This document shows, one piece after another, positions 1 to 64,000 of a stretch of DNA of 64,000 nucleotides. Source of the stretch: Crambe crambe (Eukaryota > Porifera > Demospongiae > Poecilosclerida > Crambeidae); contig OZ004598.1 in the NCBI GenBank assembly GCA_963924555.1, forward strand, positions 3,558,501 to 3,622,500, read 5' to 3'. The stretch's first letter is position 1. Every line of letters begins with the position of its first letter. The translations under genes and the position numbers were made by a program. The notes below the pieces were generated by a model that worked only from the letters and a program-made list of their open reading frames with translations, was not told the DNA's origin and did no database searches.

Positions 1-3000
1 TGCGTTGAAACTTATGGTGAAGATTTGCGTAAAATAGCAAGAAAAATATATCTCACTCACCAGGTAGATGCAGTGATTGAACTAGTGAATGCACTCAAAA
101 CAGAATCATCACTTGATGAAAGGACCTTTAAAGAAAATGTAACAGCTCTTCTGGATAGTATGGATTTAAAGGGTTTAATACAACGCAATACAAAGGTGAT
201 GAACAAAGAGGAGCTGGTGCCACTTACAAAAATAGCAGATGCACATTGCACTTATAAAATTAATATAGAGAAAATAGTGTCAGCTGCTGTAAATGCTCTA
301 AAATGTTATGAAGCAGAGGTGATAACTCATTTTACAAATGCTAGCTTACTGCAGGATTTGGTACAGGGTGCATGCAAGGCTAAATTCATCACCGAAAAAG
401 TGAAGACTCGAATCACTTCAGTACACTTCAGTGTGCCACATTCATTAATCGGCAGGTACCTGATGCTGCATGTGTATGAAACAATAGCAAAGAGTTATAA
501 TCTCATTGAACTCTGGCTTAGCCTTCTCCTCAAGTATGAAGGAATTAGTACTGTGCTAGATCTGGTAAAATTGTACTATGAGAGATTAAAAGGAGCCACT
601 GATGTTTATAATGTAGAGGAGGAAATAGCTAGTGTGAAACAGCTTGCTCCTGATATTCATTTTGAAGATAAACATGTTGCAGGTTTAAGTAATGCTTTGG
701 CTTCATGCTCTAGTTATTGGAGAGAAATAGCTATATCTTTAGGGTTACCTCATAATGAGATAAGTAGCATTGAGTCAATGATGCTAGTACGTAAAGTAAT
801 TGGTTGTTTAAATGAAGTACTTCATACGTGGATAATACGAAAATATGACTGTGCTAAACCCCCTACACTGAAATGTCTTCGAAGTGCCTTACGCAGTGAA
901 ATAGTAGGACTTGGTGTGGAAGCTAATAGTCTCCAGGAAAAGCTTATGAAAGAGGGAGTTCTAGCATCAAAAGACAGAAGTTTGATTGCAACAGCACTTC
1001 CCAAGAAAGATAAAAATATCTTCAAAATTGTTGACCAATCTCTAGATACCATTGTCTCTGAAGATAATTCTGTATTATTATTTGGTGTACAGGTAAACTC
1101 TAGCCCTGGAACTTCCCTTACTTATCAGTGGTGCAAAGATGGAAAAGTCTTAAAATTGAATGATAAATACAATGGTTCTAGAGATGGCATTATCAGTATA
1201 TATATTGACGATCTTACAGTAGAAGGGTCTTATACATGTATTATTGCACGGGATGATCATAAAATATATTCAGACCCAATACTACTGAAAATCAAGACTC
1301 AATTGGATCAGTACAGAGGTAAACTTAATGACTTCTATACAGCAAAGCCCGAAATTCCAGAAGACACTTGGCCTCCTGTAAATATTGACACTTATATCAA
1401 CCTAGCTCTAATCAAACAGCAGGGTATTGATAAAGGAGATGAATATGCTCACAGTACCATTCGAGGAGATGCAGATGATGTATTTAAGGATAAAGAGAGA
1501 ATTGAGTATGAGAGTGTTTTTGATGATTTAAGTAGTGGGGCACGTCTTTTGATTGAAGGTCGGCCTGGTAGTGGGAAGACAACTCTAGTTCATAAAGTTA
1601 GCAAAGACTGGGCTAGAGACAAGTTGAAGTTTAATCATGTTAGACTCTTGTTTTTAGTCCATCTCCGTGGATTTTTTAGTAAACCCAACATAAATCTGAG
1701 GAATATTCTTGAATGTTATTATGACTGTGATACCGATCCATCATTTCATGATATCATTAAGTATGCAAATAAGCATAATGGGTTAGGGCTTTGCTTCATC
1801 CTTGATGGTTTAGATGAATATTTGCCTGAGAAAAAAAATACATACATCCATAAGCTTATAGATAGATCAATGCTTCCCAGATCTCTTGTCATCATAGCCT
1901 CTCGTCCTGTTGCTGTAGCTGATTTTAGGTCCTCAATAACTAGACAAATAGAAGTTCTTGGATTTTTTAAGGAACAAATTACTGAGTATATAAAAGAGTA
2001 CAACTTTTCAGTTGATTCTAAATCTCTAAAACTTCTTAAATACCTTGATCACCACCCTAATGTGCATCATATGTGCTATTTACCTATCCATACTGCCATG
2101 GTGTGCTTTCTCGGTCAAGTTGGTAGGAGCCTTCCTGAAACAGAAACTGGTATATACAATGAATTCACTATATGTTTTTTTCTACGTTCATTGCGTAAAG
2201 ATGAAGATGATGTTTATATAGAATCCATTCAATCATTGCCACTTACTGAAAAAAAGAAATATATGAAGATTTGCAAACTTGCTTTCGAAATGACTGTCTC
2301 ATCAGAACAAGTTATGAAAGAATCAAAAGTAAAAGATTACTTTAATGTTCATAGTAACAGGGATTATCTTGGACTTATCAATGTTGATAAAGTAGCCTTG
2401 CAACATGGTTTTCAAAAATTATACACATTCCTTCACCTCACCTTTCAAGAATTCCTTTCAGCCTGCTATATTTCTAACCTTCAACTTGAGGAGCAGGTTG
2501 AACTGATCAATAGGCTTGGCAGTGCTAAACAGATGCAAATAGTTTGGAAGTTCTATTGTGGGTTGGTCAAATTTGATGACCAAATTAAATTTGAAAGTCT
2601 GCTTGAGAAAACACAGTACGGAAGATTATATGAAGTCCAGTGTTCCTTTGAGTCCCAACAACCTAGCACTTGTCATAGCATTATTGAAAATGGTACTCTA
2701 TCTTTCAAAAATAACTTTTTTACTCCTTCAGATTTCACTGCTATTGCTTTTGTTATTTCCAATGCAATTCAAAATATATGTGAGCTTGTATTTGATCAAT
2801 GTACATTAAGTCAAGAGGGGATAAATGTACTTGAAGAGAAAGCCAGAGATAACCTTTCATCAGTGACTACTCTATGTTTTCATGGTCACAATTGTGTTGC
2901 CAAACAATTAAGGTTAGTTAACAAATTAATGCATATATTGCCTTCTTTGCAAATTTTGGACATCACCAACACACAGCTTGGAAAAGATGCAGTGGAAGCT

Positions 3001-5496
3001 CTAACTTGTGATTTAAACCATTCGAATCTTGTGATGGTTGAAATTGACGCTTCTGATAGTAATCCTCTTTATTCTTCAAAAGAACTCATACAGTCCCTCA
3101 TAGAGTCTTTCACATCCAAGTGCAGCAATTTTTTTAATCTTCGTTTTTCTGATTATTCAAAGTATCACTCATTGTCCCTTCCATTTTATTATAGCTCTGT
3201 TGCCAACTTTGATGATATAAACATAAGCTTTTATAAACTTGGATCAGCAGGAGTTAAGGTCCTTTCAGATGATTTGAGAGCTAATTCTGTTTGTAGTAGA
3301 CTTAGTCTTATTGGTTGTGGTATTACCGATGAAGGAGCAAAAACTTTCTCTGATGCCATAACAAAATGCAACAGCATTGAAGTACTTGAGCTAAACCTTA
3401 ATTTCATAGGTGATGAAGGAGCAGTAGCTCTTGCCCATGGTATTAAATCATGCCTCAGTCTACATACACTAAACTTGAGTTGCAATCAAATTGGCGATGA
3501 TGGGGCATTGGCTGTAGTTAATGCTTTATCAGCAGAGCATTCTGTGAGTTTCAAGCTTTCTCTGTGGAATAACAACATCACTAAATGTGGTGCTGATACC
3601 TTGCTTCATGTCAAATGTGCTATTTCCATTGACTCACTCGATATTAGTGGCAGAAATATAGGAAATGAAGGAGCAGAAGTTGTATCTTCATGTTTAGACT
3701 TCTTTGACTCTCATGATGACAAACATGACTTTAATGACTTTAGAAGCCTACATACCCTGGATTTATCCAGCAGTATTATTAATGATGATGGTGTGAAACT
3801 AATTGTTGATTCTTTAAAGAATTATAAAAGCTTGACTTCACTTAAGTTATCTGGTAATCCGGCAGTTAGCTTTTGTAGTGGTGAACCAATTATTGCTGAC
3901 TTCCCCAAAAGCTTGCTTTCACTCGATTTATCCAAGTGTTCCATAGGTGATCATGGTACAAAAGCACTTGCTAATGCTCTGAGAGGCTGTAACTTAATTT
4001 CACTGAACGTTAGTTTCAACAATATTGGTAATCATGGTGCAAATAATCTTGCTACTTTTATTGAGCATTCCAATAAAGTGCTGCAGGTTCTGGATATTTC
4101 TCATAATATTATTCAATCGCACGGTGTAGAAACTCTTTCTACACAATTAAGAAACTGTTCTGATTTGCACACTCTTATTCTTGGATGCAATCACATTGGT
4201 GAAAGTGGTGCGAAATTCATCGGAAATGCCCTTGAGCATTGCAAAAACTTACACACATTGGATATTCATGACAATGATATATTGTGCGATGGTGCAAATG
4301 CTCTTGTATGCATGTTGAAATGTTGCAATAACCTGCATACTCTTGATATTGCCTATAATAACATATGTGGTACTGCTTTAGCTGATGCTATTAAGTCCTG
4401 CCACAACCTCACTGAGCTCAATATTTCTAACAATCGCATTAACCACCGATATCCCATTGAAAGACAGCAAAAGAGTACCAATAAGGAAGGTACAGAAGCT
4501 CTTGCCAGTAATGATATTGGTAAGAATGGTACAGAGGCTTTGACTGGTAACCATTGCAGTAGTACACTGCATACACTTAATATTAGTACCAGTAAGGAAG
4601 GTACGGGTCTTGCTGATGCTATCAAGCACTGCAGTGGACTACAAACACTCAATATCAGCAGTATTGATATTGGTAAGAATGCTCTGACTGGTGTTATCAA
4701 CTGCTGTAGTAGTACACTGCATACACTTAATATTGGTTGCATTGATATCAAACAGGATGCTATAAAGGCTCTCTCTGGTGCTATTAAGAACTGCATTAAG
4801 CTTCACACACTTGATATTATGTGCAATAATATTGGCAAGAAGGGTGCAACATTTCTTGCTAATGCTATCAAGCATTGCAGTAACCTGAATACACTTAACA
4901 TTGGTTATAATGATATTGGTACTGATGGTACTAAGGCTATTGCTAATTCTATAAAGCATTGCGGTAATCTGCATACACTTGATATTGCTCATAACAATTT
5001 TGGTATGGGTGGTGCAATAGCTCTTGCTCGTGCCCTTCAACATTGTAGTGACCTGCACACATTGGTTATTTCACATAACAACCTTGGCAAAGATGGCATA
5101 AAAGCTGTTGCTGATATATTGATTTATTGCCGTAACCTCCACTCACTGGATATTTCTCACAATAATCTTGATAGATATGGTGCACAAGTTCTTGCTAGCA
5201 GTATTGAATCTGGATGTAGCTGTAGCATAAATCTTCACATCCTTGATGTGTCCAACAATAACATTGGTGATGATGGTGTACGGTATCTTATGGATATTAT
5301 GAAGTATCGCATTAAGTTGCATATTCTTAATATTAGCCACAATTGTATTGGTGATGCTGGTGCAAGGGCAGTGGCTGATGTGATCAAGTACTGCCATAAC
5401 CTCGATACACTGGATATCAGCTACAATGAAATTGGTAATTTTGATATTCTCGACATAAGGACAAAGAACTTGCATATTGTCAGACACTACATATAG
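1..5496 (+). CDS. NLR-like receptor: Death-like, Ig-like, NACHT and LRR domains (5' partial)
   Basis: One uninterrupted reading frame is open from the first base of the window to a TAG at 5494-5496. No ATG precedes the conserved part, so the true start lies upstream. Numbering residues from base 1: a helical N-terminal region of unknown class (1-220), a Death-like domain (about 227-315), an Ig-like domain (about 345-435, Cys378 and Cys413, with YQWC and YTC motifs), then a NACHT ATPase with Walker A GRPGSGKTT (520-528), Walker B LDGLDEY (601-607), an ASRP sensor segment and a TFLHLTFQEF winged-helix motif. The C-terminal half (about 915-1830) is more than 20 ribonuclease-inhibitor-type LRRs (LHTLDISHNNIG-like). 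By family, such proteins are intracellular pattern-recognition receptors that oligomerise through NACHT and signal through death-fold partners. The ligand is unknown. The intronless receptor part fits the sponge NLR pattern. The Ig-like insertion is unusual. Confidence 0.9.
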   Translation, partial: CVETYGEDLRKIARKIYLTHQVDAVIELVNALKTESSLDERTFKENVTALLDSMDLKGLIQRNTKVMNKEELVPLTKIADAHCTYKINIEKIVSAAVNALKCYEAEVITHFTNASLLQDLVQGACKAKFITEKVKTRITSVHFSVPHSLIGRYLMLHVYETIAKSYNLIELWLSLLLKYEGISTVLDLVKLYYERLKGATDVYNVEEEIASVKQLAPDIHFEDKHVAGLSNALASCSSYWREIAISLGLPHNEISSIESMMLVRKVIGCLNEVLHTWIIRKYDCAKPPTLKCLRSALRSEIVGLGVEANSLQEKLMKEGVLASKDRSLIATALPKKDKNIFKIVDQSLDTIVSEDNSVLLFGVQVNSSPGTSLTYQWCKDGKVLKLNDKYNGSRDGIISIYIDDLTVEGSYTCIIARDDHKIYSDPILLKIKTQLDQYRGKLNDFYTAKPEIPEDTWPPVNIDTYINLALIKQQGIDKGDEYAHSTIRGDADDVFKDKERIEYESVFDDLSSGARLLIEGRPGSGKTTLVHKVSKDWARDKLKFNHVRLLFLVHLRGFFSKPNINLRNILECYYDCDTDPSFHDIIKYANKHNGLGLCFILDGLDEYLPEKKNTYIHKLIDRSMLPRSLVIIASRPVAVADFRSSITRQIEVLGFFKEQITEYIKEYNFSVDSKSLKLLKYLDHHPNVHHMCYLPIHTAMVCFLGQVGRSLPETETGIYNEFTICFFLRSLRKDEDDVYIESIQSLPLTEKKKYMKICKLAFEMTVSSEQVMKESKVKDYFNVHSNRDYLGLINVDKVALQHGFQKLYTFLHLTFQEFLSACYISNLQLEEQVELINRLGSAKQMQIVWKFYCGLVKFDDQIKFESLLEKTQYGRLYEVQCSFESQQPSTCHSIIENGTLSFKNNFFTPSDFTAIAFVISNAIQNICELVFDQCTLSQEGINVLEEKARDNLSSVTTLCFHGHNCVAKQLRLVNKLMHILPSLQILDITNTQLGKDAVEALTCDLNHSNLVMVEIDASDSNPLYSSKELIQSLIESFTSKCSNFFNLRFSDYSKYHSLSLPFYYSSVANFDDINISFYKLGSAGVKVLSDDLRANSVCSRLSLIGCGITDEGAKTFSDAITKCNSIEVLELNLNFIGDEGAVALAHGIKSCLSLHTLNLSCNQIGDDGALAVVNALSAEHSVSFKLSLWNNNITKCGADTLLHVKCAISIDSLDISGRNIGNEGAEVVSSCLDFFDSHDDKHDFNDFRSLHTLDLSSSIINDDGVKLIVDSLKNYKSLTSLKLSGNPAVSFCSGEPIIADFPKSLLSLDLSKCSIGDHGTKALANALRGCNLISLNVSFNNIGNHGANNLATFIEHSNKVLQVLDISHNIIQSHGVETLSTQLRNCSDLHTLILGCNHIGESGAKFIGNALEHCKNLHTLDIHDNDILCDGANALVCMLKCCNNLHTLDIAYNNICGTALADAIKSCHNLTELNISNNRINHRYPIERQQKSTNKEGTEALASNDIGKNGTEALTGNHCSSTLHTLNISTSKEGTGLADAIKHCSGLQTLNISSIDIGKNALTGVINCCSSTLHTLNIGCIDIKQDAIKALSGAIKNCIKLHTLDIMCNNIGKKGATFLANAIKHCSNLNTLNIGYNDIGTDGTKAIANSIKHCGNLHTLDIAHNNFGMGGAIALARALQHCSDLHTLVISHNNLGKDGIKAVADILIYCRNLHSLDISHNNLDRYGAQVLASSIESGCSCSINLHILDVSNNNIGDDGVRYLMDIMKYRIKLHILNISHNCIGDAGARAVADVIKYCHNLDTLDISYNEIGNFDILDIRTKNLHIVRHYI

Positions 5497-6005
5497 CATT
5501 GCAATGCCCTACATTCTTCTAGTAGTCAGCATGCTCAAACAAGAGCAAAACCCAACCTGTGGAGTATTATTGTTGGGTCAGGTAATTTTTTTTTGGGTTA
5601 CCATGCACTCTGGGGTCCTCGTCCCGTAACCTGGGATCAGAGGTTAGAACTCTGATGCTGACGAGAGTGCCAAACCTGTCTGTACCCACTCACTCTCCAC
5701 ATTGAAATAAGCTATAATAGCTTCACATAATTATACAGAATACTGCAGCAAAAATTAATAACACATTGAAAGCATGCATGACTGTCAAGATGAGTTGCTT
5801 GAAATACAAACAAATAAATTTTAATTAGAACACAAAAAATTAATGATATGTACTGTATGATATGTAGCTATACTGCCTGTAATGATCAGTCATACAAAAA
5901 TTTCTTGTAATAATAACACACACAATATAGAGTGCACATTCATATGACTATACAGCTGCCACGTATGTATGTTTACCAATAATTTAAGTACTCAAAAGAT
6001 GGGCA
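5497..6005. other. Short intergenic region between convergent genes
   Basis: No coding exon is visible. The interval lies between the stop codons of the NLR-like gene and the minus-strand docking gene, so it should contain both 3' UTRs. An AATAAA hexamer sits near 5813-5818 on the plus strand and could serve the NLR-like gene. Confidence 0.5.
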
Positions 6006-13016
<7,011 letters not shown>

Positions 13017-13695
13017 CCTTGGATGGATGTCTTGGCAACCTTCTTATACAATTGACAACTAAGAGACATATACAGTGTTCATTATGATACAAACACATAT
13101 CATTACATAAACCACCACAATACTGCATAAACATATCCTTAGAAAACGGGTTAGCTAGCTGGCTAGCTAGCTAACTACAGTATTAAGACTATCTAGCCAT
13201 GCTTACTCACACTGTACTAGCAGTAATAGCCGGGTAAATATAGTAATGAAAAAGCTAGCTATAGTTTACTGTGTGAAAACTTGCTAGCAATGATCTCAAC
13301 TCACCAAGTTTATCTAGTCGACCACTCGTTCTTGTCTCACAACTACTGACTAGACTAAAGCAACACTCTATAGAGATCAACCACACTGTAGACAATGGAA
13401 GTCCTTCAGAGCATATTAATTCAGGATCTTGCTTTTTGTTGACATCCACGTCGCACAGGTTTGTGCATTATGTTCTGTGTAGGCGTGGCCCAAAAATCAT
13501 GTGGAAATCACATGCGCGAGCGCGAAATAGCTTAGAGTCGCATTAATTTTTGTGGGTAATTTGTGGTCTGCAGCTCAGCTAATTAAACAGTCTAAAGGAT
13601 ATATGCCGGGACTCTCTAATACCGGTCAGTAAATACGATCACTCTTTGTAAATAGCTACGGTACCAGATTAGTTGTCAGTTTGCAAGCTAGGACA
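13017..13695. promoter_or_regulatory. Shared upstream region of the two divergent docking genes
   Basis: The interval separates the start codons of docking genes A (-) and B (+). It probably contains both promoters and leaders. On the minus strand CTTG|GTGAGT near 13305 looks like a strong donor and may end a non-coding first exon of gene A. A GC-richer CGCGAGCGCG patch lies near 13513. No TATA box is obvious. Confidence 0.55.
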
Positions 13696-16600
13696 ATGTC
13701 TCAAGACACTGCAGCATCTCAGGGAGATGTGGTCAAGAAAGGCTCACTCAAGTACAAGGCCTCGAAAGTCAAGGGCACAGCAGGATCGAGTGTTCAAGGG
13801 GTGAGTAGATCAACCTACCTAGTATATGCTAGCCATCAGACTTTGCTATTTACTCAGCCTGTTTGTATATTTGTCCAACCAGTTGTGTAGTTACATTTTA
13901 CATAAACAGTGAGTGGGACATTCTTGGGCGATGTGACTGCTGAATGTAACCTAGGAAACTTGCTACTTTCCTATACTCCCTTTAGTTTGTAGATATAGGC
14001 CTGGTTTTCTGTGTCTATTATAATTATCTCCATGAAATAAAGATAGAAAAAAAAATCACACATAACTATATAACAAGATAGAGAAGAAAGGCCACAATTA
14101 CTACCAGAGGGCATATTCTATTATGGTGATGACTACTATTACATCACCTAGTAGGAGTAGGTGCTTGATCCAGTAGGTGCTTGCTCTCTCTAATTTACCT
14201 TTTTTTTTTCTTGAGGATATGTAGTTTTTCTTAATTACTATTTAGCAAACACTAAAAAAACCAAAGGACAATTTCACAGCTTTCATTATAATTATATCAT
14301 AAGAGAGCTTTCCTGACGCCTCTACGTAGCAGACTGATGCCTGCTTTTAAGGGCATCTGTAGCATAATCGATTGTTGACCCCTTATCATTGCAGAACTAG
14401 AGATCAGCAAGGGCAGCTTATTAGGCCATCTGCTCAAATGTTGTTATGGTTATCATTATCACAAAATTATCTTACTGGGTTTTAGGGTAGGAATTTATTT
14501 GCTTTTATCCCCTCTCCAGCCCAAGTCATCGAAACTTGTCTTCATTGCTTTCCGAGCCATGAACTCAGGAGAAAAGATATTCCACCTCTACTCCAGCGAG
14601 AAGAAATACCAAGAGGCAGATACACCCAAGTGGGAGATGAATTTGGTGGAAGCTTCCAGTGTTTACTTTCTGACAGACAAGAAGTGTTTCTGTATCTCGC
14701 TAAATGATGGAGGATTGTTGTTCTTGGATGCTAGCACGTTGGAGGAGGCTGATGAATGGGTCAGGTGTCTCAATGCTGTCCTCTTTGCTAAAGGGATCAA
14801 TGGAGGTCAGTATTTTACAAAATGTATCTTTATCCATGGTGATGCCATGGTAACAGTGGAAGGAAATTACCATGGAGAAAAAATATGCTCTATTAGGATG
14901 TTGATTATTGCTAAGCATCTCTATATATTGTACATACATGACCCTTTTCCATCTTTTGCATGTAAGCCTCATGTTGATTATTATTTGATCTTGAATTTCT
15001 GACTATAATATTACACACGTGAGGTAACTAACTGCTGATCATTTTCCAACTATTTCTTGGAAATGGCCAACCAAATTTTCATGTCTGACCAAATCTTTAT
15101 AATGACCGAATCAAATCGAGTGTCGTACTAATCTGTATGTATGTGAATGCTGGGCTAATTTTTACAATCACTTGAAATAATTATTATGTATCCCCTTTTA
15201 CTATAATATACTATACACGCTACTTTGGCACACTAGTGAACCTCTATGATAAAATAGCCACCTTCTTCTGTCCTGGAGGTGGCAATTATACAGTATGCAA
15301 CACTTACTTATTAGGTAAATTAGATCACATTGTCTCTAAGTAGAGACATGATAAATTATGCTTTTTTTCCCTTCCGCTATGCTCCAATGCTGCCAACAAA
15401 AATGCCTATTATGTTTTTAAAAAGCGGTAAGAAAATTAATATTGTTTATTGTAGCATAATTACAACCTCTTTCATCCATCATAATTTTATCAGCAGCAAG
15501 TTAGTTTGCTGGAACATTTAGTAAAGAAAACAGCAGCAGAAGACAGTTGTAGTTTTTTTGTTGTTACCACCACCAATTACATAGGTGGCTACTCTAATTC
15601 AGCAAGGAACTCAAGAGTCGACATCAATACCTCCATATCTATTATGCCAGCATTGTGCTGGCATTATTATGCCCAAAAACTATGCCGGCATAATTTGCAT
15701 GTCCCTATCTCTAAGTCTTCCTTGCACTTGTGGAAGATTGAGTCAGAATGACTTCAGTGTGTTGTCTGGGAACTCAGTTTGTATGTATACCAACATTATA
15801 ATTGTAAATTGAATAGCAGACCTAGTGCTACCTGTCCCCTCTTACTCTGGCTGCTTCATGGTTACTATAGCAGCAAAAAAGTGGTCACCAAAAAAAAATT
15901 TTTTTAATGATACAACGAAAAGCACGCATATGTAGTGAGCTTCTGGTCCACAAGTCTTAACATTAATTTTTGTCAAATGCATTTGAGTGAAAATAGACCA
16001 CAAGCTTAACATCTTGTTAGGAAAGGCAGTGATTATGTCAGTGATTATGTCGGGAGACAGAGACAAGATTACTGGTGTGTGGGAACTATGGGTCAGTGAT
16101 GTTATGGCAGTAGGTGTAAGATGTTAACCTGACTTTCTGATGTAGACATACATCACACTGTCTGTCTATAAGGTCAGTCCAGGCCTACACTTCTATCACC
16201 ATAATTATGTTGTGATTATTGCTCTAATGGTTCATGATGTAGAAGTTCTCTTACATGACATCATTGCTGGCAGTATGTTCCTCTCACCTGACCCACAATT
16301 GTAGTGGCCTAACGTTGCTACACATGCTAGCCTGAGCAATTCAGTATGTCAGTACATATGTATTCAGTTAGGGAGTGGATTGGTGATAATCTATAGTCCA
16401 TTTTCATCTTCATTGTAGTTGCCCTCCTTAGCCTATCACTATGGTATATACGGCTTTAGTCAAAGTGTTTACCAGAACTGTCTCTAAATTTCATACACGC
16501 AAGCCACACTTTCTGCAGCTGAAGAAAAAATACATGCACATCTATTATTGGATGGAGCTACTCTTGACATGTGGTCTTGAAATCGGGAAAACAATTTTCT

Positions 16601-19600
16601 GCCGTATAAATTACATCAGACCTGTGTACATACATATTTGAGCATAATACCTCATGTTCCCTGCCTGTCAATGGTACAACCTGAACAGCGGTATTTAGGA
16701 CGAGGTCCAAAAGATCGTTATGACAGTGATTTTCCGTCAGGTTTGCTACCTTAATTATATGCATATAGGGCTTAGGAAGTGTTGTCAGTGAGAGGCAGTT
16801 GAGTAACCGACATACTGAATTGCTTAGGCTAGCATGGGTAGCAATGTTAGCCACGTCAGGTGAGAGGAGCATACTGCCAGTAATGATGTCATGTAAGAGA
16901 ACTTCTACATCATGGACCATTAGAGCAACATAAATATGGTGGTAGCTGGACTGACCTTATAGATCACAGAGGTCAGGTTAACACCTTACACCTACTGCCA
17001 TAACATCACTGACCCATAGTTCCCACCCACCAGTAATCTTGTCTTGGTCTCCCCTACATAATCACTGCCTTTCCTTTCAATGTTTGCAACAGATGTTAAA
17101 TCTGAAAAGCTCTACTGATATAAACACCAAATGTAACATAGACACTATAAAACTATTGCCTTTAATAGCAGCATACATTTAATGGGCCATACACCTTCCA
17201 TCCTTCCATAGCCATACCTTTTGCAGCTCTGTCCCAGCCATGCCTTTAATATGTAGAAGCTCTGCCTCATGCAGCCATGCCTTTCATGGGAGCTCTGTCT
17301 CTTAATCAGCTCCTATTATGTTTGTGGGAGATGAACTAAAATACCGAACTCTTAATTATCCAGCAGCTGGAGTTTAAAAAAAAATTTTTTTTGACCAAAG
17401 GTGAGACAATGCTTACTTTAACCCCAGTATACAGATTGCACTGTGCAGTGGTTGAAACCAGCCAAGTAGTTGCCATGGTTTTGTTGGTCTGAATGAATGA
17501 ATGTGATGATTAGGAGCAAGCAAAAATAAACGAAAGTTGTACAAACAAACAAAGTACCATTTGTAGGTAAGACCTAAAGTCTATTTTGTGTAGAGACAGC
17601 TGTAACTTTTCATAAAGTAAAGCTCAGGACAGGCCATGGCTAACTGATACCACATGCTGATAATTAATGGAGTGTAACAAGAACTGACCTTATTCAGAAT
17701 TACACATACAGTAGTTATCCTAAATATATTATTATTCTAATTTGCTACATTATATGTTGAGATATTAAGAATGACCGGGTGATCGAGTGCAGTGAGGTAA
17801 TCAGTTCTGTTTTAAGTACTTTGGCATTGTGTGGTGAGATCGTATGACCACGTGATTGAGTTCAGCGATCCCGCCAGCCAACCACATAATTAGCTGGTTT
17901 TGGATACTCAGTGGACCCTATGATACTTGAAATGATGACAAGTGATGCTCAGTCTCAATCCCAGGCATTAGATAAAATTAATGATGCTGTAACAGATCTG
18001 TAGGCTTCATCAGTGTGGGTAGAATGTTAATGCAATTAAGGCTGATAATGTAGTTAATGCAGGTGAAATTTATGTAAGCTGAAGTCCAACAATGCTATTA
18101 TTATTATTATGGGTGGGAGCTGATGAATAATTTATGAATGTTGGTTCAGTGAAAATATGGCCTGAGAAATGTTTTCTGTCTGAGAGACAGCTGAACAATC
18201 ATCATATCAATATTTATGGCTGTAGTATAAACACAACACCAGGAAAGTTGTAGGTGATGCCCCACAGTAATACAATGGAACAGACATTGTATCACAGGGA
18301 TTCAGTGTAAGCAGGGCCATAACTAGTCAGCTGCCACAGGATGAACTGTCAGATCCAAGGATGGAGGCAAGCCTGAGCGATCCGGTCCCCCACACTACAG
18401 AAACCATAGCACATGATTTTCTTCTCATGGAACCAAAAACAAGCATCAGTCCATTCCATTCCAGCTTTCAATATGCAAACATGTGCACATATCAAATTGA
18501 AGCAATCCAGATCATCAGGCTCGCCCCACAATGCACTGCATTTTGTGTTCATATCTCTGGCTCATATATAGGTGGACTTCCCAAGTCTGGGTCGCAGACA
18601 TCCTGAAATCGAGAGGGAAGGGGTAATGGCCCTTAAAGACATCCTGAAATCCTAAGGGAGGGGGAAGGGGTAATGGCCCTTAACTACTATATAGCAATGC
18701 TGATAGTATGTGCTGACCATCAAAGACATTGTTGAGAAGTCTTACAGGAGTGTTGATTAGTGATGTAGGGCTCTTTCAGATGCTTGAGTTGTGGATATGG
18801 TTTCAAAGCGAATACAAAATATAGAAGATAATACTATCAGATGTGTTGTCGTGCCAACTAAACAATGGGGTGGGCAATAATTGAACCTGCTCCATTTAGG
18901 GAAGTTTGTTTTCATTACACAGTGTCTCAGGACACGCCTTATCATTTTAAGTTCCGAGTCACATTTTTGCCTCCCCCCCCCCCCCCCCCCCCAACTCTTT
19001 GGGTCATCCTGGCTATAGAACATTGATGATTTCATTTTACTAAGTATGGCTTAATTGGCCTTATTTAGCCGAAATCATGGTCATCATTCATTGTGCCCTA
19101 GCTGTTTCCAGGAAGTATAGCAATACAGTACAGGGTGTGTAGTGGAAGTGAGGTCACTTGTGCACTTAAAGGCTTTCTAAATCATGTGTGCCTTATTTGC
19201 ACACAACATAAGATGTTGCTCCTCTTTTGGAGGTTCGTACAAAGGTACTAGATCATCCTTTATTGAGAGGTTTGTCCTCTTCAGAGTGTCCTTATCAGAA
19301 GTTCCACTGTAATCCGTGCACTTGAATGTGCTACTGTATAGCACGATATTTTCATGGGTAAAATTTTTCGTGGATTTCGTGGTTTTGTGAGAATAAGGGA
19401 ATTCATATATGGTTCACACATCAATATTCGCAAAACCACGAAAATATTTTCGCTATACGGTATTATAATCAGACCTGGTGTATCCTATAATTTTACATGC
19501 ACTGTGGGGTCATACTCTTGCAGCAGGTACAGTCACCTGGTTGACACATGATCTGCTAGCTAATTGTGTCTGATGGCATTCTTTTAACAAGGCTCCAGCC

Positions 19601-20969
19601 CAAAGTTCATACACCTTCCAGGTGCCAAGTTAACTGTAGTGGAAACCTTTCATGATCACCTGCGCCATACAGGCATATGTGCTAACAGTATATGTATAAT
19701 CTCTATGGCATAACATCAATCGTCACTTTAGATCTATGTACACCTGTAATTCTCTTTGGTATAAATACTGGAGTGCAGCGTTAATGGGATAGGATATAGG
19801 AACCCCTTGATGTGTAATATTACTCCCTGAACTGAAGCTCTATAGGTTGTGATATCCCATATAGATTGATTAATAAGAACAGTCACATCTCTCTAATCAG
19901 GCAGAATGATGTGCGTTCTCTTTCATTTTAGCCTCTCCTATTAAATATTTTTCTGCTCATGTTGTTGTTATTGATGCATTTCTCATTGATCAATGCAGAA
20001 GATACTCTCCAGTACGAGGTTGAAATGATGCCCAGTCCCCTACTGCCTTACCACGGCCCTTGCGTGCTGGAGTTGAGGGAGCATGACCTGATCATCTGGA
20101 AGAGTGACACATGGGACGAAGTGGTACGCTGGAAGCTAAACCACCTCCGCTCATTCAAGGCAAAAAAGTTCAAACTCACAATAACAGCTGGAAAGTAAGT
20201 CAAGTATACATACTGAGATCAAAGTTGGTGGCATTTGGCTTAATTTACAATGGAACATCTCAATGTTGACTCTGGACCCCTGCAATGTGAGAGCCTGTAC
20301 AATCATACATACATACATACATACATACATACATGCATACGAATACTAATCATATTAGCTGCCACTGAGCAGTCCTGGTCATGCCAGGATGCCTGGCAAT
20401 TTGGAGTTAAGCATTCCCTTATCCTTGCACCCCCTACTAAGTCATAGGCCTCTCTACTCATACTTGTGTATTATATCACAAGGTGGGTTTGTTCTGTGAG
20501 TAGATGCAACCATAGCATTCTGCAGCTGAACCATCATAAGATGAAACTATAGTACAATGTACTGTAGATTGGGAAATATTCGATGTTGATTTATTTTCGT
20601 GGTCATGTTCAACAATGAAAATTAATCACGGGGGGGGGGGGGGGGGGGTGAACCTTGTACAAAATAGTGTAAAAAAGCATGCAAAAAAAATAATAAACAG
20701 CCAATTTATGTTATGACCTATTATAACTACGCTGCATGTGGGGGAAGCTTTTCTTTGTGTGTCACGCCCACCTTCCTCCCCCATGCACTGGATGTTGCTA
20801 TGACTGTGCATTGACATGTGTCTCTCTCTTGTGATGTAGACGGAGTAGTACTGGACTGGGGGAGTTTATTTTCAAGTGCAAACACAGCCTTCAGATCACA
20901 CATGCCATTGAGACGGTAGTGGCCAAAGTCAAATACAGAAGCAGTCCTCCCCCATCAGTAAGTAGGACC

Positions 20970-21013
<44 letters not shown>

Positions 21014-23329
21014 TTATCGACATAACACCAAAATTGTACTATCCTAATTAGCAATGGTGTCGTAATTATGTAGCTTCTTGGCCACTGATAAGTGTGTGAT
21101 ACAGAAGTTTGATCTATAGTATGTGCAGTATTTGTGGTGGGTACTATCATTGAAACACTCCCTTAGCATATGGTTGGAAACTTTATGGGGTTAAATTATC
21201 GTGGATTCGTGCTTTGTGCACTATTAATTTTATATCATTCTCTCTTCTTCTTCTTTTTTTTTTTTTTTGCTAAACCACGAAAATTTTACCCCACGAAAAG
21301 TGTCATGATACAGAATACATACTTTACCTCCTTTTTCTTGCATACACACAAGCAGAACTCACACTCCCAAAAGACCAAGTCTCCCGTAGAGAGCACACAT
21401 TCTGTCCCTCCTCCTCCTCCTCCCCGTTCTGTCCCCCCCATCAGCATCCCCGACATTAGAGACCCCATCATGGACACGATTCACAACTCTCTTGCTGGCA
21501 ACCCCATAATGACTAGCGTACCCAATTTCGTTCCTCCTGATGTTTATGATACAATACAAGACACACCATATGACGAATATGGGAAATTGGATTATGTAGG
21601 ACAGGGGGGACCAGTAGGGGATGCCTCACGTCCAAAGAACCTTCCGTTATCAAATGGAGCCAACAATAATAATCCGCCATCTCAAGAAGCTGTTACTGGT
21701 TACGGGAAGTTGAATCACCCCAGTACTCGGGGGAGTTTGAGCCCACCTAATAGGAGGAGCCCTCCGGAGAGATTGACTCCTTCTTGTCGGGTGAACAACC
21801 ACAGCACTCCTATAGGGGACCATCCTGTAGAAGAGTATGGCAAACTTGACCACAATAGCCGAGCGAAGAGCCCCTGCATACCTCTACCTCAACTTAGTCA
21901 CTCCAAACCTGGATATGAAGACTTCAAAGGCCCTTCTCCTCAGATCAAACCTTCAAGACCTGGATATGAAGATATCGATTTAGATTTTTCACAGAAAGCT
22001 CCCATTCTGGTACCAAAAATCAAGCCTTCTAAACCAGGATACGAAGATATTGACCTGGATCTCGATGGGGCTACCAATGCTGTTTGTTCTATTTCAGTCC
22101 CCAAAGCCAAATCTCCATCCTTGAACCGACGAGGAGTACCTCCCCCAAAGCCCGCTCCTTACAAACAGTCGAATAGTCCTGCGATGAAACCGAAGTTCCA
22201 AAAACCACTCCCTCCACCTCACCAGCCAAGGAAACAGACATCAGAGCCACCAAAGCAGCCAGAGGAATATGGCAGGCTTGACCATTCGGTTGGTGCGGCA
22301 GTCCAGGACATGTATGAGAGTTTAGACGACAGACCACTGCAAGTGGTTCATCCTAAAAGATTCTCGCATAATCCGACCGTCAGTCCTTCACTGGAGGACT
22401 ATGGAGAGTTAGATCATAACATTAACAGAGCATGGGAAGGCAATCGCACAAGGAAATTAGGTGGGAGCTTAAAGGCCTCTAAAAGTGATTCGTTGGTGTT
22501 GGAGGAGAAATCTAGTTTAGCACCCCAAGCACAAGACAGTTACGCTGTGTTACACAATGTGATGCCTGCTCAAACCAGAATGAAACTTCGACACACGGTC
22601 CATGGGCAAACGGAACGGAAGAACATAGAGAACCAAGAGGAGTATGGAAAACTTCATCATGATGCAAATATTTCCAGTAATAGTAAATCAAGTCACAAAC
22701 CGATTCCTTTCCCCAAACCTAATTCCTTGATGTCGCCGCAGGAGGAGTATGGTCATCTCGACAGAAAACTCCCAACTCATACAAAATTTGATCCTTATGG
22801 ATCGCTTCCATCAGAAACACAAGATCCAGAGAAAATCAGCATCAAATCTAACTCCAGTGCTGACTCTGGGACTAAAATTGAGCTAAATGATAACATTGAA
22901 GAAGAAAGCTCAGGTGTTGCAATGTATAGCATGGTTTCAAAACCGAAGAAGCTGAAAAAGAAGACAAAAAGCTTTGACGAGAGTATTTCTTCTCGTAGCG
23001 CCCCCCCATCTGGCTACGAGAATACCACACCCATCACTGCTTCCAATGCACAAATGGCAGCAACAGTGGGAGCTTCAAGTGCAAGTCCTCCGTTGGCTCC
23101 ACCAAGGTCACCACAACAAGCTAGAAAACGCTACCAAAATGTTGGAGCAGACGGTCGTATACTGGTCGAAGAAGCACCGGATGCAGTAGTGCACGTACAC
23201 ATGAATGGTAAGGGGCCAAGCAGTCTGACGAGTCCCCCGGAGTCTGCAGCAGTTGGAGTGGGCACTTCATCCTCTAAACCCATTCCTGCTGCTCGACCAA
23301 AGACAAAACCAAAACCTAAACTGTCTTAA
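13696..23329 (+). CDS. DOK-like docking protein B (PH-like + PTB + long YGxL-repeat tail), 5 exons
   Basis: Exons 13696-13800, 14520-14805, 19999-20194, 20840-20957 and 21356-23329 have GT-AG introns and compatible phases (2,679 nt, 892 aa). The ATG at 13696 is the first in frame. Exons 1-2 encode a PH-like domain (about residues 13-128; VVKKGSLKYKAS start, DEWVRCLNAVL end). Exons 3-4 encode an IRS/DOK-type PTB domain (about 131-230; DLIIWKS, GEFIFKC). The single large last exon is a disordered tail with eight Y-G-x-L motifs (for example EYGKLDH), four GYED/GYEN motifs, other YxxL sites and proline-rich SH3 ligands (PPPPPPRSVPP, PPPKPAP). The layout indicates a tyrosine-phosphorylated scaffold. 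Intron 2 is 5.2 kb and repeat-rich. The gene is divergent from docking gene A and is probably its ancient paralogue with an unrelated tail. Confidence 0.85.
16018..17075. mobile_element. Foldback element with about 300 bp inverted arms
   Basis: The left arm (about 16021-16350, starting GAAAGGCAGTGATTATG) is repeated in inverted orientation at about 16800-17072 (ending CATAATCACTGCCTTTCC). Both contain the block around TGATGTAGAAGTTCTCTTAC. It lies in intron 2 of docking gene B. No transposase is visible. Confidence 0.75.
18596..18684. repeat. Tandem duplication, about 42 bp unit
   Basis: The block GACATCCTGAAATC...GGGGTAATGGCCCTTAA occurs twice in succession, with a short GGGAGG expansion in the second copy. 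It is intronic to docking gene B. Confidence 0.75.
18966..18993. repeat. Homopolymer C tract
   Basis: A long run of C is embedded in intron 2 of docking gene B. Similar C or G tracts occur at about 10731-10744 and 20631-20648. Their lengths are likely unreliable in an assembly. Confidence 0.8.
19333..19462. mobile_element. Small inverted-repeat element with GTATAGC/GCTATAC ends
   Basis: TGTATAGCACGATATTTTC at about 19336 is matched by the inverted GAAAATATTTTCGCTATAC near 19438-19458, with further inner complementarity around the TCGTGG motif. Related AAATT.CGTGG sequences occur near 20590 and 21195-21300 in the same gene. Confidence 0.6.
20969..21012. repeat. (GTT)n microsatellite
   Basis: About 14 GTT units lie just downstream of the exon 4 donor in the last intron of docking gene B. 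Confidence 0.95.
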
Positions 23330-23629
23330 CATAGCTTGTAACGATTACAAGCTGCAGTCAGAATTATAGTACTATTACTCCTGAGTCCTTACTTTCACTG
23401 GGTGATATAATAATCATAAACATTAATTTTTATTCATTTAAATTTTTAATGATAATAGCTTCAAGGAGCTGCGTCAATTCAACATGTTGTATGAGGCAAG
23501 ACATCGACTCAAACTGCATGCTTTGGCTCAGGAGTTGTTGGTCTCTCAACAACTTTATTTTTACGACTCGCGCACATTAAAAGAATATTGCATTCAAAAG
23601 GAGAAATTATTATACTCCACATGTCAATC
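23330..23629. other. Intergenic region between convergent genes
   Basis: This interval separates the stop codons of docking gene B and the proteasome gene and should hold both 3' UTRs. TTTATT near 23553 would read AATAAA on the minus strand, suitable as a polyadenylation signal for the proteasome gene. Confidence 0.5.
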
Positions 23630-24265
23630 TTATGAACTCTCTATCTCCATTTGAGAGGTAGAGGCAGAATTCTCTGCCTTGTACAACTTCTTATCTGATA
23701 TCCCATCTTCCCCGATAATATAGTAACTGAAATTGGGCAGGTTGATGGAGAACCTCTCTTGAATCTCACTGAAACATTTCTTCAAGAGGGCTTCGGCTTC
23801 TACCACAGACATGTCTGGTCTGTGTTCTTTGTCCATTATTCCAAGGATAAAGAACGAGCCGTATCCATGGGCCCCATACGGAAGTTCAGCCATAGTACCG
23901 AGATAGTCCATGTAGTACAGGCTTGGCTTCTTACTCATTGGGTCAAAACCACCCATCAAGAGATTTGCCAAGTAAGGATGACGGCTTCGAATGTGTTGGG
24001 CTAATTCGTTACGTGTGTAGTTGGCTGCAGCATGTGGTGAGAGAGAGTAGCCATTCCTCATGCGATACAAAGCAATGTTTTTCTGAATGTACTCTCCGAA
24101 GTAGCTAGTGTCACCAGGTTCTCCACACACCACCATGCCAATGCTTTTGTCTAGCTTGAAGAGCTTGTCCTGGTCCTGTTTCATGGTCAGAATACTCCTT
24201 CCAGCCTTATTGTCGTGTGCTATAATGACAAAGTCGTTGCATTTTAATCCTATTAAACACTCCAT
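23630..24265 (-). CDS. PSMB2: Proteasome subunit beta type-2 (beta4 of the 20S core)
   Basis: A single-exon frame encodes 211 residues beginning MECLIGLKCNDFVIIAHDN, matching the family pattern of PSMB2 (MEYLIGI-type start with no N-terminal propeptide). Conserved stretches include GEPGDTSYFGEYIQKN, YRMRNGYSLSPHAAANYTR, the LYYMDYLGTMAELPYGAHGYG segment in part, and LLKKCFSEIQERF. This beta subunit lacks a catalytic N-terminal Thr and is structural in the beta ring of the 20S proteasome. Length is close to the 201 residues of the vertebrate protein. The extra residues form a Ser/Glu-rich C-terminal end. It is transcribed divergently from the aminopeptidase gene, 211 bp between start codons. 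Confidence 0.97.
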   Translation of the reverse strand: MECLIGLKCNDFVIIAHDNKAGRSILTMKQDQDKLFKLDKSIGMVVCGEPGDTSYFGEYIQKNIALYRMRNGYSLSPHAAANYTRNELAQHIRSRHPYLANLLMGGFDPMSKKPSLYYMDYLGTMAELPYGAHGYGSFFILGIMDKEHRPDMSVVEAEALLKKCFSEIQERFSINLPNFSYYIIGEDGISDKKLYKAENSASTSQMEIESS

Positions 24266-24476
24266 CTCTTCAGTAAGCCTGAAGGACCTTCAAACCTTGA
24301 TGCAGTTGCTTTGTTGTAGACAACTCAACCTTTTTTTTCAGAGTGTAAAATTAGAAAGTGCACGTGGTGCTTTCGTATAATTTGATACGATCGCATTATT
24401 TGTAGTTCGCATTGTTTTTCAGTGGGTGAGTTCTTCCTTACAACACGTGTGTATAAAGAAAGCTGGAAGGCATAAA
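24266..24476. promoter_or_regulatory. Probable bidirectional promoter of PSMB2 and the aminopeptidase gene
   Basis: Only 211 bp separate the two divergent ATG codons, so both promoters must overlap or be shared. CACGTG (about 24360) and CACGTG-like ACACGTG (about 24443) E-box-type motifs are present; a TATA box is not evident. Confidence 0.6.
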
Positions 24477-27400
24477 ATGGGTGTGAAGGTAGAATTTCTA
24501 GAGAAGGTGCCCTCTGGTGATCCCTCAGAGAGGCCATGCACTATTCTGGGAAAGAAAACTAACCTACAGTCCGTTCCCTTTGAGAAGGTGTCATCCTACC
24601 TCGGAAGCAAAGTCACTGAAGAGGTATATATATTTTCTACCAGCTCTGGTATTACATTTTTTTCCCTGTGCATCCAATCTTCTCTCTCTTCCTCCTTTTA
24701 AGTGTCAAAAATTGTAATCTAATGCTCTCTTGTCACAACTTTGTGATGGTTCATTGTTGGTATGTATTGGATTATGAGGATTGAATTACAATTTCCCATT
24801 GGAACTTACTCACATTACTCACATTATGAACCAATGTGGTGCCAGTGCAAGTAAAGCCTGGACACATTTGGGACCAAGAGGTGTTGAATCCAATGCAATA
24901 ATGGACAGTTACTGCAGGGCTCAGAGCAACACTCTATTATTGTCCGGATATGATTATCTAATAGCACTTTTAAGTGTAAAACTATAATAGAAAGATTGGT
25001 CAGACAAAGGCGGAAAATGACCGGACATAAATTGACCGGAAAATGTCCCAAGCTGTATGTACCTGACGGTATTGCTTGTGTAAATTCACTGGAAAAGCTG
25101 TGGCTGTGAAGTAGTCCAATCCTCCAGTTGATTGCCAACTCTTCATTCACCATTCCTTATATTAATTATGCAGGGTTCTGCCCACACTGGTTGACAGTGG
25201 CCATTTTTGGCCACCACTCATTATAGGCTTGTAGCTACTATATTATACAATATTTCATATCAGTGATGGTTTTAATCATCAAAAGGGACACCCATAAAAT
25301 GAAGTGCCACCACTCGAGAATCCTGGGCAGAACCCTGTTAATATCAGATCTGGGTTTGATCTACGTATGATGGAACCTCTCTTAGTGAACACCCTATATA
25401 CACTACAGGATGCAATACAAAAAAAACAAAACCTTCTCCCTATATGGACATTTTTCAAGGAACCAAACCGATCCTCAGAAGAGTGGACACCTCTCTATTA
25501 AGGAAAATAAGGCCGGCAAGAATAGCTGGTCCACTATATAGAATTATAGAGGTTCTACAGCTCCTATTTGCTAGGTCATCCAGGGTTCTCCCCAAACTGA
25601 TTGGTCTTGAATACCACATTAAAGGATTTTGATATTCTTGTGGGGTTATTAAAATACATTGTTTTACCCACAAACGGGCCCTATCAGAGTGGTGTTGCAC
25701 CTCTCTAACACCCTGTCATTTGATCTATGTGCATACAACATACAGTACTGGTTGCTATTCAATAATAATACAGAGGTTTTTCAGGGAAATTGATCGTCAG
25801 ACGTCCAACTACTACGCATGCGTAACTGCTTGAATTTTTGAAATTGCACTCAGATTTGGAAAGGACTTTAGAGAAGTAAGCTTTAAAGAGCTAGCTAGTG
25901 ACTGTTCTAACCTATTAGCATGCCATTCACCGAGATTTTTGAGGCTCAAAAGTTGAGCATGCGTGAAAATGCACACTCATCACTTTGCAAGATTCCCTAA
26001 AACCTCTGTATTCCATTACCAAGTGGTCATGACTGAAGACTATATTGTTAGGATGTAGCGAGGAAATTGACATCTTTTTTGTTTCAGACGTGGAAAGCTG
26101 CTGTGCAGTCTCTCAGCAGCTGCTCCAGCAGCTCGTGCAGCTTGTGGTTGAACAAGGCCACTGTGGGAGGAATCCCCTCCATTGCTAGTCGTCATAACAC
26201 TTCCTCTCGAAGCCATGCCCTCACCAAGCTAGTGCAGTCTGAAAAGAAGGCTGGTGAGAAAGTTGCAATCATTGTGAGTCAAGATCATATAGTGGTGATG
26301 GTCAAGATATAGTGGTGATGGTCAAGTTTATAGATCTAGCCATGTTAAAAATACCCAGTTGCATTCTCCTTGATTAGAAGGGGGTCCAGTCATTGTCCTG
26401 GGCTATAGATATGTCAGAAAGCAGTCAAGTCACGAGGGAGGGGTATTCAAATGTGATAGTACTTGAGAAAAGGGTCACTTATCATGCAAAACATTTGCCA
26501 TGTAGATCTCCAGATTAAGAGCTCTAGAATGATACCAATAACTCCATTTTGAATTTTTGCTCCATAAGACCCCTACCATCACATTTGGTATTTAATTGCA
26601 GGTGGTTTGTGAACACAGCGAGATTTTAGCTTCAGGCTGTGGCATTTCTCGAGCCTTTCCTGTCTACAATCAGAAGTCAGGAGTTGACAACAAAGATCAG
26701 ACTGTTCAAGTTGGCTTCATCCCTTTGAGCACTCCTTTTGCTGGGGAAGAAGCAAATTGTTTAAATGATTTGTGTCAAGGTATTCGTCTTGCTCAAGAGA
26801 TTGTGGACGCTCCTACTAACTTCATGCATACTGATGCCTTCCTTGATGTAAGTGTGTAAGTACAACAGTGCTGCTATGTGAGTAGAGGACGTTTCTTAAT
26901 TGTACAGCTCAGAATAGCAGAACTAAATAATAGTTAGACAACGAGACCAAGGGATCTACGGTCTATTTAGAAACCTGAGAGCCCTGGGATGTAGCGTCTT
27001 GAGCGCAGCGAGGGCGCTACTAAGGGCCCGAAGGTTTCTAAACAGACCATAGATCCCGTTGGTCGAGGTGTCTAACTTATTTAGACTATATAGCCAATCA
27101 CTGGATTTGTTTAACTTACCTCAACACGCACTTGGAAACAATAACCATGGTTTTTTTAATGCAACAAACATGAATCAGAGCGCACCTAGAAACAATAGCC
27201 GTGGCCACCATGATGCGTTGCTAGAATTGGACCAATTGGAATGACCATCTTTACCGGGTTTTCATCCTAGGGCAAGTGAATTCTAAGTGTCATAAGGCAC
27301 ACCAAATGGACTTTGATTGTGACTAGCTATAGTCTAAAGTCTATTTGCATTCACCTTGCCCCTTGATCATTCACTATAACTGCTATAACTTTCTCAATTC

Positions 27401-29235
27401 TTAACAAAATTTCTAGTTTAATGCATCAACAGAGAGCTGATTATCCACTCTCTCTACTGGTGTCTGAAATTTGAAATTTGGTTATAGCAATGAATGATCA
27501 AGGGGCAAGGTGAATGCAAATGGACTTTAATAACACAGCTGGAATAACACATGTTGCATTTGAGAAGTTGAGGTGATTCACTGTACGTACAATCTTATCT
27601 CATTCAAATTTAGAAAATTCGTGAAGTGGGTGATGTGCTTGGCATCAAGCCTGTCATCATTCAGGGGGCAGAACTGGATGAAAAAGGATTTGGTGGTACA
27701 TACAAACATAATGTGACAATCGAGGGTAGAAATCCAAAGTTTACTTTTGTCATGACTGATGCTTTACAATAAAATTTTCTGCCTTTCGAACTTTTTTTTT
27801 TCAAAAGTAGAAAGTTTTGATTTCTACCCTCGACTGTCACATAATCTATAATAAAAATTGGTGTTTATGAGAAACCAGTATATGTGATAGTACTTGAGAA
27901 GAAGGAAATGAGTTATTTTTTAAAGGTTTTAATCTAGAGCTTTATAATTATGTAGCTTGTAAACTTAACGGGAGTGGTGGATACACCCCTTGCTGCAGGG
28001 TTCCTAGGGTTCAAAGGGGCATTTGTCTCTTCCCCTTGAATGAAGTCTTGGTGGGGTGCATTGTACGTATGAATTATGATGATGGTTCTAGGTATCTTTG
28101 GGGTGGGAAAGGCTGCAGTGCACCAACCGGCCCTAGCAGTGCTGAGTCACACACCTCCTGGAGCTACGGAAACCATTTGCTGGGTGGGAAAGGGCATCGT
28201 CTATGATACAGGTGGACTTTCCATAAAAGGAAAGGTACGTAGCAACATGAAGAGTCTCTATACACATTCACTTGGGATTAGAGAATTAATTTTGTATATC
28301 ATATACCTTCTCAGTTCTTAATCCTTAATTTCAAAGATCAGCAGACAATGAAATGTAGTCTTTCTTGCTCACCATCACGATACATATGTACAGTGTACAG
28401 TGGATTCCAGTGATCTTGCAACATGAAATTCAGAACACCAAACCAAAATTTACATAGCTTCCTTTTAAGTAGCCCAATTCTAAAGCCACAATTAAGTCCT
28501 TAAAAAAAGGAGGCTATGCTAAATTTTGATTTGGTGTTCTGTTGCAAGATTACTGCAATGCATTGAGCATAAATGGCATTTAAGATACCAGTATTTGTTT
28601 GACTCTACAGTATTTCCAAACATCCTCTGATGATGATTTTCCCCTTACCATAGTTGGTTCACCCAACTACTTATATATGTTCTTATTGTGTATAGACGGC
28701 TATGCCAGGCATGAAGAGAGATTGTGGTGGAGCAGCTGGTATTCTAGGTGCCTTTCAAGCAGCTGTCAAAATGGTAAGCCCAAAAAGAAAAAGAGCAACA
28801 GCAACAACAACAACAAAAACAACAACAAAACAATACCAATAACAACAACAATAACAACAACAGCAACAACAACAAAAACAACAATAAAACAATACCAATA
28901 ACGATAACACAGTGATGGTTGTAGTGTCCAATAAGAAGAAACATCATAATAGTTGGGAATCTAGAAACAGTAGTGTTATCTGCAATACATAATGTTATCG
29001 ATGTTCTCAGGGGTTCAAGCAGAATCTCCATGCCTTGTTCTGCCTGGCAGAAAATGCAGTCGGCCCCGCTGCCACTCGTCCTGATGACATCCACACTCTA
29101 TACTCTGGCAAGACTGTTGAGATCAACAACACTGACGCAGAGGGACGCTTGGTGCTGGGGGACGGAGTTGCCTATGCCAGGAAGATCCTCAATGCAGATT
29201 GGGTGGTAGACATGGCCACTCTCACTGGTGCTCAG
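24477..29235 (+). CDS. NPEPL1: NPEPL1-like M17 leucyl aminopeptidase, 3' end not found
   Basis: Seven exons join in phase: 24477-24623, 26088-26273, 26602-26847, 27614-27695, 28092-28234, 28696-28773 and 29011-29235 (369 codons). The sequence follows the NPEPL1 branch of peptidase family M17 throughout. Metal and active-site residues are present: Lys254 and Asp259 in [13 protein letters not shown], Lys266 in IKGK, Asp277 in KRDCGG, and Asp336, Glu338 and Arg340 in [10 protein letters not shown]. The last exon ends at MATLTGAQ with a good donor (GTGAGC), but the remaining 130-150 residues of the family were not found before the next gene at 30476 nor in the 10 kb beyond. The gene is therefore truncated, misassembled, or has distant last exons. 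Predicted role is cytosolic removal of N-terminal residues from peptides. Confidence 0.85.
25769..26010. mobile_element. Small inverted-repeat element with TACAGAGGTTTT ends
   Basis: TACAGAGGTTTTTCAGGGAA at the left end is matched by TTCCCTAAAACCTCTGTA at the right. It lies just before exon 2 of the aminopeptidase gene and shares its ends with the element at 6972-7138. Confidence 0.7.
26281..26325. repeat. Tandem duplication, about 21 bp unit
   Basis: ATATAGTGGTGATGGTCAAG is repeated twice directly after exon 2 of the aminopeptidase gene. Confidence 0.8.
26934..27330. mobile_element. Repeat family R1, copy 1 (foldback head plus unique tail)
   Basis: The first 142 bp fold back: TTAGACAACGAGACCAA (26934) pairs with TTGGTCGAGGTGTCTAA (ending 27075), with GGGATCTACGGTCTATTTAG pairing internally. 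The following about 220 bp, including CAATAACCATGG and CACCTAGAAACAATA, recur together with the foldback at 56206-56612. It lies in the intron between aminopeptidase exons 3 and 4. Confidence 0.8.
27713..27840. mobile_element. 128 bp MITE with ATAAT target duplication
   Basis: Terminal inverted repeats GTGACAATCGAGGGTAGAAA and TTTCTACCCTCGACTGTCAC define the ends. ATAAT flanks it on both sides (27708-27712 and 27841-27845) as a likely 5 bp target duplication. It lies right after aminopeptidase exon 4. Confidence 0.85.
28795..28915. repeat. Imperfect (CAA)n/(AAC)n array
   Basis: AAC/CAA trinucleotides with interruptions, including a partial duplication of the block AACAAAACAATACCAATAAC, fill the start of the intron after aminopeptidase exon 6. 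Confidence 0.85.
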
Positions 29236-30475
29236 GTGAGCTGTACATAGCAAGATTTAGTATTCAGCATATGTTCACTGTTCTATGTCCAAGCAATGCT
29301 ACATAATGCATGATGCATGGTACTTATACAAATACAATCATAACTTAAGAAGGTAATTTTAACCAACCCTGGTGCTCAGGTAAGCTCTAGCAGCAGCACT
29401 AGCTACTTCAAAATCCAACAGACTACAAGGTAAGTAGTATATCACTCATTGACACTGGTGCTCGGGTAATTAAAGCAAAATTATAGCAGTTAACTCTGCT
29501 ACAGTACAGGATACAGTAGATAGGCTTCTGGTTCCCTTTACCAACCCAAGCAAAGTAGGGAAAGGGTCTGGTGATTGGACTACAGTCATGCTGTTCCTAA
29601 GTAGCAACATCTTATGTCCATGATGACCATTACCAGACTTCATGGATGAGCATGATGACCATTACCAGACTTATGTACCCCCACTGCCATACCCGTAATG
29701 GTAACAGTAATCAGTGCTTATGATAAGAAATTGAAATTTACCTGGACATGATCTCTCCACAAAGTATAGTTCGTCCTAACATTTAACTGGACATTGCATC
29801 AGTGCAGTACTTTTGTCCTGACAAACAAAATTAATAATGACCAGACATATGCCAATATTGGCCGGAAAATGTCAGGTGTCAGGGCTGTTATCATAAGCTT
29901 TGGTAATTTCAGCATGTGGTTGGGTTATGTACATTGAAGCATGATTTGTGTAATTTTTGAACTTGATTAGTCAAAAGGCTGTCATTACTGTGACCACCTT
30001 TGGGCTAGGAAAAGTTGCCTTAACTGAAGCTGAAAATGGTTGAATGTTTGCAGCATGACACTATTATTGCATCCCTGATAATCTTCCAAGAAAAGGAAAC
30101 ACTGAAACAAAATAATGTGTAGCTGATATGCCATGGCTATTACTACCACTTCACTGAATTTGTAATACTAGCAGAAAGTATTCTTACAGTGTGTGTGTGT
30201 GTGTGGTGGGGAAGCCATTGCCTTGCCTTTCAAGTGTGACACTTGCCAGCATGCCTTTACGCCCGAGGTTAGGGGTGCGCTCCTCTGCCAAAGGTAGATT
30301 GAATATAAACCTGGAGGTCTCAACGACACTTTAGAGCAAGCGGTGACAACATCAGTGTCTGGTGATACCCTAGAAGTGTTACTTGTGGCATTTTTTGGAG
30401 TAAAGTGTACATCCTTTTGGAGTGGTCACATACTACATACTCATAAACCATAATATAATTAACATACTATTGTTA
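29236..30475. other. Non-coding stretch after the last detectable aminopeptidase exon
   Basis: No exon resembling the rest of an M17 peptidase is visible. The block TGGTGCTCAGGTAAGC at about 29370, and a weaker copy at about 29455, echo the end and donor of the last exon. A 22 bp unit (CATGATGACCATTACCAGAC) is repeated near 29620-29670, and a GT microsatellite lies at about 30189-30205. Confidence 0.55.
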
Positions 30476-31579
30476 TTATTCAGAAGTTAAAGCTTTTGGG
30501 TCAGTTTTATCTAGTGTATTAGTTTTTGCATAGTTTTGATATGGGTGACCATTACTCCTTCGATAGCTATCAGTTTTTGTTATCCCAACTTCGTTGTCTT
30601 CCAGATCGTACTCGTGGACCTCTGTATTCCCTTGCCATAGCTCTCTGGCAGCTGCTTTTATCTCTGTTGTACTCAGATGTTTTCTGGTGCTCCGGTGCAG
30701 TGTAAAGGTCAAAGCAATCCAAGCACCCATGGATGGATTGGCTAAAGCTGCCAAGTACCAAAGACCAAGCTGGGGATCTTTGTGTGTTTGATTATAGATT
30801 CTATTGATAAAGGGGAAGATGTTGAGTAGGAAATATATCAATGGGTATAAAACAAGCGGTAAGAGGTCCTTCTTGACTTGCTTTTTGAATTCGATGATTT
30901 CTTCAGTACTTATACGATTCCATTTTTGTTTATTAAGACAGAGTTTGACTAAGATCGTAACGTAAAGCAAGATTAAAACTGCCATTAAGGTATAGAGAGG
31001 GACAAACCATATAATAAATTGAAGCAAAACGCCGAATTTAAATGGCTTACAATCAATTCGTTCCTCTGCTCTTATCCAGCACCATGCCCCTGCCCTGCCA
31101 TACGAGTTTTCAATGAAGGGCACCCAACAGTAAGTAAATGGAAAGATGAAAATGAAGAATATGTACACCAGTTCGTATTTTTCTGTCTTCTTCTCAGTGA
31201 ATAGCGCCAATAAGAGATAGATTGTGATAGCACAGACTGAATTCAGTAGCATCCAGTTAGAAAGTTGATCTAAATACCCTCCAAACATACAAAATCTGAT
31301 ATAGAACTCTGTCATTTGGTTCATATAGTCTACCCTGTGCAGGATGATTCCAAGATTGACGAGAATAGCTGAAATTGCCATATAGAGGATCAGTCTTTGA
31401 CTGAGGAACCTGTATTTCTTGAAGAGGATGATGATTGCAATCATGAAGGCCACCAGTATAGTGGATAGAAAGGCCAGTCCTGCACTAACTGCTGCCACAA
31501 CTGCATATTCAGGGCTATCATAAGGAGAGCAGCTGCTATTCTCGGTTATGTTGTTGTCCATATCTGCAGATCCCGACAT
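30476..31579 (-). CDS. cAMP-receptor-like seven-transmembrane GPCR
   Basis: The ATG at 31579 opens a 367-residue frame. The frame is open for 30 further codons upstream without another ATG, so an upstream exon is possible. A short extracellular N-terminus with NIT and NSS glycosylation sequons precedes seven hydrophobic segments. The hallmarks are those of the class E/cAMP-receptor-like group (Dictyostelium cAR and animal GPR157 relatives): RLILYMAISAILVNLG in TM2, a GAWCWI segment before TM5, and a KKDLLPLVLYPLIYFLLN segment in TM6. The C-terminal tail is about 80 residues and rich in Ser, Thr and Lys. The ligand is unknown. It lies 0.76 kb downstream of another GPCR on the same strand, but they belong to different classes and are probably separate transcription units. 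Confidence 0.8.
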   Translation of the reverse strand: MSGSADMDNNITENSSCSPYDSPEYAVVAAVSAGLAFLSTILVAFMIAIIILFKKYRFLSQRLILYMAISAILVNLGIILHRVDYMNQMTEFYIRFCMFGGYLDQLSNWMLLNSVCAITIYLLLALFTEKKTEKYELVYIFFIFIFPFTYCWVPFIENSYGRAGAWCWIRAEERIDCKPFKFGVLLQFIIWFVPLYTLMAVLILLYVTILVKLCLNKQKWNRISTEEIIEFKKQVKKDLLPLVLYPLIYFLLNIFPFINRIYNQTHKDPQLGLWYLAALANPSMGAWIALTFTLHRSTRKHLSTTEIKAAARELWQGNTEVHEYDLEDNEVGITKTDSYRRSNGHPYQNYAKTNTLDKTDPKALTSE

Positions 31580-32342
31580 CTTAGCTTTGAATCTACACGT
31601 ACTTGATCTATAGACTTCAATATGGTCCTGCCCTTTACAGCTATATACGGCATTTGTTATTTGTATCACTATAATACATCAGCTATATTAGGTAATAGTT
31701 TCTATAGTGAAACTTATTGGGAAATATAGTTATAGGCAACTAAATGTATTGGGGATGTAGGTGCTGCTGCAGGTGTACAACTAGGAATCAATCTATGCAT
31801 GGGCAAGTGTAATTAGGAAGGTCAGAATGAATAAAATAGCTGGAATAGGTGCCTTTGGGACATGGTAGCTAGAGAGGTGGTTTCGTTACAGCTTGGGGTT
31901 GTGTGGTTTTAATGAGAATTGGCCAATAGTAATGATTGAAACAGGCTGCTTATCTTTTTTATCTACAATGTGTGTATAAGAAAATTAGCTATAGCCAACA
32001 TTACGTTAAATAAACTAGATCAAAGTGGATTATACGTACATGAACTACTGTTTGGATATATGGATAACTACTGCTCGCTACTGTTTAATATCTTGCTATA
32101 CAGTTTATTTTATCTTGTGTGCATTGTCTATAGCCAACATTAAACTTGTGTGGACTTTATTAACTACAAATTATCGTTATGTGCTGCTAAGATACAAATT
32201 ATTAATATAAACTACTGCTTGGAGACAAATGAATGTTGGATTATAAACTACAGGGAGTTTTACACTAGAAAAATATACTATATGATATATACTATATAAT
32301 ATATTATGTGTTGCTAGCTATGTGTCTTCCACTCACTTTAGT
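31580..32342. other. Intergenic region between two GPCR genes
   Basis: AT-rich sequence without a recognisable exon. It should hold the promoter of the cAMP-receptor-like gene and the 3' UTR of the class C receptor gene. A TATA-rich run (TATATACTATATAATATAT) lies at about 32281-32306. Confidence 0.45.
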
Positions 32343-34250
32343 TTAGTTCATTCTGCACGTCTTCTTCAATGATGGTAGCAGCTTAGGGATGAATAAGAAA
32401 ACGTGACAAGAAAGTAGGGTTAGCATGTGGCCTATGTGAAGAACAAGATCGCTCTGCCACCTGTAATCACCCTCAGGCCTACTATCATTACTGTAATTGA
32501 AAAATAATGTATACGAGACGGTTAGTGACATCAGCAATATCATTACAAATATCAAGGCATTGACTTTTTTTGTGTCTCGAAATTCTCTCTTTCGTAGTTT
32601 GCGTGTTTTTATTGCCACTATTGCCACCATGAGCATTAAGATTAGTGAGTATAGCACCATTAATACAACCCATACACTGACTTCACCTACACAACCTTGT
32701 GCTGTTTCTATGTAGCCGATCTTAATGTATCGTTTAGTCTGCAAGGAGTATGAATTTTTAATGAATGAAAATGACGCAAGTATCAGGATATTTGGAGATA
32801 GCAGTAATAGAACGAATAACACTAATATCGAGTCTGAGGAGAATTTACTGGCCTTTCCGAATGTATTGAAGATGTGATAAATTCTTAATATTTTGACAAG
32901 TAGTGTAGTAAATATCAAAGGAACTGGGAGTCCAATTCCACTCAGCCATATTAGAGTAATGCAAAGGATATTGGAATTCTTAATGATGTTGTCATGCTTA
33001 AGATTCGACTCGATCGTTAGGAGCATCAAGAAAAGTAGAATTAGGTAGCAGCCAATGAATATCAACATACTTAGAGATACGCTAGTGGCTTTAATTTCTT
33101 TTTCATTTCTGTAGAACGAGTACAGTACTAACACAATTGTGTTGAAGACAATGCCGAATGTAATCTCTGCTGCAGCAAGCCCAACAGGTATCTGTGGGCT
33201 TCTCCTCAGTGGTATTTCATCATTGGGTAGCACGCCACGGGAAAAACTCTCAGCTAGGTTGAGTCTGTTGGAATTTGTGTCAAAAGTTGCTTGTAGTATT
33301 TCTACGCCGTCTTTCATTTGAGTAATCCTAACATTTCTCTTGACATGATTATTGGTAAATAATATGGTTCCTGTGGTGCCATTGATTTCAATATGTGTGA
33401 TTTTTTCATTACAGACATCAGCTTTGAGAATAGCATGAACCGCATCAAACAGTAGATTATTTGCTTGTATAGAATTAGGCAATACAATGTCCATGGATCC
33501 AGCACTTCCTAATGCAGAAAGGTTTCCTTTTGTAGCAAAGTCTTGATTTATGAAGAGTATACCTTCAAGTAACTGAGGACTGAATCTTTGCTTCAGTTTG
33601 TATCCCTCAACACTGTGGACTATCCAAGCATATTCTGGCCACGTGAGGTTATCGACATACGCTGCATGGAATATTAGACCTGCTTTATGGCAGTTTACAG
33701 ACAGGAATATAATTTTTGAGTTCAAAAGCTCTGTGTGCTTGACTATATAATCATAATTGTTATGATCAAATCTTTCGAGTTCATAATAAGAAGAAATAGT
33801 AATATTTCGTGTCTTAGCTTTCTTTAGTAATAAATTTGTTGTCTGTGAGAAGTAGCTGTCAGAATGATCGCTCACGACTCCTATTCTTGTCCAGTTGAAT
33901 TGCTTCAGTAGATGGAGGAAGGTATCAACTATGACAGATGAAGATGATGACATGTAGAAAATGCCATGACCAGTGGCTGTGTTGGACATCAATGATGTAC
34001 ACATCAATGGGATGGTGATATTCATGCGGGAGAGCAGAGCTGACACAATCACACTGTCAGTGTGATACCCTGTGCTTACGATGCCAACCATATTCTCCTT
34101 TGGCTTGTATGAATTGCTCTTGGAGTAGAGTGCATTTTGAATGAAAGCCTGAAGTAAACAATTTCCATTTCCAAGGTCATAATGGCAGTAGTTTCCTATG
34201 AGGTGATAACTATATCCAGTAGAGTTGAATGTGCGATCAAGAATGCTCAA
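32343..34250 (-). CDS. GABA-B-like class C GPCR, N-terminus incomplete
   Basis: A 635-codon frame encodes most of a periplasmic-binding-protein-like ligand domain (about residues 1-310; for example FNWTRIGVVSD, WPEYAWIV) followed directly by seven transmembrane segments (about 365-625) without a Cys-rich linker, which is the GABA-B-type layout rather than the metabotropic glutamate type. Many N-glycosylation sequons lie in the ectodomain. There is no ATG at its 5' end: the frame starts two codons after a TGA. Another frame immediately upstream (about 34373-34251, starting MSLCSLMTT) runs into the same place and would join after a one-base change in an AAAA run. No signal peptide or first lobe strand is seen. 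It may need an upstream exon, be frameshifted, or be a recent pseudogene. Confidence 0.75.
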   Translation of the reverse strand: MSILDRTFNSTGYSYHLIGNYCHYDLGNGNCLLQAFIQNALYSKSNSYKPKENMVGIVSTGYHTDSVIVSALLSRMNITIPLMCTSLMSNTATGHGIFYMSSSSSVIVDTFLHLLKQFNWTRIGVVSDHSDSYFSQTTNLLLKKAKTRNITISSYYELERFDHNNYDYIVKHTELLNSKIIFLSVNCHKAGLIFHAAYVDNLTWPEYAWIVHSVEGYKLKQRFSPQLLEGILFINQDFATKGNLSALGSAGSMDIVLPNSIQANNLLFDAVHAILKADVCNEKITHIEINGTTGTILFTNNHVKRNVRITQMKDGVEILQATFDTNSNRLNLAESFSRGVLPNDEIPLRRSPQIPVGLAAAEITFGIVFNTIVLVLYSFYRNEKEIKATSVSLSMLIFIGCYLILLFLMLLTIESNLKHDNIIKNSNILCITLIWLSGIGLPVPLIFTTLLVKILRIYHIFNTFGKASKFSSDSILVLFVLLLLSPNILILASFSFIKNSYSLQTKRYIKIGYIETAQGCVGEVSVWVVLMVLYSLILMLMVAIVAIKTRKLRKREFRDTKKVNALIFVMILLMSLTVSYTLFFNYSNDSRPEGDYRWQSDLVLHIGHMLTLLSCHVFLFIPKLLPSLKKTCRMN

Positions 34251-34399
34251 TTTTCAATGGCTTGATGGTGGTCCTGTTGAATGATGACTTAGGTTCTTTA
34301 ACTACTAAGTACAAGTAGGTTTCATTGGCTGACTGAATTTGAACTGTAGTCATCAATGAACACAATGACATAGTGTTAAATACTGATGGTGCAATCTAT

Positions 34400-34541
34400 A
34401 GCCCCGTTTACACGGGGTTCTAACCCGGATTCGCTTCGCGTGTGAACGGTACCAACTCGGATTCTAATCCGGGTACCCCAACCCACATCAATTAAGTGGA
34501 TTGGAATCCGGCCCGGGTTGTGCACGCGTGTAAACACGGCT
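34400..34541. mobile_element. Small foldback element
   Basis: AGCCCCGTTTACACG at the left end pairs with CGTGTAAACACGGCT at the right, with inner complementarity around ACCCGGATT/AATCCGGGT. It lies just upstream of the class C receptor gene. Confidence 0.7.
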
Positions 34542-34734
34542 TATGATTTAGTGCACCATCCCTCGGGCTACGGTGCACCATAGATATATGACGCGTAACG
34601 GGATTGGAAACGCCCATGCGTAATGTATTAGTGACATCATCAATTCGGTAACTAAGCGCGTTTCGCTCGCACAGATTGAAGATTGGAGAGGAGCCTTTGA
34701 TGTTTTCTGGTGCGATACATCATTTTAACGGTAT

Positions 34735-34893
34735 GTAGTAAGATGTGAACAAGTGGATCAGGAGCAGAGTTATAGCATCGAGTCTCGCAATTTATACAAA
34801 GGCTATCTTCTATTCAACGAGGCAAATCATGGTGATGATTGGGAAGTGATATTCAGTATTATTCCAGACTCAAAAATCCACTCTAAAGTGAGT
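34735..34893 (+). other. Unrecognised open stretch
   Basis: About 50 codons are open on the plus strand (ending IFSIIPDSKIHSK before a possible donor-like GTGAGT). It has no ATG and no family I recognise. It abuts the rearranged transposon remnant and could be an exon fragment or chance. Confidence 0.2.
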
Positions 34894-34914
34894 TAGCTTT
34901 GATAATTATGCAAA

Positions 34915-35900
34915 CCATATAATAATTATTAGAAGTTTCAAATTCAAGCACCATCTAATCATCATTGGATGCCATCGCATCTGTCTGGCATCCTTGACTC
35001 TATTGACTTTCAGCTGCTCATCCCAGAACAAGCGACGAAAGGAATTCACCTGCTGGAAAATCATGATCGACATTGGAGCACAAATCATTGTGAAGGTCTG
35101 GATGAACTTGAACTCCATGCCCTGCCGTACTTTTTTCTGAGTCTCTTCAACTCAATCTCTGCTCTCCTTGCTCTCACCTGAAGTGTTTTCAATTTTCTCT
35201 CCTTCTCTGATGTTTCAAGTATCTGTTATTGCTTATTTTTGCTGGTTTATGTTGCTTCCGTACCCAGCGACAATACATAGATCACAATTGTGATCTATAC
35301 TGGTGACATTGGTGACACTTATCCCCGTGTGAAATAATTGTACAAGAGGCTGTACGAACTGTGCTATGAAAGACTCTTCCTTTTATGTGTACATCAAATC
35401 CATCATCAATATATGCTTTCACAGTTCCAGTACCACACAAAATAACCTTCCCCTTTCTGGAGGTAACCAAATCAATAAATCTCTGATCTGGGTTTCCTGG
35501 GCATACAGCGCACTTCAAAACTAACTCAATAAATCAGAAAGAGCATCTATGTGAAGATGAGGAGGGATATTGGAGAGAGGGGTGTTGATAGGGTTTTTTT
35601 TTCTTCCATACACAAACACTTCCCATGTTAAATCATCATGAATGGTCACAGAGTGTGTGATTTTAATGGCTGCTTCGAATTTGAGGACTGGCTGGACACA
35701 ATACAAAGCTCAATCTTAGTGACTGGCAGAGATGTTTGGTCTATCCATGGCTGGTTTACTTTTCCTAATGAGGCATGTAGCTGTGCAATAGTGAGTTGTG
35801 TTGACTTTCTGCAACCTCTCTCTGAATTTGAGATGCCTATAATATTCATCTTCCCAGATAAAACCCCGAAACACACTCACAGTGCATAGCAACAATATTT
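34915..35900 (-). pseudogene. P-element/THAP9-like transposase, N-terminal half, inverted fragment
   Basis: Read on the minus strand, broken frames give, in family order, a segment with LTWEVFVYGRK, GNPDQRFIDLVTSRKG and TVRTASC...CHQCHQYR (35706-35282), then FWDEQLKVNRVKDARQMRWH and RWCLNLKLL (about 35030-34937). These belong to the N-terminal half of sponge/cnidarian P-element-like transposases. Frameshifts interrupt the coding. The next expected residues (SSYHALRTSGF) are found on the opposite strand at about 35994, so this half has been inverted relative to the rest. Confidence 0.65.
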
Positions 35901-35993
35901 TACCCACATCCTACGATAAATGCTTCAAGAAAAAAACTATTCCTACTGAAAGTTAAACTTTTTTCTAAATCTATAACAGTACTAAGCTTCTCC

Positions 35994-37366
35994 ACTTCCT
36001 CGTACCATGCATGCACTCAGGACTTCTGGGTTTATGAAGCTACCATCGGAGAGAACTCTAAGGGATTATACCCATTTTTTTAGAGCCAAATCTGGATTCC
36101 AGGAGGAAGTGGATAAGATGTTGGTCAAGGATGCAAAACTTTCAGAGTTACCAGATTGGAAGAGGCAAGCGAGGGGAATTATGCTACAAGGCATGCAATC
36201 CCTACACTGATGACATATATTTCATATCTGACGTGCCTCATCTTCTTAAGACTACAAGAAACTGCTGGTCCCATTCATTTGCTCATGGATGCACTAGGTA
36301 TAAAATTATTGCATGCATGCGTATTCCACTAAGTACACACGTCTTCTTTTTTTGTAGAAGAATGGAAAGTAGTTGGCAGCATCTCCTTAGACTTTATGAT
36401 GCTAAGAATGCTCTTGGGGGAAAATCACAGGGACTGTATCTATTGAAAAAATTATCCATGGAACATGTGCATTTAACATCCTACTCAAGAATGAGAGTTA
36501 ACTTAGCAGCACAGGTAAATAGTGGAAAATTCTAAAATTCTGCTTTTTTTGCTATAATTATTATAGCTTTAAGGATTAATAGCTATAATAATATTATTAT
36601 AGGTGTTAAGTGAGTCAGTGGCTAATGCCCTGGAATTCTATGGTCATGCATGCTGACACCACCGAGACAGAGAACTTTGTCAGAATATTTGATAAGTTTT
36701 TTTATTGTCTCAATGGCCGGAACATGCAAGAACACTTCAAAAGAAGGAAACCTAACTTAAGGCCATACTATAGTTCTGAAGATGACAGACTCAAGGTAGA
36801 GCTACAAAATATATAGTGATCAGCATGACTATAGCTAATATTTGAATTGTAGTGGTTAAAGGAAGATTTTTTTGGGGTATTTGGAAGCATGGGAGAAGAG
36901 TGTGGATTCTAGAGATGTTCCTGAGGGTGAGAAGGCTATGATGTGCTTAAGTAAGGAAATGCAGGAAGGATTGAAGTTGACAGGTAATCCATTGATTTTC
37001 ATTATTCCATCAACAATCCTGTATTTTCACCTTACATGCAGTGAATTCTTTTGTTGATGTAATAAAGTACCTTCTCACACTACCAGGTGTTGAAGGCCAG
37101 TATGTGCTAAGTGAATGCTTTTCCAAGATCCTCTTGAAAATTATTTTGGGCAAATACGAGCAAGGGGCAAGGGGGGGGGGAAGGTGTGATAATCCCACAG
37201 TGAAAACTTCATTTGAATCTACACAGTCACTACGTATGCAAGGATCACTTGCCTTACAGCCAGTGTGTGGCAATTGTAGTAGAAAAAGATGTTTTTTCCC
37301 TGGGCCTGAGACTATTGAAACAGAACCACTACAAAAGAAACCAAGTAAACCAGACTTCATTAACAA
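35994..37366 (+). pseudogene. P-element/THAP9-like transposase, C-terminal half, internally deleted relic
   Basis: The plus strand reads LPSERTLRDYTHFF (36040), then jumps to YFISDVPHLLKTTRNCWSHS (about 36215-36280), VNLAAQ|VLSESVANALEF across an intron (36515-36604), FVRIFDKFFYCLNGRN, GYLEAWEKSVDS, and a C-terminal region equivalent to the DPLENYFGQ motif that is out of frame near 37125, then RCDNPTV. About 130 residues between the first two blocks, including the expected first catalytic Asp (LLIDEMK-type) and TADGASPNR region, are absent. Several frameshifts and a stop are present, yet short GT-AG introns are still recognisable. This copy cannot encode an active transposase. Confidence 0.75.
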
Positions 37367-37439
37367 GTAGCTAAGTATGCATGTAAGTATTAGCTGCTGT
37401 TTTTTGTCTCATGATTTGTGATTTTCTAAGAGCCTTTTT

Positions 37440-38215
37440 CTTCTTTGTTGCCTCACGCCTCACGGATACAAACCTTGTACTGCTCAATCCAGAAAGAGGT
37501 CATGGAAAATCCACGAATGGTCACCCACATATCTACAACGTCTTGGAGAAGTTCTTGGACATACTCTTCTGTGACATCAAGAGAAAGTGTACTCCACAGG
37601 ACTTGCACAATAAATAGTAAGAACGAAGCATCATTTAATTCAAATAACCCCCCTCTGTTTATTGAAGAAATCCATGCTTGGGTGTACTCCAAGAAACTGG
37701 AGGATTGTTCACCATCCACAGCCATATGGGAAAGGCATTCAACATATTCCCTCGCTTCTTTTTCATGAATGCTTTTTCAACTTCAGAGCTACAAATCCAC
37801 CAGCAAACCTTATTGCTGCCTCTTCTTCACCAGACATTACAGCCCATTCCTTAGTGGTGTTGGGACCTTCTTGATGAGTGAAATGCAAAAGAAGTAGTTG
37901 ATTAAATATATATCGATTCACAGACTGTGATAAAACTGGTTCTGTGTGAGGTATTTTGAGAATGTCCTCTAGTTTTCTCCAAATCTCTGGCAATTTTTCA
38001 ACTCTCAAAAGATGAAATTTTCTAAATGCCTTTTCCTGGTGTTCTGCCTACAAATGGCTGGGAAAACACAACTTGATAGTATCAACCAACTCATCATAGT
38101 AGAGTTTGTTCACTTTCTGTTCACTACTGGCAGCATGTATTAGCCTCACCAGAGCATCAGCCTGTCCTGGTTTCGATCTTATAATCTCTTTTGCAGCCCA
38201 AGGTTTGCTAACTGC
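37440..38215 (-). pseudogene. Transposon-associated ORF relic, convergent with the transposase relic
   Basis: On the minus strand one frame reads from KPWAAKEIIRSKPGQADALV (about 38200) to a TAG near 38049, continues in the same frame through EKLPEIWRKLEDILK and EEEAAIRFAGGFVALKLKK, then shifts by one base near 37770 to HEKEAREYVECLSHMAVDGE and ends with DMWVTIRGFSMTSFWIEQYK (about 37490). Similar proteins with a WVTIRGFS C-terminus accompany transposons in sponges and cnidarians. I do not know their function. One nonsense codon and at least one frameshift mark it as decayed. Confidence 0.55.
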
Positions 38216-38290
38216 AGATGCCACCTTGTATTAACTAATGTAGTTAGCTTTCAGTTTGTGGCCACAAAAAAGAGCTCTTTGGTTTAGTCA

Positions 38291-39411
38291 TAGATATACT
38301 AGACTACGTACACAGGATTGGAAACAGGGCATGCGCGCGTAGAATTTATAGACCATCCGTGTAGGTACCTGGCGAACAGAGAAATCTTACACAAAATAAG
38401 AAAGAGGGTGAAAGGCAAGGTATTTAGCGCAGCAATAATTATGATTATAAGTGAAAAGGCTCAATGACCTATAGCTGTAGTAGTTTATCATGTCAGTTTA
38501 GTCTACTTACTGTTGCTATGGAAGAAAAACGTGGAAACAGGTGACTGAAAAGTTTTGTGGCACTCCTACTACTAAAATAGAAGTCTAGCTGCCTTACTTT
38601 TGGTATAAAATGAAAGATACTAGTTGACCATATGTACTCAAGTAGTTTTAATTTTGTGCAGGGCTGGAGATGGCATGCCATTTGCCATTGATGGTTTAAG
38701 AAGCCATTTCACTATGTTGTTGTTCTTATATGAGGAGATGAGATACCTCCTTGTATCAGGGGCAGGAAAGGATACACTGGGGCAGCTTTACTCTTCATCT
38801 TGATCCCTCAAAACAAGTATATCACAACAAATCTCGATGAATTGGATGTTCAGCAGTGCACTATCAGTACTTGTTATTATCATTTTTTTAATTATAACAT
38901 GAAAGGAAATATGTGTAAAGTGACAGTATTAGTTGCTACATTATAGTATCCTTCTTTACTATAGCTTTTCTTGACAGCCAGCCATGGGTAATCTGAAGAA
39001 ACAATAACATTGACATGATTTTTTTACAGGCACCTTTAAAAAGTACATATGTACATATGAATGATCACTACCTAACAGATTAGTGGGGAAAAAGAGACTA
39101 TACTTTTAATATCCAAGCTCCAGAGGTCCACAAAGTCGAACTACCATTGTTACTCGCAATTATACCCTCTAACACTTGAGAAACCAGCCTTTTTAAGAAC
39201 TATGCTTGTTTAGCACTATACTAGCCCACTCTTTGCATTCTTTAAACTTACCAATTGGCTATAGTTTAGCAGAAATTTGGCACACTACTTCTCCTCCCCT
39301 GTTTGTTTGGGGCAATTTAGCAAGAAAAGCTGCCTACACGGATTGTCAGTATTGTCGTTATGGGCGCACGTGACCTGTTTCCAATCCTGTGTACGTAGTC
39401 TAGTATATCTA
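38291..39411. mobile_element. 1.1 kb element with about 38 bp terminal inverted repeats
   Basis: TAGATATACTAGACTACGTA followed by CACAGGATTGGAAACAGG at the left is matched exactly in inverted form at 39374-39411. The core ACTACGTA...GGATTGGAAAC is shared with the element at 49335-50154. No coding potential is seen inside and no target duplication is obvious. Confidence 0.75.
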
Positions 39412-40026
39412 GACATAGACTATATAGGTTCCTACATGGACTGGAAACGCCTATTAAATTAATACTAGGGTATGTTCGTGTAACATATTCAATTGGCGAG
39501 CGAAGCAGTTGGTGAAAGTCATTTGTACTTTGACTTATTGGACTAAGCCTAAGATATTGCATTGGTTGTGGCAGCTGCATACACAGGAGGCTGTATAATG
39601 CTTACCACAAGCACTTAAAACAATCCACTTAGCGCCTCTATGACAAAATGCTGTAGAAAGCAATAAGCTCTAGCTTTTTTGTTCTAAGTGCTATGGGCAC
39701 GGTTCATTTATGGGGTCGAAGGTCAAACGAACGTGCGCATGCGTATTATTAACTATGCCCGCTAGCTATTGACGTACGTATATATATATACAAATATATA
39801 TCTCGAGCTCCCGTTGACATGACCAGAGAGTGGCTCGCTTCGCTCGCCAATTAACAAGCACTTCCGGTGGTGTGATATCCGTGTTGCGCCTATTGCGCTG
39901 CAGCTGTATATCCATGAACAGGAAAGATCACTTTAGTGGTTAACCGTACAAGCTTGTAAGTGGCTATGAAGAGGCTGAACTCTGCCAGGGAGACTATACT
40001 ACAAGATGCCAAGACCCTGGGATTAT
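39412..40026. other. Non-coding stretch
   Basis: No exon, RNA gene or clear repeat boundary is recognised here. A further ACTGGAAACGCC fragment near 39440 suggests an eroded relative of the neighbouring element. Confidence 0.4.
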
Positions 40027-40721
40027 CAGGGGCGTAAGAAGGTGTTTTCTGGTGGGGGGGCTGATGTAGGGAAAATTTTTAGCTGACCACGCCCACTTTC
40101 CTTAACCACACCCATTTTGGATACCAATGTACCATCAACTGGCTCAACAGTGCAGAGGTGTTGGAAGCAAGATTCGATTGGTCAAGCCCAAAATTGAAAC
40201 AAATTCCCCAGAACAACAGTTTGGCATCATATGTATTTAAGTTATTGATTGATAGCCACATAATAATTAATCCCAAAATATTTTATTATTGATTGATAGC
40301 CACTTAATAATTAATCTTGTTTTTCCCAAAATATTGGTCAGGCCTGGGCCTGACTGGCCTTACCTGTTCCACCGCCTATGCAATGGCATCAGTGCTTGTG
40401 ATTGAGGTCTCTGAAGATGGACCAGCATCATCACTTGCAAATACAATAATTTTTATTATACTGTACATATGCAATCTTACATCGATAGTTACCTGAGAAC
40501 TGAATTGGAGCGATGAATTCTCCTCTGTGCCATAGTAGAGCCAAGCTAACTGCTGAGTTAGGTGTTACTAATACTTAATTAACCATTCTGTGATGTTAAT
40601 ACTTAGCTAGTAGGTGTTATTAATACTTAGTTGCAGCATCTATTTTGCATATACTAATGCCTATGTGCATTTTGAGTGGGGGGGCTGAAGCCCCCCCAGC
40701 CCCCCTGCTTCTTACGCCCAT
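40027..40721. mobile_element. 695 bp element with GATTAT target duplication
   Basis: The left end CAGGGGCGTAAGAAG is matched by inverted CTTCTTACGCCCAT at the right. GATTAT flanks both sides (40021-40026 and 40722-40727). An ATTGATTGATAGCCAC(A/T)TAATAATTAAT unit is duplicated inside (about 40243 and 40287). Confidence 0.8.
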
Positions 40722-40727
40722 GATTAT

Positions 40728-41550
40728 TGTCATAGTAAAACTCAAGTTAAAGTGTGCTCTAGCAGTTAAAATTGCACTATAAATACTTTGTGTAATTTTA
40801 TCTCCTGAAGTAGTTCTATCATCCATAGTTAATGTGGTTGAGGACTTGAAGTACATGTTAGTAAATTGTTTTAAAAGATACATATCAACTTTCTACTACA
40901 TTGTTACTAACTACTACACCTTTCTTTGTCAAATAGTATACCTGCTTTGTGTAATTTTCTAGGACCAAGTTTAACCAATCCAGCTCATACTGTAATGTAA
41001 GCAGTTCACATAAAGTTTGCAGTGTTGCATGGTATTGTTTTTATCCATTTTGGGTACATATTTGGTTGTAGAAATTCACTAGACAGTTAATTAATTGATT
41101 GGAACAGCCGGCCCAGAATACAATATCGGTAAGTATTACCATAAATATACGAACACCGCAAGGTGGGATGTAATTAATCATTTCCAGTCCATTCTGGAAC
41201 CTCTATAGTTTATGATCTAGACTATTGTCTCTAGTACTATATCTAGATAGTCTAGTATATCTAGACTATTATTATTTATTATTATTATTATTATTATTAT
41301 ATAATTATAATTATTGGTCGAGGTGTCTAACTAATTTAGAACATGGCAATAACCTTGACAACCTAGCGCTATAGCTAGCTAGCTAGTTTCAAATACTCGG
41401 CACGGGGTGACTATATGTAGACTTACCTATGCCCTGAGAGGAGGCAAGTCTATATGTAGACACCTCCCAGTAAATAAGTGAACTGGTCTACCTCTAACTG
41501 ACCAATCAGATTGCAGGAATCAATCAAGCCATGTTCTAATATATATCTAT
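40728..41550. other. Non-coding stretch with ATT microsatellite
   Basis: No exon is visible. (ATT)n lies at about 41271-41300. TTGGTCGAGGTGTCTAA at about 41316 is a detached end of repeat family R1 (see 26934-27330). Confidence 0.5.
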
Positions 41551-41604
41551 GGGTGCACCAGAGATATTCTATACTACGTAACAGTATAGAATATCTCTGG
41601 GTGC
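41551..41604. repeat. Perfect short hairpin
   Basis: GTGCACCAGAGATATTCTATA and its reverse complement TATAGAATATCTCTGGGTGCAC (one extra G) flank a short loop, CTACGTAACAG. It is probably a minimal MITE, just outside the large element at 41680. Confidence 0.7.
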
Positions 41605-41679
41605 ACTAAATCTACCAGAAACCTCGCGCACGCGGCTCGATACGCCCTTGCTATTACTGGGTACGAGGCGACACTAAAA

Positions 41680-44600
41680 CAGTCCGCAGGCCAGCGTACC
41701 GGAAGTGCTATTACCTAATACAATTTTACTTGCACGGGATTCGTCACTATTCGACCTTTGACCCCACATTGTTGCTTGGATACTTCCTCTTTCCAGTTCA
41801 TTATTTCGATACAGATGGGCGGAGTTGACTCAGCTGTAGCAACTACGGGTTAAGAGTGCATTGACATTCATTTCTGCGATAAATTGAACCCTGCAGACAA
41901 TAACTGTTTGTTTTATAGTGCATTTACTGTTTTTCTACTCAGAGTTCTTTTCAGTGGGGCCGTTTTTTTTTTTGCACAGTACACTGGAAATTTGAAGGTA
42001 AATATGTATGATTGTACACCATTAATTAACATATAGAACAGCATAAAAATTGTGTCCACCCACTTCTTTTATAATGAAAGCACACAATTGTTTAAAATAC
42101 ATCACTAGTGCATGTGCATTGATCAGCTAATCGAATGGTATGTGTACAATCTATAGTGTAGACTTTCCAAGTAGACACTTCATAATCCTGTCAAAAAGAA
42201 CACAACAAAAAATTAATATTACTACTGCAATAATATTCACAGGATGACAAGTTCAAGTGAGTCAGAGGTGAAGGTGGGGACTAGTTCAAAGGGACCATGT
42301 ATTCTGTGTGGAAATGCTTCCATGAAATACAAATATTTCAGAAATCTAAGCCAAAATGCACAAACATTGATTTTTCAACATTCACCTGAGGGGACAGCAT
42401 GCAGGGGCGATGACTTCGTATGTTATAAATGTGCGAAACAATCGGAGCGTAACACCCACAAAACTGAATTTCAACCAAGATGGATCCCAACAAGTATTAA
42501 AAAACAAAAACCATGTAGTATTAAAGGTTGCAATCAAAGTTACCACTGTAAAACTAACCTTGTTACACCAAGTGAACTTCAACTATTAGGAATGGAGATT
42601 TCTTTTACTGCCACTGAGACGGTTACTGAGCATGATACATCAGTGTTCCTGTGCTATAATCATTATTCTTTGATGTACGCCAAGCTGCAGACCTGTAGTT
42701 CATGTGGAGAGACAGCAAAGAGAGGGGAAGTCTTTTATCGAAAATTTCCTGCTTTTGGAATAATCAATGATTATTTAAACCATATAACTAATGAGAATCA
42801 CATTATGACCCCAGACAGTACAGTGTGTCTTCCTTGCTATAAGCATTTTCATAAACTCTCTAGAGATCTGGAAAAGGGTGCCATGGATGCTGCTACAACA
42901 GGGGTTAGAGAAATAGAAAATGCTAAAATTGAAATAGACAAACAATTGCAATCTCTAAATGATAATGTCATGGAAAGCTTCAGTGTCTCAGACTACATGG
43001 CTTGGATTAGCTGTATTAGTGCCAAAAAAATTGCATTATTTGTGCAATGATGAAGCTAAACTTTTTTCATCAGTATATCAGGAGTTCACGGCCGAGATAC
43101 AGGAGAATATTTCCCTTGTATTGACTAATCTCACCCCATCACAAGAGATCAAAATACCCGGTAAAAGGTGGCTTTTATCAAGGTCACATGATTACTTTGG
43201 TAGTTTGTTGGAAGTACACTGTAAGCATTTCAGATATGGATCAGTGTTAATGCTACGAAACTGTGACCACATAAAAGCAATTTCATCCCTATTGGGCAGG
43301 CAACATAGTCATAGTTCTGTGGCTCCAGCTACTTCTACCCCAGAAAAGGAAGACATCAAAGAAAAAATTGAAATTGTTTCCCTCTACCTCAACAAACACA
43401 TGCACCAGCAAGCTAAAGACCTAGTGGTAAGCTATCAGGATTCACCCAACAAATATCGATCCCTTAAAATCAAGGACCTTGTTAGATCCCTCGATCCAGT
43501 TTTGGTCAACTTTATAAAAGCCATCACATGTCCAGTTAAGAGTAGGAAGCGAAACCTCTTTCAGGATCCTGAATCTCTCGACACAAGGAATATTCGCCAA
43601 TTATATTCCCTCTGTGTACTACTGTTTTGTACAAACAGCAAACTACCAACCTGGAACCTAGTTCGCATCATGAACAGCAACTACCAATTGTGCTACACGT
43701 CCACAAATACTGCAATCATTGTATGTGTCTACAGGATGTGACTACATATCATACTTCCAGGGGTAGGAAAAATAAGTTTTTTGGCTACCTTTTTTCAACA
43801 TGTCAACTTTATTGCTGGGGACCCCAATCTTCCAATCTTCAATCTTCAGGAAGATTGGGTCTATAGGCACTGTAACTCTACTTCCTTCCAACCCAGAGTT
43901 ATACTCATTCCTTCGCCTTGTCGGATGTGCATATTTCAAAGCCAATGTCTCCGGCTTTAGGCGTCATACACCTGAAGCTATGTTTTATTCATTCAAGGAG
44001 CTATCACACCACTAGACCAACACTCAAAATGGCTAGCTGAAATCAGACAGGTTGTATGGGAACGTGCTGAGAGTGAAAACAAAATGTTACCTTCTACAGA
44101 GGCATTGATATTACATTGGACAAGATGTCTATGGGTAATTGAAATGTGGCACCAGTCATTACAGAATGTATTGGATTTACCAAGTAAGTTGGATTAATAA
44201 TTTCAGTATTGGTACCTACATTGACAGGTATAATTGCATGTACAGGTCTTGAAAAATTTGGCTGGAAAAGGAGTGATGGCAAGCTTGAAGTGATCTGGGA
44301 AGTGCCAGAAAACATAGCAAAGGTCCAACAAAGACATTCTCTGGCTGCAAGTGTAAAAAGGGGTGTGGAACAAGAAGATGCAAATGCATCAAAGAAGGGA
44401 AAAAGTGTGGACCAGGATGCAGATGCCTCTTATGCACTAATGTGAATCGAGTGAAGGTACCTGAATTGCCACAAGAGCTGAGAGCATTAGAAGCCGAGAT
44501 GACGATGTCAGACAATGAAAATGAACTTGTTGAAGATAGCGATGATGACTTGAGTGAGATAGACGTGGACTCTGAAACAGAACAAATAATCCAATCAGTA

Positions 44601-45081
44601 TTTGGTAGTGACTCAGAAGCAGAGGACTAGCTATTAACAGCTACCTAGTAGACTTTGCGATCGGGCCATTTTTTTTTTGCAAGAACTACAGTTAAAATAC
44701 TACCACTAACATGAATGAATTATAGTAATATACATTCTACCACAAACTTAACTGTGTCCGGTCAATCATCATGGAGAAGATCGCAGTAGAGAACCCGGGG
44801 TTAGGGGGCCATTAATCCTTCAAAAGCACCTTCTACGCACTTTTCCTGATTTCTAGTCTTACTTTTACCTCTAACCACTCCATCAGTAGGTAGTAAGACT
44901 ATCGTTAGCTAGAATCGGCGCGAAGATCATCCCAGCAGAGTCTTCTGGAACAGGCAGCGGTCCAAAAAGATCATGTCACGTCAGCACGCTTTACAAACAG
45001 GAAGCTCACCTGACACGGCTATGACGTCATTCTACGGATGCAAGTAAATTTGAGTGGGCGGGGACGCTGGCCTGCGGACTG
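41680..45081 (+). mobile_element. 3.4 kb DNA transposon with 18 bp perfect terminal inverted repeats
   Basis: CAGTCCGCAGGCCAGCGT at 41680-41697 is exactly inverted at 45064-45081, and two of the three next inner bases also match. AAAA flanks both sides (41676-41679 and 45082-45085), a possible but low-complexity 4 bp target duplication. The body carries one broken plus-strand gene (42244-44630). I cannot assign it to a named superfamily. Confidence 0.8.
42244..44630 (+). pseudogene. Cys-rich transposon-encoded protein, frameshifted and internally deleted
   Basis: The ATG at 42244 opens a frame with several zinc-binding-like CxxC pairs (CILCGNA, CYKCAK, CSSCGE, CLPCYKHFH). After an A7 run near 43024 the frame shifts by one base and continues to about 43740. 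Pieces follow in changing frames: VGCAYFKANVSGFRRHTPEA (about 43920), EIRQVVWERAESE...HWTRCLWVIEMW (about 44040-44150), a short GT-AG intron (44183 to about 44246), LEKFGWKRSDGKL, then, after another one-base shift near 44320, a CxC-type cluster (KCKKGCGTRRCKC, CGPGCRC) and an acidic C-terminus. The order matches a gene family recurrent in sponge and cnidarian genomes. The central part expected after 43740 is missing. Its enclosing inverted repeats make it the element's own gene. Confidence 0.7.
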
Positions 45082-45186
45082 AAAACGTCATATTACAGTA
45101 ACTAAAAAATTTATGCCGGGAAGTAATTGTGTGTTACGGGACCCTCGCGCTGGAGTTACGGAAGTGCCTGGGGCTGGCTGCGCCAG

Positions 45187-45316
45187 ACTACATCGCGAGT
45201 GAATTTCTCTGTTAAGCAATCACAAACCCAGGATGTTTAAGCTTCAACCTCCTCTACTTAAAACAGGTGCAAGTTATGCAAAACTAGGATATCGATTTTT
45301 CACGTTGCAGACCCTA
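45187..45316. repeat. Solo terminal repeat of element X
   Basis: About 125 bp ending GTTGCAGACCCTA matches the terminal repeats of element X at 52198 (inverted) and 55746 (direct), including AAAACAGGTGCAAGTTATGC and GGATATCGATTTTTCA. It ends 27 bp before the start codon of the two-kinase gene, so it lies in that gene's leader or promoter. Confidence 0.8.
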
Positions 45317-45342
45317 TCAAAGTCAGAGTGCTCCTAGTAGTT

Positions 45343-48300
45343 ATGAGTTTAACAGGCTACTACAAGAAGTATCCTGAACTGATGAGCTATGTACAGAAAG
45401 ATGTCACAAGGACAAACCAAATACTTGGAGTGGGTTCTTTTGGAATTGTGGAAGAACTAGTGATTGCAGGAAAACAGCGAGTTGCAGGCAAAATATTTCA
45501 CATGGCCTTATTGGACCCAACTACAGCAGGAGTTGACAGAATACTGAACCGATTTTTACTTGAATGCCAGATGCTTTCGAAATTAAACCACCCTAACATA
45601 GTTCAGTTTATTGGAATGTGCTTTCTAAAGGATTACTCGCATCCTGTTCTTTTGATGGAACTTATGCATATAAGTCTCGACATGCACATAGAACGCAACT
45701 ACCATCAATTTCCCTTGGGAACAAAGCTGAGCATATTCTATGATGTCAGCAAAGGTTTATCCTATTTACATGGTCAAAATCCTCCAATAATCCACAGAGA
45801 TCTCACATCCAGAAATGTTCTACTCAATAAAGGTGCATCTGTGGCAAAAATAGCTGATTTGGGAAATGCTCATGTTGTGGATCTTGAAAAGGCATCAAGA
45901 GTACTGAGTCAAACTCCTGGTACTCTAGTATATATGCCTCCTGAAGCAATTACTTGCAATCCAATTTATGGCCCACCCATAGACATATTCTCGTTTGGCC
46001 ATCTTGCTCTCTACACTATGATTGAAACATTTCCAGGAGATCTTTTACCTGTAAAGAATTATGATGAAGAAGGGATACAAGTTACTGCATGCAGTGAAGT
46101 AGAGAGAAGGAAAGTTTATATTGAGATGCTGGATAAAAATTATTTTGGTCAGTTTAATTCTCAAATAATAAATGAGATTAAACGTTGTCTTCATGATTTG
46201 CCACAAAAGAGGTATGGTAAAAATAAACTAAATTGTGTAGCTATAGCTAATGTATTATTATACTATAGGCCCACTGCCGATGAAATAATGCATGTTATGC
46301 ACGTTCTACTTAAAAAACATCAAGGAGAAAATTATGAAGAAGTGGAAGAAAATTATGAAGAAGTGGAAGTTTTTGAAAATGAGGATGTAAACAAATTGGT
46401 AGTAAGTTAATGAATCTTATGTTAGGCTGTGCTAAGAAAGTGTTGACTAAACTGATAATTCATTATTAGGGCTAGCTAATTATTGTCAACCATCTTTTTT
46501 TTTGTGTGTGTTAGCTTAGTATGATTAGCTCTACTCATGATTTCACATAGATGGGGATGCCAGAATTACTGGAAATATACGTAACCTCTGGGGCTTTCAA
46601 AAAGAAAAAAGAATGGAAGGAATATGCCTTTTCTATGAAAAATTCAAACTTGACGTACAAAAAAACCAGTAAGGTAATAAAAACCAGGTTCTGTTAACAG
46701 ATTATCATGTGTGGTGACTGCTAATATTTCCGGCATATTTCACACTACTTTTAAAATTGCAGCCATACAGAATGAAAATATTGTGAGCAGTCCAATGCCC
46801 ATGTTTTTTTTGCTCAACAATGTCAGTATACCATACTTATAATTTCAGACATAATTATAATTGCAGCGAGGGAGCACAGCTGAGCGTTGTGCAATAGTAG
46901 CAATGTGCATGCTCAAATTGTAATCGCAAGATTGACTTCTACAGCTTTGTGGGCAGCCAGGCAGATTGTAGACACTAGGCTTATCTAAGTGCTTTGAGGT
47001 ATATAAGCATTGCAGCATTCTATGTATGCAGCTGCCTGCACTTGCATATATAACTCACAGCAAAATCTTCTAAGGAGTTGAAGCACAAATGAATATCAGC
47101 ACAAAAGCCTAGCTACTTGCTCGCTCGCTCGCTGTGACTCCAATGTTGTACATTGCCCAGTGATAGCTAGTCACAAGACTGTAGATAGCTGCTGACATAG
47201 CTATTCTTACCGATTTCGCTTACAACCTCATCCAATTTATTTATTTCATTTTTTGCAGGATATTGTAACTGCACCTATATCAACTATATCTTCCATCGTT
47301 ACTATGCCTTGCTCAGACTTCACTGACCAGAAATACTATTTCACTATAAAATTTACTGGCAAGCAATCTCCATGGAATTTAAGAGCTTGGACAGATGTAA
47401 GAGATTAGCATGTTCAATGATGCTCAGTGATTGATCACTCTTAGCTACTTGCTTATAATTCATCTTGGAACCATAAAATTAATCAGAGAGAGCGGTAGCT
47501 CTCTCTATCTAGGGATGACGTGGACGGCTGCGCGTGCCGCCTACAGTGCCACAGGCTTAAAGAGTAGAACTTTTGTATTTTTCATGTTTCTGTGTTCCAA
47601 GAGTTTATATTTCTAAGCTACAGGTCAGAGGGGTCTGAAACTCAGCAAGGATATAAATCAGCTATCACTCTCACTACATTACAACATTACAAATATCAAT
47701 GTTGAAAATGAAACCGTATTGTTTATAAACAACTGCATGCGAAGGTGGTGTGGGATTCACTTTTTTTAGCTCATAATTTCTATAATTCATTTAGTGAAGG
47801 CCTACAGTCTTGAACATTTCTTCCACTAGCATTAGTATCACCTCTACAGTTCTCTTTGCCATCCTAGCACAAGGTAAGTTTCCACAATATTCTTTTTTTC
47901 CTTCATATTTTAGGTCCTAATGTGTTTAGATCATAATAATTGTCCAAATATTGTAGTTAAGATTTATTATTTGAAAAGCATGTCCAGCTGGTGTCCAGTT
48001 TACATCGCTCCTAAAATCGAGTTCCATCCTCCAACGGTTTCTGCGTTACAGCATAGATACTATACTCCGCCCTGGGATTGGAAACGGAATCTGCGCATCC
48101 AAATTTTTCCATTACAACAGTACAAAACATGCGCGGACACTCCGTGTTGTACACAGCAAAAAATCTACAACTTGTAAGCATTCTGTAACAGGTATGTAAC
48201 AGAACAAAAATCGGTAAACCCTAGGCACCGGAAGTACTAATTTTTGATCTGTAGGCATGCAGTCGGTGGGGCAGCAGGTCTGACACAGTCCAAAAATACG

Positions 48301-51300
48301 GACCTGTTACAGACTTGTAGATTTTACTGACCCGTTACAGACCTGTGTACAGGTCAGAATATCTCTCTCCCAAACTGCTTTTGCTCTACTGAATTTATAG
48401 CATTAGTAAGTTACCTAAAGTTTGACCATCTTTTTACCGTATAGATTCTATTGCTCACCTTATAATAACGAAAGAAACCTCTGTTTCTACGGCTTGTTGA
48501 CGACCATTACTATAATTATAGCGAAAAATCTACAACTTGTAACAGGTCTGGACTGCCCCACATACCAGTTATCACTTCAAGAAATAAATATATGTACAGA
48601 ACTTGTTGGGGTGAAAATGTCTATAAAAAGAGGAGTTGAGCATTATTTAGCTGCAAATAGGATTGGGATATCGCTTTAGCTTGTTTATAACAAGTGTGCT
48701 ACAATGATAATCAGTTGGAGGTATGATAGGGTCTTAACTGGTCGGGGGAAGAACATCAGTACTACAATATTAAAAGAAAAGTTCAATCATGCAAATACTA
48801 AAGCTAGGACTAGATTATCGCTTGAGCAATGTAAGATTTGGTGTACTCTTGTAATGATGCACTTTTGCTAAGATCTATAATTATTATCAGAGAGCACGGT
48901 AGCGCTCTCTATGTAGGGATGACCTATGACCCTCCATAGGACTAATACAAAATGAAGTAGGATTTTCTCAGAAAACAGCAAGTTTTAGCTGCTATGACTG
49001 CTTACCCTGTCTTTTATGCACATTCTAATCATGCAGGAGAATTTTGGAGGCTGAAAGGCTCAACACGGAAGAGCAATAAAAGCACATTTTTTCACGATTT
49101 CTCATTCTTCTTGTTCTTAATCATAATATTCTTCATAATGGCACAATCTGGAGAAAAATTGGGTCGCGCTTGGGCCATGTTCTATATATGAATCTGTTCC
49201 ATTCTACTCGGACCAGGTCCACGTCCCATCGGTTAAGCTTCTAGTTCAGTAAGAAAAAAGCCGCTATCTTAGACTATACAATTACAAAGAAGCCTTAACG
49301 CGCATGCGTAATAAACATATCTAGTTAGTTGCCACATAGATTGTATAAACTACGTAACCGGGATTGGAAACGCAATATAAACTGCCCGGCCACTCCTTAT
49401 TGCGCATGCCTGCATTAATTAATACAATAAGAAAAAAGACAATAATTATCAAATTTGGGTATTAAGTGTGCAGCCATTGATCCTGGTGATTTTTTTCAGG
49501 TTCTTCTTCACCTCTGCACCTTCTTGTTCTCTGCCCGAACTATGAGTGAAGATATTGAAGCCTCCCTCTCTGTTGATCATCCCTGAGGAATATAATATTA
49601 AAAATTAATGTACTCTAATCGTTGAGCTTTTTCTTGGCAAGGGAATGCATACATTTGGAAAGCATAGGTGGAGGGCATGAAGGAATAACTACTTGTTATG
49701 AATATAAATTGGGGTCACTAGAAATAACTTCACTTTTTTTAAAAAGGTACGCAAAGACACACCCTGCAAATGTGAACTATTGGCTGAAACTCTTGAATAC
49801 ATCCAAAGTTCACTACATTTTAGGTATGAGGGCATGAAGTAGAGTGTACACTAAACTCTGAAACTGTAAGTTGAATATTTACTCTTTCATGTAAGAGGAT
49901 ACAGGTACACAAAGCCAAAACAGGCTAAAACAGGCTGGTATGGATGTCCTAGCAGCAAAAAATTTGCTTTTTGCACGAGTAAGGTGGTGAAGTTACTAGC
50001 TATGCTATGGACACTTCTGAACTTCGAGAGGTCGATTCCTCCACGTTTGGCTTTTTCAGCTCTTCCATGCACCACAATACGGATTGTACCACGCATGTTG
50101 TATTGTTGTCATGGGGCGTTTCCAATCCCGGTTACGTAGTCTATACAATCTATGGTTGCCATGACTCTCGATCACGTTCGCTTTCTTCTCAGGTCAGAAC
50201 GAGTAAGCTTAAAGATAAGTTAGTAGCTATGGACAGTGTATAAACGTTGAACACTCGAGCCCGCATTATTTTAAAAAGTTAGCCAGCTGATTGAGCCAGT
50301 TCGAACTAGAAATCTCACACTACATTGCTTACCAGGCTTGGTTGTGATCCAAACATAGAAGTATGAATTTCATGAGCAAAGATTTTGTACAGTTGTACTT
50401 CAAAAAAACAAAACAAAAAAAAAACAGACAAAAAAATCTATCTCATCCCGGCCAGGCCAGGGCCAGGGCTACGCTCTAAATCTTATGGTGTAACTGGTTG
50501 TAGATTCGGCATAACAAAAAATATATACAGCACTAAGCACCTGCAAAAAGAAATCACAAGTATACTAAGCCACTATAATGAGGTAGTTAGAAATTCGGCA
50601 CTAATGACCTCCTGCAAAAAGAAAACATTTCCATTAAATAGAAACAAGTAAGGAAAAAAACATTTATTCTAATAAACGAAGGATGACTGGTCAAAAAAGA
50701 GTTGGAAGAAGGGCTAAATGTATATGCAAGGATGAAGTCGAATCCAGGTGCAGTCACTAGGTGATGGAACCGCATTCGACTTCATCCTTGCATATACATT
50801 TAGCCCTTGTTCCAACTCTTTTTTGACCAGTCATCCCTACATCATCTTCGTTTATTAGAATAAATTTTTTTTCCTTACTTGTTATAATAGCTAATATACT
50901 GACATTGATCAGCTAGCTATGCCGCTTAGCTAATTGAGTAACATGACATAAAACCATGACTATAGCTGTGCATTGTGCATGTAGCTACATGAGCTGTATA
51001 GCTGGGCTATGTATTTATTTAGCTATATTAGCCATGGGTGGAAGGAAGTTTCACTTGAGTGCTCAAAAATCTTGCAGAAAGAAGCAGCAGCAGAGAGCGA
51101 TCAATGGGCTTATATCACCACCAAAAAAGCACTTACCACCTCTCCTTATCTCGTTTTCCATTACATCATACCTTGGAAGAGAAGTTGATGCCTGGCACTG
51201 CTCAAGCTACATACAAGACTCAATTTTTTTTTGGTTTATCCACCAATGTGGATCATTCTCAATGCACCCAAAATAGCTACCTGTTGATTGAGTACCTCAA

Positions 51301-54300
51301 TCAAAGAATCCTCATCAAGAACAACATCATCTGTATAACTATATAGCTGAAGATTTGAAATGGAGCATTATATCATTTCATTTCCCAACTACAAACTGCA
51401 TGAGTCCTATGAATTGTGAATTACTGTGGGATTTAGTATATCAAGTGTTCCAGCTATATTGAAACCATTTCAAATCATCATTCATTTCATCATTCAATCA
51501 TTTCATCATTCATCATTTCATAATCATTTCATGACCATGTTTTTATTTTCTCCATTTGATGCAGCTACCTATAGCACCAGTGCTGTAGTCTGGCTTCAAA
51601 TATTGAAACGACGGTTTCATTCTTGATGATATCATCTGCTAGTAAAGCATTGATTCAGCAACAGACCTGTGATAATTTATTAGCAAATTTATTGTATTGC
51701 TAATGATGATTGTTATTTATAGCTACTTGTAAGTACTATAGCTTACCTTGTCCTTTCAGCTCATATTGTCCTAGCGACAATCATTTTCGTACGTATAAAT
51801 TCTCCTCCAACACGGAGTGTCCGTGGGAAATCTCCCGTCTCCAATCCCGGGGCGGAGTATAGTTACAGCAAGCACCACGTGGCCTCATTAGTTTGCCGCC
51901 ATTTTCCCACTGTAGTTTTGCATGCAGCTACAGATCTGTAAAAAGATGGCAGTCGACATGTTAGCAAGTTTTTTTTAGCTAAGACATGCAGGGGTCTGCA
52001 TCTTATATTTTCTTTCTATAGGTCTGTAAACTTACAGCGGGAAAACTAGCGAGGCTGGCACGTGGTGCTTGTGACGTCACATCTTGCTACAATTCGTTGC
52101 TGAAGCCGAGCTTTTACTCCAGTCTAGCGATAAACGCAGCTGTAACGCAGAAACCGTTGGAGGGATGGAACTCGATTTTAGGAGCGATGTAAACTGGTAG
52201 GGTCTGCAACATGAAAAATCAATATCCTAGTTTTGCATAACTTGCACCTGTTTTAAGTAGAGGGGGTTGCTTAAACAGCCACACCTTCAAATCCTGGGTT
52301 TGTGATTGCTTAACAGAGAAATTCACTCGCGATGTACATTTTTGCGGTGTCAGCAAAAATGAGGTTAAGGGTCAAATTTGGAATTCAAATTTTGGTGGCT
52401 CTAAGTGTTGTGCTCACCTTGACTACCAAGTTGCTTCAAATTGAGCTGCTATAACTCCTGAAACAGAGCCTTGGACCCCTTATTCGCAAGCAGATGAGTT
52501 ATCTTGGAGAAAACAATCAGCTGTGCTAGATGGGGGTCCATGAGAGGGCAATCCATCAATATTTGGTTGTTTGGGGCTTGGTTCAAGATATGTAATGATG
52601 AAATCAGAATGAACCCAAGGGGTCCTTTGCCATCTGGGCAGTGTACTTTCAGTTGTTATAATAAGTGTGTGGTTAGTATCTCCCCCTTAGTTGTAGAAAT
52701 GAGTGCACCGACATATCAAAACTACTCTACAGGGCTGGAAAAGATGCAAGAAGGAGCATATTAGTTTTGGAGGACCCATGTTGGCTTCACTGGTAGGCAG
52801 CATTGATTAAATTATTAGTTGCACAAAATCGAATCCGGTTTGTGTGCATCATGAGTGTAGGCAAAGAATCACACCTGTAACCTTGCACGTGTCACTTCAA
52901 AGATATCTTTTGGAGCACTTGGGCTTACTTTTCAAGGTCACACATTAGATAACTCGGTGCATACTAACTGTGATTTGAGGTGTGACCTTGCATGTGTCAC
53001 TTTAAGTTTGAGTGTAATAGCTAGCTACAACACAAATTTTGGGATGCTTCATCTGTTAAGGAAATCACATACTCCGAAAGATATCTTTGAATGACACGTG
53101 CATGGTCACAGGTGTGATCATAAAAGGAAATCACAGTTAGTATGTACCAAGTTATCGAATGTGTGACCTTGAAAGTGAAAGCCAAAATGGATGTATCATG
53201 TATACATAGATTGTTTCTTTCTTTGACCGTAGCCTTAGATGATATAGTAACTGCATTAGTTCCTAGCTCTCTTCTAATTACGCTACTTTAGAGGAGAAAC
53301 ACAAATTATCAAAGAAAAATAGACATGGCTAAGCAAGTAGGCATGGTCAAATTGTATAATAGCTTGGAAACAAAAAGGGAGTTTGCAACCCCCTCCCCTG
53401 GATCCAGCTCTGCTCCAGGAGGCTGAGTAAGAGTCAGGCCCACATAATTTTTATAGTGTGTTCATGATGTCCATGGAGGAGAAGTAGTTCCATGGTGTTG
53501 TAATCAGGCATATGTGCACTTGCATAATAATGGTGAAACAGATCATCGGAGACATAGAATTATTTAAAAAAAGACTTTTGATCACCAAAAGATACAACAA
53601 ATAAGAATGATTCAAATAGATTCCTTGTCAAAGATAAGTCTACTTCCTTTCATTTCACTCTCTGGAGCATCTTACTAAATCTACTATAGTTTTTCAACTT
53701 CTCTATTTTCTGTTATTCCTTCATCTTGTCATCCAAAACTCAAACTAGACCTCACATTTCCACCTACAAATTCTTCTGGCATTATGGATGCATCGGGGAT
53801 TGGGCATATCTGAGGATACCACCTTTTCTACAAATTTGTATGTGTTGTATGGGTACCTCTCCCTTTCTTGTAACTGTTTGTCGATTAGTTTCTTATAACC
53901 AAGTTCGCTAGGAAATGGCATGGAGTGATAAGCAAGGAACAAACAAAACACGACATGCTCAACTTCACTGCTACTAGATTCATGTTTGCTGTCCACAATG
54001 AATATGCACATACTTTGACACAAGCATCTCAGAGGGTACAACCACAGGATCTAGGAACAGATGGGCAAAACTAGCATAGCAATATTAACCACATTCTCAT
54101 TTGCATTGCATGACTAATCTGGGGCCTATTGACATGAGAGTATAGTCTATTATGTGAGGGCATAGTCTAGCTGCTAGACCTTTTTTCCTTTCAAAATAAT
54201 TGAAAATGGACTAGTGACGGCAATACCTCAGACCTACCTCTACACTGAGAAGTCACATTTCTAGTCCTTGGTAGTCACTGCCTTTCAGGTACGTTTGAGC

Positions 54301-57300
54301 AGACCCCTTCAGTTCCACTTCTTATTGGAGCTTCGATCCTGTGTACAGTTTCCAAAAACCGGCAATTTTTATATGGGGATAGAACTTAGTGGTGAATTGT
54401 TATGCCATGGACAGAACACCATGTGGTCTTGCTTAGCCAACTGGAGTAGTTTGAACAAGTGTTGATATGTTGGTGTACTTATTTCTACAACTGGAATCAA
54501 GATTAAGGGGGAGTTACTAACCACACACCAACTGGAAGTACACTGCCCAGATGGCAAAGGACCCCTTGGACTCATTCTCATCTCATCATTACATATCTTG
54601 GACCAAGCCCCAAACAACTGAACATTGAGGGCCTGCCCTCTCATGGACCCCCATCTAGCATAGCTGATTGTTCTCTCCAAGATAACTCACCTGCTTGCGA
54701 ATAAGGGGTCCAAGGCTCTGTTTCAGGAGTTATAGCAGCTCAATTTGAAGCAACTTGGTAGTCAAGGTGAGCACAACACTTAGAGCCACCAAAATTTGAA
54801 TTCTAAATTTGACCCTTGACCTCATTTGTACTGACACCGCAAAAATGTACATCGTGCAAGTGAATTTCTGTTAAGCAATCCAGGGCTGGATCCAGGATTT
54901 TCAGATAGGTGGGGTTGCAGGACCATGAGGGAAGGAGCATAGTTATTTGGAGGACCCATGTGGGCCATTCACTGGTACTCAAACTCAAGGTGACACATGT
55001 ATGGTCACACCTCAAATCGCAGCACTGAGTTATACCTTAAAAATGTAAGCCAAAGATATCTTCGAAGTGACACGTGCAAGGTCACAGGTGTGATTGTTCA
55101 AGAAATCACAGTTGGTATGCACTGAATTATCCAATGTGTAAATACAATCCGAAAGATATCTTTGAAGTGACACGTGCATGGTCACAGGTGTGATCGTAAA
55201 AGGAAATCACAGTTAGTATGCACCAAGTTATCCAATGTGTGACTTTGAAAGTGAAAGCCAAAATGGATGTGTCATATATACATAGATTGTTTCTTTCTTT
55301 GACTGTAGCGATCGTAAAAGGAAATCACAGTTAGTATGCACCAAGTTATCCAATGTGTGACTTTGAAAGTGAAAGCCAAAATGGATGTGTCATATATACA
55401 TAGATTGTTTCTTTCTTCGACTGTAGCCATAGTAACTGCATTAGTTCCTAATTTAGTTGGTCCACACGTGTAACATGTTCTCTCTTCTAATTACACTACT
55501 TTAGAGGAGAAACACAAGTTGTCAAAGAAAAATAGACATGGCTAAGTAAGTAGCTAGGCATGGTCAAATTGCATTTTCATTTTATAATAGCTTGGGAACA
55601 AAAAAGGGGGGGTTGCAACCCCCTCAACCCCTGCAATCACAAACCCAGGATTTGAAGGTGTGGCTGTTTAAGCTTCAACCCCTCTACTTAAAACAGGTGC
55701 AAGTTATGCAAAACTAGGATATCGATTTTTCATGTTGCAGACCCTAAAACTGGACACTAGCTGGACATGTTTTTCAAATAATAAATCTTAACTACAATAT
55801 TTGGACAAAATTATGATCTAAACACATTAGGACCTAAAATATGAAGAAAAAAAAGAATATTGTGGAAATTTACCTTGTACTAGGACGGCAAAGAGAACTG
55901 TAGAGGTGATACTAATGCTAGTGGAAGAAATGTTTGAGATTGTAGGCCTTGACTAAATGAATTATGGAAACTATGAGCTAAAGAAAGTGAATCCTACACC
56001 CATTTTAGGTACCTTCGCGTGCAGTTGTTTACAGTTTCATTTTCAAACATTGATATTTGTAATGTAGTGAGAGTGATAGCTGATTTATATCCTTGCTGAG
56101 TTTCAGACCCCTCTGACCTGTAGCTTAGAAAATATAAACTCTGGAACACAGAAACATGAAAAATACAAAAGTTCTACTCTTTAAGCCTGTGGCACTGTAG
56201 ACTAACACTGAGACCAAGGGATCTACGGTCTATTTAGAAACCTGAGAGCCCTGGGCTGTAGCGGCCGAGCGCAGCGAGGGCGCTACTAAGGGCCCGAAGG
56301 TTTCTAAACAGACTGTAGATCCCGTTGGTCAAAGTATAGCCAATCACTGGTATTGTTTAACTTACCTCAATACACACTTGGAAACAATAACCATGGTTTT
56401 TAAATGCAACGAACGTGAATCAGAGTGCACCTAGAAACAATAACTGTGGCCACCGCACGCGATGCGTTGCTAGAATTGGACCAATTACCATCTTTACCGA
56501 TTCATTCATTGGATTCATCCTAGGGCAAGTGAATTCTAAGGCGTGATTCTAAGTGAATAGAATTCACCAAATGGACCAATGAGATTCCTTGATTGTGACT
56601 AGCTATAGTCTAATACAAAAGTGAAATTCTAGTTCCCCCACTTAGAGTCAGACTTAACAAAAGCTACTGTGAATGATTATCCATCCTACTACAAAGTGCA
56701 GACCAAGTTTCAGGACCAGGGAGCTTACCGTTTCAGAAATACGGCAAGCAGGTAAATCGCTGGATTTCTCTATTGTTATTGTTATTCTTCTTAGACTACG
56801 TACCATATCTCTCGAACCACTCAAGCTACAGCTATGATTTCTGGATAAATCCACTTCAAATTCTACCAGCTACGATCTTTTACACTAGTCAATTCTCGAA
56901 AGAGTCGATGTAAAAGGAGACACTACGGAGCACAGTACTCGACTAACTTAATTATTGGAAGCCTATAATACGCATGCACACGTATTTCATATCCAATTAT
57001 TCGAAATTATAATAATATTACTCAACTAGCTGTATGTACGTACTCTGAACTCTAGCTCTATCAACTCGGAGATTTTAGATCGCTGAATCATCTACCAGTA
57101 TAATTTGGCGCTCAGGGCTGGTGACACGTAATACTTGGACTTGTTCGAGGCAGGAAGTGCCAGATGATGCTTCCATTTGTCACGATGACGCATTACGCGC
57201 GCAGTGGGCAGAACCGCAGGAACATCTCTCCTAGATAGAAAAGCATCCAACTGTTCAAAATCGTATGGATTGGTACCCCAATCTAACAGCAGTTCGGTCG

Positions 57301-60300
57301 GCAGCATCTTTCAGTGATGTTGCAGAGCATGTGGATTGCGAGCGCTTTTAAATGACGTCATCCAGTGGCGCGTGACGTCACTTCGCGTCACTAAATGCCA
57401 GAATACGTCACATAATAATATTCATTAATTTAGCAGATTTCTCGTTAAATGAACAAGTCCAAGTATTATGTGTCACCAGATTACTACTGGTAGACAAGGC
57501 TGGGTAGACTGTATTTCAGATTCATCTGCATCTTCAACCTCCAAGTATAAGAGCTCAACACTAACACTTCAAGCTTTGACTCGCTGATAAATAATCATTT
57601 GGCTGCTATGCTATTGGAGAACTATTCTTCTTTCATCTGTCCCTGCATACACATAGAAGAATGAACTCTATACATAAAAGAGAGGGAAAAAAACCAGGCA
57701 AAAGTAAGGGAAAAAACATTTCCATGAAATGAAAAAAATGTAGCTAGCTCTAGCTCGTAGACTACTCTTAGTCCATCAACTCGGGGATTTTAGATTCACC
57801 AATCCATCTACCAATAGCAGATTCATCTACATCCTCGGCCTCCTCAACACTTTAAGCCTTGACTCGCTGATAAATAATCATCGGGCTGCTATATATGCTA
57901 TTGGAAAACTATACATCTCAAGAAACTTCTGTCCCTACATACACATAGAAGAACGCATTATGCATACATACTGTAATAAAACCATAAAGACAGAAGAAGA
58001 AAAAAGACCATGAACAAGTAAGGGAAAAAACATTTCTGTGAAAAATATGTAGGGATGACCATTGCTCGAAAAAGTAAGGAAACAAGGGTAGGGATGAAGG
58101 ATCAATCTTTGTTCTGCATATCCAGCCAACAATCCCTACATATACATACATTTAATACCGTGAAGCTACCTGACGTATATGTAGGCTGGATATGCAGAAC
58201 AAAGATTGATCCTATTTGCATTCTTCATCCCTACCCTTGTTTCCTTACTTTTTTGAGCAATGGTCATCCCTACATTTTTTTTATTTCACAGAAATGTTTT
58301 TCCCTTACTTGTATAGGAAGGTGTCATGGTAGTAATTTGTTCACTGTTAGAATAGCAATCCGTTCTTCCATCTTATCAGTACACTAATGATGATATATTC
58401 TGTGAAATAATGTCATCTGTTTTGGTCATTTTCTTTCTATTGATTTAATAATAAGTAAGAATGAATTTACTATAGTTATCATTATGCTTCCCCACTCAGC
58501 AAAAACGTAAGAACTGGATAAGTGCCTTAAAGCGATGCATCATGATAGAAAAAAGCAAAGATTGCGAGGCTGTGCCAAAGTCTCCCTTAAAGAAAATGTT
58601 CTCTAGATCTTCAAGAGTTGATATGCTGAACTCACAAACACAAGATATGGCAGAAACTATGGCTAGTTATGATCTCCCTTTGCAGCATCAAGTATTGGAA
58701 GATTCCAGTCAAATGTATTCGGGTCAAACTGAATCACCATATGAATATTTACCAGATGATAATAGCTCTGATAGTTATGAAAACCCATTTCTTATTGAGT
58801 CACGTGGTCCAAATGATTCACTACCTTCTCTGCCATCCAGCAGTTCTGAAATTACCGACTATCACAAACCACCACCTTCTCTCCCATTCAGTCAAAGTAG
58901 CTACTTATCCCCATCCTCTCTACCCATTTCCCCAAAAATTCATGGTACTTCAATTGCTCCTCAGAATGATGAAGCTTCAAGTGGAGCAGGTGACATTCCA
59001 TTTGCTATTGCATCCAATGATGCATATGGTTGCAGTCCTTCATCTCCTCTGTCCAGCAGAACTGATCACATTTCAAATGCTCAGGATGATGCAGACCCAC
59101 ACAGTTCACTTATGTCCACTGAGAGTTATACTTCAGTGATATCTTCATCTCCTCTGTCCAGCAGACCCGATGGAATTTCAATTGTTCAGGATGATGTAGA
59201 CCCACAGAGTTCACGTTTGTCCAATGACAGTTATACTGATATGCTGACGGTTTCACCCGCCTCTGTATCACAATCAGCTCTCCTTGAGAAATCAGAAACA
59301 GTGGTCCCTGAAGTTCTCCAGCCATCACCTTCATACAGTCCCGATTATTACAGTGATGATGAGTGTAACCTTCCTCCAGTCATGGATACACTTAATATTC
59401 CATTTTGTTCACCCGACTTGTCTTCACTGGAAGCATCAGTTTCTTCACAGCAATGTGCTCATTTGAAACGTACTATTTCAGAGAAAAAAGATTCATCATC
59501 ATCTATCTCTTGTTCTTCTCAGAGAGAGCAGTGTGCTAACATGGCAGAAGAGCAGTCTTTAATCAGTGGAGATGACTTTCCACCCACTGAAGAAGTATAC
59601 ACATTCAAAACTCCGGTATTGTCCAGGAGTTCCTCACCAAATATACCACAAAATGTAAAAAGCAAGCATGTTTCACCAAAGCAACAGGCAACATATCAGC
59701 CCCCTATGAATTTGAAAGCCATTTCTTCTTCTGTGACTGAAAATTTTAGTATACCTTTGGAATTACCTTCATCTGATATCACAGAAAGTTTGAAGACAAG
59801 TCCTGCTTCACCTAAGGAGTTTCAGACACATGCCCTGAATATGATGCAGCAAAGTTCAAAAGCCATGCAAATGACATATGCTCATAATGCACCAGGGACA
59901 ACCGAAGCAGTTCAGCACCAGAGTGTCATTCAAGAAAGGCACAGTCCCTCTCATGAAGTAACGTCTCCAGATTTCAGTGGGAAGAGAGAAAAAATTGTAA
60001 GTAGCTATACATAATAATGGTTAATACATGTATATCATTCTATAGCCTCGTACCCAGGCCTGCTTTTTTCGCGGGGCGGTGGAAAAGCGAAGGGCCTAGT
60101 ATAAGTTGCATGCGTATGCGCTCCATCCCCCCATTTAGAGGGGATTCGCTATAATTTTCGGGCACGTCCATTACACAAATCGTAATAAACATTACATTAT
60201 CGTAATTTTGAGAGCTGAGTCAGCAGCTAAGCTCTAGACTGTTCTGTCTTTCTGCACTAGATTCAACTCACCTCACTCCCAGAAGCGTTCTGTGCAAGCT

Positions 60301-63300
60301 GTTTATGAAAGAAGTTATTTGTTTGTGTCGCTACCAACTGGTTAGACGAGAAGAGTCGCTGCTATCAAAGTATCATGTCTTACCTTTTGTTTTTTACCAT
60401 AAGCTTGGCTTGCTGTTCTTGTTGTATCTTAGTTTATTTTCACTGATGTGGATAAGGTCTGGAGCTAGCTAGCTAAGCTGCACTGATTGAATGCGCACGT
60501 GCTACATACGTTTTTATGATTACATCATTCATCATGGACGAAATTTACGTTTTTATGATTACATCATTCATCATGGACGAAATTTTACGTATTATTTCGT
60601 GTCTAATTAAGCGCATGCAGATGCAACTTATACCAGGCCCTTCGCTTTTCCACCACCCCGCGAAAAGAGCGGGCCTGGGTACGAGGCTAATCATTCTATT
60701 GATAATTTTCAGCAAAGAACAAGCGCCGTCAAAGATCCAGCATCTCATACACATATGTTAATGGATCTCTGTTTGAGTGAGTTTAGTCACATAATAGTTG
60801 TTGTAGCTATGCATCAACCTCTTTGTTATTCATAGAAGAACTGAAGAAAAAGACTCCATTAATTGATCCCAAGAATTTGTGAGTCAAAATTATTGTATCG
60901 TTAGGTATCCATCATGCAGGAATATTGTAGGCTTATCACAGATAAAGATGATATACACTCAAATCCAATGCCTCCCGAACTCAGAAGACTAGCCAAAGCT
61001 AATTCACGTGTGTTACTACTATGTATATTATACAATAGCTACTCTTATTACCAATTTATTTGCTAGAATCACTTATGACTGATCAGCTGTTAGAGTCTCT
61101 TGATCATATGAGGAAGCAGGCTCTTTTCATACCTATATCAAAATTAAGCAACATAGAACTCATTGCAGGAGGTAGCTATAATGTAATTTATGATACAATA
61201 ATGATTATTGTACTGCATGCAGGTCATTTTGGCACACAATATACAGCAGAACTTTCACAAAAACCATCTGGTCAAAGGATCAAAGTAGTTATGAAGGCAG
61301 TTAAAAAACCTCTGAGTCAGAAGGAGAACTTTATCAAGGACCAAGCAATTATAGCAGATATGATACACCCAAACATTGTTCGTTTTTTTGGAGTTGTTGA
61401 CCAAGGTAATGAATCTTTTAATATTATCCCTTTAGCAGCTGTAGGTGCCATACCTCCAATGCTGGTCATGATTTTATATAGCTACCATGTTTTAAATTGA
61501 TGCGTGTGTGTATGCATTATATTAATATTAAATTTTTATTCATACTCAGAACTACCATGGATCATTTTTGAGCAGCTAGCAAATGGTGACTTGAAAAAGT
61601 TTTTGCAGGTAGCTAAAGACTTATTTTGATTCTACAATTGAATAGCATTCTTATTATAAAATAACTCAGAATAATGAACGACCTGTTGAAATGCTACTTC
61701 GTTATATGTTGGATACATCTCTGGGACTGCGCTATATTTCTGAAAAAGGACTAGTTCATCGGGTAAGGCTATGGTTGTAGAAAACATTGACCTAATGATT
61801 ATGATCAAGCTGATTACAGTGTTATCAGAAGTAGATTAATTGCTACAAACTGACCGAGTTTTATGGATTTCTATAAAATCTGGGAAAAGTAAAAATTCAA
61901 AGGAAGTGACATCATTCTCACTTTAATATGTATACAAATTTATTTTGACCAACCTACAGTACCTACAATAGAAGAGGGAAATACTTATAACAAGTTATTT
62001 TGAACTGTCTGAGTTTTCTTTTTCCTGTCTGTTGCAGGATGTTGCAGCTAGAAATATTATGGTTAGTATCAATGAAAGGTGTAAGGTTGGTAATTTTGAT
62101 CTTCTGAAGAAGCTACGACAGGAACAAGACCACAAGCGAGTGTACGTCACTCATAGTGATACGCCCATGGCAGTTAGATGGATGGCTCCAGAGAATTTGG
62201 ATGTCGAAAAGAAGCTTTTTTCCACAGCTTCTGATGTGTGGAGTTTCGGAGTGCTCCAGTGGGAAATTAGACATCCATTTGATACTCCATACAGTGTTAG
62301 TCTATAATATCAGCTACTATATACTGGGCTATATTAACATAGGTTAGCACATCTGCTTCATTCTATATATAAGGGATGGAATTTGTTACTATTACGACAT
62401 GACATGATTTAAAAGTGATCATAGAATATGACATCCATATGTGACCGGCTCTGGGAAAACCCTCCGTCGGGTGAAAATTAAAAATTTTTTGTTATGGTAA
62501 AATTTATTATCTATGGCCCTTTGGCTCTTTATTGCGCAAATTTCAAAGCTATAGCTTTTATGACGCCTGAGGAACAGCTCTTAGAAGGATCGAGGTAGCG
62601 TCCATTAGCGTTATTGTTTTTTCGAGAAAAGCTGACTAAGCAACGTGAACATTATTTCCGGACATGCCCGTGGACTAGTAAATTGACGGTGGGTGGGGTT
62701 TCGAACTGTAGTTAGTAAGAAGCTAGTTTCTTGCCTTTTGGCTCGAGAAAGGTCCAACCGAAGCTCCGAGAAGAGAAGCAAGGTACCGAAGGTAGCGCAG
62801 ATAGCTTAGTAAGTTCATATTTCCCAGCGCATAAGCTGGAAAGCCTGCCTAAAGTTCAATGAATTTCAGCCTGACTAGAATCTCCGTGCACGAAGCTTCA
62901 ATGGCTGACTAGCTAACTTTAGCGCTTCATTTGAAGCCTTTGTACTTGTAGTCTGAGCTCCAAACTTCATCTGTGCTTTGTTCAAGGATCATATTTGTCA
63001 TTTATGCTTAAAAAAATTTTTTGCCAAATTTTGGCACTGCCAACTAAACGTGCTCATATCTGATAATTGATTTTTGCACCGGACGGAGGGTTTTCCCAGA
63101 GCCGGTCACATATGATACTATACAGTGTCAGCTTAAAATACTGTATTAGCCAGTCAGGGCTGCCACTTCTATTCCCATTGGATGCAATATTAAAACATTC
63201 AATTCTGGGGGAAATTTGTTACTAGCTATGTATTACCAATATTGCTATAGACATGACATGTTGCATGTGATTTTAACCAATTATAGGATATGACTAATGA

Positions 63301-63466
63301 AGAGGTGAAGCAACGTGTCATAAGTGGTAAAGCCAGACTCCAGGTTCCCACTGACTATCCTGCAATTGTACAACAGATCATGAGAGCATGTTGGCAAGAT
63401 GAACCTTCAGAAAGACCCAGCTTTTTGCTCATATCTGAACTCCTTGCTAATTTAACTATTTATTAA
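45343..63466 (+). CDS. Kinase - PH - linker - pseudokinase protein, 14 exons (probable single gene)
   Basis: Exons: 45343-46211, 46269-46401, 46551-46673, 47259-47396, 58500-59996, 60713-60776, 60836-60878, 60931-61007, 61067-61171, 61223-61405, 61550-61608, 61670-61762, 62038-62295, 63287-63466. Every junction is GT-AG and phases join to 3,822 nt (1,273 aa). Kinase 1 (about residues 20-310) has GVGSFG, Lys50, Glu74, HRDLTSRN (Asp153), DLG (Asp172) and PPE (Glu201), and looks catalytic. It resembles tyrosine-kinase-like kinases. A PH domain follows (about 337-435; WISALKRC end). The linker (about 436-1000) is Ser/Pro-rich with an internal tandem repeat (SSPLSSR...QDD.DP). Kinase 2 (about 1008-1273) is tyrosine-kinase-like: Lys1041, HRDVAARN and WMAPE are kept, but DFG reads NFD (1147-1149) and the alpha-C Glu is not evident, so it is probably a pseudokinase. 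Joining kinase 1 to the PH exons rests on the donor at 46402 (GTAAGT one codon on, or GTAGTA) and needs transcript proof. Otherwise there are two adjacent genes split near 46410. Confidence 0.7.
46212..46268 (+). other. 57 bp intron open in frame
   Basis: GTATGG...CTATAG lies between LPQK and RPTADEIM of kinase 1. Removing it restores the usual QKRPTADEI subdomain XI motif. Its length is a multiple of three and it contains no stop, so retention would add 19 residues without breaking the protein. Confidence 0.8.
48890..48930. repeat. Short AGAGCACGGTAGCGCTCT palindrome
   Basis: CAGAGAGCACGGTAGCGCTCTCTATGTAGGGATGAC resembles CAGAGAGAGCGGTAGCTCTC...TAGGGATGAC at about 47483-47520. TAGGGATGAC also recurs in the palindromic elements at 50644 and 58014. 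Confidence 0.5.
49335..50154. mobile_element. 820 bp element with 7 bp target duplication
   Basis: The ends CATAGATTGTATAAACTACG and CGTAGTCTATACAATCTATG (inverted) extend through CGGGATTGGAAACGC, about 40 bp in all. GTTGCCA flanks both sides (49328-49334 and 50155-50161). It lies inside element Y. No coding potential is recognised. Confidence 0.88.
50644..50882. mobile_element. Near-perfect palindrome (MITE), about 100 bp arms
   Basis: The left arm starts ACAAGTAAGGAAAAAAACAT and the right arm ends CCTTACTTGT. Inner arms around TTCGACTTCATCCTTGCATA pair almost perfectly about a short loop at about 50755. It shares its ends with 58014-58312. Confidence 0.88.
52730..53400. mobile_element. Element W' (related to W) inside X
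   Basis: CAGGGCTGG at the left and CCCCTG at the right delimit a copy related to W. It shares GGAGGACCCATGT, the GGAAATCACAGTTAGTATG block and the ATACATAGATTGTTTCTTTC block in the same order. Confidence 0.6.
54881..55633. mobile_element. Element W: third nesting level, inside X
   Basis: W interrupts the right arm of X. Removing 54881-55633 restores the arm sequence TTAAGCAATCACAAACCC seen in the left arm and in the solo copy at 45220. CAATC flanks both sides as a 5 bp target duplication (6 bp if the preceding G is counted). W contains a 118 bp tandem duplication (55192-55427). Confidence 0.75.
56206..56612. mobile_element. Repeat family R1, copy 2
   Basis: The sequence from GAGACCAAGGGATCTACGGT onward matches 26934-27330 over the foldback head and the tail that follows, with scattered differences. 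It directly adjoins the right end of element Y. Confidence 0.8.
57092..57307 (-). other. Unrecognised 71-codon ORF starting with ATG
   Basis: It reads MLPTELLLDWGTNPYDFEQL at its start and has unbiased, protein-like composition with an upstream CRE-like TGACGTCA (about 57355 and 57373). I recognise no family. Part of it (the KSKYYVSP segment) is repeated inverted at 57440-57475, so it may be the end of a mobile element. It lies inside an intron of the two-kinase gene on the opposite strand. Confidence 0.3.
57508..58040. repeat. Diverged direct duplication, about 0.25-0.3 kb unit
   Basis: The block TTGACTCGCTGATAAATAAT, with following CATACACATAGAAGAA and AAGTAAGGGAAAAAACATTT, occurs at about 57575-57730 and again at about 57858-58035. 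The preceding CATCTACATCCTCGGCCTCC also has a counterpart. It leads into the palindrome at 58014. Confidence 0.65.
58014..58312. mobile_element. Near-perfect palindrome (MITE), about 130 bp arms
   Basis: ACAAGTAAGGGAAAAAACAT at the left pairs with the inverted right end CCCTTACTTGT. Inner arms pair around ATCAATCTTTGTTCTGCATA. It ends 187 bp before exon 5 of the two-kinase gene. Confidence 0.88.
60043..60689. mobile_element. 647 bp MITE with 8-9 bp target duplication
   Basis: The ends are TAGCCTCGTACCCAGGCC and inverted GGCCTGGGTACGAGGCTA, continuing through AAAGCGAAGGGCC. ATCATTCTA flanks both sides (60034-60042 and 60690-60698). The duplication size and TAG start would suit a hAT-type element. 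It contains a 40 bp tandem duplication (about 60508-60590). It lies between exons 5 and 6 of the two-kinase gene, 24 bp upstream of exon 6. Confidence 0.88.
62441..63109. mobile_element. 669 bp MITE in the last intron of the two-kinase gene
   Basis: GTGACCGGCTCTGGGAAAAC and inverted GTTTTCCCAGAGCCGGTCAC mark the ends, extending through CCTCCGTC. ATAT flanks both sides. No coding potential is recognised. Confidence 0.88.
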
Positions 63467-64000
63467 TGAGTGTGGTGTATTAAGTTATAACTTACTTGCT
63501 TCCATAAGTCAATTCTTAATAGTGCAAACAAGAAAAACTTAACTATAACACAAAAGCAATAGGCCTACTCCACCTAATCTAAACATTCTGTATACTCTAC
63601 AGTACATGCTGCAATGATTCATCAAGTGAAGAGAGTGCGACTCATTAGAAATGATAGCCACCATACTTCTTCTGGGAACATTTTTTGCTGAATATGAATA
63701 CAGCATTCTTTTCACAATGAGCTATTCAGTGTATGATTGTATGACCTTGTAACCTAAAACTTTCATCTGTCATATCCCAGTGGTTGGTGTGGTAGTATAG
63801 TTTGCTGGAACAAAAAAAAACAAAAAACAAAAAAAACAGGTCGTTACATAACTGGCCAGGTAGACGTAGCTATAGGTATACTTCAATTTCGGTCTGATTT
63901 CATGAAATGGCTACTTCACAGAACTGATTAGTTCTTATTAGGCCTGCTCAGCTAAGTTCTTAGAAAGGGCCTTACTCAGAATCACTTCAGTCATGGGCTA
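63467..64000. other. 3' flank of the two-kinase gene
   Basis: This should contain the 3' UTR. No further exon or RNA gene is recognised before the window edge. An A-rich run (AACAAAAAACAAAAAAAAC type) lies near 63811-63838. Confidence 0.45.

Follow-up and report, generated by a model that had tools for sequence, protein, structure and literature searches.

A predicted two-kinase protein with TKL, PH and tyrosine kinase-type domains, and its paralogs, in the sponge Crambe crambe

The window, by which we mean the whole 64,000-nucleotide stretch of Crambe crambe DNA analyzed here, very probably carries on its forward strand, at 45343-63466, one gene for a protein with two kinase domains: a kinase of the TKL type (kinase 1), a PH domain, a long linker and a second kinase domain of the tyrosine kinase (TK) type (kinase 2), which in this copy is pseudokinase-like. 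A single gene is judged to be present because this order of parts recurs elsewhere in the genome, the kinase 1/PH junctions can be spliced in phase 0, the parts were duplicated as one unit, and the identities of the two kinases between loci move in lockstep. An earlier note had proposed just such a protein, with an active-like kinase followed by a PH domain, a long linker and a C-terminal pseudokinase, and both the sequence and a comparison of paralogs support it. Most probably, the product is a Ser/Thr kinase targeted through its PH domain, in which what was once a tyrosine kinase would now serve as a regulatory or scaffold module.

Independent splicing of the window copy (referred to as C21 where copies are compared) resulted in 14 exons and 13 introns, all GT-AG, with a product of 1,273 residues that has a single terminal stop and no internal ones; this reproduces the product given in the earlier note, including the nine further introns that it placed after the PH exons. 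Exon 1 (45343..46211) encodes kinase 1 as far as LPQKR, with the Gly loop GVGSFG, VAGK, HRDLTSRN, DLG and PGTLVYMPPEA. The plain open reading frame reads through the 57-nt intron that follows (46212..46268) because this intron is in frame; its excision restores LPQKRPTADE, and the C17 copy has a counterpart. Exon 2 (46269..46401) holds the end of kinase 1 and an acidic tail bearing Tyr (NYEEVEENYEEVEV). The kinase 1/PH junction intron (46402..46550) has a donor GTA/GTAAGT at 46402 and an acceptor ACATAG/ before 46551, and is of phase 0, in line with the in-phase joining of the earlier note; when the donor is left unspliced the frame runs past it into VVS-stop, which bears out the reading of the kinase frame in the earlier note. 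Exons 3 (46551..46673) and 4 (47259..47396) encode the first part and the middle of the PH domain, and after an 11.1-kb, repeat-swollen intron (47397..58499), whose counterpart in C17 measures about 0.3 kb, exon 5 (58500..59996) supplies the PH C-terminal helix and then the long linker. The linker end and the start of kinase 2 are spread over exons 6-9 (60713-60776, 60836-60878, 60931-61007, 61067-61171), exons 10-13 (61223-61405, 61550-61608, 61670-61762, 62038-62295) lead from the Gly loop of kinase 2 into lobe C, and exon 14 (63287..63466) holds its end (ERPSF) and the stop codon. An intron as long as the one within the PH domain could impair splicing of the window copy.

In the 1,273-residue product, a Pfam domain search returned the anticipated pair of kinase domains together with a PH domain (PF00069, 2.1e-70, and PF07714, 2.5e-96, over two stretches each; PF00169, 1.8e-7). 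With a cut-off of 25.1, the PH match scores 36.2 bits on the 100-residue PH stretch and 32.0 bits on the entire product, and it grows with splicing: no Pfam family is matched at E up to 1 by PH exon 1, by PH exon 2 or by the initial 41 codons of the third when each is taken alone, joining the first two gives 21.0 bits, and joining all three gives 36.2 bits. PF00169 was matched in all six PH domains of the family. By eye, the PH core has no clear basic phosphoinositide motif. The linker between PH and kinase 2 comprises about 560 residues and is Ser/Pro-rich. The PH exons of the window and C17 copies start with ATG, which would equally suit the start of a separate gene, and that of C5b1 does not.

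Kinase 1 matches PF00069 (2.7e-36) and is in sequence nearest to the TKL kinases. Among the best 60 of 2100 PDB chains, CTR1 and TNNI3K come first, followed by one titled EGFR, BIK1, SymRK and roco4, with IRAK4 lower; CTR1, TNNI3K, BIK1, SymRK, roco4 and IRAK4 we take to be TKL or IRAK-like. In phylogenetic analysis it groups with the TKLs, apart from the TKs of the same genome, with support of 98/94. The catalytic Lys, Glu, HRD Asp, Asn and DFG Asp are intact in 5/5 fused copies, DFG itself being DLG with the Asp retained, and the P+1 loop GTLVYMPPEA is presumably, judging from its motif, of the Ser/Thr type. Kinase 1 thereby reads as a TKL-type kinase with a Ser/Thr-like P+1 loop. TKL kinases of this type are common in the genome (at least 136 matches, exon pieces counted).

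The order kinase 1, PH, linker, kinase 2 was found at four more loci (C17, C5a, C5b1 and C5b2), and in each of the five fused loci kinase 1, PH and kinase 2 follow one another in this order on a single strand; our whole-genome locus lists are lower bounds, and the fused family comprises at least five loci. A phase-0 kinase 1/PH junction is possible in 5/5 of them. The donors of C5a (GTGAGT at 8682) and C5b2 (GTACAG at 9830) were set by eye; the junction that the spliced aligner itself chose is of phase 0 as well in C5b2, and includes an extra mini-exon in C5a. The aligner's linkers in these two copies are unreliable (the C5b2 linker alignment crosses an M20 peptidase), and only their kinase and PH parts were used; where it begins kinase 2 of C5b1 (MAGQFG), the exon edge is probably misplaced. 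For C17, spliced alignment gave the same exon order in 15 exons, stop-free, where the extra linker intron is doubtful because the frame is open there without it. A search of prokaryote contigs yielded 14 loci, whose kinases share no more than 25-33% identity.

One relative, C20, is an unfused PH-TK, with no kinase 1 detected in the 24.6 kb upstream. Its PH domain was assembled by eye, the spliced aligner's model of it being unreliable, and the PH exon is preceded by a phase-0 acceptor, so some upstream exon probably exists. The kinase 2 tree places C20, weakly supported (80/79), inside the set of fused copies; it could represent the ancestral state or could have lost its kinase 1. The kinase 1 tree, from which 2 of the 18 loci of kinase 1 type were omitted (L026, the same gene as C13solo, and L052, too short), did not recover the fused copies as one clade: the unconstrained tree needs two changes, and the AU test does not reject a single fused clade (p=0.334). 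A single fusion event is compatible with, and not shown by, this tree. Better evidence on the history of the fusion is the lockstep of kinase 1 and kinase 2 identities across loci, with r=0.998, and 0.976 over the four loci without the near-copy, the best of 24 relabelings.

The homology block common to the window and C17 copies (45315..63482) is nearly confined to the two-kinase unit: it begins 28 nt ahead of the kinase 1 ATG and ends 16 nt (by eye, about 60 nt) past the kinase 2 stop. Outside it, in a comparison of 84 kb with 40 kb, matches longer than 100 nt amount to 10 scattered pieces of 106-240 nt at 67-84%. Two stretches are found in C17 only. One of them, of about 209 nt, lies within the linker exon and leaves the C17 frame open (648 codons from 10703); the exons are therefore not free of length change. 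Five stretches of at least 70 nt are found in C21 only, one of them 10.8 kb within the PH intron, and together with a whole-protein dN/dS of 0.71 between the copies and a further DFG change in C21 they might be read as decay of a duplicate in the window, C17 being the working gene. We regard this as unlikely, however, given that all five stretches are intronic, that the 14 exons have suffered no stop or splice-site loss, and that nonsynonymous changes are fewer than neutral in kinase 1 (p=0.046) and in kinase 2 (binomial p=0.0098; 12 nonsynonymous and 10 synonymous changes, dN 0.019, dS 0.060, dN/dS 0.32), a deficit which cannot be assigned to one copy or the other. Kinase 2 of the C21/C17 pair is, on the count of these 22 changes, under purifying selection, with the same limit as to the copy, and in the window copy it seems to have lost its chemistry yet to be kept by selection.

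That kinase 2 belongs to the tyrosine kinase group follows from its HRDxAARN and RWMAPE-type motifs, and its position within the TKs of the genome is supported at 100/100, and with its own family at 98/95, in a tree that kept all 13 TK-type loci. The best PDB matches (best 60 of 2656 and of 2301) are one chain titled EGFR and then mainly Eph receptors and FAK/PYK2. The window copy retains VVMK, HRDVAARN and RWMAPE, while the alpha-C Glu is Asp and NFD stands for DFG. The DFG Asp expected of an active tyrosine kinase is lost in C21 (NFD) and C17 (NFG) alike; in both, its change to Asn co-occurs with that of the alpha-C Glu to Asp, and C21 additionally has the DFG Gly changed to Asp. Kinase 2 of C5a shows HRK and DLE, having lost the HRD Asp and retained the Asp of DLE. 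Across the five fused copies, one kinase 2 is intact (C5b1), one is altered at HRD and three, including the window copy, are pseudokinase-like (NFD, NFG, and HRK with DLE); the full catalytic set is also kept in C20. The C-terminal pseudokinase of the earlier note therefore holds for the window copy and not as a state of the family, of which C5b1 and C20 are intact members. Since C21 and C17 lost the DFG Asp and keep the HRD Asp, and C5a did the reverse, kinase 2 would have been inactivated at least twice.

We predict that normal catalysis by kinase 2 has probably been lost from the window copy. Residual or unusual activity is possible because the VAIK Lys and the HRD Asp are kept, and CASK provides the precedent of a working kinase with unusual chemistry. 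We nevertheless think it quite improbable that the gene, as one gene, encodes a second working kinase of this sort: the VVMK Lys, HRD Asp, catalytic-loop Asn, activation-loop Tyr and RWMAPE are all in place, and kinase 2 is the part most conserved between C21 and C17 (260/272 residues identical), but against this stand the paired loss of the DFG Asp and alpha-C Glu in both copies and the additional DFG Gly change in C21.

With kinase 2 of the window copy read as a pseudokinase, the explanation that we favor, with some reservation as to its entirety, is a one-gene protein in which kinase 1 works and kinase 2 regulates or scaffolds. The protein would be cytoplasmic, with the TKL kinase, its acidic Tyr-bearing tail, the PH domain, the Ser/Pro-rich linker and the TK-type domain in succession. 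Kinase 1 would act as a Ser/Thr kinase, the PH domain would position the protein at a membrane or a partner, and linker and tail may offer phosphorylation-dependent docking sites. Kinase 2 of the window copy would transfer no phosphate, still fold, and regulate or scaffold kinase 1, by analogy with JAK and obscurin; regulation of kinase 1 in particular we hold to have an even chance. Copies with an intact kinase 2 would combine Ser/Thr and Tyr kinase activity in one protein.

JAKs have the order FERM-SH2-pseudokinase-kinase, with both kinase domains of the TK type, and their pseudokinase half regulates the kinase half. Like JAK/TYK2, the window protein joins kinase, pseudokinase and a membrane-targeting module in one polypeptide; unlike them, it has a TKL kinase first, PH between and a TK-type domain second, and its halves come from different kinase groups. 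The contrast drawn in the earlier note (order reversed, PH in place of FERM-SH2) stands, as the Pfam families found at E up to 0.01 are all of kinase or PH, with no FERM, SH2 or SH3 among them, and the protein is not a Janus kinase. The unfused C20 resembles the Tec family (PH-SH3-SH2-TK) in its N-terminal PH and C-terminal TK, whereas the window product has no SH3 or SH2 by Pfam and an extra TKL kinase ahead, and is no Tec kinase. Obscurin is likewise an animal protein with two kinase domains, PK1 and PK2, split by a long disordered stretch, and the pseudokinase PK1 of Drosophila binds PK2; that PK1 regulates or scaffolds its partner is its authors' suggestion (PMC10129394). It differs in being a muscle giant of CAM-kinase type with the pseudokinase first, and no PH domain between the two is named in the abstract (PMC10129394). 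Lineage-specific fusions of TKL or TK with signaling modules occur near the animal base as GPCR-TKL/K and GPCR-TK in choanoflagellates, the latter also in early-branching animals, although these join a kinase to a 7TM receptor and not two kinases (PMC12716839).

Similar in layout are the plant tandem kinase-pseudokinases (TKPs) such as WTK1/Yr15, which have kinase then pseudokinase in one protein, the pseudokinase halves being divergent at catalytic positions; none of them is said to carry further conserved domains, and WTK1 is described as a WAK-RLCK fusion (PMC6170490). The window protein, with its PH domain, 560-residue linker and TK-type kinase 2, is not a TKP, and since the likeness is in layout only it would be convergent. 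A role of kinase 2 as decoy or bait for pathogen effectors, an idea stated for plants (PMC6170490), would suit the shared kinase-then-pseudokinase order and the degeneration of kinase 2, but nothing in this analysis links the gene to immunity, the PH domain and linker are without counterpart in the plant proteins as described there (PMC6170490), and we consider such a role very unlikely. The earlier note was aware of no animal kinase family with this layout; among the papers listed by our literature searches, which did not extend to kinome supplements and kinase databases, none describes TKL-PH-TK in its title or abstract opening.

We give about equal odds to and against the broader proposal that a lineage near the animal base built a TKL-PH-TK family in which the TK can be seen intact, partly altered and, as the last stage, turned into a pseudokinase, with at least two inactivations, as a convergent animal counterpart of plant kinase-pseudokinases. 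The common view is that a kinase domain becomes a pseudokinase once it has gained a binding or allosteric job that outlives its chemistry; cases in which the steps can be compared directly, the partner domain being fused in all of them, would be of value. This one genome holds an unfused PH-TK, fused copies whose kinase 2 is intact or almost so, and others in which different substitutions have inactivated it, all five fused copies having an intact kinase 1; if the proposal is true, they form a natural series from kinase to regulator with an active fused partner. Should transcripts bear it out, a two-group kinase fusion would be added to the animal kinome and the order of events could be tested.

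That the window instead holds two neighbors duplicated as a pair, a TKL kinase with its end at 46410 and, from 46551, a PH-linker-TK gene, is extremely unlikely: an in-frame stop does follow the donor closely, an ATG does stand at 46551, and the parts do occur apart (C20, and the abundant TKLs of kinase 1 type, exon pieces counted), but phase-0 junctions are possible at every fused locus, the duplicate block has the limits of a joint coding unit, the two kinases diverge in lockstep, and in C5b1 the junction intron spans only 49 or 97 nt, with a stop immediately before the PH exon and its first ATG at codon 22. Polyadenylation signals were uninformative on this question, as five hexamers were missing alike from four junction introns (C21, C17, C5b1, C5b2) and from the 534 nt past the window kinase 2 stop. 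Within the one-gene architecture, a kinase-1-only product made through intron retention is possible, because the unspliced donor reads to the stop at 46410.

The gene at 45343-63466 (+), rebuilt from the sequence, has 14 exons with GT-AG introns, a single terminal stop and a product of 1,273 residues, the length given in the earlier note. The note had also proposed an active-like kinase, a PH domain, a long linker and a C-terminal pseudokinase in one spliced product; on this product Pfam finds a kinase domain at each end and the PH domain at residues 352-435. Kinase 1 is interrupted by an in-frame intron of 57 nt (46212-46268). Searched separately against Pfam, the single PH exons give no match; the first two joined score 21.0 bits and all three 36.2 bits. 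Because the score rises only on joining exons, the PH domain supports the splices 46673/47259 and 47396/58500, the latter over an 11-kb intron.

Separate searches of the genome (143.1 Mb, 119 contigs) with each kinase and with the PH part, followed by alignment of the regions, show kinase 1, PH and kinase 2 on the same strand at five places: the copy in the window (C21, +; the window itself is C21:3558501-3622500), its near copy C17 (C17:5511757-5505645, -), C5a (C5:1592619-1599125, +), and the tandem pair C5b1 and C5b2 (C5, within 3836890-3824861, -). The C17 and C21 proteins are identical at 1,126 of 1,263 aligned residues; the three C5 copies share 41-44% identity with the window copy in each kinase. 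An unfused relative, C20 (at roughly C20:4460100-4466300), consists of PH, a linker and kinase 2; no kinase 1 was found within 24.6 kb upstream. The PH domains of all six loci can be aligned and match PF00169 (6/6), and their profile retrieves PH domains of solved structure with E down to 3.6e-6. The C20 linker frame (C20:4461667-4462809, in the region L039) has 381 codons and is proline-rich and adaptor-like, with the tyrosine motifs YLEL and YDIP. Within the span of the C5b2 gene, apparently in one of its introns, the same strand also carries an open frame for an M20-type peptidase (PF01546, PF07687; 5533-6249, -, of L037, the C5b2 region).

Three lines of sequence evidence favour kinase 1, PH and kinase 2 being one gene over the less favoured reading of kinase 1 and PH-linker-kinase 2 as two genes. 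Although the PH exon starts with an ATG in C21 (46551) and likewise in C17, and retention of the C21 junction intron leads to a stop at 46410, both of which speak for two genes, a phase-0 intron able to join kinase 1 to PH is present at all five fused loci (149 nt in C21, 46402-46550; 144 nt in C17; 49 or 97 nt in C5b1, by donor used; and, with donors picked by eye, 193 nt in C5b2 and roughly 1.2 kb in C5a). At C5b1 an in-frame stop stands immediately before the PH exon, in which the first ATG comes only at codon 22, so that a coding exon upstream is needed, and the kinase 1 frame there is open up to the donor 49 nt from the PH exon. Secondly, the block duplicated between C21 and C17 (45315-63482) has the bounds of a joint coding unit, with only 28 nt ahead of the kinase 1 start codon and 16 nt past the kinase 2 stop codon (some 60 nt past it when judged by eye); the other matches above 100 nt between 84 kb of C21 and 40 kb of C17 amount to ten pieces, scattered and 106-240 nt long, with 67-84% identity. 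Thirdly, although the kinase 1 tree counts against one gene in leaving the grouping of the fused copies undecided, pairwise identities among the five loci are nearly equal in the two kinases (r=0.998; with the near copy left out, r=0.976, which is the highest value among 24 relabelings). A weaker fourth line is that the five C21-only stretches of at least 70 nt all lie inside predicted introns, but of two C17-only stretches, one sits in the linker exon, in frame. Polyadenylation signals do not tell the two readings apart. The C17-only stretch in the linker is about 209 nt long (C17:5508315-5508524; C17.fa 11476-11685) and keeps an open frame. The C21 linker is partly self-matching (59039-59212), and thus linkers may grow through repeats.

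Kinase 1 is TKL-like by its matches: its closest solved structures, among the best listed, are CTR1, TNNI3K, BIK1, SymRK and roco4, with IRAK4 lower and a chain titled EGFR, and all five fused copies keep its catalytic residues. The genome holds at least 136 matches to kinases of this type, exon pieces counted. These TKL kinases form a very large expansion, with clusters on C9, C12, C13 and C18, beside which no kinase 2-family members were seen by eye among the genome matches listed.

Kinase 2 is, on similar grounds, a tyrosine-kinase-type domain: among the matches listed, its solved relatives are a chain titled EGFR first, then mainly Eph receptors and FAK/PYK2, and a tree that includes tyrosine kinases from this genome puts C20 together with the five fused copies in a single group (98/95). 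Its motifs are VAVK, HRD and DFG in C20; VAIK, HRD and DFG in C5b1; VAVK, HGD and DFG in C5b2; VALK, HRK and DLE in C5a; VVMK, alpha-C Asp, HRD and NFG in C17; and VVMK, alpha-C Asp, HRD and NFD in C21. The DFG Asp was thus lost before C21 and C17 split, and the HRD Asp separately in C5a.

The comparison of C21 with C17 gives dN/dS values of 0.32 for kinase 2, 0.49 for kinase 1, 0.56 for PH, 0.89 for the linker and 1.56 for the 29-codon tail. In five tests with uncorrected p values, nonsynonymous changes were below neutral expectation in kinase 2 (12/22, p=0.0098) and marginally so in kinase 1 (22/34, p=0.046); the deficit was not significant in PH (20/28, p=0.17) or the linker (87/115, p=0.31), nor was the fast evolution of the tail (20/23, p=0.42). 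The degenerate kinase 2 is thus the most conserved part, which is not what a domain in decay would show; these counts are small and do not tell whether C21 or C17 is the constrained copy.

Taking architecture, recurrence, residue losses and selection as established at the level of sequence, kinase 1 would be the catalytic output, and PH with the Ser/Pro-rich, tyrosine-bearing linker and tail would locate the protein and connect it; C21 has YEEV twice in the tail and YDLP, YEYL, YENP, YTSV and YTDM in the linker. In three copies, kinase 2 would have given up its tyrosine kinase role for a regulatory or scaffolding one. Proteins with two kinases, one of them inactive, are already known. The best known animal parallel for the proposed logic is JAK. 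A further one, described in PMC10129394, is obscurin, in which two kinases interact over a long disordered stretch and one is a pseudokinase. Kinase 2 might also be a decoy, by analogy with the role suggested for plant tandem kinases (PMC6170490), a reading without support here. In the passages considered, PMC8662651 names PH and tyrosine kinase together only in the Tec layout, and titles and abstract openings, in a coverage without subscription papers and kinome databases, gave no TKL-PH-linker-TK chain with graded kinase 2 loss.

A 10.8-kb stretch inside the C21 PH intron (47482-58320), missing from C17, contains nested inverted repeats (for example 47541-47684 with 56057-56200, and 47747-47937 with 55810-56000, each 94%) and looks like a composite transposable element. 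Open frames 5' of the gene (43776-44630), one of which weakly matches the Tesmin/TSO1-like CXC family (18.9 bits, below the cut-off of 23.5), may belong to a mobile element or to a further gene. Also missing from C17 are a stretch of about 650 nt in the intron following exon 5 (60043-60690), whose ends look inverted by eye, and a short element with terminal inverted repeats of 42 nt (95%) in the last intron (62436-63114).
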